DNA of 64,000 nt, taken from assembly GCA_946122785.1 (NCBI GenBank), contig CAMGYJ010000002.1, positions 19,070,492 to 19,134,491 on the forward strand, in the 5' to 3' direction. The notes under the pieces were generated by a model that saw only the letters and a program-made list of their open reading frames with translations, did no database searches and was not told the origin of the DNA. Below, one piece after another: positions 1 to 64,000 of the stretch (position 1 is its first letter; every line of letters starts with the position of its first letter). The translations under genes were made by a program, and so were the position numbers. This DNA is from Linum tenue. Lineage: Eukaryota; Streptophyta; Magnoliopsida; Malpighiales; Linaceae.

Positions 1-400
1 ACATGGCACACTCGATGTCTCATCTTCTTCATCTCCACCTTGATCCCCACTAATCTCAGCATGTATCTCAGCACCCCAACAATAAGGGGTTTGTGCCATA
101 AAATCGTAAAGCACATTCAAACTATCATCATACACAATAGGCATCACATAATGAAACACCATTCTGTCATTCTGGAAGACAGTAAGTGAAACTTGTGATT
201 ATATCACTATCTTGTACTGCTTCATCTTTATGCCGTATTCTCATAATTAGATTATCATAAAATTGGTGATATGTCACCATGGATGGAACTGTCAATTGAA
301 AACTTCTACCACCAACAAAATGGACTCCCAAATTGTCCTCTACTTTCTCCGATTTCCACCGAACGACTAGTTCAAATATTCTAAAATCACTACATAACAA
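1..400 (-). pseudogene. MULE transposase N-terminal relic
   Basis: Read on the minus strand, this stretch gives a peptide with a beta-strand pattern (VVRW near its start, FVGG, then an F-rich helix) that resembles the N-terminal domain of plant MuDR-type transposases, followed in a shifted frame by an acidic tail containing ISGDQGGDEEDE. The frame breaks near 165-175, where a stop follows CLPE while the next frame continues sensibly. The piece is cut by the window edge, so it is either the end of a longer degraded element or an isolated fragment. Family assignment is by eye only, and no DDE catalytic region is visible. Confidence 0.4.
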
Positions 401-1134
401 ACAAATTCACTTATTACTAGTAAACAAAATAATAATAGCATTTTAAGAATATAGTTTTAAAAATAAATGTGTCTCTTCCCTATTAGCCATCTTTGTGGTA
501 ACCGGCAGAACTCCTCTCGTTTAACTTCGCAACAACTGGTTTTTCTAGCAACTGAAAGGAAAGAGCACATTATATGGTGCTGGAGTGGGTGGGCAAGGTA
601 GCGAATTCGCCCTAGACTGGAGCGGTTCCACTGGTCAATTATTTTGGGAATCTTCTCAGACTGCACCACCAAACATGCCTCAGACTCGAGCGGGTTCGCT
701 TATTTCTTCCACAAACGAAACTAAAAAAAAGAAAGAGAGTTTGCTGGTGACTCAGGCAGGTCCGCCCATTTCATATTAAAAAGTTTAAAAAGCGGCTCAG
801 CCTGATAATAAACTGCCATATTGATGGTAAATAAATAACAAACAATATTTTGAGGATAAACCCTTATTACGGTGCCCTAGAAATCAAATTGTATTAATAT
901 ATATTTTTAGATATTTTTATTGTTTTCTTTTTGGATTTATCATTAAATTCCTTGGACATCCGATAAAATTTTCCATCTGATTAAAATAAAGTAATACATG
1001 CAAAAGATTGATTAATACGTAGTAAAAGTCTTCTGAAGCATACAAAATAGTACTAGTTATTCCAAAAAAATATTAATTAGCATACCATAAACATTAGAAT
1101 ACATGCCATAAGCAGAGAAATGCATGCTATAAGA
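401..1134. other. AT-rich intergenic DNA
   Basis: I see no convincing coding region, RNA gene or element end here. Base composition is strongly AT-rich from about 780 onward. Confidence 0.6.
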
Positions 1135-1563
1135 GGTCGTTTGGTTTTGGTGATAGTTAAATAGATGGATTGTTATCAATGCATGTATAATAATTTACAT
1201 GTATATAAAAAAATTGATGTATTGTAGTTTACATCGTTTGGTTTCTGTAATAGTAACTCTAGTATTAAAATAAGATATATTGCTTTTTAGGTGAAATGTC
1301 ACTTTTACCCTTTGTTTTTAATATAAAAAAGCAAAACACATAAAAAGGTAGGGACATAGTTGGAAGTAGAAAACACTCTAACAATCTCAAACAAAAAATC
1401 TCACAAAAAACTTAAGATATTACTATCACTCATTTTGAGTGATAGTTTCCATCACATCAAGCAAACAATACATGTATAGTTTGTGTAGAAAATTCAAAAA
1501 AAAAAAAAAACAATGTATTGTGGACAATACATGCATCGTAACTATCTCAACCAAACAATCACC
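1135..1563. repeat. Candidate MITE with imperfect terminal inverted repeats
   Basis: The left end (GGTCGTTTGGTTTTGGTGAT) and the reverse complement of the right end (GGTGATTGTTTGGTTGAGAT) align with small gaps and share GTTTGGTT and GATAGTT. The interior is AT-rich and non-coding, with an internal pair of inverted words around TACATG and CATGTA. I could not find a clear target-site duplication, so the borders and family are uncertain. Confidence 0.35.
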
Positions 1564-1918
1564 AATTGTGTACAAGAATGTATATAAGAAACTAAAAATG
1601 CGTACAATTGTTGCTTGAGTGCATGCGAGTAGGCATTAACAACCAAATGCGTAGTAGTATCGAATTAAGTGATTTATTTTTTTACTAAAAATTAAATATA
1701 AGTGAATCTCTCATATTGCAAATAATAATTAATAGGATTTTAAGCATAAATATCTAAAACTAGCATGGGCCCCGGCCATTTGGCCGGAGGAAGGTGAGGT
1801 ATGAAATTTGATAATGTAATGGGGTGTATAGCTTATTGTTGTATAGTTTTTTTTGGGAAACACGTGATAAAAATAGTGAATTTTAGTAGGAAAGAGACAT
1901 GAATGATGCAACGAATCA
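1564..1918. other. AT-rich intergenic DNA
   Basis: I see nothing beyond AT-rich sequence and a short GGCC-rich patch near 1768-1790. Confidence 0.5.
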
Positions 1919-2808
1919 AAAATTAGCCTTATTAACCAAAATCAAGTACCTATTACCTTGTGAAACAATATTATTTCTGGTAATATGATGAGGTGGAGTA
2001 AGTTTTATAGAAACCGAATTCCAGAAAATCGAATAAAAAATTGCTTATTCCTCCGGTTTTCGGGAAATGAGCATCTCACAATCGTTGCTAGCTTTTACTC
2101 GGCCCGTTGGCCGATTAATTTGCTTTATAAAATTTTCATCTTTTCATCATTGTGCTTTATGGTTTTTTGCCAAGCCATGATAAAATCTAAAGAAATCAAG
2201 AATGAACAACACAATTTGGGATATGAACCACCGTTCCTGTATCCCTAGAAAATGGTGGTAAACACGGACTCACCTGCCAAACTGGTTTGGATTGAGATTT
2301 TTATCGGGTATCAAGGAACCATGTGATTATAAATTAGACTTGATCAAAACAGGCCAAAACTTGAAAATCAGCCTTATGAACCAAAATCAAGTACCTGTTA
2401 CCTTGTGAAACAATATTGTTTCTGGTAATATGATGAGGTGGAGTAAGTTTTATAGAAACCGAATTCCAGAAAATCGAATAAAAAATTGCCTATCCCGCCG
2501 GTTTTCGGGAAATGAGCATCTCACAATCGTTGCTAGCTTTTACTCGGCCCGTTGGCCGATTAATTTGCTTTATAAAATTTTCATCTTTTCATCATTGTGC
2601 TTTCTGGTTTTTTGCCAAGCCATGATAAAATCTAAAGAAATCAAGAATGAACAACACAATTTGGGATATGAACCACTGTTCCTGTATCCCTAGAAAATGG
2701 TGGTAAACACGGACTCACCTGCCAAACTGGTTTGGATTGAGATTTTTATCGAGTATCAAGGAACCATGTGATTATAAATTAGACTTGATCAAAACAGGCC
2801 AAAACTTG
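1919..2808 (+). repeat. Tandem duplication of a 445-bp unit
   Basis: Two adjacent copies, 1919-2363 and 2364-2808, match almost base for base with only scattered substitutions. Each copy keeps the same open 87-codon ATG frame (1985-2248 and 2430-2693, starting MMRWSKFYRN), differing at a few residues. The frame has no domain I recognise. Its preservation is expected from a recent duplication and is not by itself evidence of a protein. Confidence 0.9.
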
Positions 2809-3654
2809 AATTTCAGCATGTTCGACCGTCTCATGCCAAACTCTAATTATTCTTTACTTTTAAACTTTCTATTTGAAAATAAAAAATAATGAAAGAAAAG
2901 AGATGACTGCAATTCGCCATTTGCACATCACTGATTCGGGAATAAAAATATAGAATTTGGAAGGAAACTGAAAATGTTTAGGATCGTTTTAATGGTAAAA
3001 ATAACCAAATAGATCTTTCTGTTTAGTTTTTTACTAACAAATACCATGATTCCCTACAATATACATTATCATTTAATCATTATGATATCAAATAATTACA
3101 TAATATATATTTGAAATGATAAAAATTGGACTAATTGGGTTGGTCGAGGTTGAACCATTGAATAACTTTAAAATTATTATATTTTAGCCACTTAGATATA
3201 AAATAATAGCATAATATATATTATGCTAGAGAAAATAGCTTGTTTTAGAATGGCAAACTCATGATGTTCATTTGTTTTACTTGATGGGCAAATCCCGTGT
3301 AGGTCAGGTCCATTCAACTCTTTTGTTTTATGATTAACGGTTAGTCCATGCATTAGTTTATTGTTAATTTTTTTTTTATTTTTAGCAATAAAAAGGAGTA
3401 TTGTTTTTGCCTTTTCATATATATTTTACCACCACGGAGAAATAAAAGGACTTAAAGGAAAAAAATTGACACTTCTGGGTCCGTTTAAATTCGCATGTGT
3501 ACGGTAAGTTTGCTCGTTCCACAGAGGGAAAAAAATTTGACACTCCCTATTCTACCCTTCCTACAAATGTTCATGGAGTAGGGAATTTGAAATGGAGGAA
3601 AGGTTTTTTCTCTCTGTGATTATATGTTTTTAATTTAAAAAGATACAACAAATG

Positions 3655-3720
3655 TACTTAGTGTGATTGGTTATGATCTTTGCTTTTCTTTAAAGGGGTC
3701 ATGGTTCAAATCCTAGTAAG
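3655..3720 (+). repeat. SINE-like pol III promoter pair
   Basis: A box-like TAGTGTGATTGG at 3659-3670 and a B box-like GGTTCAAATCC at 3703-3713 have the order and spacing of a tRNA-derived promoter. The same arrangement occurs on the minus strand at 19625-19690. No cloverleaf is evident, so a SINE relic is more likely than a tRNA gene. Confidence 0.35.
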
Positions 3721-4079
3721 TGTCTTTTTAATGAATAAAAAAAAGTAATTGTGAAGATCAAAATGTCCTTCCTACTTTCACTCTAGATGCAGAAAATTTG
3801 AAATGGGTTAATTCATTTAAATAATAGAATATTGATTTTTTTTCTAGAGAAAATGATAGGATATTGATTAACTATAAGTAAAAAGATAGACCTCTTCGAC
3901 TCTTCCATTATATTAATCTAAATGATCTGATTTAATATTTAAATTTTTTTTATTTTCCATTTTGATACTTAATTTTTTATTACTATTCAAGAACCTCAAC
4001 CCCACGTGCCATTTTGTGGCATCAAGTCTACTAAACCTGGGAGTACCTGCATCAACAACATTTTCAAGGCTTAGCACCC

Positions 4080-4215
4080 GATATTGGGGGAGAATTCATC
4101 TTTAGCACTCGCAGTGCCTCCGGGAACCAAGTGGTGTAGCGGGGTTCGAACCTGAGACCTCACACATCTCAAACCCGAAAGATCACACTCCCGACAAACT
4201 CGATTGTGTTACCTT
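4080..4215 (-). repeat. tRNA-like repeat with B box
   Basis: Read on the minus strand there is a GGTTCGAACCCC B-box core, preceded by GGTCTCA and a weak A box-like region near 4190-4210. This suggests a degraded tRNA-derived repeat. No complete tRNA fold was found. Confidence 0.25.
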
Positions 4216-4299
4216 TGGCCTTAATTTTTTTAATGAAACATATCATTGTAAAATTATGTTTTGGCACCTATATTTTTTATTATGATATTTAAGCACCTA

Positions 4300-4641
4300 A
4301 GATTTTCAAATTTGGATATTGTTCCAATATATGTCATTTGGATCCATAGTCTAGTCCAATGTGGGCAATGCGTTGGTCCATACCGGACCACATCGAACCA
4401 AATTGATATTTGGACCAGACCAGACCGAATCGACTATAATATGGTCCGGTTCTTGGTCCTATGAATTTTAAAAATATTGAAGAAAAATGGACAAAATTTA
4501 TATTTGGATCGGACCAACTGGACCAAAGCGGTCCGAATGCACTATTGGTCCGGTCCTTGGTCCTAAGATATCTTTCACTATTGGACCGCAATTCTCCTGA
4601 GTTTGGTCCGATCCTGTTCGGATCGGATCGATGCCCACCCC
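4300..4641. repeat. GGACC-rich repeat ending in hAT-like terminus
   Basis: The words GGTCC, GGACC and GGACCGG recur many times. The right edge, read in reverse, begins CAGGGGTGGGCATCGATCC, a typical end of plant hAT-type non-autonomous elements. A matching left terminus was not found, so the element is probably truncated. Confidence 0.35.
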
Positions 4642-5860
4642 TGAATCCACCAATCCATTTGATTCATGGATGTGCTTGGCCTGCGAACTTCCTGTGCTTT
4701 TTTTTTGTATAACATCCAAAATCTTATGTGTTCGACGAAGGGAAAATTTGTGTCATGCACATGAATTTGGCGGCCTATTCTATACTTATCAATGTTGTCA
4801 AACCGGTTTAAGTCATTGAGCTGATTAATCAAGTGATTTGAGATTCAAAGATTTGATCGGGGTCTAATCTGTTTAAGTCGTTTTGTACAATTTCTAAATA
4901 TATATATACAAATAAGATAGTAACTTAAAAATTTAGTAACTTAAATAAAATTTATCTATCTATTAGCCACCATACCATACCAACATGTCACCATTTTTCA
5001 ACAAGCAAGGTTGTATATTATGGGAGAACATGATTAAAAAAAATACACGGTTGATACAATATTAAACTTAATTATTTCTTTGATAATGAAATCCATTATT
5101 TCAGCAGTCACATTTTGCCACAAACATGAGCATACGTGAACTTATCAGCAATACATAATGTACAGAAGCAGCCAGATACCATGCATTCAATGGCAGAGAA
5201 ATACAGAAACACCATTCAAGTCCAAGCAAGCAGATCCTGCCATGAATCCTGAACCTCATGGCCCCATTTAGATTTATTTCATGTCGGCTTTGTTCAAATG
5301 GGAGACCATTCCATCAAAATGGTCTCCACCCACTTAATAAAACAGAAGAAGCAGTTGAATGAATCTAAGTATAAAATTAGCCTTTAGCGTGCAGTGAAGT
5401 TGGAAGTAACCGTATCATTGTGCATCATTAGTTCATTACCCTGCCTGATGCCTCTCTCTCACATCTCCAGACAGCCCAAAGTGGGATCATCATCATTACT
5501 CTTTTCCTGTCTCTCATAATTCATCATTGTCAACACAAATTTTTTGTTTGTTGTGAATAGAAGTCATGAAAAGAGAGCTGTGGAAGTGGGCAATTGTAGT
5601 AGATTGAGTTTAGCTGCTTGCTTGCGGATATGTTTGGGATTGAGAGTTGTGTGTCTGCTGATGGGTTTCATTCATGGACCCATGTGGAGCTCCATTCCCC
5701 CCTGAGCTTTGAGATTTGCCCTCACTGTTGGTTGGTTGGTTAAATTAGTTTCTTTTGACGGTTTCAAGAGAATCAATCAGCAGAAGGAAAGAAAACCCCA
5801 TTTTCTAATCTGGGATTTGGGAGCTCCTAGGCAGAGAGGAAGAGTGGTCACTCACTTACT

Positions 5861-6164
5861 GTGAAACTGTGAGTGATTCCACCAACTCCAAGAAAGAAAA
5901 GCTCATTACTTTTGTTCTTGAACCCCCCCAACTTGATTCCTCTGCTCATCTTCCTTAATTGTGTGGATTATCCCTCCCTCCAGCTCTCTGAAAGTTTGAA
6001 CCTTTTTTTCACTCTTCTTCATTGCTTTTGCTTTTTCCCTTGCCTCTTTGTTTCCCTCCCAACTTTGGTTCATAGAAAGGAAAGAGCTGGGTTGGAGCTT
6101 TTCGCTGGATCTGCCCTTCCTGTCTCCAATCCATTTTCTCAAAGCTATTTCTGGTCTTTGTGAA
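5861..6164 (+). promoter_or_regulatory. Probable 5' leader of the acidic membrane protein gene
   Basis: This pyrimidine-rich tract (many CTTCTT and CCTCC words) lies immediately before the ATG at 6165. The open frame continues upstream to a TTG codon at 6048 without an ATG, so the region is read as 5' UTR. No TATA box is clear. Confidence 0.4.
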
Positions 6165-7007
6165 ATGGATAAACCATTACGAGCTTGGACTGCTCAAACA
6201 TGCCATTCCTTCATCAACTTTCTCGAACCCTCATCTTTGTTTTACATTGCACTGCTGTCTTCTCTAGCTGCTACTATGATCCTATGGTATGGCTTCTCTC
6301 CTATCCTCGTCTCAATCCCAGTCCTGCTTCTCTCCACCATCTTCATTTCATCAATATTCTCAAAGAGGAAAGTTGTCACTGCTGCTGCTGTTGAAGAAGA
6401 AGAAGAAGAAGAAGAAGAAGAAGAAGAAGAAGAAGAAGAAGAAGAAGCTAAGGAGAGACCGAGTGAGGGTTCGGAAACTATGGTTGCTGCTGTTGTTCCG
6501 GAGTTGTGTGTGGCAGAGAAGACTGACAATGAAGCTTGTGAGTTGCATGAGTATCAAGTGGATTCGACGGAGTTCCCATCAGATGATGAAAGCAGTAGCG
6601 ATGACTCTTTAAGGAGTGAGATTTTTGAACTCAAATGGATGAAGCCCTTCAACAACAATGTTGGTCAAAGCTTAGCATTCTGTGAAAGCTCTGCTTCTGA
6701 TTACGATGAACTGGAAGATGATGATGATCTCATTGAGATAAGTCTTCCTCCAAATGAGAGCTCTGTTTATGTCGATGAAGTGTCATCCATAGGAATGCTG
6801 TCGTGGGGAAAGTCGGGGTTCTCGAATGAATTCGTCATTAGAGAAGAAGAAGAAGAAGAAGAAGAAGAAGAAGAAGAAGAAGAAGAAGAAGAAGGGATGA
6901 TGGAGGTGGTGGAAGAGATTGATGAGGTGAATGAAGAAGATAACTTGATTGAGATTGACCTCTCAATTGGGTCCATAAAGTTTCCCAGCTTTGACATGGA
7001 AGGCTGA
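6165..7007 (+). CDS. Acidic two-helix membrane protein, poly-Glu
   Basis: This intronless frame of 280 residues starts at the first ATG (MDKPLRAWTA). Two hydrophobic stretches, residues about 22-44 and 45-66, predict a membrane hairpin near the N-terminus, followed by a basic SKRK. The rest is very acidic: a poly-Glu run (about residues 77-94) encoded by (GAA)n, a Ser/Asp-rich middle (SDDESSSDDS), a second poly-Glu run encoded by a second (GAA)n tract, and a C-terminus with repeated acidic-hydrophobic words (LIEISLP, LIEIDLS). I do not recognise the family beyond a plant-type membrane protein of unknown function. The intact frame through two microsatellites, both keeping phase, supports a real gene. 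The opposite-strand frames over the repeats are artefacts. Confidence 0.8.
   Translation: MDKPLRAWTAQTCHSFINFLEPSSLFYIALLSSLAATMILWYGFSPILVSIPVLLLSTIFISSIFSKRKVVTAAAVEEEEEEEEEEEEEEEEEEAKERPSEGSETMVAAVVPELCVAEKTDNEACELHEYQVDSTEFPSDDESSSDDSLRSEIFELKWMKPFNNNVGQSLAFCESSASDYDELEDDDDLIEISLPPNESSVYVDEVSSIGMLSWGKSGFSNEFVIREEEEEEEEEEEEEEEEEGMMEVVEEIDEVNEEDNLIEIDLSIGSIKFPSFDMEG
6393..6447 (+). repeat. (GAA)n coding microsatellite 1
   Basis: An uninterrupted GAA run in the Glu frame of the acidic membrane protein gene. It encodes the first poly-Glu tract and is probably length-variable between individuals. Confidence 0.95.
6843..6894 (+). repeat. (GAA)n coding microsatellite 2
   Basis: A second uninterrupted GAA run in the same gene and same phase. 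It encodes the second poly-Glu tract. Confidence 0.95.
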
Positions 7008-7507
7008 TATGTGACAAGAAGTTAATGGAATGCAAGTTGTGGGTTCTTCCTTTCATGTGGAAGATGTTGAAATAGCCAAGGCTTTAAGCTGTCCTGCTGT
7101 TTTTCTCTCTTTCAAGTGCTTGTATTCTGAATCTCCAGCAATTTTGATTTAGCTCAGAAGAAGAAAAAAAAACTACACAGAGATCATCTGTGGTGTGGTT
7201 CACCTTTGAATCCCCAATCTCAGAACCACATTCTTTAATACTGAAAGAGGGTCCAACATTCCATTCATTACCATGGAAACAGCTTGAATTACTTTCAAAT
7301 AATTCCATCATCAGCAAGCAATCACCCTCCAATAGAGTGGCAGTGTCAAGCTCACACAACTGTCATTACATATCCAAATGAATCCTGCTGCCTGCACCGT
7401 CTCAATAAGTTAATGACTAAGAACATTAGACCAAGCTTTCAAGCTTCCAGCCTCTGCGAAAAGCTCCGAAATAGACCTGAGAACCTCAGCTGATTCCCAA
7501 GAACTCT
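7008..7507. other. 3' UTR and intergenic spacer
   Basis: Downstream of the acidic membrane protein gene there is presumably its 3' UTR, then the 3' UTR side of the minus-strand pseudogene that ends at 7508. No other gene is visible. Confidence 0.5.
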
Positions 7508-7717
7508 ATTACTCTAAGCCAGCTGCAGTTGGTATCAAACCATGCTCGGATAGATACTGATCATTGCAGAATTTACTCAAAATGTCTCATCCCAATGTCA
7601 CAAAGAAAGGTTACAATGGTGTGACCAGGGTCAAGCGACTGAGCCACTTTAACAGCACCAACACAGTTCATGGCTGACGAGCTCCCAACTAATAGACCGT
7701 CGTTCTTCAGAAGAAAC
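7508..7717 (-). pseudogene. Cysteine synthase-like last exon, frameshifted
   Basis: The minus strand, after an acceptor (CTTGTAG just right of 7717), encodes FLLKNDGLLVGSSSAMN and then a segment with PGHTIVTFLCD. These match the C-terminal part of plant PLP-dependent cysteine synthase/cystathionine beta-synthase-like enzymes, including the Gly/Ser-rich phosphate-binding loop. Reading fails in a T run (A run at 7579-7582 on the plus strand), where one extra base shifts GMRH into a stop. The other frame then continues SKFCNDQYLSEHG to a proper end at 7508-7510. This is the 3' end of the gene whose upstream exons lie at 12643-13256. The two parts were separated by the LTR element between them. 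Confidence 0.8.
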
Positions 7718-7824
7718 CTACAAGATCGATCATGTTTGACACGAATGACAATTTAGTCCCCCAGCAAACAAGTATAGCTGAACTTTCAGAGAATAACGAA
7801 AAAATATAGAAAGCACTAACCTTG

Positions 7825-9009
7825 TGTTTCCTCGGCGAAACCAAATACCACCGCCGGTGCCGAATTTGTTTCCGGCAATGTTGATTCGATGTTTCGCGGT
7901 GAAAACCCTTGCGGTGCTGTTTGATCGGAAGCACCGCTGATTGCTGAAATCGACGTGACCGTCAAATATCCACTGTCGGGCGATGTTGATCTGATCGGTG
8001 CAACTGACTTCTGAAAACGATGACGATCGTCAAATATCCACCGCTGTGCGATGTTGATTTGATCGATGCACTTCTGAATGGTGAAATCAACGTGACCGTC
8101 AAATATCCACCGCGGGGCGATGTTGATCTGATCGATGCACCTCTGACTTCTAACCAACGCGACCGTTACTACGGTTCGCACCTCTTCAAACTACGTTCGA
8201 ACGAGGGTGTTTGAGTTTTGAGGAATCTACGCTACTGCTACTCCTATAGAGATTCCTGTGGAGAGCTCCACGACTACGACTAAGACTACAACTATGGAGA
8301 TCCTTCCTGGAAGGAGAGCTCCGCGAAGGAGTTACAGAGAAAAGGTAAAGTTTGAGCAGAGTTGATCTGTGTTGATTTTTTGGGCCTCCTTTCTCTCTCC
8401 TTGCTCCACTGCTTTTATTCGAAAAACTGCTTCGTAGTCTTCACGCTCGGTGGAACCGCTTCCTCAACTGCTCCGTTGTGAAATCCCACGTGTCTCAACC
8501 GCTTCGCTCCTCAAACTGCTTCGCGTGAACTTTACGTGAGTTGTTTTCATGATCCCGCGATGTCGTTTTCTTTCCCAACCAGCTCCGTTTGTTTTTTTCT
8601 TCCGCGACACTGTTTATTATTAAACACTGTCGTTTGCTAGTATAGCAGTACCGTTGGGCTTCCTCGCGGTACCGTTTTTAATTCCGCGGCACCGTTTTAG
8701 CTCTCCGCGGTGCCGCTTATCCCTATCTAACAAGGAATATAAATAATAATTAAATAATCAAAACTCCTCCTCCAACCTTCATTAAACGCGCGACCCTTTT
8801 TTATTTTCGGCCAGCGGTGTCGTTTCCGGTGTTGCGGTACCGCTGAGCTTCCTTGCGGTACCGTTTTTCTGTTTCGCGGTATCGTTTTAACTTCCCGCGA
8901 TACCGCTCGACTCCAAACGACACCATTTTTTACCCGCGGTATCGAATTAAATGCCGAGACTAATTAATGCGGCATTTAATTTCGGTCAAATTAATTTTGG
9001 GTGTCAACA
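7825..9009 (-). repeat. 3' LTR of the non-autonomous element
   Basis: This 1185-bp LTR is nearly identical to the copy at 11458-12642 and has the same length. It carries many copies of the palindromic word GCGGTACCGC and its variants and an AATAAAAG TATA-like word near 8410-8417 on the minus strand. Confidence 0.95.
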
Positions 9010-9930
9010 AATGCCCCCCACAATTTGGTTTATAAGAATTATGAACCAAATTGTTGACCAAATAGTATAACACCTAAAATATTTGGCTCAAAATGTTTAA
9101 ACGAAATAAACACGTAGGCCAAAGTTAGCAATGAAGTCTTTAATTACCAATTATATAACCCTTATGCATGGCCAAATGATTTTGGCCACCAGCATTGCGG
9201 CTAATTGCAACAACGCGGCCAAACTCATCCTTTTTTTTTTCTACCAGCACTGCAAGCATTAATTAATAATAATAATAATTATTTTTTTTATTTACTAAAT
9301 GCGGCCGGTTGTGCAGCCCTGTTCCGCGTCCAAACAGCCCTGGTTTTGATTTTTGATTTTTGATTTTTTTCCGGCTATCATTACTCTCCACCAAGGCTGC
9401 ATCTAAAAAAAACTTTTTTTTTTCTTCAGGGCTGTTGAAACAGCGGCAGCGCTGTGAAGCTTTTATTTTTTTATTTTGTTTTTTCCTCCACCAGCGCTGC
9501 AAGCATTATTTAATTACTATTTTTTTTATATCAGGGCTGTTACGGGCAGCGCTGCATGCAATTTTTTTTTTTTATAATTCTCCTCTAGCAGCGCTGCATG
9601 CCGCCATGCACTACTTTTTTTTTTTATTATCATAGCTGTTTGTTTTCCGCAACAGCCGCAGGGCTGAGGGACTCTTTTTTTTTTTCTTCGCCAGAGTTGT
9701 TTCGGCGGCAGAGCTAATTTTTTTTTTTTACAGCATTGTGTATCTTTCCCTATCTTCCAACGATGTTGAGAAAAGAGAATAACACCGCTTGTTATTTTGA
9801 ACTATTGCCAACGATATTGTTGCTTCTTCTTAGCAATGCCGCTTGATCATATTATATAATATTTTCTCTATAACATATTAGGTGGCCTAATTTAGCCACG
9901 TTATTTATTAACAGTTAAATAAGAAACAAA
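9010..9930 (-). other. 3' internal non-coding region with polypurine tract
   Basis: On the minus strand, a purine-rich stretch (TTGTGGGGGGCATT, 9010-9023) abuts the 3' LTR and is the likely second-strand primer. Farther in, 9190-9740 alternates long poly-A/T runs with recurring words such as CAGCGCTGC and GCATGGCGGCATGCA. Similar words recur in the 3' non-coding part of the Tat-type element near 59460-59600. No protein is supported. Confidence 0.7.
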
Positions 9931-11010
9931 CTAGACTTTGGCATAAACCATCATGCCAAAAGTCCACACCCACTGCCAACTCCATCGATCAAACCAAACA
10001 AGCCATCCGTAAAGTCCATGATTCATCACAGCTGGCTTCACACGAGTTGGTTTTGATGTTTTGGAATCAATGTTGGCTTGCAAATCCCTAGTTCGTCTAG
10101 CTCGAACATCTTTGTTCGAAACTCCATGATCCTGATTTGGCCTAATCTTAGCTTCGCGGAATGGAAAACCATAAGCATTCTTGGCTCTAGACAGGACATT
10201 CTCGTTTTTTGGCACCTTTGTCTTGCCAATTCGACCATGCGACATCGCTTGCCTAGACTGGTCTAGTTTTGTTAGCTTCGCACTCTCACCATGTTGTTGG
10301 TAGTATGAGCGCCGAGACTTTTCATCAACAGGTACGTTGGTATTTTGCTTATCACGAACATGACTTTCGCACCTATCACACAACAACGTTGCCCCTTTTA
10401 AAATTCCACGTGAGTTTGGAGTTTGTTTGGCATTGGCCTTGCCCCCCAGACCACCACTCATGGATTTGTTCCCAACCAGCATTGGTGTGGCAACCCCATG
10501 TCGGGTTTGATCGAACTTGCCCCCCTCTCTACTCAGTGGAGGTTTTGGGGACAATTTACATAGAAGATTCTGTTGATTCATGCCAACTTTGGTGGCATTG
10601 GGTTTTTTCACGTGGCTACCACCCCCACACTGCAAAGTTTTTGCTGCCATCCTTGTTTGAATTTTCCTAGAATAGGACATATTTGGCAAACTTATTTGCC
10701 ACTTGCGATGTTGTTTTTCCATCAACCGACCATGCGGTGGGATCTCATGCCCCCCTAGCGGCTTAGATTGAACACCATTGCGATGTTGCTTAGACAACCC
10801 ATCATACGTGAGCTTGCTATGCTCGACGCGATTGTAACCAGGTTCTCGACCCTGGTTCTTGTTTTCAATCTTAATAGAAGTAAGTCGATACTGACTTCTT
10901 TGTAGTGGCTTTTGCAAGCCACTTCCAATTGGTGTGTCCTTTAAAACAACGTTGTTCACAGGAAAGAACACATTGGATTCACTCACTTCTGGCAACAATG
11001 TTGTAGCCAT
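9931..11010 (-). CDS. Basic protein of the non-autonomous element
   Basis: This 359-codon frame starts MATTLLPEVS. It is rich in Lys, Arg, Asn and Gln, has few hydrophobic segments until a Trp-rich C-terminus (WLVWFDRWSW), and contains one CDRC pair but no complete zinc knuckle. The segment RDLQANID near the end weakly recalls RIANLQANVN in the gag C-terminal region of the Tat-type element, so a rearranged gag remnant is possible. I do not recognise a known domain. The frame lies just downstream of the shorter gag-like frame, in another reading frame. Confidence 0.5.
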   Translation of the reverse strand: MATTLLPEVSESNVFFPVNNVVLKDTPIGSGLQKPLQRSQYRLTSIKIENKNQGREPGYNRVEHSKLTYDGLSKQHRNGVQSKPLGGHEIPPHGRLMEKQHRKWQISLPNMSYSRKIQTRMAAKTLQCGGGSHVKKPNATKVGMNQQNLLCKLSPKPPLSREGGKFDQTRHGVATPMLVGNKSMSGGLGGKANAKQTPNSRGILKGATLLCDRCESHVRDKQNTNVPVDEKSRRSYYQQHGESAKLTKLDQSRQAMSHGRIGKTKVPKNENVLSRAKNAYGFPFREAKIRPNQDHGVSNKDVRARRTRDLQANIDSKTSKPTRVKPAVMNHGLYGWLVWFDRWSWQWVWTFGMMVYAKV

Positions 11011-11036
11011 CGATGATGGAGTTTGGTTGACATTAG

Positions 11037-11375
11037 CTATTCACACACAACAGACATGGTTCGAGATTTAAACACATCAAAATCATACGTGGCTCCACGT
11101 ATTGACATATTAAAATCAGAAACAGAGTCGTCCAACTTATCAAACCATTGATCTATGTTTTTTTCAAGATTATCCATTTTTTTATCAAGAGAAGTTAAAA
11201 TTAGATTTACCTGTTGTCTATCTCTGCTGAGTTCAGCCACTACTTGGCGGAGTATGCGCAGCATCTCACCCTGATCGGAGACTCGTGCCACTGATTGCAC
11301 CTCCGCTCCAGCGTTGTTGCTTGAGCCGCCAACAACATCGTCAATCTCGATGTTGATCATTTGAGCCTCCGCCAT
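11037..11375 (-). CDS. Gag-like N-terminal fragment
   Basis: This 112-codon frame begins 62 bases inside the element from the primer-binding side, which is the position where gag starts in the Tat-type element. It encodes an acidic start followed by a predicted coiled coil (LRILRQVVAELSRDRQQ; LDKKMDNLEKNIDQW), similar in layout to the coiled-coil N-terminus of the large element's Gag (residues about 55-130). It lacks the core Gag domain. A packaging role is inference from position and coiled-coil content. Confidence 0.55.
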   Translation of the reverse strand: MAEAQMINIEIDDVVGGSSNNAGAEVQSVARVSDQGEMLRILRQVVAELSRDRQQVNLILTSLDKKMDNLEKNIDQWFDKLDDSVSDFNMSIRGATYDFDVFKSRTMSVVCE

Positions 11376-11433
11376 GGATCCTTGTCGAATACCACAATCT
11401 TCTTTTCCTCATCGCAGAGCCATGTCAAACACA

Positions 11434-11457
11434 CGTGTCCCACCAGGTGTGCCAAAT
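11434..11457 (-). other. Primer-binding region of the non-autonomous element
   Basis: Directly after the 5' LTR, the minus strand reads TTTGGCACACCTGGTGGGAC. The same sequence follows the LTR of the Tat-type element at 47289-47308. This is the expected place for tRNA annealing. The tRNA itself cannot be named with confidence. Confidence 0.75.
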
Positions 11458-12642
11458 TGTTTCCTCGGCGAAACCAAATACCACCGCCGGTGCCGAATTT
11501 GTTTCCGACAATGTTGATTCGATGTTTCGCGGTGAAAACCCTTGCGGTGCCGTTTGATCGGAAGCACCGCTGATTGCTAAAATCGACGTGACCGTCAAAT
11601 ATCCACCGTCGGGCGATGTTGATCTGATCGGTGCAACTGACTTCTGAAAACGATGACGATCGTCAAATATCCACCGCAGTGCGATGTTGATTTGATCGAT
11701 GCACTTCTGAATGGTGAAATCAACGTGATCGTCAAATATCCACCGCGGGGCGATGTTGATCTGATCGATGCACCTCTGACTTCTAACCAACGTGACCGTT
11801 ACTACGGTTCGCACCTCATCAAACTACGTTCGAACGAGGGTGTTTGAGTTTTGAGGAATCTACGCTACCGCTACTCCTATGGAGATTCCTGTGGAGAGCT
11901 CCGCGACTACGACTAAGACTACAACTATGGAGATCCTTCCTGGAAGGAGAGCTCCGCGAAGGAGTTACAGAGAAAAGGTAAAGTTTGAGCAGAATTGATC
12001 TGTGTTGATTTTTTGGGCCTCCTTTCTCTCTCCTTGCTCCACTGCTTTTATTCGAAAAACTGCTTCGTAGTCTTCACGCTCGGTGGAACCGCTTCCTCAA
12101 CTGCTTCGTTGTGAAATCCCACGTGTCTTAACCGCTTCGCTCCTCAAACTGCTTCACGTGAACTTTACGTGAGTTGTTTTCATGATCCCGCGATGTCGTT
12201 TTCTTTCCCAACCAGCTCCGTTTGTTTTTTTCTTCCGCGACACTGTTTATTATTAAACACTGTCGTTTGCTAGTATAGCGGTACCGTTGGGCTTCCTCGC
12301 GGTACCGTTTTTAATTCCGCGGCACCGTTTTAGCTCTCCGCGGTGCCGCTTATCCCTATCCAACAAGGAATATAAATAATAATTAAATAATCAAAACTCC
12401 TCCTCCAACCTTCATTAAACGCGCGACCCTTTTTTATTTTCGTCCAGCGGTGTCGTTTCCGGTGTTGCGGTACCGCTGAGCTTCCTTGCGGTACCGTTTT
12501 TCTGTTTTGCGGTATCGTTTTAACTTCCCGCGATGCCGCTCGACTCCTAACGACACCGTTTTTTACCCGCAGTATCGAATTAAATGCCGAGACTAATTAA
12601 TGCGGCATTTAATTCCGGTCAAATTAATTTTAGGTGTCAACA
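11458..12642 (-). repeat. 5' LTR of the non-autonomous element
   Basis: This is the partner of the 7825-9009 LTR, 1185 bp, with only scattered single-base differences, for example in the GCGGTACCGC-rich part. The close match implies a fairly recent insertion. Confidence 0.95.
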
Positions 12643-13256
12643 CCTTGACATTTCGACAGCTTCCTCGTCACTGCCTCGAAAATCGAAATGCACCATCAAG
12701 TTCAGCCATCAGAAAAGTTCTGCGTCAATCTATTGATCCCTATCTATCCCTTCGGTTATGGTGTCAAATGGGTTCTTCAGCCTTTTGCCTTCAGCTTCCT
12801 CTTTGGTGTGCATTACCCCACTAGTTACCTTATTGAACAAGCCAAAACCGGGAGCATCAATGAGGAAGCATTTGATATTAGGGTTCTTCTCCTGCAGATA
12901 TGGTAACCTGGATTTGTTAGGGATTTTTGTTAGAGGAGAAAAATTGGCGAGTTCCAGCAGGTAAAGGGAAGTGTATCCTCATAATTGGGACCTGGAATTT
13001 GCCAAAATTTTCAAACTCACCAGCAGGGAAACCACCGTTACTATAGTAAGGCAGAACTGAATCTTGCTTCTGTTGATCAGATCCACAACCTTCAATTTGG
13101 TTGAGAAATTCATCATCAATTAGTGAATCTTAGCTAATTTTCTGAGCTTTGCAGCAAATCGACAGTTTTGGATAAGTTTCACTTTCGGTCCCAGAGTTCT
13201 ATTTCTTGTTAGTTAAGTCCTCTGAGTTTCAGGCTTGTTGAAACTTGGTGATGAAG
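12643..13256 (-). pseudogene. Cysteine synthase-like upstream exons, broken
   Basis: On the minus strand, peptides NGGFPAGEFENFGKFQ, then QEKNPNIKCFLIDAPG, then GVMHTKEEAEGKRLKNPFD, and finally GSDEEAVEMS match the middle of plant cysteine synthase/cystathionine beta-synthase-like enzymes in the right order. The frame is broken at least three times: a GATA duplication after the TEGI segment, an extra base before MAELDGAF, and about seven extra bases inside the GAFR segment. The last codons end at a donor (TCAAG|GTTAGT) that was split by the LTR element, whose other side holds the intron and last exon. The upstream remainder is lost or lies beyond the LINE inserted at 13257. It is non-functional as it stands. 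Confidence 0.8.
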
Positions 13257-13316
13257 TCTGTTGGTTACTCTTCTTTTTTTTTTTTGTAAGAAGGCAGATG
13301 CTAGTAGCACCTCAGA

Positions 13317-16300
13317 TCATATATAAATAAACCGTGCTTGGGAAACTCCCATAACATCGTACTCTAACCACCTACAAAGCTCAGGGCTACACACATCAAC
13401 ATGATGTGTTCCAAAAGGTAGGCAATGGCCAAGACTAGCAAGATAGTCAGCCGCTCTATTTCCTTCCCTATACACGTGTGAGATAACAACATCCCAGTCA
13501 CGAATTAGGCCTCCAGCTGCTGCTTTTCCTGAGGGAGAGAGGACAGAACCATCTGTCTGGATTTGTACCCATCCCTCAGGTAGAGGATTCCAACCGATCT
13601 GCTCTTCTCTTCTCTCAACAGGTGGATCAAAGCTCTTCTCCACATTTTGTTGAGCCATTATGTAGATCCTGAACCATGCTTCAATCCTGCAAACAAGGGA
13701 TTTCTTCACAAAAATCTTTCCATCCAAACATTCCTCATTCCTCTGTTTCCAGAGATGCCACACAATTAATCCGAACTCAACGCCATGAACAGCATTGTTC
13801 AGGTTGCGTGCCATCCAAGTCTTGAAAGGCAACGTCTCATCCTTGCAGGTGACTCTGGATCTGAACTTCCCCCAAATGCTCTTCGTCTTGCTGCAGCTTC
13901 TGACAATGTGTTCTGTGGTTTCTTCAGCGTCCTTGCAATGGCGGCATGTTCCATCAGTGGTGAGCTTCCTCTTCAGCCGTTCCTTGTTAGTAAGCAGCCT
14001 GTCATGCAACACCAACCAGAAAAAATGTTTGGTTCGACTATGTCCTGGCCACTTCCAGAGGTTTTTCCAGAGGTCATCTTCTGTGGCATCCAGTTGGTCA
14101 GCTGCCAGCTTGTATGCAGATTTCAAGCGAAATCTGCCATCCCTCTCCAGTCCCCAGATGCATTTGTCCTCCCCTAAATCCTCTTTGGGAGGTTCAGTTC
14201 CTGCAATCAAAGCCAAAATGTCAGGCTGAAAGAGAACTTGAAGCTTCGGCCAGTCCCAATCTCCCATATCGTTTGTCTAGTCCGCCACCACTGAGTCCTC
14301 ATCACTTAGGGAAGCATCCTGCAGGAGGTGGTCTTTAAGGAGTAGGTCATGCTCCAGCCACGGGTGATTCCAAAAGCTGGTGGTTCTCCAATTCCTGATG
14401 CTCCAGCTTGTGGCACTCTTCATAAGAGGCATGGCTTTCAGGATTGCTTTCCAAAGGCTCGAGTGGTTGCTTCTTTTCATTGCCACGATCTGTCCATCTT
14501 TGTGTTTGAAGTATTTGCCTTGCATAACCTGCACCCAAAGATCAGAACTATTGTTAAGAATTTGCCAGGCAAGTTTAATCATAAAAGCCATGTTTAAACT
14601 CCTAGCCGATCTTAATCCCAGTCCCCCTTGTTGTTTAGGTTTACACACATTTTCCCAGGAAATCAAGTGCACTTTCTTTTTCTTATCCCTTGACCCCCAC
14701 ACAAATTGTCGGATTTTCTTATCAATTAAGTCACAGACTGAGGCTGGGAGAAGGGTGGTCTGCATTGCATAAGTGGGAATGGCGTTCAGAACAAAGAGGG
14801 CAAGTGTAACTCTTCCTGCAAGAGAGAGGGTTTTTGCCTTCCAAAAGGTCAATTTTTGGTCAATTTTGTCGATGAGATACTTATGGGTGTTCCTAGTGAT
14901 CCTACCATGCAGAACAGGCACCCCTAGGTATCTACCTAAGTCCAGAGTCGATTGAATGCCAAGTTTTTCACAGATATCTCTCCTATCCCTATCTCTAGTG
15001 TTCTTGGAAAATAGAACTCTGGATTTTTCCTTGCTCACAAGCTCGCCTAAGGCTTCACAGAATCTTTCCACACAGAGATTGATGATTTCTGCTTGCCTCA
15101 AGGACACTTCAGCAAAGAGGACCAGATCGTCCGCAAAAAACAAATGAGACAGGGGTGGTCCTCCCGGGGAAAGACAGATGGGTTTCCACTTCTTCTCACT
15201 AACATCATTGGCTATGCAATGTCCTAATCTTTCAACACATAAAGTAAAGAGGTAAGGGCTAAGAGGGCATCCCTGTCTGAGGCCTCTGCTGGGTTTGAAG
15301 CTCTGTGTTTCCCCTCCCTCCCAAAGGACTTGCATCTCCACTGTGTTGACACACTTCATGATTATCTGAATAATGCTTGAGGGAGACCAGCCAGGGTGAT
15401 GGTTTCTTCCAGGAAATCCCAGTCAAGTCGATCATAAGCTTTTGCGAGGTCGAGTTTGAGGAGCATCATCCCCTTCTTGCCGGTTTTCCTTGCCATCGAG
15501 TGGACTGTTTCCTGCAGGATTAAGATATTGTCAGTGATGTGTCGTTTGGGGACAAAACTTGACTGATTAGGTTTAACCAAGTGGGGCATAAGGTGTTTGA
15601 GCTTGTTTGCTATACACTTCGTCACCAATTTATACCCCACGTTACAGAGACTGATGGGTCTGAAGTGGTTCATCGAGCTGGGGGAGTCGACTTTTGGAAT
15701 GAGGACCAGCAGCGTCTCATTATGGAGTCGGATGCTGTTAGGAGTAGAGAAGCATCTCTGGATGGAGTTGCAGAAATCCTTCCCCACAAGTTTCCAGCAT
15801 CTCTGAAAGAAGAGGGCATGGAAACCGTCTTTCCCTGGCGCCTTTAACCCATTCATGTCTTTGACGATGCCATGGATCTCCTCCGGAGTTGGAAATCTTG
15901 TCAGTTGATCCCATTTGTAGTTCTCCAGGGTGGGAAACCTAGCAGTGATGGCTTGCGGGTTACTTCTTGCTTTGGTAAACAGCTTCACATAGTGCTCTCT
16001 TGCCATCTTCTGTATCAAGTTTGGATCAGTGATCCACTCTCCTTCTTCATTTTTCAGGCTCATGATTTTATTTCTTTTCCTCCTGCAGAGTGTGCTGGTG
16101 TGGAAGAACCTGGAATTCTGGTCTTCTTGCCATAGCACCTCTTCAAGTTCAATCCGGGTCTTCCTTTCCTCCTCCAGAGAAGTGGTGGAAGGCCTTCTCA
16201 CATTCAGAACTTCCAGGGAGTGGAGAGCATCTGCTAGTCTCCTTTTCCTTTGGAAGATGTTCCCAAAGACCTTCTTATTCCATTCTCGCAGCTTGCTCGA

Positions 16301-17185
16301 GAGGTCCTGCAGGGCACAAGGGAGAAGCTGGCCACATTTCCAGGAGGAGGAGACAAAGGAAAAGAAATTATCATGGGTCAACCATGGTGCAAGGAATTGG
16401 AAATGTCTCACCAATTTGGATTTGGCAGGGATGCTCTTGTTGCATATCAGGATTGGTCTGTGGTCTGACTTCATCTTGATCAAGTGGAAGACATGGGATT
16501 GAGGGAACATGTGCTGCCATGCCAGGTTGCATAACCCTCTATCAAGCCTCTCACGAACACCAGAATCCCCTTTGAACCATGTGAAACTTGGTCCGATGAA
16601 TCCCAGGTCCAACAACCCGCAATCATGAATACAATCCACGAAGGCTTTCGTCCTGGAGAAGCTGAAGTTGGCTCCTCCTTGCTTCTCATTTGGCCTTGTG
16701 ATTGTGTTGAAATCTCCAAAAAGCAACCAAGGGCAAGAGGTTCTTTGGCTAATGTCTCGTAGAGCCGTCCAAAGATCACCTCTAGCATGCTCATTTGTGC
16801 TGGCATAAATGGCAGCGAGGACACAAACATGCCCATTGGTTGTAGCACATTCAATGTGGATGTACTGCTTGTGGATCTCAGGTTGTTTCATTTGAACCTC
16901 CTTCTTGTTCCAAAGCATCCAGATTCCTCCACTGAATACAGTAGCATCTGATATTTCCCAAGAATCGAATCAAAGAGTTTTGATGACCTTGATGGCTTCC
17001 TCTCCAATGATTCGAGGCTCTAAAATGCAAACAAAATTCGGGTTGTGAGTAGACTTATAGAAATCCAGGGTAGAACGAAATTTGAGGTGTTTTGCACCTC
17101 GGCGATTCCAGGAGAAGACCTTAATCATTAAAAAGTTAAGGATTAGGACACTTCCCTCACATCGACCAAAGGTCGAGACGTTCAT
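13317..17185 (-). pseudogene. LINE ORF2: endonuclease-RT-RNase H
   Basis: The frame begins at 17185. The endonuclease start is visible (MIKVFSWNRRG), and later parts include a GDFN-type loop (LLFGDFNTI) and SDHRPI. The RT carries PGKDGFHALFFQ, then FFADDLVLF as the catalytic FADD box. A zf-RVT (HSRTKHFFWL, CRHCKDAEETTEHI) and an RNase H start (IQTDGSV) follow. Lesions: TGA at 16970-16972 in the endonuclease, a one-base shift near 15383-15387 in the RT, and TAG at 14277-14279 in the linker. The RNase H lacks its middle: GGLIRD joins directly to WDVVISHVYREGN near 13494-13508, removing most catalytic acidic residues. ORF1's stop and this start overlap as ATGA. Confidence 0.92.
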
Positions 17186-19058
17186 TTGGAGTCGACGGCC
17201 ATAGCTGTCTGTTCCCTTTCTTCACTGCAACTTGGGATAGTTGACGAAGGGTTGGTTGCATTTTCTGGTTCAAGAGCATCCTTTCCTCCATTGGATTCAA
17301 AGTTGATCTTCCGAGGTTGGTGCTTCACATTTTCAGGTTGCTTGTTGTTCTTCTTATCAGGGGTTTTGGTGATCTTGAGTTGCATCTCCATCTTTGGCTG
17401 ATGGCCTGGTTTTGCATCCTTGGAAACCTCCTTGCTTGATCCACCCTTTGAAATGGAATGGGATGCAAGTTTGGTAGGGGTAGGATGTTGTGCCACCGCT
17501 GCTGGAGCGCCCGCAGAACTCCTTGCTAGCTGTATCTGGGGCCTTTTTTTTGGAATCAGGGCCTCCTGTTTCTTGGGGGTGGCATATTTGTCTTTGTTTT
17601 GACCTTAGAATTATCTGGAGAAGTCTTCTGATGTGGTTTTCGGTTTGGGTCCTTCGTCATGTTGTTGATGATCTTCTTCCTTTCTTTCTTGTTGTTCTCC
17701 ACTTTCTTATCTTTCCCTTTTTCCTTGTTTTGATCCTCTTTCTGTTCACTCCCAGCCTTTCCACTTTCTGCCCCAGTTTCCTCCATTCTATCCTGCTGTT
17801 CCTCAGCTGCCTCCTGGTCAGTTTCTCCGTCTTCCTCCTCGTTCGCTTCCCCTTCTAACAATGCGAATCTTGACCCGGTTTCTTGTGTTTGTTGGTTCTC
17901 CACCCCTGTCTCCTTCTTTCTTGTGTTGGAGGTTACCTGTTGTCGTGGTTTCCTACGATTCATCGTAGCCAGCATCCATGGTCCGAAATCCTCCAATATC
18001 TCAGGCCTGATTTCTGGTTCAACAGGTTTAAAACTTGTCTTCATCCTTTCCTCAGGTGACCTTTCCCCCTTTTGTTATCCTTGTGGGCAAGAATCTTCAA
18101 GGTGGCCATAGTGTCCACATCCAAAGCAAACAGTGTGTAGTCCCTCGTACTCAACACGTCTGACCCTTCTCTTGATCCTATACTTAGAGACCAGCCTCTT
18201 TCTGAGATTGATTTCGACGCAAATGCGTGCGTAGTTTCCTCTTGAACCATTTGCAGTATTGTAGTCAATCTTTTCCACACGCCCCAGCTTGTCCCCAATA
18301 TCAGTGAGGATCTCCTCATCAAAATAAGCAAGGGGAAGTCTTGGAAGTCTAACCCAGACCGAAGCCCTATTGATTGAGTCAAAGTCCGGATCAAAATCCA
18401 GTCTCCACAGCTCGGAGGCGATATAGTGGTCATCGATCGTCCACGGTCCGCCGTAGAGGGCACGATCGTGATCCAATTGCGAGTCGAAGGTAGCTTGGAA
18501 ATACCCATTTCCAATATCCCCAATTCTGATTCCCCCGGTTTTCGCCCACATGCTCTGTATTTTCCTATGGATGAACGCAAAAGGGAAGATCTTACCCAGA
18601 ACTCTGAAAGTGAATGCTCTTTTTCAGCGATTACGAACTCGGGCATCAGTACTTTTCTTGATTCGGATCGTGGGGCAGTATGGATCGTCATCGACACCCT
18701 CCGCATCCGACTCGTCGGACATCAAATCATCCCCTTCTGGGATTGCTTCCGGCGGGCTGTTCCCAAGGAATGAATCCTTGTAGGAGGCCTTTGTTCCGCC
18801 CGATTCAGTTTCCATCTTCTTTACCTCAGCCTGTTTTTCTCCATCGGGATGATTCCCCAATCCAGTAGCTTCTTCTTCTTCTGCTTCGGATCTCGCCGTA
18901 GTAACGGCAAAATCCATTTCCCCTTCTCCAGAGAAGCCCTCTCCCCTGCTGGCTCTTGCTCGCTTGCTAGGTTGGCACGACGTCGTCGACGGGGATCCAT
19001 CTGGAGGCTTCAAACAGTGGTCGACCTCCGTCGTTGGAGGCTCGGCCCCAATGGTCAT
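17182..19058 (-). pseudogene. LINE ORF1: DUF4283-like and CCHC protein
   Basis: Starting at the ATG at 19058, the frame encodes an acidic leader. After a TGA at 18624-18626, at a position where related proteins usually have Trp, it encodes a DUF4283-like RNA-binding region (RIGDIGNGYFQATF, ALYGGPWTIDDHY, then WVRLPRLPLAYFDEE) and a knuckle CFGCGHYGHLEDSC. A TAA at 18075-18077 follows the knuckle, then a Lys/Glu-rich tail, and a shift in a C run near 17577-17583 precedes the final segment. Without these lesions it would be roughly 620 residues. It would act with ORF2 as the LINE ribonucleoprotein chaperone, by analogy with the family. Confidence 0.88.
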
Positions 19059-19157
19059 AATTGGAACGGGCGTACAGAACAGGAAGAGAGAGGGGAGAGC
19101 GAAAAACCAGACTCTCTCTCCTCTAAAAATCTGTTGGTTACTCTTCTAAACTACTTA

Positions 19158-19508
19158 GAGCATCTCCATTGAAATTGCAATTAGAATAGCATTATGACAT
19201 GGCGTTCATTTGTAATTGCATTATGCAATTGCATTGATGTAGATGACAATTGCATCTTTATAAGCTTTCATATAATGCAATTATGGAATGCAAGCCACAT
19301 CATCTTTTTTATTATTAAATTATTCATTAATTTTATTATTTGAGTGTTTATGTTTTAATAAATTAAATCAAAAAAATTAGTTGCAATTTCAAGTTAATTG
19401 CATTGATGTGGTGCAATGCAAGTAAGATGAGTTGGATTGCAAAAAAATGAAGTAACAATAAAAAAAACAAATGCAATTGCAAATACTATTGCACCAATGG
19501 AGATGCTC
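19158..19508. mobile_element. Tourist-like MITE
   Basis: The 351-bp element has terminal inverted repeats GAGCATCTCCATTG and CAATGGAGATGCTC and a TTA duplication on both sides (19155-19157 and 19509-19511). TTA duplications are typical of PIF/Harbinger-derived Tourist elements. The interior is AT-rich with repeated GCAATTGCA palindromes and no coding capacity. It lies only 10 bases from the LINE's target duplication. Confidence 0.88.
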
Positions 19509-19624
19509 TTATAATACATTTTAAAGAGTTTGATTTGCTCCATTTCAAATTGCAGAGAGTGAAAGTAGGAAGGGTATTTTCGTCTACACAATCAATTTTT
19601 TATTTCATATAAAAGTATATCAAT

Positions 19625-19690
19625 GCTAGGATTCGAACCATGGTCTCTTCCATCAAAGACAAGAATTGTAACCAATTAGACTAGACACAT
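19625..19690 (-). repeat. SINE-like pol III promoter pair
   Basis: On the minus strand an A box (TAGTCTAATTGG, 19672-19683) precedes a B box (GGTTCGAATCC, 19629-19639) at tRNA-like spacing. The arrangement parallels 3655-3720 on the plus strand. It is probably a SINE head or tRNA-derived relic. The tail was not delimited. Confidence 0.4.
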
Positions 19691-21130
19691 TTGTTGGACT
19701 TTATTAATACAAAACATAGAGGAGGTTAAAATTATGAAAAACAGAGTACTTTTCTATCACGGTTAGTTAGCCCGCTAAGTCTCTTGTAGGTATTTTGTGG
19801 CGTTTGATTATTCTATTTTCATATTTTAATAATTAATTTAGAATTTTTTCTAACTTATAAATGAAGGATAATCTTAAAATCTCAACACAAATATCATTGG
19901 TTGGAATATTGCGCATTGAATTGAAGTGTTGAATGAAGTGTTCAATGACGACATAAGAGCATTGATACCATACATTTCAAGAAAAATAAACATGACAAAC
20001 ACCAATACCAATTATCTCGACAGAAATTGGACTTACCTCAGTCTGTTATTGCTCGGACGGGGTTCGCGGATAAGAATCAATGTGTCCATATTGATTATTG
20101 AATTACTACTTTTTTTGTTCTGAAATTTATGAAACTAAGATGCATTTTTTTGAGAAACATGAAACTAAGATGCATATTGATAAAGAATGTAAGGTGTCAT
20201 CTTCCCTCTTAAGGCTTAAGCACTACATATCATCGTTTACCTACTGTTAGATCAAAGTCTTTCTAACTTGAGTACGAGCTACAATGACTTTTATTGTTGT
20301 CGATTTTTCCCAAAATATTAGGTATTTTGCTTTTAGTTTTCGCATTCTTTTCAGTTTGATTTAGCTTTTTATGGGTTGCTCTATTAGTTGAACTTGCCAG
20401 TTGGAGATCTGCATGCTTCGACTACATAATGTCACAGTGACTTCTATATGAAATGTCACTCGAAACATGAGTGTGTGATTTAGTTTGTTTCTTATTAAGG
20501 ACACTCTAAACATATACTTTGTTCCATTATATCATTGAATACACTAAAGTCAATGGAAAAGTCTTAACATTTTATTGTATACTGAAGATTGATTATGCAT
20601 GTATGATATAAAACAACTCTTACCATTGTTCTTCTTAGACGTTTTTATATCAATACGACTTCGTTTGAAAATATGTTAGTGTAGTTGGACATTGTTCGTC
20701 ATTTTTAAAACTTCGTTAGTCAAATACATCAAATACTTTCCTATATTATTAATTGAGAACTTACCAAACTAAATAGTTACTTCAAATCCCAACAACATGA
20801 ACCATAACAAAAATATATACCTACACTTATACATGACAAAATGAGAATCAAACTCTCCCGGCCAAGAGGTCGGGCCATAATCTAGTGATATTCAATAACA
20901 AATCGTCGGTTTGCACCAAATTTATATCTTAATTAATAATTAGCTAAATTACACGCTTGGTCACTCAAATTATACAAAAGTTTCATATTTGTCACTCGAA
21001 TTACTTTCTTTCTTATTCGCCACTAACTTTATGAATAGTAGTTTCATCGTTAGTTACCGGCCGTTACACTTCGTTAAATTTGTCCTACGTGACAATCAAC
21101 TATAAAATTTGACCGTTAACTATATGACAT
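19691..21130. other. AT-rich intergenic DNA
   Basis: No gene is visible. A phrase near 20940-21120 (TAAATTACACGCTTGGTCAC and a following GTTACCGGCCGTTAC) looks like one end of a long-TIR MULE or MITE, but the partner end was not found. Confidence 0.45.
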
Positions 21131-22199
21131 GAAAACAAGGTTGTCAACCCGCGGGTCGACCCATTTTGAACCTGACCCGATGAGAAAAACGGGCCGCACG
21201 CACTCGCCGGGTCGACCGCTACAAGGTACCGGGTTAGAGGTCAAATTGTGTCATTTTTTTTTGTTTGCGAAATGCGCCTATTTTCCGATTTTCCTTTTCG
21301 CCTAACTCAATTTTTGGAATCCAAAGTTGAACATTTGAATATTGATGTTATATAAGTGTGTGTGAATTTTCACTATATGTTGGATCTAAGTACGACATGT
21401 TATTTTGGTGTAATATTTTATGTTATAACTCATATGTTAGATGAGATTTGATATAATTTATCAGGATAAGTACAATATAATGACTCTTTCCACATTTCCG
21501 AACTAAACCGGGCTGAAACGGGTGACCCATTAACCCTTGACCCACCAGCTCGTCCGGGTCCGGGTCAACCCGCGGGTTGACAACTAGGGATGTCAATCCA
21601 ACCCGTAACCATGGGTACCCTACCCGACCGTAACCGGTCAACGAGGGTAATTACCCGCTTTGACGGGTTAATGGGCGGGTACGGGTAATACCCGGTTTCA
21701 AAATAAAGGGTAGGGTACGGGTATGATAATCGATAATACCCGCTCCGTTATACCCGCCCCGCTAACCAAAGGGTCAATTTCCCTTGAGAAATTTAGATTA
21801 GCTTGAGAAATTGAGTTTAGCTACCATTATTGATGATGAAGATGTAGACGATTATTATGTTTGTGTGGATTGTAGAAGCAAGAACAATTATTATGTGTTT
21901 GCTATTTTTATTTGTGTGGATTGTTGAAACTCGAACAGTTATAAGTATTGAGAATTTTTTTTTATAAAGAAGTATTGAAAATTTTTAATGGACAACAGTA
22001 TGTATGTGCATATATGTGTATAAGTTCATAGTTTAGGGTTCGTACCCATGGTTACCCGAATACCCGTGGTTACCCGGTGGGTAGGGTATGGTTATATAAT
22101 TTTCATACCCGGTGGTTATTTGGTCGGGTATTTTAGAAAGCTCTACCCGCCGGGTTAGAAGTTGGTATAGGGTAAACCCGCATATAAGTGTAGGCAGGG
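21131..22199. repeat. GGGTACCCG-rich repeat segments
   Basis: Around 21140-21240 and 21480-22190 the words GGGTA, TACCCG, ACCCGCGGGT and GGTAACC recur densely in both orientations. Such sequence is typical of ends of plant hAT-like non-autonomous elements. Near 21585 the plus strand starts TAGGGATGTCAA, similar to the terminus found at 23695-23706. No coding region is visible. Confidence 0.45.
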
Positions 22200-23050
22200 G
22201 GATTTGTGGACAATGAAGGTTTCATATAGTAGTTCTTGGGCATGGAGACGATTGTTGAAGCTGAGGCCTTTGATTCAAACTTGGTTAAATAAGCACAACA
22301 ATGAGATTTACTGGGGGACAGCGCTGATGAAGAAGTACTCAGTGCGCCAAGTTTGGGAGACATTAAGACTTCGTGAGTCTGAGGTTCCATGGTACAAGCT
22401 GGTATGGTGTAAACCCTTCTCGTTAAGGTATAATTTCCTTGCTTGGCTCATAACTAGGAACTCTATTGTTACTCGAGACAAGCTGTTGCAGTGGGGGAAG
22501 CTTACAGATGCTTCCTGTCCGTTATGTGGAGGGGCTGCTGAATCAAGAGAGCACTTGTTTGTGCAGTGCTTGTTTATACGCCAGGTTGCCTCTGCTATCC
22601 GATGCACTCTGTTTAACTATGGTAGTTGGGATGCAATGTTAAATGGTGTGGTAAATATAGTGAACAAGGACTCAAAGATGGGGCATTGGCATGCTATGAT
22701 TTGGTGTATTATTTTGTCTTTCGTGTGGAAAGAGCGATGTGCTGTGGTTCACGGTTTTGTCTGTAAGTCTCCTATTCGACTAGTTGGCCTGCTGAAGGAG
22801 GAGTTATTTTACATAGTTACTGGTCAACCAGAGTTGAAGGCTGAACTGGAAGGGTTGGGGTACCTATAGTTTGGATTTTTGGTACTTAAATTTGTTCTAG
22901 TTTTTCTTTCTTGTAAGTAGTACTGGCTGTAATAGTGGGGAGGGATAGTAGAGGAAGTTGTTTTGCATAGGGTCTATGAGATCCTATCTCGTTGTATCGG
23001 TTTCTTTTATTTTTTTGAGCAATAAAAGCAACTGATTCAACCAAAAAAAA
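22200..23050 (+). mobile_element. 5'-truncated LINE with zf-RVT and poly(A)
   Basis: The open stretch 22204-22869 encodes the C-terminal zinc-binding region of a plant LINE polyprotein: KYSVRQVWETLR, WCKPFSLRYNFLAWL, then CPLCGGAAESREHLFVQC. It ends at a TAG followed by a 170-bp 3' UTR and an A-rich tail near 23042-23050. RT and endonuclease are absent, as in a 5'-truncated insertion. Its start abuts the GGGTACCCG repeat. I could not define a target duplication. Confidence 0.8.
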
Positions 23051-23135
23051 ATAATTTAAATTTCCACATCATCATTCCACTTACTTTTTTATATGATTTA
23101 TCATATTAATTAATAATTTAATAAACAAAAAAGCC

Positions 23136-23513
23136 ATGTCCGCTGATCTCGATTCCTGCCCAGTTTGCCCAAAATTCGAGTCGGCTATCGGGATCAGTCT
23201 CCGGGACACTCCCCGGGCTTGCAGCGGCGGCGGCAAAGACGACATTGTAATTCTAAACAATAATTCATATCGAAATAATTCGGTGGAGAAGGAAATCGTC
23301 AATTCCAGCGACGAGGAGTGCCAGACACCAAAATTGACGGAAGTCAAGATCCCAGCGATCCTGAGTTGCCTGCCGCTGCCGAGGAAACCGAAGAGCACGC
23401 CGATCTCCTTCAAGCGGAAGCTAGTTTCGGAGCTAGCCTTCATTGACATGGTGCTCCGATCTGGCTTCCAGCTAGCCAAGCGGATCAATGAAAAAACAGG
23501 GGTTGCAATGTGA
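23136..23513 (+). CDS. SIAMESE-RELATED-like CDK inhibitor
   Basis: This intronless frame encodes 125 residues. The centre holds EECQTPKLTEVKIP, then a Cys and PRKPK, followed by a FKRKL basic element. This is the signature arrangement of plant SIAMESE/SIAMESE-RELATED proteins (ExxTPxxxxxKIP, Cys/Pro cluster, RKPK). Family members bind CDK-cyclin complexes in the nucleus and promote the switch to endoreduplication. The usual Pro-rich CPPAPRKP is CLPLPRKP here, and the C-terminus after FKRKL lacks the typical aromatic/acidic ending, so function may be altered. It sits between a truncated LINE and a copia fragment with little promoter space. It could be a retained single-copy gene or a recent copy. 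The start is the first ATG in frame. Confidence 0.72.
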   Translation: MSADLDSCPVCPKFESAIGISLRDTPRACSGGGKDDIVILNNNSYRNNSVEKEIVNSSDEECQTPKLTEVKIPAILSCLPLPRKPKSTPISFKRKLVSELAFIDMVLRSGFQLAKRINEKTGVAM

Positions 23514-23519
23514 TTCTTT

Positions 23520-23706
23520 CCTTCTCCAACCCGATGTGGGCGGGTACCCATGGGCCAGGTTTACCTAAACCCAAACCAACCCGGTGAATAGTGAATGAGT
23601 TTAAACTCAAACCGGCCAAAAACTCGTTAATACGGATTTTATCCGCGTTGGCCGGGTTGGGTCGTGTGGGTACCCGTGGGTTCGGGTTTTGTTGCCATCC
23701 CTAAAT
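23520..23706. repeat. hAT-like end fragment, GGGTACCC-rich
   Basis: This segment directly follows the SMR-like stop codon. It is rich in GGGTACCC and CCGGGT words and terminates near 23706. Read in reverse it starts TTTAGGGATGGCAACAAAAC, a common terminus of plant hAT-type non-autonomous elements. The last part is included in the 602-bp duplication, so a second copy of the end sits at 24253-24306. Confidence 0.5.
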
Positions 23707-24854
23707 ACTGGCAAAGAATATGAACGAAGAAGACTGGTGAGAGATTGAGCGGACGGATGACCAAGGCGCGCATGCCAGGAGGTGGAAGTGGTACGAGTGG
23801 AGACAAGGGCCAGACGAACATTATCTACATTACTAGGCAGCTCATAGACATCCCCATTATTTGCCCCTTTCTGAAGTGGGGCCCTCGTGCGAAGGTCCTT
23901 CACAACAAAACAATTAGCAAAAAATTCCACCGAAATGGGGTTAGTGCGACAAAGCTTGGCAAGAGAAATGAGTTTACGCTTGATGGCAGGTGCACATAAA
24001 ACATCTTGTAATTGAAAAGATGACGTGGGGGAATGCAGTTTAGTAGACCCAATATGTGTAATTTTCAAACCTGATCCATCGCCCACCAGAATCTCATCCG
24101 GTCCATTGTAATCGGAATAAAGGGATAAGTTGCCTAAATCAAAGGTGACATGGTGAGATGCCGCAGAATCAAGTAACCATGGACCGGTGGAATTATCACG
24201 AACAACAACAGTGTGATGAGCCTGAGTTTGACGAGCCTGGTACGCCTGACGAGCCGGGTTGGGTCGTGTGGGTACCCGTGGGTTCGGGTTTTGTTGCCAT
24301 CCCTAAATACTAGCAAAGAATATGAACGAAGAAGACTGGTGAGAGATTGAGCGGACGGATGACCAAGGCGCGCATGCCAGGAGGTGGAAGTGGTCCGAGT
24401 GGAGACAAGGGCTAGATGAACATTATCCACATTACTAGGCAGCTCATAGACATCCCCATTATTTGCCCCTTTCTGAAGTGGGGCCCTCGTGCGAAGGTCC
24501 TTCACAACAAAACAATTAGCAAAAAATTCCACCGAAATGGGGTTAGTGCGACAAAGCTTGGCAAGAGAAATGAGTTTACGCTTGATGGCAGGTGCACATA
24601 AAACATCTTGTAATTGAAAAGATGACGTGGGGGAATGCAGTTTAGTAGACCCAATATGTGTAATTTTCAAACCTGATCCATCGCCCACCAGAATCTCATC
24701 CGGTCCATTGTAATCAGAATAAAGGGATAAGTTGCCTAAATCAAAGGTGACATGGTGAGATGCCGCAGAATCAAGTAACCATGGACCGGTGGAATTATCA
24801 CGAACAACAACAGTGTGATGAGCCTGAGATTGACGAGCCTGGTACGCCTGACGA
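23651..24854 (-). repeat. 602-bp tandem duplication inside copia relic
   Basis: The two units, 23651-24252 and 24253-24854, begin with GCCGGGTTGGGTCGTGTGGG and are almost identical. Each contains the hAT-like end plus copia protease and pre-integrase sequence. The unit border lies in the repeated GACGAGCC word, suggesting unequal exchange or template switching at a short repeat. Confidence 0.9.
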
Positions 24855-25813
24855 GCCTGGGGGAAAAGTTTAAAGCATTGGTGTACGGAGTGGCCTAGAC
24901 GCTCACAGAATTGGCATATAACAGGCTACCTGCGTGTGGAAGAAGAGACAGCAGATGGTGACCCATTGTAGTCAGGCTGCTGAAGTGGACTTTAGGCCTG
25001 CTGGAGATAAGCCTGTGAAGAAGAGGCCTTGTGGGAAGGGCTGGAAAAACGGAGCGGGATGGAGGACCCTCGCTGGGAGCGAGATGAAGAGCAACCAACG
25101 TTGCCGCTCTGCCGCTGCCCCTGCGAAAAGAAAACAGTCGGAACTGAGGTCTTCATTTGCATCTTTAGATCCGATTGGTACTCAACAAGGGAGTCCACCA
25201 TATCCTACAGTGTTAGACCAGGTCCACGAGCTCGGATTGCTACAGAGAAGGCGTTGTATTCTTCTCCCAAACCACGGAGATAGAACACAACATGATCAAT
25301 ATCAGAGACTGGGGAGCCGATGAGTGCTAGCTCTGCCGCAATGCTTTTTAGATCGTTCACAAATGTCAGAACATCATGATCGCTTTTTGTGGTTTTGGCT
25401 AATTTCCCTTTCAAGTGGATCACACGAGACTGAGCATTGCTCGCATAAAGCTTCTCAAGAGTCAACCAAGCAGCGCGGGATGTGGACGCAGCAGAAACAA
25501 AGGAATAAACTGATTCAGAGATTGAGCATCGTAAGGCATGAATAATAAGTTTATCTTGACGAAACTAGTATTGATAAGCTGGATTGGGTGTGTTTGCAGC
25601 ATCCACTGTGATTGTGCGAGCTGGAGCGACGACAGTGTCGTCGATGAATCCAAACAAATCCAGACCTATGAGCAGAGTTTCAAGCTGTGAGCGCCAGGAG
25701 GCGAAATTAGTTGGAGTGAGTTTCAAAGGAAGCTAAGCTGCTGGATTGAAAGTGACGATTGTTGGAATTTTCACAGAGGTAGCTGTGTTGGTGAGCGCAG
25801 AATTGGCTGACAT
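24253..25813 (-). pseudogene. Ty1/copia gag, protease and pre-integrase
   Basis: From an ATG at 25813 the minus strand encodes a copia-type Gag start (TNFASWRSQLETLLIG region, then LKGKLAKTTKSDHDVL and IDHVVFYLRGLGEEYN). A CCHC knuckle (CQFCERLGHSVHQC, 24875-24916), a protease-like [12 protein letters not shown], and a gag-pre-integrase domain ending [20 protein letters not shown] follow. Two stops interrupt the first third (one in the NPAA segment, one near 25570). Integrase, RT and RNase H are missing. The protein stops where the hAT-like end begins. A second copy of the protease to pre-integrase part lies at 23651-24252 through the tandem duplication. It is a dead fragment. Confidence 0.88.
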
Positions 25814-25897
25814 TGTGATGAAAAACAGAGTGTATAGAAAGAGCAGGGAATGACAAAGGGTAGAGGGGAATTGGATCCGACTAGTTGATCTTTGCTA

Positions 25898-25909
25898 TCT
25901 CTGGTACCA
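25898..25909 (-). other. Copia primer-binding site
   Basis: On the minus strand TGGTACCAGAGA follows the LTR end directly. It differs by a few bases from TGGTATCAGAGC, the usual site complementary to initiator methionine tRNA in plant copia elements. Confidence 0.7.
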
Positions 25910-26350
25910 TGAGAGGATATTTGGATTTGAGAGATAGGAATAGATTGCAATCAAACGTGATTTGCATTGAGATATTATGTTCACTGTATACATGTTTACA
26001 GGAGAGTTGGTACAGAGAATTCAGGAGGGTTTACAGAGGAGTGGAGAGGTGGTTGTACAGGTGCGTATAACTAGGACAAATAATAAAGGAAAATGGAAAT
26101 AAAGAATTTTATTCTTTATCTCTAATAGTGCCTAGAAGAAGGTGATCAGCCGAGACAATTAAAATCGATGGAGTCAAGAAATGGGGGATTGGAATCATAC
26201 TAGAGAGGAATTCTTTCTTCGTGCTTTTCTCTCTAGCTCGCGCAAAATGCCAAACCCGCAACAAGTATAGAACCGAACAGACGAACAGTTGTATACAAAC
26301 AACGAGTGGTTCGCCTCACTTCTTCGACTCGCCGAACCCATATTTTAACA
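25910..26350 (-). repeat. 5' LTR of the copia relic
   Basis: On the minus strand this 441-bp stretch begins TGTTAAAATATGGG and ends CTCTCA, directly before the primer-binding site, giving TG...CA termini. The partner 3' LTR was not found, consistent with loss of the downstream two thirds of the element. Confidence 0.7.
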
Positions 26351-26723
26351 TCCTACTATTGAATTGATACATCTACTAGATGACCTTTTTGTTAAGAATT
26401 AATTTGTGACAAGGATTCGTATGTTAAGGATTCAAATCGGGAGGCTTGTATGGTAAAAACACCAAACTATAGGGTCCATTTAGGCCATTTGCCATTTTAA
26501 CCAGAGAGCAAAGTAGGAAGAACAATTTTTAGTTGGATACTCAAAAGGAATCTCTGCCCACTGCACACTGTGTATTCTAAGATAAGCATAAGCATCAACA
26601 TCAGATCCTTCATTTCTCCCACCACCACCACCACCACCACCACCAACTCATTCTCCTATCTAATTTCTCTCCTCTCTCCGTCAACCATCACCAATTTCCA
26701 GCACCGCCGCCGCCTCCGCCGCG
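26351..26723 (+). promoter_or_regulatory. Upstream region and leader of small membrane gene
   Basis: The last 150 bases before the ATG at 26724 are C-rich with a CCA/CAC microsatellite at about 26615-26645 and CT-rich patches, as in plant 5' leaders. No clear TATA box was identified. Confidence 0.4.
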
Positions 26724-27053
26724 ATGGAGATCCAACAAAATCTATTCAAGTACAAGCTCCACATCATCTCCGCCTCCGTCCTCTCCCTCCTGGCCGCCTC
26801 GCTAATCTACCTTGCCCCGAGATTGCTTGCCATTTTGGCCTACTTCTGGCCCCTCTACCTCTCCACCGGCCTCTTCCTCGTCGCCATCGTCTTCTTCGGC
26901 AAGACTTCCCCTCTCGCCGCCGATCCCGATCCCTGCGGCGACAAAGCCGCGAAAGGCCTGCTGGACTACGTCGCCTGCCAACCCCCCGCCGTCGAGGCGG
27001 ATCCGCCGGAGAGCTTCACCTCCGGCCAGTTGGAACACGAAACCGATGACTGA
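26724..27053 (+). CDS. Small two-helix membrane protein
   Basis: This intronless frame of 109 residues starts MEIQQNLFKYKLHI. Hydrophobic stretches at about residues 12-31 and 33-58, separated by APR, predict a membrane hairpin. The C-terminal half is polar and acidic, with a KAAKGLLDYVACQ amphipathic segment and an acidic HETDD end. Codon usage is strongly C/G-ending, unlike the flanking AT-rich DNA, which supports a translated gene. I do not recognise the family and assign no function. It lies between the copia LTR and a Pack-MULE and has about 0.8 kb of simple downstream sequence. Confidence 0.72.
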   Translation: MEIQQNLFKYKLHIISASVLSLLAASLIYLAPRLLAILAYFWPLYLSTGLFLVAIVFFGKTSPLAADPDPCGDKAAKGLLDYVACQPPAVEADPPESFTSGQLEHETDD

Positions 27054-27826
27054 ATGTTTCTTTCTCCTCTTAATCCCTACCAATTTTTTTTTTTTTTTTG
27101 GTGTTTCTGACTTTCTGTTGGGTTTCTCTCCGTTCCTGTTGACGGGAAGTTGAACGGCGAGATTGAAAGGATTGGAGGAAGATGAAACGTTTCTTATTAG
27201 TTAATCAATGATAATTACTACTTTTCTTTTTCGTTTTTTCTTCTCCCCGCTGTATTATTTTCTGTATGTTGATATTCAGGTCGCCTGAATTAATGGTGGT
27301 GGTGTGACTGATAACGATAAGGATGGTACGGCGATGTCTGTAGTGGGCAGGGAAGTGGGTGGGTGAATTACGATCGCCATTTTTTACCACTGTAGTGTAG
27401 TAAGAGCCAAAAAGGGTTTTTTATTTTAACTTCCAGCTGCTGCCACTGCCTTTTCTTGTCTGTTGGAGGAAGCCGTTGCTGCAATTAATTGCTAATCAAG
27501 TTGCAGAATAAGTAACAGTCCAATTATTGGGCTTTTATTTGGGGGGGATTTACTTTGTAATTTGAAACTTTCGATGATGTAATGCGTAGTCAATAGACAT
27601 CTTGCTTTTGCTTACCCCAATAATAATAATTTAATAATGCGTTTCCTGGCAATAATTACAGCGTTGAACAGGTTTCCTAATTGGTGTTTTTTTTAGTTTT
27701 GGCGAGTGGACCCGTCAATAACCTTGAACTATGTCAATATTCTTTTTCTCTCCGGTAGAGAGGAAAATTTTGAAAACTACACGATCATTGATTGGGTCAT
27801 AAGAACTGTACGATCAAGTTAATTTG
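27054..27826. other. 3' UTR and intergenic DNA
   Basis: After the small membrane gene there are T-rich tracts and AT-rich sequence. No further gene or element end was found before the Pack-MULE target duplication. Confidence 0.5.
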
Positions 27827-27835
27827 TAAAATTAT

Positions 27836-29399
27836 GGCAAAATACACTACCATAGCCATAACTTTACACTTTGTGACAAATATAGCCAAATTTTGAAAAA
27901 TACACAGAAATAGCCATTCCGTCCATTAATGTAACGGAACTATAACGACGGCTGACTGGACAAACGGTCTTCTATGACCGCGACTAATTTGATCTACGTG
28001 GCATGCTAAGGTGGAAAATAAATTTAATTATATTTATCAATAAAAAAATACTCTACTTTACCAAATTATCATGTTCTTTCCTATTCTCCATCCACCCTTC
28101 CCATTCTTCTCGAGGGAGCTTTCCGTCAGCAGAGGAGAGGGAAATTGATTGTGGAAGCCGTCGGTGGATGTTTTTGGGGAAGGGGGATCCATCTTTCTTA
28201 TTCTCTATCCGCCGAACACATGCAACCACACCCGCAACCACAGCTCCATATCGATCGATGGTGACAATGGCGATGGTGACAGCGGCACGGATTTGGGGAT
28301 TAGGGTTTGCGGAGCCGCTGCAATACTACCACCAGCAACGATTCTCCTTTTTAACGATCCCGATTGCAATCCCTCCGAGTTCAATTTCGACTCTAAACCG
28401 CCACCACCGCCAGTGAAGAAGCTGTTCAAACAAAAGCCAATGGTGACGATACGAATTCCTTTGAAAAATTAAAGCGCTTACCGGAGGTCGGAGGGGACAT
28501 ACTACAAGGCGGCCGGATGAAGGTTGCAGTGGGATTAGGTATGTAAGAACCCCAAACCCATTACCCATCTGAGGCAGCCATTATCAGACCTGAAAAAATT
28601 GAAAGAGTAAGCAGGATTGTGGGAGGGAGAGAGAGGTGGTGGAGAAAGAAGCGGGAGAGGACGGCGGTGGCGCCGCCGCTTCTTCTTCCATTTGCTTCGA
28701 CCTTCCCGAAGAAGTACTGCAAGTGCCGTCGTCGGATCCATTCGAGCAGCTCGACGTCGCCCGCAAAATCACCTCCATCGCCCTCGCCACTCGCATCTCC
28801 TCCGATCCCTCGAGGTCGAATCCTCTTCCCTCTGCGCCAAGCTCGCCGATCGCGATAACCTCATCTCCGACTTCGAGTCCCAAATTGAATCTCTTCACGA
28901 CTCCCTCTTCGCCGCCTCCGACAAGCTCTCCCTCGCTGATTCCCCTGCTTTCAATGCGGTCCACAGATGGCGTCTCCTGTTTCAGGCGCCATCGGGAGAG
29001 AAGAAGCGGTCAATTAAGAGTTGACGTGGTGGCGCTACTGGAAATATTTGTTTCAGGCGCTATCGGGAGAGAAGAAAGAGTCGGCGGTGGGTTACAGGAA
29101 GAATCCCCAATTCGGGAAAATATTAATAATTTTCACAAATAAAAATTGTAATAAATAATATTTTTAATTTGACATGGCATGACACGTCGACTAAGAGTTG
29201 ACGTGGAAGCTGACGAGGCGCCATCTCAGCTTGTTGTTGACGGATGTTAACGGCATTTTTAACTCTGTCAATATTTTTAACGAAAATGGCTATAATTGTC
29301 AAGGTAGTTTCAAATTTGTGGCTATTTCTGTGTATTTTTCAAAATTTGGCTATATTTGTCACAAAGTGTATAGTTATGACTATGAAAGTGAATTTTGCC
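27836..29399. mobile_element. Pack-MULE with 9-bp target duplication
   Basis: Long terminal inverted repeats start GGCAAAATACACTACCATAG on the left and, in reverse complement, GGCAAAATTCACTTTCATAG on the right. They match for roughly 90 bases, including an identical stretch that begins CACTTTGTGACAAATATAGC. A perfect 9-bp duplication (TAAAATTAT) flanks the element at 27827-27835 and 29400-29408, typical of Mutator-like elements. The 1564-bp body has no transposase and carries host gene fragments. One is identified at 28636-28990. The left half (28080-28480) is GC-rich and gene-like but I do not recognise it. Confidence 0.92.
28636..28990 (+). pseudogene. Captured coiled-coil gene fragment in Pack-MULE
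   Basis: The plus strand reads CFDLPEEVLQV, then SDPFEQLDVARKITSIALAT. After a small frame change near 28800-28822 it continues in another frame as LEVESSSLCAKLADRDNLIS and FESQIESLHDSLFAASDKLS. This is the N-terminal DLP..(V/I)LQVxPxDPxEQLDxARKITSxA block and following coiled coil of a plant family typified, from memory, by the uncharacterised Arabidopsis protein At4g15545. There is no ATG in frame, the sequence stops after about 100 residues, and the frame is broken, so it is a transduplicated relic. Confidence 0.72.
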
Positions 29400-29408
29400 T
29401 AAAATTAT

Positions 29409-29643
29409 CACCACATTCTCCACTAATTGTTAATGACGAAATGTATGATCCAACTACATAAGAATTTACCCGACAGAAAACCGTGGATTGGACACATAAG
29501 TAGAGTGGTTATCACTCAATAGTTTTGCACTCTACCCACCGGTGGCCGACCCATTTAGTTTTATTTGTTTTTAGGGGAATGGAATGGACGGCCACCGACC
29601 ACCTTAGCCCTTAGGAGCAGTATTATGTTCGTAATTCGGGTCG
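29409..29643. other. Short intergenic spacer
   Basis: This is sequence between the Pack-MULE and the first long-TIR MITE. Nothing else is seen. Confidence 0.4.
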
Positions 29644-30377
29644 GTTAGCATGCTAATTTCTTAAGGGTTGGGAAAATGACACCCTAGTGTATTAAATACA
29701 ACTATAAAATTTAATACACACATTAAATACACATCAGGAATTAAATGTACCATATTAATTATTTGTTTTTTTTTTCAAATTAAAACCTACACTAAATACA
29801 TTCTCTCTCCCTATATCTGATTTTTCCTTTTTCAGCAGCCTCCGACCACCAGACTTCCTCTGACCGCCACACTACTCCGATGAAAATCCCATCGGCAGAC
29901 TCCCTCCGACCACCTGCAAAAAATATACCACTGCACTGATACGTTGTACCACTGCACTAGTAGCTATACCACTGCACTGGTATCAATGTCATATCTAAGT
30001 ATCAGTGCAGTGGTACAAATACCAGTATAGTGGTACAACATATCAGTGCAGTGGTATATTTTTTGCAGGTGATCGGAGAGAGTCTATCGACAGGATTTTA
30101 CCGGCGAAGTGTGGTGGTCGGAGGCTGCTGGGAAAGACAAAATCAGAGATAGGAGTGAGAAAGATCAAAGATGATAGAGAATTGTATTTTGTGTATGTTT
30201 AGATTTTTTTTAAAAACAAGTAATTAATGTGGTGTCTTTAATGCTTACTTTGTATTTAATAACAGAACATTTATTATGTTTACCTTCATTAATAGTTGTC
30301 AATGATTAATGGAAAAATTGACCAATTGAGAAGGGTGTAAAAAAACCAACTTTTTTAAAGGTATGCATAGTATCCTA
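29644..30377. mobile_element. Long-TIR MITE, copy 1 (older)
   Basis: It starts GTTAGCATGCTAATTTCTTA and matches, in opposite orientation, the element at 30490-31263 over most of its length. The right edge (about 30330-30377) is degraded. The interior contains repeated CCACTGCACTGATAC-type words flanked by TTTTGCAGGT and GGTCGGAGG phrases. No coding capacity is apparent. Confidence 0.75.
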
Positions 30378-30489
30378 CCCTCGTGACTCGTAATCGTAAC
30401 ACTTCTGATGGTGATTAATTAGCAAGTGTATTAACACCCATAAAAACAAAATAGGGAAGAATAGACCATGTGTCCCTCTCTCAATAAGT

Positions 30490-31263
30490 GGAATGGGTTA
30501 GCATGCTAACCCCTTAAGGGGTTGGAAAAATGACACCCCCTTGTTAATTGATCAATTTTTCATTAATTATTGACTAGTATTAATGAAAGTAACCATAATA
30601 AATGTTCTGTTATTAGATAAAAAGTAAGTATTAAATACACCACATTAATTACTCGTTTTTTTTAAAAAAAAATCTAAACATATACAAAAATATAATTCTC
30701 TCTCATCTTTGATCTTTCTCTCTCCTATCTCTATTCTTCCTTTTCGAGCAGCCTCCGACCACCAAGTTTCCTCCGACCACCACATTTCGCCGGTAAAATC
30801 CGACGACAGACTCTCTCCGGTCACCTGCGAAAATATACCACTGCACTGATATGTTGTACCACTGTACTGGTATTTGTACCACTGCACTGATACTCATATA
30901 TGACATTGGTACCAGTGCACTGATATCGCTACCAGTGCAGTGGTATAGCTACCAGTGTAGTGGTACAACGTATCAGTGCAGTGGTATATTTTTTGCAGGT
31001 GTTCGGAGGGAGTCTGCCGATGAGATTTTCACCGGAGAAGTGTGGCGGTCGGAGGAAGTCTGGTGGTGCTGAAAAAGGAAAAATCAGATATAAGGAGAGA
31101 GAATATATTTAGTGTAGGTTTTAATTTGAAAAAAAAATAATTAATATTGTGCATTTAATTCCTAATGTGTATTTAATGTGTGTATTAAATTCTATAGTTG
31201 TATTTAATACACTAGGGGTGTCATTTTTCCAACCCTTAAGGGATTAGCATGCTAACCCATCCC
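30490..31263. mobile_element. Long-TIR MITE, copy 2 (MULE-type)
   Basis: The left end GGAATGGGTTAGCATGCTAA and the reverse complement of the right end GGATGGGTTAGCATGCTAAT form extended inverted repeats. The 9-bp word TCAATAAGT flanks it at 30481-30489 and 31264-31272, consistent with Mutator-like transposition. Copies 1 and 2 lie head-to-head and together form a near-complementary pair of about 0.7 kb arms. The interior contains clustered CCACTGCACTGRTA words. Confidence 0.82.
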
Positions 31264-31272
31264 TCAATAAGT

Positions 31273-31974
31273 TTAAGAAAGACTAATTGTTTAGGGGGCT
31301 AGTCGTCTTAATTAAGAATTAAGAAAAAGAAAAGGGGCTCTCGGTACTTGTGAATCTTAGCCTACCTCTACCATGTAAGATCACAGTCCGATTAAATATT
31401 CCTGGGTGCAGCGTCGAGCAGAATTTATACGTAATTTAAAAATAACAATCGCAAAAATTAATAATAATATTATCATTATTGTCTGTCTATTACGTTGATT
31501 TGCTCAATATTCTCTTCCGGGACGACCTTCAAGCAGAGACGTTGAATTTTTGATGCGGCGGTGGGTCCCATCCCATCCACTCCACGTGGCCATGATTGGT
31601 CGAGACAAATGGACGGTACTCGTGTGCGGCCCACGCCATTGATCCACTGATCCTTGACAAATGGCTGTCGGGTGTGGAATCCGAATATGGTTGTGGATTC
31701 GGGAGCCCCATTTCATGGGCCAGAAAGCCCAAACAAATAGACGAGATACCACCATTGGGCCACTTTCCCAGCGAAATATAGCTTACATACATACGCCAAC
31801 GGTGCGGTGGGTAAGGAAATCAAAGGAAGAAAAAGTTTACAGGAAAATTTTGACATTAGAGGACGCTACTACTCTACACATGATGTCACCAGAACATGGA
31901 CATTAATCATTAGTCATTAGCATACACATCATACAAGCAGACCAAACACTTGAGACTTCTTTGGATAATAGCCC
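31273..31974. other. Intergenic region downstream of K+ channel gene
   Basis: The tract 31510-31750 is moderately GC-rich with a CACGTGGCC word, but no protein or transcript structure is convincing. The last 100 bases probably hold the 3' UTR of the channel gene. Confidence 0.45.
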
Positions 31975-33144
31975 TCAATTCTTTGCTTCAGTTGATTGAG
32001 CCAGAAACAGATCAGACGCGGTGATCGAACCCGATTGGTCGACGTCAAGGCCCTCAAATTCTTCAGTTACCAGCATGATATCTTCCTGGGTGATCTTCCC
32101 CATCTCTTTCAGCTTGTACAGCACAAACTCCGCACACCTGTCAATAAAAGCACACGCACAAAGAGTTGGACAAAAGCTTACGATCGAGTGGCAATGTATG
32201 GGGAGACAAGAGAAGCAGCAGCAGCAGAATTACCCAACATGGCCATCACAGTCTATATCAGCAGCCTCCAAGTCCCCAGTGGTCATCTTTCTAGTGAGAA
32301 CCCAGTTCACCAGTGCCCTCTGTCTGCTCTCGGTGAACACCTCCGCCACGTAGAGGAACAGCTGAGCTAGCCCAATGGTGCTTACCATTATCCAAACCAC
32401 AGCGAAGAGGCGCCCACCACTCGTGGAGAAGCTCTTATCACCGTAGCCCAGGGTGGTGACGGTGGAACACACACAGTAGAAGGCATCAATGAATCCCAGC
32501 TTCATGACTTGGCAGAGGAACACGGTTCCAGCCACCATGAGCACTCCAATGATTCCTGCAGTCAACAGGCACTTGTACTTCGCCTTTTTGGTCGTGGCTT
32601 CTTTAAGGATTTCGGTTGGGCCGGTTTTGTCTCGCAGGTGCATCGCCTTCACTAGCAGAATCTCTTGCTTCTCCACCAAGTAATCGGCTGCTTTGCTCAC
32701 TATCAGGCCAACGAGAGCCATCCCACTGAAGACAAACAGACAGGCGAGTAGCTTCGTGGCGGCACTGTTTGGGACCAGGTCTCCGTATCCCACAGTGGTC
32801 ATGGTGACAACACAGAAGTATAGGGCATCGAGAAGATTGTTAGTCTTCTTCCCTGTGATGTCATCTTTCACAAGGTAAAAGGATAGCGTGCCAAGGCCCA
32901 AGTAGATAGTCAAGTAAATAGCTACTTGCTTAATACTAGGGTGAAGGTTCCCAAAGATAGACTCTGCACAGGGGATCGACCCATTGTCCTTGCCAGCTGG
33001 TGCTGGAGGAGCCAAATCCGCTTGAGGAGCACTCCTAATACGTCTCAGCACCCTTCTCTTTGGAGCATTTGCTGATGAGCTCATTTGAGGGTTGGGATTG
33101 GATGACCCTGAAAGCAACGGCTCCCTTGGACTATCACAAGCCAT
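31975..33144 (-). CDS. TPK: Two-pore K+ channel (TPK/KCO type)
   Basis: Two coding exons, 33144-32234 and 32137-31975, give 357 residues. The junction (donor GG|GTAATT, acceptor GACAG|GTGTG) is phase 2 and lies inside an EF-hand loop. Order: an N-terminal RRIRSAP (about residues 34-40), the 14-3-3 binding type, then four membrane helices with two pore loops, TTVGYGDLVP (GYGD 119-122) and TTLGYGDKSF (GYGD 233-236). Two C-terminal EF hands follow, DIDCDGHVGCAE (297-308) and DVDQSGSITASD (335-346). Family members are K+-selective, Ca2+-activated channels, usually in the vacuolar membrane. The ATG at 33144 is chosen because an upstream in-frame ATG at 33192 falls in a predicted intron. All key residues are present, so the gene looks functional. 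It is the best-supported host gene in the window. Confidence 0.95.
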
Positions 33145-33184
33145 TAGGACAGTGGAAAAGAACCGGATTGCAATCTTACGAGAT

Positions 33185-34380
33185 CTGTCCATTCAAACAT
33201 ATGACTAGGTTTTAGTTATCTACCAGAAAGATGAGCAAAGAGGAAGCAATCTAAGATTATGTAGCCGAGGCTGAATTAGTTCAATACCTAAACAACAACA
33301 TGGAATTTTTCAGACAAATCATTGATGCTTTCTGTCTGTTGTTTACAATCAATCACAACAAAATAAAGAGAGATAAACTTCACAGATCACTCCTGAACTT
33401 CTTTCTTTGGAATACACTCATCATATGTTCGATTTCAAATGACAAAAGCAAGAAAGTAAAACAGCAGACACATAGCAGAAAAAGGAGACTGGTCAGTAAA
33501 CTGAGCAGAGAAATTATGGATATGCCTCAGTTTCTGATATGCAAAATTCTAAACGGTGACCATTGGGTTGTGACCAAACAAATTTAGCTAGCATTAGTCA
33601 GTAACCCAAACCAGAGTAGAGGTTTGAAAACCCTAATTCAACCATGAAAAACAAAGAATTCAAAGTTACCCAAGTATTGAAAGCCTCATTGTGAAACCCA
33701 GCAGAGTGTTCTACTACTACACCCCGCCTAAGAACTTGCATGGATGGAGGTTTTGCTTACAATTCAAAGCGTACCCAGGATCCAATTTAAAGAGAACAAC
33801 AACCACCAGCGAAATTTCCAAGCAAATTCCCAATCATGTCAGCTTCCCAATCATTCACTCTCTAAATGCCATCAGTTTTGCGTCTCTCTTATCGACCGCA
33901 AAAGGGTCAACGTCATAAGGGAGGAAACAAGATGAACAAGTACAGGAAATTTTTTGCTAGTTGGGATTTGGGAAGCTTCGTATGCCAAGCCAAATCGGAA
34001 AAGAGCTGACCTTTTGTTTTCTGGATCAAGCTTGGGAAATACTCAACTAAGCAACACAGAAGTTCCCACATTAAATGGGAGAAAAGCAAGCGACGACGGA
34101 GGAAAGAGGAACAGAGAAGCGAGAAAAGATGGGGGAGAGAGATTTACCGGTACCGAAAATTGAAGCGGTGCCATTAGCAGCTGAATTCTGTCGGGTCTCA
34201 TCCAAAATGGTCACTGGACGCTTCCTGCAAGGAGATTGTCTTGGCCGGTCAGAGTATTGCCGCGGCAGCCACCCAGTTTCAGTCTCTACTTCGGCTTCTT
34301 CCCCAGTTTCCGTGGTGGCTGGATCAGGAATTACAGGGGGAACGGGGAGAGAACAGGATCTTTAATCTTGGGCACTGGAT
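33185..34380 (-). other. Predicted 5'-UTR exon and intron of TPK gene
   Basis: On the minus strand a donor (TACCG|GTAAATC, intron starting at 34147) and an acceptor (GGACAG|ATCTCG, exon resuming at 33184) define a 963-bp intron upstream of the start codon. The putative leader exon is 34148 to about 34380. Its upstream edge (promoter) is not clearly marked. A leader intron is known in related TPK genes, so this is plausible but needs transcript data. Confidence 0.55.
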
Positions 34381-35039
34381 CGTTGAGTTGAGCTTCCGTT
34401 AGTTGTTTAGCTTTAATGGCGTTGCTATATTTGACCAGATAATTACCGCTCAATAATTAAACTTGTCATTTGCTTCAATTTTCACATTTTACTGGATACA
34501 GTAGAAAACCCCACCGCCCAAATGCTTCAACAAGCCGAGTGACTGTTTTGAGGCCTGATGAACAGGCCCAGCTTTCTTTCACTTCTTCCGCTCCGTTTCC
34601 ACAATCGCTCATCTTGCGGAAGAATCAATTTATGGAGGGAAATCGATCGAGCTCCAGACAGAGGAATGGAGTACCTAGGCCTGGGGAAATCAGAGGTCCT
34701 TCAAGCGACAAGATCATACTTCCGAGATCCAACTTTTCCATACCTTAGTATTTGTCCAGTATGCGACTGTTTTATCATTTATGGATGAAGAGTTCTTGAC
34801 GCAACTTGTTATGATTTTGCCCACTTCACAATATTGCTGGTTAAAGCTCTTGGCGAGAGAGATTATTATCCGCGATCTTCCTCAAAAAATTTAGTATTAT
34901 AGGTTGAAACAATTCATATAATAATGTTTTATGTATTCTCTTCAAATTGATTGTTCAAATTCATCTTTTGTTGAAACTCTCTTTTCTTGGTGCATGGTTC
35001 AGGACTGGGAGGGGATGTTGGTGCTGGGAGATGCCAAGC
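34381..35039. other. Intergenic region upstream of TPK gene
   Basis: This should include the channel gene's promoter. I see no other gene. Sequence near 34560-34740 is gene-like in composition but has no recognisable domain. Confidence 0.4.
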
Positions 35040-35395
35040 AGTGGCGGATCCAGGATTATCGGAGAGGTGTGTCGCCGATAAAATCCTATAATAATTAAAT
35101 TAAATTAAAAAATTAAGTAGAAATTAAAAGAAATTAATTCATAAAGTTCACAATGTCATATTTATAACGAACCGCGACGACTTTTCATCTATTGAAATGT
35201 CTCTAAAATACATTCATCACTTATGCTGCAAAGCAAATATTTTCAATATACACACCTAAACAATCATTCATAAATTGGTCACTCAACCGATTTCGAAGAT
35301 TGATCTTATTATCTTCATAGCTGAAAATGCTTTTTCGCAGCTTGCAGTTGCAACAGGTAAAGTCAACAACAATTTCAACAGCAAGTAAACTAAGT
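35040..35395 (-). pseudogene. hAT transposase C-terminal relic
   Basis: The minus strand reads LLTLPVATASCEKAFSAMKI, the conserved hAT C-terminal dimerisation motif, then after a frame change NRLSDQFMNDCLGVYIEN, then a run ending in MKSRR. The left edge at 35040 (CAGTGGCGGATCCAGG) is a common hAT-type terminus. Several stops and shifts are present. The element is interrupted on its right by a LINE fragment at about 35400. Confidence 0.75.
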
Positions 35396-35927
35396 TTTCA
35401 AATTAAACTCGGATGCTGGGCTCTTGAAGCCAACAGGGGTCGGGATGGACTGCATCATTAGAGATTGGAAGGGGGATTTCAAAGGGGCTTGTGCGTTGAA
35501 GGAGAAGGGTGTGTGCAGGCCAATTGAGGGTGAAGCAAGAGCTATAGCAATGGGGTTACGAGAAGCTAATCGAAGGGAGCTCAGCCCCCTCATTGTGGAG
35601 TCGGATTGCCAGGTGTTGATCAGTAAATTGATCAAGAAGGATGGGGATAGGACGGAGGTGGGCTTTTGGTGTGAGGAAATCTGGAGACTGGCGTTGGTGA
35701 ATGAGAGTCTCTCTGGTATTCCGGTGAGATGGAGCTTTGCTCCCCGCAAAAACAATACCATCGCTCACTGGCTGGCTCATTCGGTAGGTAGATGAGATAA
35801 CCTTCATGTTTGGGTGGATAATCCTCCGATGTCTATCTTGTGTCTTTTGGAAGCGGATTTGGCCCGGCCTGTAATGGATAGCAGACCTTAATGAAATGAA
35901 TTCAGATTCCCGTAAAAAAAAAAAAAA
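35396..35927 (+). mobile_element. 5'-truncated LINE, RNase H end with poly(A)
   Basis: The open frame 35424-35795 encodes an RVT_3/RNase H-like region: DCIIRDWKGDFKGACALKEK, EGEARAIAMGLREA with the catalytic Glu, VESDCQVL with the catalytic Asp, then APRKNNTIAHWLAH. It ends TAG/TGA-proximal, followed by a 3' UTR and a 14-base A run ending at 35927. There is no ATG and the frame begins mid-protein, so this is a truncated insertion, apparently into the hAT relic. Confidence 0.82.
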
Positions 35928-36259
35928 GAGTGTCCGCCTGGGCTATTGGCCATTTGGCCTGTGGTTTTTTTTTTCTCTTTTAATTATAGACCCATACCCA
36001 ACACACATCACACATATATATTGTATGGGTTGAGAGTTCTTTTTTTATATAGAAAGTGATAGGATTATGATTTATGAGTTATTTAAAAAAAAAAAAAATG
36101 GATTATGATTAAGATGGATTCATTTGGATAATAAATTCTTCGACTATAATGAAGGTGTGTCGGCTATAATTATTGAAGGTGTGTCGGCTATTCCGAAGTA
36201 AAAAAATTTATACAAAAAATATATAGGTTCTTCGCAAAATTCTTGAGCGAGGGTGTAAA
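35928..36259. other. Repeat-derived spacer
   Basis: It contains two copies of GAAGGTGTGTCGGCTAT around 36150-36200, similar to the hAT edge at 35068-35080, so it may hold more of the interrupted hAT element. No gene is seen. Confidence 0.4.
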
Positions 36260-37770
36260 ATGTTGAAAAATGTTGCTTAGTGTAAAATGTTGCTTAGTGT
36301 TTATATAATCGAAAAATGAATGGTCTCTATTATTTGGAAAAAAATATGTAATTAGTCATACAACCAAAAGGATTCTTAAGAATGTGTATTTGAAAGTTGA
36401 AAAAAAATGAACTAAAATGCACAAACTAAACTAACTGAAACTAACACGGTAAAATTATAGAAAGATCTCTTCAAACTAACAAGTTAGTAAAAATACATTA
36501 TGACACTACATTATTTTAAGATAAAAAAAATCATCGAAATTAGAATTTAAGACTAAGTTTCTATACATTATGTTCAAAACAAATGAGTAAAGTAAAAACA
36601 AATAACTAATTATACCTTTTATTGTGTAAAATGTTGCTTAGCGTTTATATAATCGAAAAATGAATGGTCTCTATTATTTGGAAAAAAATATATAATTAGT
36701 CATACAACCAAAAGGATTCTTAAGAATGTGTTTTTGAAAGTTGAAAAAATAAACTAAAATGCACAAATTAAACTAACTGAAACTAACAAGGTAAAATTAT
36801 AGAAAGATCACTTCAAACTAACAAGTTAGTAAAAATACATTATGACACTACATTATTTTAAGATAAAAAATCATCGAAATTAGAATTTAAGACTAAGTTT
36901 CTATACATTATGTTCAAAACAAATGAGTAAAGTAAAAACAAATAACTAATTATACCTTTTATTGTGTAAAATGTTGCTTAGTGTTTATATAATCGAAAAA
37001 TGAATGGTCTCTATTATTTGAAAAAAAAAATGTAATTAGTCATACAACCAAAAGGATTCTTAAGAATGTGTATTTGAAAGTTGAAAAAAATGAACTAAAA
37101 TGCACAAATTAAACTAACTGAAACTAACAAGGTAAAATTATAGAAAGATCTCTTCAAATAACAAGGTAAAATTATAGAAAGATCTCTTCAAACTAATCGA
37201 AAAATGAATGGTCTCTATTATTTGAAAAAAAATATGTAATTAGTCATACAACCAAAAGGATTCTTAAGAATGTGTATTTGAAAGTTGAAAAAATTGAACT
37301 AAAATGCACAAATTAAACTAACTGAAACTAACAAGGTAAAATTATAGAAAGATCTCTTCAAATACAACCAAAAGGATTCTTAATAGAAACATTTTACCTT
37401 TTATTGTGTAAAATGTTGCTTAGTGTTTATATAATCGAAAAATGAATGGTCTCTATTATTTGAAAAAAAAAATGTAATTAGTCATACAACCAAAAGGATT
37501 CTTAAGAATGTGTATTTGAAAGTTGAAAAAAATGAACTAAAATGCACAAATTAAACTAACTGAAACTAACAAGGTAAAATTATAGAAAGATCTCTTCAAA
37601 TAACAAGGTAAAATTATAGAAAGATCTCTTCAAACTAATCGAAAAATGAATGGTCTCTATTATTTGAAAAAAAAATATGTAATTAGTCATACAACCAAAA
37701 GGATTCTTAAGAATGTGTATTTGAAAGTTGAAAAAATTGAACTAAAATGCACAAATTAAACTAACAAGTT
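36260..37770. repeat. Tandem array with 340-bp and 442-bp periods
   Basis: The word GAAAAATGAATGGTCTCTAT starts at 36311, 36655, 36995, 37199, 37437 and 37641, giving spacings 344, 340, 204, 238 and 204. The last four fall into two 442-bp composite units. Each unit carries CATACAACCAAAAGGATTCT and an AAAATTATAGAAAGATCTCT word. The array is AT-rich and non-coding, with internal deletions in the shorter copies. Confidence 0.93.
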
Positions 37771-37789
37771 AGTAAAAATATAAAAAGTA

Positions 37790-37870
37790 GCCTACTGCGG
37801 GAATCGAACACGCACTCACAAACTTTCAGAATTAATTTCTTCCGCTAGACTATAAGCATCTTAACGTGTA
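37790..37870 (-). repeat. tRNA-like or SINE-like sequence
   Basis: On the minus strand an A box-like ATAGTCTAGCGG (37842-37853) precedes a B box-like GTTCGATTCCC (37799-37809). The arms do not form a clean tRNA fold by eye, so it is called tRNA-derived rather than a tRNA gene. Confidence 0.35.
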
Positions 37871-37923
37871 AGTTTTTGGACAAGAGTTTATTTAAAAAAA
37901 AAATTATATGTAATCTTCCAACG

Positions 37924-37943
37924 GGGGAGGGGGGGGGGGGGGG
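37924..37943 (+). repeat. Poly-G run
   Basis: A near-uninterrupted G stretch broken by one A, unusual in this AT-rich stretch. Its true length may be uncertain in the assembly. Confidence 0.7.
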
Positions 37944-37954
37944 CGACCACATAG

Positions 37955-38148
37955 CTCCTCCCCTGGTTGTACAGTTCGTTGGTAGACAAAACAATAGGGT
38001 TGCCCACATGGTGGTAAGGAAGGCCCTCGTATTGTCAGCTAGTATTGTGCTAGATTTTGATTTTTACGCTTGGCTCCGTTCGTAGATGTAAACGTTTGAT
38101 CTATTTTTCTCTTGGTAATACAAACTATCTTTGGTTTAAAAAAAACTC
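37955..38148 (+). mobile_element. LINE 3' end fragment
   Basis: Peptide VQFVGRQNNRVAHMVVRKAL followed by an aromatic end is the C-terminus of a LINE RNase H (the R..NRVAHxxARKAL pattern). A stop, a short 3' UTR and a short A tract near 38138-38146 follow. It is 5'-truncated and has no ATG. Confidence 0.65.
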
Positions 38149-39130
38149 TCTTTGTTGTTTCATGTGTTATTCAAACTCATTATATAATAGAAATCTAAGG
38201 TGTTTATCGACTTTGTATAATCAATTCATTTGTTTGTTTGAGGAAATTTAGAAAGCCGATTATAATTCTTTGGCTCACATTTTGCTATTAACCATCTAGT
38301 TTTAAAGATATTTGGTGTCGTATGAGAGATATTTTAAATTTCATTAACATCTTTGTCTATGTATAGTGTTGCTCTGAGTATTTCTCAATGAATATTTCTT
38401 TCTATGAAGCCCAATGGATAAACGTAAGAGAATACAATTTTCGAACACCAATTTTGTAGATTGTTTCATTATTTAACTTTATCCTATAGAATAATTAACT
38501 ATATGTATCATTTAGAATTACTTGCTTTAATATGAACTAACCACAGTAAGGTAAAAAACTTGAATTAAAATCATGGATGCATTGCATGGATTAACATGGT
38601 GACTGGTGCCCCAGTAGAGGTTTAAATATATTTGTTGAGAAACTAATACATATAACCATATAGTAGGAATGAATAATTTTTAGTTTCCTAACCATTTTTT
38701 ATTGCATTATTTATAATACTTTAAGATTTAAGGCTTGATATATAGGCATTGTATCTCCCGTCAAAAGAAATAAATATTGGGTAAAAACCATAATTTTCTA
38801 TTTATGTTATGTTTTGTTAGCCTAATTGTTTCGTTGCTATCTTATTTTTATTTTGAATTATAAATAGCTAAGTGAGTGTATTATTAAATAGATAAGTTGT
38901 GAATGATTATTGAGTGTTATAATTGTTAAAAATACATTGATCCTCCATTTATGAAATGTTATTATGATTTCAAAAATTGACAAATAAGTTTAAAATCAAC
39001 TTAATGTTATACAAAGTTAAGAGTTTCAAATAATTCGAAAAAACTAGTATGCACACTATAAATACGTTGTGATTAAATAACATTCTGAATGAGTTGGGCA
39101 GAAGGACAAATCACCAATATAGTTAAGGGA
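38149..39130. other. AT-rich intergenic DNA
   Basis: I see no gene or element ends. Confidence 0.55.
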
Positions 39131-39410
39131 TATATTTTTTTTTATGCAAAACAGAGCGTAGAGGGGCACTCTAACCCCTTAACCATTAATTAGATGAGAG
39201 GTTTGGACCCCAATAGCGTCGAAGTACAACCATTATTGAAGAGTAGGATGTATCAAGTAAATGCACTCCGACACATAAGCAATGGCCAACAGAGGCCATA
39301 AAGTCTGCCACAAAATTTGTTTCTCGAAACACATGGGTAACCACAACCTCCCATTCCCTCTCCAGCAAGGGATATGTAATATAACCGGGGTTGGATACTA
39401 TCACTTTCCC
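39131..39410 (-). mobile_element. LINE 3' end fragment, minus strand
   Basis: On the minus strand EREWEVVVTHVFRETNFVAD and MASVGHCL match the RNase H C-terminus seen in the L1-type LINE at 13317 (ISHVYREGNRAADYLASLGH). A T run near 39127-39137 represents the poly(A) tail. The upstream part is missing. Confidence 0.7.
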
Positions 39411-39419
39411 TAAGATTTT

Positions 39420-39900
39420 TTCTCGGTATACACACGTTCATATAAAAAATTCTCAAAATACACATGTTTTATAAAAAATTCCCAATCTGAACATGTTTGG
39501 GCATTCACCGCAGCACACTAAAGCGGTGAATACATCACCGCGACAGAGGAACGCGGTGAAGGTGCGGTGGAGGCTCCACCTCATTTGTCGGTAGCGGTGA
39601 AGCCTAACTTGCGCTGGAACTTCTAAAGAACGTAACTTTGCGTTCGGGTATCCGATTATAGCGATTTTTTTTTATTTTTCATAATTTTTCGAGATCTTTC
39701 AAGCCGCAACCCGCCTTCATCCCGAAAAAAACGTGGTTTGCTACCCCGAACGAGCAATTTTTTGATTTCGACAAACTTTCGACGGCCATAACTTTGTGCT
39801 TCACAATCCGAACGACATTATTTTTTTAAGGATCAAAGTGTTTAAATCCGTTTGGACGACTCTATGAGTCTTTGTTTGGCCAAGTGTTAAACAAGGCTTT
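39420..39900 (+). repeat. Partial copy of the PMD-MULE terminal region
   Basis: The words ATACACACGTTCATATAAAA, TTCTCAAAATACACATGTTT and the following GCATTCACCGC, GCGGTGAA repeats parallel the terminal repeat of the MULE at 41118. The partner end was not identified, so this is a truncated or solo end. After 39640 the sequence turns into another, unassigned repeat. Confidence 0.55.
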
Positions 39901-39984
39901 TGAGCTATTCAGCATCGCGCCACCCTGGTAGTAGAGCTCCTGATATCGGAGAGACTTCCTCGGACACATTACATGTATGATTTG

Positions 39985-40396
39985 ATGGCGTGGTCAAGTG
40001 TGGCCAATGGGGTAGTTTTGGCTTCGTACCCTTCCAAGCGACATGTAATGTTCTTTTTGCCTTCGGAAAGTATTGTGATGGAATACAAGATCCATTTGTA
40101 AGGGAAAGTTTAGCTTTATGCGATGCCATACACTATGCATAACACACTCTTTTTTTTCTGTCAAATTTCATGGGGATTCTCAACAATCGATTCGACGGAT
40201 GGTAGGATGTGCCTTGGCTCATGATCGAGGTGGAGCTATCTTGGAGGATGCTCAGAGCTTGGCTTCTCTCTTTAACTGGATTTCTTTTTGTTTTGTTTCT
40301 CGTCAACTCAATAGGACTGTCCATCATGTGACACAAAATGTCTTTTCATCGAAAGTTCGAATAGTCCACTTCCACACTCTTCTTATTTCCGACTGA
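39985..40396 (+). pseudogene. RNase H-like relic of a LINE
   Basis: Peptides such as NGVVLASYPSKRHV, SLALCDAIHYA and LFNWISFCFVSRQLNRTVHH resemble the degenerate RNase H region of plant LINEs, with several frame breaks. A poly(A) tail is not clear. The assignment is weak. Confidence 0.4.
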
Positions 40397-40501
40397 ATTT
40401 ATATCACTTGACCTTGTGGAAAAAAAGGATATGTGACCAAATCAAAGAGCGCAGGTAGAAAATAGGTTTCGGGAAAGGGAACACAGCAACTGTTGAGCAA
40501 A

Positions 40502-41117
40502 ATGCCGACAATACAAGGTCTCCCGGCGGACCTAATAGCGGCCACGCTCTGCCGTCTGCCGGTGAAGTCACTGCTTCGCGTCCGTTGCCTCTCCAAGTCA
40601 TGGTGCTCCGAAATAGACAATTCCTCTTTCGCCCAAATCCATCTCCGACACTCCAAGGAAGCCTCCTCCAACCTCAGTCTCGTCCTCAATGAAACATATC
40701 TGTATTTTGTGAACCTCGAATGTCTGAACGCCGCCGTGAAACTGGAACACCCCCTCGAAGCTCAGAATTCGGATCCTCGGCTGCTGTAATGGACTGCTTG
40801 CGGTCCGAAACTTGGATGAGGAAATCGCATTCTGGAACCCTACCACTCACGAGCACCGGATGCTCCTCAAGGCGGAGATTGAGCTTCCTCCGGGGGCTCC
40901 CTTTCGCGGGTTCTTCATTTATGGTTTCGGGTATGACTCTGTTCACCACGACTACAAATTAGTTAGGTTGGCTCATTTTTCCCGAGGATGTGCATTGTTT
41001 TTCGAGGCCAAGGTTTACAGCGTTAGGGCAAATGCATGGCAGCGAATTGGGGATTTCCCTTATTGCTCTCTGTACAAGTGGCGCCATGGAGTTCTCGTAA
41101 AAAATGCTCTGTATTGG
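40502..41117 (+). pseudogene. F-box gene, 5' part
   Basis: The frame starts MPTIQGLPADLIAATLCRLP with VKSLLRVRCLSKSWCSEIDN, a clear F-box. A frameshift around 40762-40787 produces a stop after SDPRLL, whereas another frame goes on through LGCCNGLLAVRNLDEEIAFW, NPTTHEHRML and YGFGYDSVHHDYKLVRLAHF. This is the first half of the F-box-associated interaction domain. The sequence ends at KNALYWG, where the MULE inserts, and resumes at 44180. Related genes encode SCF ubiquitin-ligase substrate adaptors. The breaks indicate a pseudogene, though the first may be recent. Confidence 0.85.
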
Positions 41118-41420
41118 GGGAAAATCCCAATATACATCAGTAATTAAAAATAATTCCCAAAATACATAAGTTATAAAAAAAATCTCAATCTACACATATT
41201 TCACATTCACCGCCTTTGTTTAAGGCAGTGAATGCAATCAGCAAGTTAGACGAAAACGGTGAATAAGTCACCGCGTTAAATGAAAACGATGAAGGAATCA
41301 CCGTTTTTATCAAAAACGGTGAAAGGTTCACCGCGTTTAACATAAACGGTGAAGCAATCACCGTCTTTGTTAACGACGGTGAATTGATCACCGTTGTAGT
41401 CTAGTGCGGTGATAGTTGCC
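41118..41420 (+). repeat. Left terminal and subterminal repeat of the MULE
   Basis: The terminal inverted repeat is followed by an array of CGGTGAAT and TTCACCG words spaced about 20-25 bases, many as near-palindromes. These could be transposase-binding sites. That role is inference. Confidence 0.7.
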
Positions 41421-41839
41421 CACGTTTCCCACCACTGGCAGGTGAGAGTTAGGTCACAACCACCTACCGTTCACCGCCTTAGGGCAAGACGATGATTGCC
41501 TTCACCGCTTCTGACGAATACGGTGAATGCTGGCCGATTTTCATATAAATACCCCCCACTAGCAGTTGGAAAAACGTAACTCCCCCCCTCCCTCTTCAAA
41601 TTTAAGCAAAAACCGAGCAAAATACAAAGAAGCTATTTTCGGTATGATTTAATTTTGTATTGTTATATAATGATGTTTTTAGTAGTTATATTTATGTAAT
41701 GAATTACTTTTCGTAGCAAATATGTTATGTTAGTTGGGAATTTATGTTGTTGTTAGTTATGAGATGGAGTAATATTAGTCGTACAATATGGTTTTGGTTA
41801 ATTTTATTGGAATTAAGCTAATAGTTACTTATTGTAGAT

Positions 41840-42150
41840 ATGGGCGAATTCAAGAAGTTTCAGCTTATTATTCGATGGAATGGAAGGGTGACAAACTCTG
41901 ACATTGAGATTGATTATGAGGACGGTGAATCCATTATGTTGAAAATTGAGTCGCGATTCACGTGTTAAGAACTCTATGACATTTGCGCAGACATGGTTTG
42001 TACGAGCGGACAGACGAGAGTTGGTAAAATTACATACCCGTATTGTGGAATTGGTTGCTCCAATCGATATTTCCTCAAGGATCAATCGGGTAGGTGCCAC
42101 TCCACAATGTGCCAGCAGATCAAAGGCACATTGCACAACCACAATCTAGC
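41840..42150 (+). pseudogene. MULE transposase N-terminal relic
   Basis: An ATG at 41840 opens MGEFKKFQLIIRWNGR followed by an acidic EIDYEDGES, the strand pattern of MuDR-type N-termini. A stop at 41966-41968 truncates it at 42 residues. In the next frame ELYDICADMVCTSGQT, then YPYCGIGC, continue to about 42150. No DDE domain follows, since the strand is occupied by the antisense PMD gene. The antisense of this region might also contribute a last exon to the PMD gene, which I could not confirm. Confidence 0.5.
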
Positions 42151-42230
42151 TAAGTACATAATAAATGTAATTTAAAACTAGCTAAGCATGGAATAAATTT
42201 GCAATTAGGATAAGTATGGAATAAACTTAC

Positions 42231-43367
42231 TTGACACCATAGGGGGGATTTTGCAGATTTCGTAGCTCATCATCTGCTCTCCAGTATGAACGTGGGCCTT
42301 GAGGTGCGAAAATTGGAAGATGCTCCCATATCCAGAGCTGGAGGATGAACATCGCAGCACCAGATTGTTTGGCTCCCACCTTCGAGCAATTACAAAGCTC
42401 CATATATATGTCAGCTAACACGGCCGATCCCCAGCTCTTTCCCCCGATCTCATCCCAGTCACCAAGAAGCATTGGCAACCATATGCCTAGAATCCACCAG
42501 ATCGACTTGTCGGGGAACAGAAATCCACCGACCAAACCAATGAGGTAGATGCGTGCATAACGCTCCACTTGATCTTCCTGAGTCTCTGGGCCGATTTCAA
42601 CCTCATTTTGATTGTGAGTAACAAGCCACGTGATCGACACTTGTCCCGTATTCAATGGTGGATGCCCCCGTCCTTGAATTGGTCTCGTGGTCGGCATGTC
42701 AAAGCCCAAACGATCACGAATGAGCGGACTCCAACCTGCATAGGGTTTGGTAGTGGTACCAATGATGGCATCTCCAGTTATCGGCAGCCTGGTGAGGATC
42801 GCAACGTCTTTGAGGGTGATCGTCATTTCCCCCTCCGGAAGGTGGAACGTATGGGTTTCGGGGCACCATCGCTCTACCATTGCCGTAAGCAGTTCGTTGT
42901 CGATTTCAATCCGCATGAAATGCCTCAACATACCCAACCCAGTCCTCTCTATATACAGCGACAGTCGATCATGCCAAGCGGGCAAATTAGTGGTCCCTTA
43001 ATGAATGACGGGAATAAGTGATTCCTACAAAAAATAGAAAATACATCGATTTGTTAGTTAAAAGAAAGCAAAATAAAACCTTACTAAATTATGAAATAAA
43101 GTAAATTGTTGATAAGGTACGTAGTGTTTACCGGATTGTTGTCCCAAATTGCACGGGAGCGATGTGTTTCTTGATCGGTTAAATACCTCGTATCTCTTGG
43201 CCCATAATGGATATACAATCGAGGATCGTATATCTCGGCACCCATATATAAATAACAGTAATGAAATCAGATTGTTTTGATTAAAAAAATCACAAAAATA
43301 AATTGGAAAGATGAAAAAAATCACAAAACAAAAACCAAGAACCTACCCGAAGAGCCTCTTCGTCCAT
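42231..43367 (-). CDS. Plant mobile domain protein in MULE (one stop)
   Basis: Predicted exons are 43367-43347 (MDEEALR), 43233-43132 and 43024-42231, with donors CGG|GTAGGT, CCG|GTAAAC and CAA|GTAAGT and acceptors GCCGAG and TTTGTAG. All three coding exons join in a consistent frame. Exon 2 has LYIHYGPRDT. Exon 3 carries the PMD core: LPAWHDRLSLYIERTG, LPEGEMTITLKDVAILTRLP, and GAAMFILQLWIWEHLPIFAP. One in-frame TAA (42998-43000) lies early in exon 3, so it is probably inactive unless that base differs. An open frame continues past it from 42985. The final exon is unresolved. PMD proteins include the MAIN/MAIL1 factors of transposon silencing. Which of these roles, if any, applies here is unknown. 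Confidence 0.75.
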
Positions 43368-43879
43368 TTTTTTGGCGAAAGCCGGACAGAGTTTCGACGG
43401 GTTTTTAAGGGACGGGAGCTTGGGGTATATAACTCTAGTAATTCTTTCTGATGTGGAAGATTGGACTTAGCTGCAACCACAGAGCATACTTAGAACGAGA
43501 CTAGAGAGGATGAATGGATGGAGAAAGAAGTGTAATGTGGTGGTGTGATTTGAAAAAGGGGGGGAAGTGTTCAATTTATAGGGGGATGGATCTGCCGAAA
43601 ATCAATGCAGATCAATCATCGCCCTCGACAAACGCGGTGAATAAACCGCTTTTGTGGAAAACGATGAATGGCGAGGATCGATGACGTGGGAGTCTGTGAG
43701 GCGTCGGATCTGGAAAGAAAACCAAAATCTACGCCTTACTGCATCCGACGGTAGCGGTGAAGGCCCGTGCGACGCGGATCGCTGACGTGGACAGACGCGG
43801 GTTATTCACCATTTTCGACTAACGCGGTGAATTCCCCCGCGTTTGTCCACGTCAGCGATCCGCGCCAGATTCACCGTGC

Positions 43880-44178
43880 CTGTCAGTTGTAGGGAATAAT
43901 CACCACTTTTATTTAAAACGGTGAATGCCTTCTCCGTTTTAAACGAAAGCGGTGATTGGTTCCCTGCATTTTCACCGTTTTATACAGCCACGGTGAATTG
44001 TTCACCGTTTCACCATAATGCGGTGATTTGTTCACCGCGTTTGTCAAAAACGGTGATGTCATTCATTGTCTTTGACAAAGGCGGCGATTGTGAAACATGT
44101 GTAAATTGGGAAATTTGTTTATAATTTATATATTTTGGGAATTTTTTTTAATTACGGGTGTATATTGGGAATTTTCCC
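43880..44178 (+). repeat. Right terminal and subterminal repeat of the MULE
   Basis: Mirror image of the left end: many CGGTGAAT and TTCACCG words, then AATTTGTTTATAATTTATAT and the terminal TATTGGGAATTTTCCC. It matches the left end in reverse complement. Confidence 0.75.
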
Positions 44179-44179
44179 C

Positions 44180-44708
44180 CTGCATTGGGTGGTTAGTAGC
44201 TATGAATCTACAGGTGGGGTTAGCATTGGATTTGTGCACTCTGGAGTATCGAGTAATTGAACAGCCCATATCAGGAAAGCATGTATTTCACTTGATTTTG
44301 AAGGAACTGGGAGGTTGCCTCGCTATAATTGCTAGTGACTAACCAAAGCCAGTTGATTTGTGGGTAATGAAGAAATACTGGGTAAAAGATTCCTGGACTA
44401 TACTAATGACATTGGGACCGCCAGTGAATGAGCCTTCTTTCCGATTCGTGCTCCCTCTTGCGTATATGGGTGATGGCTCCAAGGTTTTGTTTGTTCAGGA
44501 TAATAACAAGTTCGTTAGCTATGATTTGAGAGGCAAGAAGGTTGAAGAGGTCAGAGTTAGAGGCATATCACACACTTGCGAAGTTACAGTCCTGGCAGGG
44601 AGCCTTGTTAAGCTTAAAAGCAGTAGTGAGGGAGTGGCAAATGCAGGAAACTTGCTCGTGAGTGCAGTGAACTTGGTTGGAATCGGTGTTGATGAGAACC
44701 GGTGCTAG
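44180..44708 (+). pseudogene. F-box gene, 3' part
   Basis: It resumes directly after the MULE: LHWVVSSYESTGG, then a frame change near 44210-44220 to LALDLCTLEYRVIEQP and FHLILKELGGCLAI, a TAA at 44339-44341, then VDLWVMKKYWVKDSWTIL, FRFVLPLAYMGDGSKVLF, and VSYDLRGKKVEEVRVRGI. These are the remaining F-box-associated repeats of the gene that starts at 40502, ending at 44706-44708. Together with the MULE and the frameshift in the 5' part there are at least four disruptions. Confidence 0.85.
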
Positions 44709-45206
44709 TAGAAGAAGAGGAACCAAGGAGAGGTATAGGTTTCAATTCCTTCTTCTGATAAAATGATTAATGGCCTAATTTGACTGAAGCAAAGATCTTC
44801 ATGCAATTTATTTGTTCATTCTGCCTTGTGGTGTTTGTGCTGTCATGTGGATAGTGTTAGACATCAAAACTTTTAAAAAAGTGTCATCAACTTGTATGGA
44901 TCTCAAGTAGATAAGCTTCTCCAGTGCTGACTGGATGGACTTGTATGTTAGTTTCAGTAATGTAGCCTTGTGGTTAAGGGAGTATATACTCCCAGAGTGC
45001 TACTGAGTAGCTATTTGCTCCACTTTGTTGTCGTTGAGCAGGGGCAGAAGCTGCGGGCTTTGAAAGCATGCGGGGGAAAAGTGCGAGGTGTTCTCTTTGA
45101 TTTACTAACGAATAATGTAGAATGATTTTTCTGTTTCAGGCCGTGGGAGGAGAGACTGACAGGAGCCACGCTGATGGTGATGATGTTCTATTTTATGAAC
45201 TAGGAG
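44709..45206. other. Sequence downstream of the F-box pseudogene
   Basis: It probably includes old 3' UTR. A CTGTTTCAG|GCCG acceptor-like site near 45130-45142 is visible but not tied to a gene. Confidence 0.35.
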
Positions 45207-45290
45207 TGTGTTTACACCTAAAAATAATTTTGCTTTTAATATTGCCGGCTTCGCGAGATTAACGACGCCGGTGATAAACAATTTCAGCAG
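45207..45290 (+). repeat. Possible LTR-start fragment beside the large element
   Basis: It begins TGTTTACACCTAAAAATAAT, close to the LTR start TGTTGACACCTAAAATTAAT at 45291, then diverges after about 35 bases. It may be a stub of a related LTR into or next to which the large element inserted, or chance. Confidence 0.3.
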
Positions 45291-47288
45291 TGTTGACACC
45301 TAAAATTAATTTGGCCAGAATTAAATGCCGTGTTAATTAGTCTCGGCATTTAATTCGATACCGCGGGTTAAAAAACGGTATCGTTTGGTGTTGAGCGGGG
45401 CCGCGGAAAATCAAAACGGTACCGCAAGGAAGCACAGCGGTACCGCAACACCGGAAACGACACCGCAGGCCGAAAATAAAAGGGCCGCACGTTTAATGAA
45501 GGTTGGAGGAGGATTTTTGATTATTTAATTATTATTTTTTATTCTTTGTGAGAAGCGGCACCGCGGAGAGTTAAAACGGTACCGCAAGGAAGCTCAGCGG
45601 TGCCGCGGCATTGGAAACGGTACCGAAAAACAAAAGGGGGCCGCGCAGGTGGTTTCTTGTTGGAGAAGGAGTTTTTTTTCTAATTAATTATTACCTTCAT
45701 TCCTTGTCGGAAGGGGAAAATCGGTACCGCATGGAGACAAGCGGTATCGCGGAGAGTTAAAACGGTACCGCGGATTTAAAAACGGTGCCGCGAGAGCATG
45801 GTAAGCGGTACCGATCAATTAATAATCATATCGGGCAAGTGACCAAAATTCACCCGGCCCAATGCGAACGCCGACTGCGGCACGTCCCATGGATTAATAT
45901 TTTTTGGCTATATCGGCGGTGTCGTTTAATTCAAAACGGTACCGCGAGTAAGCCCAACGGTACCGCGGATTAGCAAACCACAGTGTTTAAGTAAGAAACA
46001 ATGTCGCAAAAAGGAAAAACAAACGGAGTTGTTGTGGCGCAGGTGATGTCGTTGGCTATAGTTAGTGATGACCAGATTAATTAACTAATATTGTTAATGA
46101 TTATTTAGGACGGTGTCGTTAGTTGAAAACGATGCCGCAAGAGGAAAGAAACGACATCGCGGATTATAAAACGATACCGCGAGTAGGCCAAACGATGCCG
46201 CAACAGTTAAAACGACAGTGTTAAAATTAAAACAGTGTCGCGAAGCTCAAAAGTTCAACGACATCGCGGGACGAGGAAACGATGTTGTTTAACTAAGAAC
46301 GACGCCGAGGGGTGAAAGTTCGACGGCGAGTTAACAATGAGGGCAGGTCTAATTAAGTAGTATTTTATTATTATTCTAGACGGTGTCGTTTAAGGAAAAG
46401 CAATGCCGCGAAAAAGTAAAACAACATCGCAGTAGTGATAAAAGTTTGGCCGGCCAAAGGCAACTCGCCAAGCCCAACGATGGCGCAAGAGTATAGAACG
46501 ACGTTGTTTGACGGACTAACAATGTCGTTGGTTAAACCGGGGCGGGGCAGTTGAGTCGGATTATAAAACGACACCGGTTGATGAAAGGCAATGCCGTGGT
46601 GTTGGTGAAACGGCATCGTTACATGGACAAGGGTGTAGGTCGTTTCGCCGAGTTTTCTGCAAAGCAAGAGCGGTTTCGAGGGCACGTGATTATCACGCAA
46701 CAAAGAGGAAGTTACCTGCACGATTGACAAGAGTGAAGACGTGGGAGACAAAGGCGCGAAGGCAGTTACTACGACGAAGAGAAGCGCGAAGTATAAAAAT
46801 TTGGAAGAGAGAGAAGTTCGAGACGGCAAAATCAACTCACAAACTGCACCGCAGATTATCAGTTTTTCTCTCTAGTTTTCGTAGAACCGCTCTGTCAAAG
46901 ACCTCCTTTGCAGAGTCGTAGTAGTCGTAGATCGTAGTCGTAGTTGCGGAGCTCTCCAGAGGAACCTCCATAGGAGTAGAGGTAACGTAACTTAGAACGC
47001 TCTTGGTTTGGTTTCTCGTTTCTCGTTGAACACCCTCGTTCGAACGTAGTTTGGAGAGGTGGTGAACCGAGTACGATTGTTTGATTAGAAGTCAAAGGTG
47101 CATCGATCAAATCAACGACGCCGACACCGGCGGCGGCCATTTGACGATCGTCTTGGTTTCTTCTTTAATCGATCAAATCAACGGCGCCGACATTCGGCGG
47201 TGGATATTTGACAGTTGTGATTGACGTGTGTTTTGTGTTTTTCTTGAAAACCGTGCGCAGTTAACACACGAGTTTCGCCAACGAAACA
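45291..47288 (+). repeat. 5' LTR of the large gypsy element
   Basis: The LTR is 1998 bp with TG...CA termini. It has a high density of the palindromic words GCGGTACCGC, ACGGTACCGC and CGATACCGC over 45360-46600. It resembles the shorter LTRs at 7825-9009 and 11458-12642 in its ends and these words. The region from 46830 onward resembles their U5-like part in reverse. Confidence 0.88.
46792..46799 (+). promoter_or_regulatory. TATA-like box in LTR
   Basis: TATAAAAA lies about 490 bases before the LTR end, a plausible place for the U3/R border and the genomic RNA start. The shorter LTRs have an analogous AATAAAAG on their transcribed strand. Confidence 0.45.
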
Positions 47289-47308
47289 AATTGGCACACC
47301 TGGTGGGA
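47289..47308 (+). other. Primer-binding region of the large gypsy element
   Basis: The sequence starting AATTGGCACACCTGGTGGG follows the LTR end directly, the usual place for the tRNA primer. The same motif follows the 5' LTR of the non-autonomous element at 11434-11457. Confidence 0.75.
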
Positions 47309-47321
47309 CACGTGTGTTCGA

Positions 47322-50300
47322 ATGGCTCCGCGACGAAGGAATCCGGAAGGGGATGTCCCGCCCGGAATCGTGGAGGAACATGTGGCCAACATTGAAGGAG
47401 GCCAAGGAATCGGTGCTGAAGACATCGGCGGGTCCGAGAATCCGCCGTCCACAGCTGGGCCGACTGGGGATTTGTCAATCCGCCATTTCATGGAGGAAAA
47501 CCGTCGCATGTTTGCTAGCCTCAACAATGAGTTCGCAGGCTTCAAAGGCGAGGTAAATCAACGTTTTGACGCTTTAGCTGCACGACATGATTCTCTTGAG
47601 TCTCGTGTTGATAGGCGTTTAGGCCAACTCTTTGAAGTTGTGACTAAAAACAGACATGATTTTGATGTTTTCGGGGATAAAAATCTACGTGATATGAATG
47701 AAATCAGGGAGCTCTTGGGTAGACCAGTTATGCAACCTAGGGATTTGCCGCTAAACGGTGAAAACAATTTAAACAGCGAAACTGGTTGTCCAAACAACAG
47801 TGCTCGGATTAGTCCGCCAAGACAAGGAGCTTCGCCGACACCGGTGATGAACCCACCAACTCCGCGAGTTAATCTTGGTGAGACTAGCACTGCCGCTAAC
47901 ACTCGGGTTGAACCACCGCCGTTTCACGGTGTTGGTCCACAAAATATCCCGGAGGCCAGACCCTACGTGGCTCCGATGAGCGGTGCTGGTGGTGGAGGAA
48001 CTATCAACAATGATCATGTTCCGCCACGCGGCTACCCACAAAACGTGCCTCCTCCTCCAAACGGGCTTGGCATGGATCCTGGTGGATTCGTACCACAAGG
48101 GGGGCAACTCGGGGGGCAAGACGTTAATGCGATTCGAGATCAAGTAGCACAGATGCTGGCGGATCAGTTTGGTTTAGGGATTAGACCAGCGATGCCGCCG
48201 GTGTATCGAAGACCATATCCGGATTGGGTTGATAGATACTACCCCTTTCCACGTGGTTTTCGCGTGCCTGATTTCATCACCTTCAGCGGGACTGGGGATC
48301 AGTCCACCGTCGAGCATGTTGGACGATTCACGGTTCAGTGTGGTGATGTGAGTGATTTCTTGAAGTTGCAATTGTTTGCCAACTCGTTGACCGGCCCTGC
48401 ATTCGCGTGGTACGTCAACTTGCCATCGAACTCGGTTCAAACTTGGCAGCAAATGGAACAAATGTTCCATGCCCAGTTTTACCGTTCTGAGCCAGAAGTG
48501 ACAATGGCAGACTTGGCACGAATGCGCCAACAGCCAGGAGAAACAGTGGAACACTTTTTAACGAACTTTAAAAATGCAAGAAATCGCTGTTTTGTGAACT
48601 TGACAGAACGCGAGTTTGTTAAACTGGCCCAGGGTGGATTGAATTTTGAACTTCGTAAAAAGTTTCAAGATAGGGAGTTTTCTGATTTGTTTCAACTGAT
48701 GTCCTGCGCTGTTAGATATGAATCTCTTCTCCGTGAAGAAGAACATAAGAGAAGTGGCTCTCGCGGACAATATTTCCCTAATTTTGAAAACTATGGTGTG
48801 AATAACGTCGGCAACGATGTTGACGAGGTTGAAGTTGATTTGGCCGAGATTGTGCAAGGGAAGCCATATGTGTGTGCTTCTCTAGCCAAGGCCGAGGGGG
48901 AACCACAAGGTGGAAAGCCCAATCGTGCTCCTATTCAAACTAGAAAATATTCCTTTGATGTCTCAAAATCAGAACTGATTTTCGACCAGCTTTACAAAGA
49001 TGGTCAAATTAAGTTGACTGGGGGGCATACTATCCCGCCAGCTGAAAAATTAAAAGGGAAACGATACTGTAAATGGCACAACAGTGCATCTCATTCAACT
49101 AACATGTGTGTTGTGTTTCGCAATGTTGTGCAGGATGCAATTGAGAAAGGTCGGTTCAAGTTCCCAGAGCCGAGGAAGGAGGCCATGATTGTTGACACAT
49201 ACCCATTCCCAAACGTTGTCGGTGTCAACATGGTCAATCCCGACTTCTCTAAGATCAACCTGCCACGTTTCAAGCTGGTGGTAGATACAACGCCACCGCC
49301 GAGTGGTAGTTCTGATGTGGCCCAGGGAGCTTCATCCTCCCAAGTGCAGGAGGGGCCACGCTTGGACCCAACTGAGGAAGAGAAGCTGTGTACCCAGTGT
49401 CGCGGGAAGCTAAACATTGGGGGAGCAGGACCGAGCCAGTCGGTCCAGCAGAGATTGGGACCACGACAGTTCAGACTGAGGTACCCATCATATGAACGCA
49501 GCGTTGAAGGAGTACGTGCACCTGCGTGGGGAAGAGGGCAACGCAGGCAGTGGGTTGCTCAAAGCGCCCCACCTTTTAAAAGTCTCCCTTTTGGACTTGC
49601 CCAACCGATGAGAGCTCCCCCACCTGTTAGGAGAACCTTCAGGATGCCAAATGTGCCACGGGGTGGTTGGCACACCTACGACGTCCGTCGTCAGCAGCCC
49701 ATCGCGGTTGACGCGATGACAAGGACGCAGTATCGAAGGTACCTCCGCAAGAATGCTCAAGGAAGGAGGATTGCAAACTTGCAAGCAAATGTGAACGTAG
49801 ACAACTCTGCCACGGGTCTGAGAGTGACTGTGGCCGGTGCTGGAAAGGTTGTCGAGGACAACCTGGACGGGAACGATCAGGGAGTCCCGGGGGAGGCTGA
49901 GTACGATGCTGAGTTGGATGACTCCCTCATCGAAGAGGAGATGCTGGAATTGGAGGAGCCGAAGTCGAAATTCGATCGGAAAAACAAGGATGACGATGAT
50001 GACAACCAAGGTGCACCCATGACGATCCAGTTCGGAAGTCTACCACCGGTGGTGGTGAACAACTACATCTTGCCTTTGATTTTCCACATTGATTTGGAAA
50101 ATCAGGGAGAGGATGGCGAGGTCGTGATGGAGGTTGAGGAGTTGGACGAGGCTGGTCAAGAGGTCAACGTTGCTGAGCTGGTGAGCGGTTTTGCTCAATT
50201 GACTTTATATGAGGAGAATGAGGAGCCAGCGGCGGCAGAGGTGGTTGGCGAATCTGCGGATCTGCCAATCGAGGCTGAGCCGTGGAGTGCAATGATGGCT

Positions 50301-51245
50301 CGCACGAATGGTCGAATTGACTTGGCAGTGGAGTCAGCCAAGCAAAACAAGAGTTCGCAGCGAATCTTGAAAGAGCTGTACGAAGCAGGCCACAAAGCTG
50401 TTGGGCTACTGGGCGAAGATGAGGGAAGATATCCTTTTTACGTGTTATACCAAGGCCCGAAAGAGTCAACAAGTGTGCCAGTGGAGAACATCACATGGGA
50501 ATCAGACTTCGACAAGCTGGAGAAATCTATCCAGGCTGCAGAAGCGAAAGGGAAAGCCGTGGACGAAGGAGTCATGAGTGAAGAATTGAACAGGGTCGTT
50601 GTTTTCAACGAGCCCGAGCCGAAGATGATGCGTCATTTGAGGCCTCTCTACATCAAAGCCACACTTGACGACGTACCGATGTCGAGAGTCTTAGTTGACA
50701 ATGGCGCCGCAGTAAACGTGATGCCAACAAGGATGCTGAAGAAGTTGGGCAAGAACACTAATGACTTGATCCCAACAGAAGTGTTTGTGACAAGTTTCAA
50801 TGGCGGGTCCACTTCTGCTAGGGGAATCCTCCTAGTGGTCGTGGGAGTTGGATCACAGAAGCGGATGAGTGCTTTCTTCGTGGTGGATGGAATGATAAGC
50901 TACAACGCACTACTTGGCCGGGATTGGATCCACGCCAACAAGTGTGTTCCTTCATCACTGCATCAGTGTTTGATGTTTTGGAATGAAGACGGTGTTGTTG
51001 AGGTGGTACAGGCTGACACAAAGCCGTTTGCCGTTGGGGCCAACGTGGCTGAAGCTTATTTGTACCATGGAGATTTTGGACCACTCGAAATCAGGAGCGG
51101 GGATGGAGGAACGACCAACGTCATAGTGTCGAGTGTGCAGGTGTTGAGTAAGGCGTGCTTGGATCCATTGTCCGAAATTGTGAGACCATCGTTGATCACA
51201 TTGGATGGTCCACTGAAGTCTGATGAACAAGTCGATGATGAGTGA
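47322..51245 (+). CDS. Gag-protease polyprotein
   Basis: The 1307-residue frame starts at the first ATG after the primer-binding region. Residues about 55-130 form a predicted coiled coil. The Gag core lies at about 315-475, with GPAFAWYVNLP near 358 and the M..Q..GETVEHFLTNF block near 401. A Cys/His segment CKWHNSASHSTNMC (583-596) replaces the usual knuckle, as in other Tat-type Gags. A long low-complexity linker with an acidic stretch follows. The protease has LVDNGAAVNVMP near residue 1124 (DNG in place of D[ST]G) and the LLGRDWI end. The stop TGA at 51243-51245 overlaps the pol frame by 23 bases. No lesion is visible. Confidence 0.9.
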   Translation: MAPRRRNPEGDVPPGIVEEHVANIEGGQGIGAEDIGGSENPPSTAGPTGDLSIRHFMEENRRMFASLNNEFAGFKGEVNQRFDALAARHDSLESRVDRRLGQLFEVVTKNRHDFDVFGDKNLRDMNEIRELLGRPVMQPRDLPLNGENNLNSETGCPNNSARISPPRQGASPTPVMNPPTPRVNLGETSTAANTRVEPPPFHGVGPQNIPEARPYVAPMSGAGGGGTINNDHVPPRGYPQNVPPPPNGLGMDPGGFVPQGGQLGGQDVNAIRDQVAQMLADQFGLGIRPAMPPVYRRPYPDWVDRYYPFPRGFRVPDFITFSGTGDQSTVEHVGRFTVQCGDVSDFLKLQLFANSLTGPAFAWYVNLPSNSVQTWQQMEQMFHAQFYRSEPEVTMADLARMRQQPGETVEHFLTNFKNARNRCFVNLTEREFVKLAQGGLNFELRKKFQDREFSDLFQLMSCAVRYESLLREEEHKRSGSRGQYFPNFENYGVNNVGNDVDEVEVDLAEIVQGKPYVCASLAKAEGEPQGGKPNRAPIQTRKYSFDVSKSELIFDQLYKDGQIKLTGGHTIPPAEKLKGKRYCKWHNSASHSTNMCVVFRNVVQDAIEKGRFKFPEPRKEAMIVDTYPFPNVVGVNMVNPDFSKINLPRFKLVVDTTPPPSGSSDVAQGASSSQVQEGPRLDPTEEEKLCTQCRGKLNIGGAGPSQSVQQRLGPRQFRLRYPSYERSVEGVRAPAWGRGQRRQWVAQSAPPFKSLPFGLAQPMRAPPPVRRTFRMPNVPRGGWHTYDVRRQQPIAVDAMTRTQYRRYLRKNAQGRRIANLQANVNVDNSATGLRVTVAGAGKVVEDNLDGNDQGVPGEAEYDAELDDSLIEEEMLELEEPKSKFDRKNKDDDDDNQGAPMTIQFGSLPPVVVNNYILPLIFHIDLENQGEDGEVVMEVEELDEAGQEVNVAELVSGFAQLTLYEENEEPAAAEVVGESADLPIEAEPWSAMMARTNGRIDLAVESAKQNKSSQRILKELYEAGHKAVGLLGEDEGRYPFYVLYQGPKESTSVPVENITWESDFDKLEKSIQAAEAKGKAVDEGVMSEELNRVVVFNEPEPKMMRHLRPLYIKATLDDVPMSRVLVDNGAAVNVMPTRMLKKLGKNTNDLIPTEVFVTSFNGGSTSARGILLVVVGVGSQKRMSAFFVVDGMISYNALLGRDWIHANKCVPSSLHQCLMFWNEDGVVEVVQADTKPFAVGANVAEAYLYHGDFGPLEIRSGDGGTTNVIVSSVQVLSKACLDPLSEIVRPSLITLDGPLKSDEQVDDE

Positions 51246-54200
51246 ACCACCTCGAGAGAAGGTGGTGGAGGCCGAAATCACGGCCTTGAGGGAGAAGTTG
51301 GCCGTCTATCAGTGTGAACAGAGGCTGGCCTGTATAGAGCCTGTCTTGATGGCCGACTGTGTTCCCGACGATGATGACTTGCCGACTAACGGCGAGGGTG
51401 TGAGTGACGAAGTAGAGAAGAAAAGCAACCTTGCTGCGTGTGACATTTTAGAGGAGATCAACCTCGGCACGGAGGAGGATCCACGCCCAACCTTCATCAG
51501 TGCCGGTTTGCCAGAGTCTGACAGGTACGAATTAATTGAGTTCCTTAAAGAGTTTAAAGATTGCTTTGCATGGGATTATCATGAAATGCCTGGTCTCGAT
51601 AGGAAGTTAGTTGAACATAGACTCCCAATTAAAGAAGGGTATAAGCCACATAGACAACCACCTAGGCGTTTCTCGCATGATATCTTGCCGGAAGTGAAAA
51701 AGGAAATTGAACGTTTAATAAAGGCTAAGTTTATCAGGACTGCTAGATATGTGTTATGGTTGTCTAACATTGTGCCTGTTAGAAAGAAAAATGGCAAAAT
51801 ACGTGTTTGTGTGGATTTTAGAAATTTGAACAATGCTACACCGAAAGATTTGTATCTCATGCCGGTGGCTGACATGTTAATCGATGTCGTAACCAGGCAT
51901 GTCAGGTTTTCTTTCATGGACTATTGCTCGGGCTATAACCAGATATACATAGCCGAGGAAGATGTACACAAAACGGCGTTTCGGTGTCCAGGATCCATTG
52001 GCTGTTTCGAGTGGATCATGATGCCATTTGGATTGGCCAACGCCGGGGCAACTTACCAATGAGCCATGAATGCAATATTTCATGACCTGATTGGCGAGCT
52101 TGTCGAAGTGTACGTGGACGACATCGTCGTCAAATCAAAGGTGACAAACCACCACCTTGCTCATTTGCGCAAAGCATTTCTGCGTATGCGTGTTCATAAG
52201 TTGAAATTGAATCCGCTCAAATGTGCATTTGGTGTGAGTGCAGGAAATTTTCTTGGTTTTCTGGTAAACCAACGTGGAATTGAGGTAGATGGCAACAAAA
52301 CAAAAGCCATCATCAATGCCGCACCACCATCCAGTAAGAAAGAGTTGCAACGTTTCCTCGGCCAGGTAAATTACATTCGAAGATTTATCTCGAATTGTGC
52401 TGGCCGGACCCAAGTGTTTTCCTCACTGCTGAAGTTGAAGAAGGAAGACAAGTTTGTATGGAGGGAAGAACATCAACGAGCATTCGATGATATCAAGAGA
52501 TACCTGGCGACTCCGCCGGTGATGAACTCTCCCAAAGCAGGGGTGCCGCTGAAGTTGTACTTGTCGGCCATGGACACTTCTGTGGCATGTTTGTTGGCTC
52601 AAGACAACGAAGCAGGCAATGAAGAAGCCATTTATTATCTAAGTAGGCTTCTGAACGAGGGCGAGAGAAAGTATTCACCCATAGAGAAGTTATGTTTAGC
52701 GTTGTACTTTTCTTGTACAAAGCTACGCTACTACCTGGTCCCTGTCCAGGTACAACTCATTTGCCAAACAGACTTGATTAAATACATGCTATCTCGGCCA
52801 ATTATTCATGGCCGAATTGGCAAGTGGACCTTGGCTCTGTCTGAATTTAATTTAGAGTATGTACCTCAACGAGCCATGAAAGGGCAAGCATTGGCGGACT
52901 TCTTGGCAGATCATCCCTGCATTGAGGTGCCAATCGATCCCGTAGAAGTTTGCGAGGTTGGTATAACGCCATGGGTCCTGTATTTTGACGGATCCAAAAC
53001 TCATGGCGGTGCCGGGGCTGGCGTGATGTTGAAAGCACCATCAGGCCGGGCCATGCATTTTGCATTCTCGTTGGATTTTCCTTGCACCAACAACCAAGCT
53101 GAATATGAAGCTTTGGTAGTCGGGCTGGAAATTCTCATAGAGCTTGGAGCCCGCTACGTGGATGTTAAGGGAGATTCACAGTTTGTGGTTCATCAGGTCC
53201 GCGGAGATTTTCGCTGTATCAATAGTGTTCTAGAAACATATCTGGACCATGTGTTGTCGTTGACTTCCCACTTTGACAGTATGGCGATCAACTTTGTTCC
53301 TCGAATAGACAATTGCGAAGCCAACTATCTTGCACAAATGGCTTCGGGATTTAGAGAGTTTGCGAAAAGCAATGCAGTAGAGCAAATAGTGGTGCAAACA
53401 CTTAAGCCCTTGCGGGAGCGATTGAAAGTTGAGCAAGTGTGCGTAATAGAGAAAGACGCCGAGGACTGGCGTGCGCCACTGTTGTCCTACTTGCAAGATC
53501 CGAACAAGGTTGTTGACCATGCCATCAAGTTTAGAGCAAGGAGCTACGTAGTTTTGGATGGGACCTTGTATAAACGCATACCTGATGGGTTATTGCTGAA
53601 ATGCTTGGGGGGCAAGGAGGCATTGCAAGCCATGGCAGAGGTGCATGAAGGGATATGCGGAGCTCACCAAGCCGGTCCTTCCATGCGATGGATTCTACAT
53701 CGCTATGGATTTTACTGGCCCACCATCGGGCCAGATTGTGCCGCATATGCCAAGGGTTGCGAAGCTTGTCAACGTCACGGTCCTGTTCAAAGGGCGCCGG
53801 CGGTTGACCTGAAGTCAATAATCAAACCGAGGCCATTTTATGGTTGGGCCATGGATTTGATTGGTATGATTTATCCCCCATCGTCAAAGAAACATGTTTT
53901 CATAATTTTGGCCACTGACTACTTCACTAAGTGGGTGGAGGCCAAACCATTGAAGGTGGCGAACCAAGAGGAAGTGATTTCTTTCATACAAGAACATATT
54001 ATTCACCGATTTGGTTTGCCGGCAACGATAACGGCGGACCAAGGAACTGTGTTCACTGGGGGGCAAGTTATGGAGTTCGCGGTGGAGCGGGGGATAAAGA
54101 TTATCCATTCCACTCCGTATTACGCACAAGCTAATGGGCAAGCGGAAGCATCCAACAAAGTCGTGAAAAATATTTTGACGAAGATGATCGAGGATAATCC

Positions 54201-54729
54201 GCGACGTTGGCATGAAATTTTATCAGAAGCGTTGTGGGCATACAGGATGTCCCCGCAGAGCAGTACGAGAGTGAGTCCATTCTCGTTAACTTACGGTCAT
54301 GAAGCATTCCTTCCCGTGGAGGTGACCGTCAACTCACTCCGGTATATGAAGCAACACGAGTTGACACCTGAGGAGTATCATGAATCAATGATGCTTGAGC
54401 TCTGCGATCTTGATGAACTTCAACTCCACGCCCTTGATAATGTTCAAGTACAGAAAGCAAGAGTGGCAAGAGCTTATAACAAGAAGGTTCGGCATAAATC
54501 GTTCGAAGAGGGCGAACTGGTTTGGAAAGCTCACTTGCCAATTGGGGAAAAAGATCCCAAATTTGGAAAATGGTCGCCAAATTGGCGTGGACCATTTGTG
54601 GTACATTCGGTGCGTCCTAATGGAGCTTACTTGCTGAAAGACTTGGATGGAGTGATGCATGAGCGTTTAATAAATGGCAAATATTTAAAGCCATATGTGC
54701 CGTCCTTATGGGACGCAGTTGGTCATTAA
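51223..54729 (+). CDS. Pol: RT, dual RNase H, integrase (one stop)
   Basis: The frame lies +1 relative to gag-protease. RT motifs: KKNGKIRVCVDFRNLN, FSFMDYCSGYNQI, then YVDDIVVKSK with the catalytic YVDD. TGA at 52060-52062 interrupts between RT motifs, in a codon that most elements have as Arg (CGA to TGA is a CpG-type change). The first RNase H spans about 52530-52850. The second, archaeal-type, has VLYFDGSKTHGGAGAG, then NNQAEYEALVVGL, then GDSQFVVHQV. Integrase has HEGICGAHQAGPS...CEACQRH, then AMDLIG, TADQGTVF and QANGQAEASN as the DDE triad, and a C-terminal GPFVVHSVRPNGAYLL. The single stop is the only lesion. Translation past the gag-protease stop would need a +1 shift or a separate start. 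Confidence 0.92.
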
Positions 54730-55281
54730 TCTGAATAATGACGATCAACCATGTGCTAAAAGGGTGTGGCCTCGTCGGCCACCAAGCTTGCACAACGTGG
54801 TTGAATAGTACGACAATGACGAAGTAGGCAACAAATAAACTAATTCGCCAGCTTCGTTACCAATAAAGAAATTTTTTAATGCCTTTAAGGCCAGCGGCAG
54901 GGTTCACTCGAGTCCAGCCGGTGCGGTACCGCTGTTCGGTACCAAAATGTTCCAACCTTATCAAACGAAGTTGTTTTTGCCACGAGAAGTAGGCATGGGT
55001 AACAGCGTTGTTGGGCATAGACGATTCGGTACTTGGCATAGGAAAAATCAAGAAGGCTATCGTGGCTAGAACTAGCCAGTCAGCCATTCTCAAACACGGC
55101 CATCGAGGTTAGAGAGATTAAAGAAAAGAGAGCGGCCGTTTGCCAAAGTTAAATAAACAATGATGAGCAAACAAAGTTGTTCATAGGTCGAGTTAACATG
55201 GCAAATAAAAATATGCAATCCGAGAAACGAAGCCAAAACAAAAATCCAAGGTAAATTCCGAAATGCAGAAAAAGAAATGCT
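54730..55281 (+). other. Spacer between pol and antisense PMD gene
   Basis: I see no coding potential. Transcripts from the element and from the antisense PMD gene would converge here, so terminators for both are expected but not identified. Confidence 0.5.
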
Positions 55282-57565
55282 TTAGGAGTCTGATGGCTCG
55301 TGATCGGCGAGCTGCTGGGCAATGCGGGATAGAGTGGTGCGGACCCGAGTGAAAAAGCTTTGCACTGCTTGCAGCTCAGCCTGTGCTTCTATCTCAGCGC
55401 GAGTGGGGTCAGTGGCGAGCTGGGCCGCATCCTCACGTCGCATTTGTTCAGCCCCTTTGACGATAGTCGGCATTGTACTTGCTCTAACCACCTGCAGAGC
55501 TGGTGCCACGGCCTTCCCGCGTTCCACTAGGTCTTTACCCACTGTGCGGAGGAACGCCATGTCAGCAGCACAAAGTGGTGGAATGTCAATGCTTAAAGTC
55601 TCCAGAATTTTGCAAGCAGATCCGGGCCATACTATGGTTTGGTCACTCATGGAAGTCACCAGAGGAATGCTAAGAAATTGATCCATCATCTTCAATGCTT
55701 CTCTGACTCGGCGGCGAAGTGCAGCCATGGGTGGCGTGGGGAGTGAGCTAGATGATTCCATCGCAGGGTTGAGGCCGTACCTGGTGTTACAATCAGCGGT
55801 GTCATGCTGCAAAAAAGAAGCAGGGGTGTGAGTGGGAGTTTAGCTAAAAGATGGTCACGCAGTCGTGTAGTATGGGAAAGCATGAGGAAAGCTAACCTCG
55901 ACGAGGGGAGTGGTGCGAAGATATGGAGGGGGGCGAGTAGGTGGATGATGACTCTCAATAACTACAACAATTAAGGTTTCAAAAGGGCGGCGAACACTTA
56001 CATGAGTAATGCCGGAGTTAAAATATGAAAGTCACAGCAAACATAAAGAGGAGTGCGAGAACGAGGGTCGTACCTGCTCGCCGTTTCAAGTGAGTCTTGA
56101 ATGCTGATGTAGTTGAACCACCATCATGGTCAGAAGCAAGCCAGGCGAGGACATCAGATAATGGCTGGCCGAAAATGCAGAATGATAGTGAAGACCACGC
56201 ATCCTTGAACTGGGGCGAGACGTTATTCACCACGTTTTTATGAGGAGGAAAATATTGTGCAGTTTCTTGGTAACCTCGTACCTCCATAATTTGCCCAGCG
56301 GTAAGCTCCGAAGAGCGGATGTGGAATGTTGGAAAATTCAAGGACAGGGGAGGTAACATAGGCCATGCTTGAACGAGGTTGAATTGTCGAGCCGCAAGTT
56401 GAGGGTTGTACGTCTCGATACTGAGTACTTCTGAGCCGGTAGGAGCAAAGAGGAGGTCCCGAGCTGTTAGGTAGCGATTGCGTTCCTCGATGAACTCATG
56501 GTAAGCGGCGGCAGTGGGATCACCTCGTGGTGGTGGCTCGTCAAAAGCGAGTTTGAACGAAGCGGGGCCAAATATCCATTCTGCGAAAGGGGTGAAGCTG
56601 GGAATCTCCCTGACCCCATAAAAGAAGGTAAAATAATTAGTGAAATCCCCTTTCCGCGAAGCTGCTTTAGCCAAACAATGGCCGTATGTGAGCATGGTAG
56701 TATCTTGAACGGCCGTTTGAAGAGCTGGTAGAGGGCCGCAAGTCGTCGGGAAATAAGCATGCAGCCAAAGTTGTAGTAGCCATAGAGGGCCAGCATTGAG
56801 GATGCCACATGCGTCTGAAGTCTCATTGACACGGTTCACGATGGTGTGCAGACCGCGATAGAGGTGGCAGAGCACAATTTCATCGAGATTGACGCATTCA
56901 CCAGTGAAGATTGCAAAGGTAGTACGCGCATCCGTGATGGATTGTTGGGTGCAAAGCACGAATCGACCAAACCAGTAATGAAGGAAAGCAACCCGCTCGC
57001 TGTCGGATACGGGTTCACCCGGGACGACTGGCGCGTTGTTGTTGTAGAGCGATTCGTAGGATCGATCAAGAGCTATCGAGGTAGCTGGGGCCAAAGCTCT
57101 CCTTGATTGCATGCGCGGCTTGGATAGGCCAGTCAGGGCCGCTATGTCGAGCAGAGTGATCGTCATCGAGCCCAATGGGAGCACGAAACAGTTCGATTCC
57201 GTTGACCAGAAGCAGATAGCGGCTTTGAGCAATTCGGGATCAGGGCTTGGCAGCTCTGAACATAGAGAGAGGAAGCGGTCGAGGCCTAAGGCCTGCCATT
57301 GAGATACAGTTGTGGCATCATGGGCCAACCGACCATGCCAACGTTTGAAGTCGGGATCCGGGATGGCCAACGGGAGGGCTCGGGTCTTCCAGTTAAAGAG
57401 GGGACTGATGTTGGGAAGACGAAACAGAAGCTGGGAATCGTGAATTGGAAAGGCATCCAAAAGCTCCATAATGGCAGTGGACCGATTGCGAATGAGCGGA
57501 CCAAGCCATCCCTCCTCATTGTCGTCTTTCGATATTATCTCGAGGGTGAAATCAGCATTGGCCAT
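55282..57565 (-). CDS. PMD gene, copy B (three exons, intact)
   Basis: Exons are 57565-56074, 55961-55897 and 55806-55282. Donors are GCAG|GTACGA and GTCGAG|GTTAGC. Acceptors are TTGTTGTAG and TTTTTTGCAG. The phases fit (1492, 65 and 525 nt), giving about 693 residues with no stop. The PMD core shows LDRFLSLC, ICFWSTESNCFVLPLGSMTI, LLDIAALTGLS (about 95-150) and GPLWLLQLWLHAYFP (259-273). Exon 1 ends LKRRA. The C-terminal exon 3 encodes a helical region (VREALKMMDQFLSI, LRRVGKDL-type, IEAQAELQAVQSFF). It is antisense to and downstream of pol. Related antisense PMD frames have been noted in Tat-lineage elements. Its job is unknown, and silencing suppression or transposition support are only conjectures. 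Confidence 0.87.
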
Positions 57566-60165
57566 GTTTTCCAGAAAGTCCCGTCGTTCCCCCGGAGATA
57601 ACGGGAGGAGAAACGCGGCGAGGCTGCAGTCAGAAAAAGATTAGTTGGGTTAGTGATAGCCATACATCCAGTGGTGGCTATTCGCCAACGAAACAATTAT
57701 ACAGGCCTAAACAACGTTGTCGAGCTGACACAGGTCACTACGAAAAAAAAATATAATAATCTACAGCATTGCAAGGGGTCTTGGCAACGGTGTTGGAGTA
57801 GAATTCTATTTGGCCAAAATACTTGGCTGCGAGATTGCGCAATAAAAAAAAAAGAAATTGAAGGGAAGGAGCGTTGTTGTGGAGCTTGCCGCAACATTGC
57901 AAGTAAATATAATATATATAAAAAAGGGCGATGGTTTGTCAAACAAAACTGCAGGAGTTCGTTGCAGCGTTGCGAATGATGGGGGAAAATGAGCCGGTTT
58001 CAATATCAATGCGAAGTTGAGATTGCAGAACTTACTCGGTGATCGACGAGAATCCTGGCAATGACATGGCGGCGACGTCAGCTGCGCAGAAATTTGAGGT
58101 ACGGCTTCCTGCTCAATGGATCGTTGTTGAGTAAAGTTTTGTTTTTGGTTTACTCGGATAAATTTAGGGTTGGCACATGGGACCTATTTATGGAGAATTG
58201 TTGCGGTGAGGTAGAAGGAGGTAGTATCCTTTTTGGTTTGGGATTACAACGTTGGAAGGGAATAGGATCCGCCAACGCTGCCAAAGCAGCATTGCAGAGA
58301 TGGACCGGGACTAGGCACGCGGTTTCGTTGAGGCGGGAAACTTGTCGTCGCATTTGGGCCAGGTACGTTACAACAAAAAAAAAATTCAACTCTGGCCCAA
58401 GCAACATCGTAGGGACGTAAGGTTGTTGTAATTTGGTTTTAATGTCGCGACAGCAGTGGTGCAGACTAAACAACATTGCAAACCAAAACAAAAATAGTAC
58501 TGCAACTCCGTGTGTTTACATGATTGGGAGAGACCGTGCTGGTCAGTAGTTTTAACGATGTGGTTAAAAGGAAAAAAGGTTCAAAACGCGGCCGCTTTCG
58601 GGTAAAGCCGAGCTGCAAAGCTGTGCAGCGGTGTTGTTTTTCTTTCTCGCCACGGTGTCGTTTGGGATCGCAAGACAAATCGGAGCTGTTTCTGGAGAAA
58701 TGGCTTTGCTATAGTGGGAAGTCTATTACCGCTAAGCTATTGAGCCCGACTTTGTTAAGCTATGTCCTGGCGTTGAGGATAGAAAGGAAACAAGGCACGT
58801 TTGTTTTTCAGCCTAAGCAGCGCTATAGAGTGGTGTGACGATGTTGTTTTCTTTTCTCTCCGGGACAAACGTTGCATAGAGCAAAAAGTCCATAGTTGTG
58901 GCAGGGTGGGTTTTTCCCTGATCGGGAGGAACACGAGGCCGTTTCGTGACGGGGTTGCAAGTTTATTAGCCCTTGATCTGAGAGATTAAGAAGTAAAGTT
59001 GAAGCAGGCTTGCTTTGGCCAAAACGCCACCGTGTCAAAATAACAGAGACTGCATGGCGATATAAGTTGGCATGGAGTGAGATTGGTTTGGCTCAAAACA
59101 AGGCTGTCATAGTCTTCTTATTTTTTTTATTTCAAGGCCAAGATAGAAGACAGCAAAACAACATTGTTTTGGTTGCTGCAAAGTTGTTTGCGAAAAGAAG
59201 TCTCGTGGTGGTTTGGTGGCCAAAATAATCAGTAGTGTAGATAATTTAAATTGGCCAACAAAACTAATGAAAAGGTAGGAGGGAGGTTTTGGTTCGGAAC
59301 CATGCTACCGGGGTATTGTTGAGTTATTAAATTTTCCCCATTTCCAGCCATGCAGTGACCAAATTACATGAATTGGCCAAACAGTATAGGTCGTCAACAG
59401 CGTTGCGGAGCTGGCCGTAATGTTGTTGGTCGATGATTGAATATGGCAATAAAATGTGAACTCTCCTGTTTCGAGCCAAGCAGCGCTGCGGGAGCAGCAA
59501 CTACGCTGGCGGGAGAAGAGAAAATTTCTGCTAATGCATGGCGGCATGCATTGACGTGAAAAAAAAAGAGAAAAAAAAAGAAAGAAATTTCTCTTGCCGC
59601 TGTTGCAGTCAGCTTTGGCGGAAAAGAAAAAAAAAATGGGCCAAGCAGTATTGCTAAAGAGGGAAAGTTTGCCGCTGCAGTGTTGATTCGAGTTGGCCAA
59701 ATCTTGATTAAAATTACAATAAAAAAGAGTTCTCATCCTGATTATAATTGTCGACGAGGGATCTAACAGGCCTGACAAAAATCTTTTGGGCCAGACCCGG
59801 TCGGTTTGAGCTAAACAGGGTTGCAGTCCTGTGTAGCTGTTGAAACGTGCAACGAGACTGTTTCTTTGGCCTAAATAGCCTTGTCGAGCTAGCATTGCGA
59901 ATTAAGAATATGGTGAAATGCCACCGTTTGGAACGCCAAAGCAGCGCCGCGACATTGTCTTAGGGATTAGGTGCGGCGAGAACGACATGGTTACTGAAAT
60001 ATGGTAGAGCGAATTTTTCGGCATCGAGGATGAACTAAAGTAGAACAGTTCTGATTGTTTAAAAGAGCAAACCGACAGCAAAAGGAACATTCGTGGCCGC
60101 ACGAGCGTGCCGAAACAAAATAAATTCAGTTCGAAATAAATAAAGGCAGTAAATGTAACGAGCTT
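57566..60165 (+). other. Non-coding region between PMD copies
   Basis: No protein is supported in 2.6 kb. It contains recurring words such as GCAACGTTGC, CAGCGTTGC and GGCCAAA, long A runs (57740, 57845, 58378, 59560) and at 59500-59560 the sequence TGCATGGCGGCATGCATT. This last is shared with the 3' internal region of the non-autonomous element at 7825-12642. The PMD copy B promoter should lie at its left edge near 57600-58100. Confidence 0.6.
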
Positions 60166-63100
60166 CTAGTCGGTGAGATGCTTGGCTATATAGGCCAGCT
60201 CCGCCCGCAATGTGTCAAGACCGGTCCTTGCTGCCTGCCGAAGTTGAACGACCTGCGCCTTTCGAATCTCAAGCTTGTCATCAACTAGTGTTGTTTCTTG
60301 CGCCACCAATGTTTGAGTTTCAGCTGCGAGAGTAGTGATGGAAGCCTGCAGCTTTGTGCGGCGAGAGACATCTTCAGCCAACTCATCTTTCTTGACCTGC
60401 ACATCTTGCTCGAGTTGTTTCAGTTCGGCCTTCATCGCAGCAATTTTGGAGTCATCTGACTGAATTTCTTGTTCGCGAGTTGCGCATCGCCGAGAGTGAG
60501 CTTCGTATTGGGAGGACAGATCATTGAAGCGCACCGTGTTAGCGACGAGACGCTCTCTGATTGATTGGAGGGCAGTTCCCCTTTCAGCACTGTGTTTCTC
60601 TAGCTCGAGGGCGTCATAAGCACACTTCATGTATTTTTGCGCGAGTTGCTGAGCTTTCTTGGCAGCAGCAGTTTCTTCCAACCCAAGTCCAGGCAAGATT
60701 TCAGAAGGACCCAATCCGCTCAATACTGTAAAAGCCGATTCAAGCTCATTTCGCTGTGGAGGGTCGACCGCTTCTTCTAAGGAAAGGGAGAGAAATGGAA
60801 TGATCCGGCCAATGGCATTTTTTATGGCTTGGGTTCGTGGAGCAAGGCGGATCTCGGTAGAGGGTGGAGTTCGATTTTTTGCCAATGAAGTGAAGAACCG
60901 CACCGCTGTATCAAGATCAGGTACGCCCTGCAAATCATGAGAATGAATTAGTGAGCCACAACTTAGAAAGTTGAAAGCTTTCTAGCAAGGAAAGCATAGC
61001 TAGATTTACCGTGGGGGCCGAAGTCGGTGAAGCCGTACCCATGGTAGAAGGAACGGGTCTTGTAAGGTTGGAAAAAGGGGAGGATCGAGCTGCGAGGGGT
61101 GCGAAAGATGGAAGGACTGAGCTAGCAAGAGAGGTGGGGGTGGAAGTTGGCATTGTGACCCCGAAGCTAGCACGTTTGAGCGGAGGCATGGTTAGAGCAA
61201 GGATGGTGTCGTTTTCTCCAGCAGACAAAGTAGGCGCGGGGCTAGCGGAAGTAACCAATAAGGAGCTAGTTGGGACAGATGGAACGGTGGCACTCTCCTG
61301 TTCAGTCATCAAGGGCGGAGCAGAGCCGGTGTTCGACATTGAATCAGCCACGGGTTGGCTAGCTTGTGCCACAGGAGCCGAGTTATGTAAAATCGCTGCA
61401 TCATCGTCAGGGTCGATCTCAGACTCAATACTCATGGAGTCCGAGGTGGATCGAGTCTCTTCTCCCGACTCATCGGTTCCCGGATCCTACAAAGAATGAA
61501 AAGTTGAATTAAGAAGCAAACACTGTTGCACCTAAGACAACGTTGCTAGTGTGGTACAAGTATGGCCGCATGGATGCATGGCGGCTTTGGGCGGGCCATT
61601 ATAGGCGTTGGAAATGGGAGTACCAGGTGGTCAATTTATCAAGATTGCAAAGGAGGTGAAGTGAATGAAAGAGAGCACGACAAATTGGGCCACAAGTGAT
61701 AATATACCCAAACTAAAGCAAATGGCGCCCTAAAAGAGGTCGTAATAATGGGGAGATAAGGTGGTAGTACGTACCTCAACAGTGAGGCTTGAACGGATCT
61801 GTTTAGTCGGACGAACGCCGCCCGGTGATTTCCCGGAAGCTGCACAGGGTGAAGAGCCATGTAAATGGGATAAATTAACGCACCACGAGATAGGATAAAT
61901 AAGAAGAAGGTGTAGAGGCTTACATGCTCGACGCTTTGCAGAATCCTGCGAGGGAGATACGATGAACTCCTCATCGTCATCATTATTGTCAGCTGCACCA
62001 CGCTCGCACTGGGTTATGCGGCTAATGACGTTGGCTGCCAAGTCGTTAAAGTATCGAACCTCTTTGGAATTCCAGGCCAATTGGAACAATGGTGTTACTA
62101 CGCCGTCTGTTGCGGTGAAGTGCTTAAAAGCATTGGGAAGCAAGAAATCACAACACGCTTTCACATCTGCAATATCCTTCTCCGAGAGGTCTGCGAGTCG
62201 CGAGTGTAACCGCGGGTAGTTTTTTGAAAAGGCCAGAGGAATGGGCCATTGTTGTGCTAGGCCGAACTGGCGTGAGGCAAAGTGGGGATTGTAGACCTCG
62301 ATACTGAGATCGTTCGAGGCTTCAGGGGCAAAGAGCATGTCTCTCGCCACTATCCAGCGAGTCCACTCTTCCACGTACCAGTTGTAGTCACCGAGGGAGG
62401 CGTCTCCTTCTGGCGGTTTTTGGTTGAAAGCAAGCCTGAACGACGGAGGTCCAAACAGCCGAGCTTCAAATGGAGTAAAGCACTCGACGTCTCCGGCTTC
62501 GTAAAAAACCGGGAAGTATGTAGCAAAGTCCTTTTTCAGCGGGGGAGCTTTGGCGTAGTAATGGCCATATGACAAGATCGCGGTATCGTGAGCCATGTCG
62601 GCGGGGGCAGGCAACGAGCCCCGTACGGCAGGAAAATAAGCATATAACCACAGCTGCAACAACCAAAGAGGGCCCGCGCCGGTGACTTGCTTGGCCTCGG
62701 TGGCTTTCTTGATTTGTTGGACGGTCAGGTACATACCCCGATAAAGGTGACATCACACCACTTCAGCAAGGTTCTCGCATTCCCCGGCATCAATTTGGTA
62801 GGTGGAATTGATCGCTTGCACTGGTTGACCGCCGCCGGGACAGAGAATGAATTTGTTCAACCAGTAATGGATAAAGTAGGCCCGCTCCCCATCGGTGATC
62901 GGTGCCGCAGGGTCAGTTGGAGAATTGGTGTTGTAGAGCGAGCGGTAGGAGCGATCAAAGGGAATAGGGTTATCACGGTTGAAAGGGAGTCTAGCGATGG
63001 TAGGAGAGCGATGACGAGAGAGGCCAGTTAACGCGACGACGTCAAGCAAGGTGATTGTCATGGTTCCAAATGGGAAACCGAAGCTATTGGATTCTGTGGA

Positions 63101-63536
63101 CCAAAAACATATGGCAGCTTTGAATAAATCGGCATCTGGCAGAGGAGGATGGGCACAAAGAGATAAGAAGCGATCTATGCCAGCATCCCTCCAATGAGAG
63201 ATAGTGGTTTCATCCGCAAGTAGGCGACAATACCATCTCACAAAAACTTGTCCAGAGAGAGCCCAGGAAGAGAGTGTTCGTTTCGGTTTCTGTTGGGCAA
63301 AGAACGGAGTTGGCGCGTGACGGAGCAGAAGCCTGGCTTGGGAAACAGGATAAACATCTAGCTTGTTTATGGACTCGTCGTCACGATCGGTTATGGCAGG
63401 GCCGTGCAAACCCGCACCCTTGTTCGTTAATGAAAGTGTGTCGAGTTCTATGGCGGGAGAGTTGTCTAGGTTCCGCCATCTTTCCTGGGGATCATCGATG
63501 CTGCATACATGGGCCGCGAGGTCGGGCGGTGGTGGC
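60166..63536 (-). pseudogene. PMD gene, copy A (four exons, one stop)
   Basis: Exons are 63536-61924, 61839-61775 (65 nt), 61486-61010 and 60927-60166. Donors are GCAT|GTAAGC, GTTGAG|GTACGT and CACG|GTAAAT. Acceptors are CTTGGCAG, CTGTGCAG, TTTGTAG and GATTTGCAG. Phases are consistent and the exon 2 length equals copy B. The PMD core matches copy B (ICFWSTESNSFGFPFGTMTI, GPLWLLQLWLYAYFP, exon end KRRA). Exon 3 is Ser/Thr/Pro-rich. Exon 4 encodes a long coiled coil (KAQQLAQKYMKCAYDALELE, MKAELKQLEQDVQVKKDELA). A TGA at 62753-62755 lies where copy B has Leu. The start is unresolved, because the exon opens with an acceptor and an upstream exon is expected around 63600-63920. Confidence 0.8.
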
Positions 63537-64000
63537 CTGCCAAGAAAAGAACCAGGTATGTTCAGTCATTCTCATGATCGGAAGTGTAATTCCCGGTCAC
63601 TCGACGAGGCAAGTTGCGGCGGCATGGAAAGCGAAAGGGAGATAAAGCAACCAGTGTAAAACTACCAGGAGCAGGTACGTTATCGTTTGTTCACAAGGGC
63701 ATAATTGCATAAATAATATACGTACCAAAGGTAAAAACAAAACAATGAAGCAAGAACATATATATATGCATGCCATTATTCTCCCGCAAGTTTACGTGGG
63801 CATATGTACTAGCATCATCTACATGACTACATTTAATATTGTCGTGGAATGGCGAGTAACGAGAAGGGAGCAAGAAGTTCAGTACTGTTTTTGGGGAGGT
63901 GTGCGGCCGCCGGGAGCCATGTCGGTGCCGTGGTGGATGAGCGCCGGCTGTGTTTTGTATGCTTGAAGAAGAAGTTGGCGGCGGGCTGGCGAGTACTGTC
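63537..64000 (-). other. Upstream intron or leader of PMD copy A, window end
   Basis: A branch-like and pyrimidine-rich stretch ending CTTTTCTTGGCAG precedes the copy A exon. An ATGGCTCCCGG at about 63910-63920 on the minus strand could begin an upstream exon. The 3' LTR of the element is not seen. Confidence 0.4.

Follow-up and report, generated by a model that had tools for sequence, protein, structure and literature searches.

Does the region 3′ of pol in a large plant retrotransposon hold two spliced genes on the strand opposite to the element's own reading frames, and do these genes belong to the element? The initial annotation of the window (the whole 64-kb stretch of DNA analysed here) described two related antisense, multi-exon PMD (plant mobile domain) genes 3′ of pol in a Tat-type element, and the predicted exon structure, matches to the Pfam family PF10536 and a second, archaeal-type RNase H (aRH) in pol agree with that description. 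We call the genes A (55–58 kb) and B (60–64 kb), both on the minus strand (Table 1). Judged from sequence, they are probably genuine genes of the element family, with spliced transcripts.

The host retrotransposon

We assign the element, from a Linum-type plant, to the Tat lineage of Ty3/gypsy retrotransposons, within which it is Ogre-like. The pol ORF, with a single in-frame TGA at 52060–52062, carries RT_RNaseH (161–261), RVT_3 (307–426), Integrase_H2C2 (519–572) and rve (588–686). It thus has the second, archaeal-type RNase H besides that of RT by which the Tat lineage is recognized, and RVT_3 precedes both integrase domains, the placement of aRH between RNase H and integrase that REXdb uses to delimit the Ogre or Retand clade (PMC6317226). 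A PMD in the extra region, an Ogre-clade trait, is present. The Ogre-clade intron (~274 bp, between the gag-protease and RT ORFs) was sought, with no strong sense donor found there, and the gag-protease and pol ORFs overlap by 23 nt; we therefore name the element Ogre-like and not Ogre. A primer-binding site for tRNA-Arg is a further criterion of the Ogre clade. No match to TRP28 (PF04195), whose antisense presence is a Retand-clade trait, was reported among the exons of genes A and B. In a flax study, Ogre reaches ~39% in L. narbonense (PMC6391757).

Because 36–64 kb holds no direct repeat of LTR length, we place the 3′ LTR beyond the window, which gives the Ty3 element a length of at least 18.7 kb.

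Table 1 Coordinates of the Ty3 element, genes A and B and the spacer between the genes (window numbering).
Feature	Position	Strand	Evidence or remark
5′ LTR, 1998 nt, TGTTGACACC..GAAACA	45291..47288	+	ends set by alignment with both LTRs of the small element 7825–12642
Putative primer-binding site TGGCACACCTGGTGGGAC	47292..47309	+	adjoins LTR; kept in small related element
gag-protease ORF	47322..51245	+	Retrotrans_gag 8.3e-13; gag-asp_proteas 9.7e-5 (below cut-off)
pol ORF: RT, RNase H, RVT_3 second RNase H and integrase, in order	51223..54729	+	
Gene A exon 4, includes stop	55282..55806	-	no Pfam family above cut-off
Gene A exon 3, 65 nt	55897..55961	-	sole middle exon from blind enumeration
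Gene A exon 2, PMD, 1550 nt, phase 1 donor	56074..57623	-	PF10536 4e-19
Gene A exon 1, 32 nt, phase 2 donor, spliced to 57623	58036..58067	-	donor rank 8/116, next acceptor 5/123
Spacer between genes A and B	58068..60165	.	14 LTR-motif matches vs 0.4 expected
TATA-like ATAAATA, 124 nt 5′ of gene A ATG	58185..58191	-	read from sequence
Gene B exon 5, includes stop, helix-like C-terminus	60166..60927	-	Pfam matches all sub-threshold
Gene B exon 4, 477 nt, Ser/Pro/Thr-rich, no counterpart in A	61010..61486	-	
Gene B exon 3, 65 nt	61775..61839	-	sole middle exon from blind enumeration; weak acceptor, rank 23/174
Gene B exon 2, PMD, 1613 nt	61924..63536	-	PF10536 in two pieces; phase-2 acceptor at 63536
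Gene B exon 1, tentative, 35 nt	63886..63920	-	phase fits; weak donor, rank 64/162 GT sites

A degenerate motif of the LTR recurs in the spacer between the two genes; it was picked by eye after inspecting the sequence, so its enrichment, there and in 45208–47290 (33 matches, 0.3 expected), is descriptive. Three matches lie in 54730–55281 (0.1 expected), three in gag-pol (0.8 expected), one in each gene and none in the flank 44200–45200; the first 20 kb hold 47 (1.5 expected), most of them in LTR sequence of the small related element. That spacer and LTR have this motif in common argues for the spacer being part of the same Ty3 element.

The small LTR element (7825–12642, minus strand) has LTRs 97.9% identical and a 5-bp target-site duplication (CCTTG); it has its LTR ends and primer-binding region in common with the large element, its ORF 9931–11010 has a weak gag likeness (29% over 106 aa) and, judged on the 64-kb window, it probably belongs to the same family as a non-autonomous relative. 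A third PMD (42230–42985, minus strand; PF10536 1.4e-40) lies inside a 3-kb element at 41116–44179 with 66-nt inverted ends that are 88% complementary and flanks, CTGTATTGG and CTGCATTGG, alike at 8 of 9 positions; going by these features in the 64-kb window, this is a MULE-like DNA transposon with a PMD. MULE-borne PMDs are recorded in several grasses and Amborella, eudicots having mainly genic PMD-C (PMC5418596, PMC7156037). The window also contains LINE-type RT pieces (13317–18706, minus strand, and 22204–22869, plus strand; RVT_1, Exo_endo_phos, zf-RVT), an ion-channel gene (32230–33192, minus strand; Ion_trans_2, 1.3e-30), a tandem repeat at 1919–2817 (period 445, 2 copies, 97% matches) and tandem arrays at 36265–37765 (periods ~340 and 204).

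Exon structure of genes A and B

The profile check that the initial annotation had proposed gave PF10536 in both genes, at 69.4 bits in A (cut-off 34.9) and, in B, as one piece above that cut-off (1.1e-10, 41.7 bits) and a second slightly under it (4.5e-8, 33.1 bits). All eight exon edges named earlier (56074/55961, 55897/55806, 61924/61839 and 61775/61486) fit GT..AG introns with phases 1 then 0. The PMD exon closes on KRRA in A and B, as does the equivalent place in two Linum trigynum proteins (P0001, P0002), and the exon after it ends on Val-Glu in phase 0 in both genes. The edges held; the exon list was incomplete, lacking the 5′ exon of A, the fourth intron (61009–60928) and last exon of B, and a tentative exon 1 of B. 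With these added, the introns flanking the PMD exon are of phase 2 before it and phase 1 after it in A as in B.

Of the two copies, it was B that had been described as intact, yet its PMD exon contains an in-frame TGA (62755–62753), so that B, taken as the 61–63 kb gene, is not intact; the intact copy is A, with a predicted protein of 723 residues and no internal stop. The C-terminal exons had been said to contain helical or coiled-coil regions. A helix-like C-terminus stands for B, whose last exon has 0 Pro and 2 Gly among its last 163 residues, whereas a coiled coil is only suggestive: 44 of 500 shuffled sequences reached the heptad score of A, and for B, where 289 of 500 did so, the test gave no support.

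We enumerated middle exons 3′ of the PMD exon blindly, keeping the donor of the PMD exon constant and allowing introns of 60–400 nt, exons of 20–200 nt, lenient thresholds and any phase, and obtained exactly one open middle exon per gene, each of 65 nt. Among 3000 dinucleotide-preserving shuffled pairs, any middle exon was found in 200 A-type and 195 B-type sequences, in both members of 14 pairs, and with equal length in 1; the equal 65-nt exon in A and B is more than chance. The final counts used thresholds lower than those of the first strict setting, and stricter thresholds lost one gene or the other. At that first strict setting, whose thresholds were at or just over the rounded scores of A, the 65-nt exon came out for B and none for A; at the strict setting of the final run, it came out for A and none for B.

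Sites were scored with rounded, approximate splice-site weights. Of the seven donors, six ranked in the top 8 (among 116 GT sites in A and 162 in B); of the seven acceptors, six came within the top 6 (among 123 AG sites in A and 174 in B). The donor of the tentative exon 1 (rank 64) and the exon-3 acceptor (rank 23), both of B, were the exceptions. AT content is 53–63% in introns and 34–50% in exons. Taken together, the sequence evidence indicates that A and B are spliced.

Divergence, relatives and competing readings

Over 541 aligned residues, the PMD regions of A and B are 42.5% identical, with identities of 0.567, 0.678 and 0.364 at the three codon positions, pS of 0.757 and pN of 0.371; this pattern points to saturated synonymous sites and a constrained protein. 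By blastn, A and B gave four matches at E ≤ 0.003, all inside the PMD exons. Three protein searches, each scoring ~8000 candidates, yielded three L. trigynum proteins (P0001–P0003), which were the nearest among those scored, and one protein each from Coffea arabica (961 aa) and Trifolium pratense (a 905-aa fragment). Identity to A is 85% for P0001 and 88% for P0002 (to B, 44% and 42%); for P0003 it is 66% to B and 43% to A. Given these separate A-like and B-like proteins and the saturated synonymous sites, we regard A and B as old sister genes. The L. trigynum gene models run counter to the splice model: those of P0001 and P0002 read into the post-PMD intron and end there, and that of P0003 starts within the predicted first intron of B.

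In both the Coffea and the Trifolium protein, the PMD is accompanied by a low-complexity linker and a long C-terminus. Among the C-terminal exons of A, B, Coffea and Trifolium, no significant similarity was found (6 pairs; at the lowest, 103 of 1000 shuffles scored as high). Pattern matches in viral contigs, 2 for the gene A PMD exon and 4 for the second pol ORF, confirmed no relative. A PDB sequence search returned 0 matches, and AlphaFold2, given 7 aligned rows for the PMD exon, reached a mean pLDDT of 32.4 and yielded no usable model.

The shared introns had been taken to prove that the genes were duplicated as genomic DNA. That step does not hold, because antisense introns are not lost from the sense genomic RNA and would be kept under duplication through reverse transcription as well; for the same reason, the related claim that such introns would outlast retrotransposition stands.

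For the locus as a whole, we lean towards two antisense accessory genes, paralogues of old date, occupying the region between pol and the 3′ LTR and encoding nuclear regulators. Transcription of each would start within the element, on the minus strand, and the host would do the splicing, giving an RNA that runs from a short N-terminal exon through the PMD exon and a linker exon of 22 codons to helical exons at the C-terminus. Since the genes run opposite to the element's sense RNA, their introns would be kept in the RNA genome and passed on by retrotransposition. The proteins would most likely regulate element expression or silencing in the nucleus, comparably to HBZ of HTLV-1, perhaps via the host PMD–phosphatase machinery (MAIN/MAIL1/PP7L), to which they are related through the PMD; taken by itself, this specific function is a doubtful proposition.

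A plainer account would have single-exon PMD frames, each protein ending in the post-PMD intron (that of A with a short hydrophobic tail), and downstream ORFs that are separate or due to chance. The models of P0001 and P0002 end exactly there with a tail resembling that of A, but B lacks a hydrophobic tail, the annotated L. trigynum models may be without RNA support, and a middle exon equal in length and phase in A and B, set against the single shuffled pair in 3000, leaves this account unlikely. The genes could instead belong to an insertion nested at this site, or make up a gene cluster of their own, 3′ of a 3′-truncated Ty3 element, as the 3′ LTR is absent from the window and the PMD-bearing DNA transposon at 41116–44179 is close by. 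We hold this to be quite improbable: gene A ends only 553 nt past pol, the spacer carries the LTR motif, the four inverted-repeat pairs (22–34 nt) in 54.7–64 kb include none that bracket A and B as terminal repeats, and a PMD at such a position is usual in Ogre (PMC6317226). There is likewise only a slim chance that the antisense RNA is what functions, as dsRNA or small RNA against the element, with the frames as relics; this has been put forward for antisense frames generally (PMC7264820) and would suit the interrupted B, but it sits poorly with protein constraint despite saturated synonymous sites and with an intact A.

Relation to known systems

Genes of this kind are known, as the initial annotation had held, since PMD extra frames occur in 57% of Ogre elements in REXdb (PMC6317226), and PMD is the commonest extra domain in surveys of orchid and other Gypsy elements (PMC9289625). 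In REXdb, a frame had to span 250 codons or more to count as an extra ORF (PMC6317226), and because surveys took uninterrupted frames, introns would have been invisible to them. In the open-access literature searched, we found no description of the spliced structure or the gene pair, and within that literature the spliced, paired form appears to be new; Vicient and Casacuberta had called for a search for antisense and spliced transcripts (PMC7264820).

There is a little under an even chance that Tat/Ogre PMD accessory genes are commonly multi-exon and antisense, with introns kept by their orientation, and that the Linum two-gene cassette, made up of paralogues that diverged long ago and differ in their C-terminal modules, represents two accessory functions in a single retrotransposon. 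If this is general, surveys of uninterrupted frames logged mainly PMD exons, and the full proteins would be those to use in silencing assays. With an element that preserves introns, intron-bearing PMD genes could plausibly pass from element to host or the reverse; Ikeda et al. leave that question open (PMC5418596).

The closest comparison is with the PMD extra ORFs of Ogre/Tat elements (REXdb eORFs; PMD-A1/A2 of Ikeda et al. 2017), which likewise have a PMD in the extra region and belong to elements with an additional RNase H domain flanked by RNase H and integrase. Those ORFs are described as uninterrupted, whereas the genes here are multi-exon and form two diverged copies with different C-terminal exons. 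The ORFs of Retand, Grande and RIRE2 (TRP28, gene23) are likewise antisense and lie between pol and the 3′ LTR, and an own promoter and a nuclear protein are reported for gene23; they encode TRP28 (PF04195) where the Linum genes encode a PMD. Vicient (2025) describes antisense TRP28 ORFs in Retand, and a word search of the main text of that paper found neither 'intron' nor 'mobile domain' (PMC11963269). HBZ of HTLV-1 is, like the APH proteins, encoded by an antisense spliced gene of a retroelement (PMC10186651) and is a nuclear regulator; there, the protein is unrelated, the promoter is in the 3′ LTR and the gene is single, so the likeness is an analogy of working only. The PMD family itself spans elements and hosts: the PMD-A clades are Gypsy-encoded, whereas MAIN and MAIL1, of host clade PMD-C, are host genes that act in silencing with PP7L (PMC5418596, PMC7156037).
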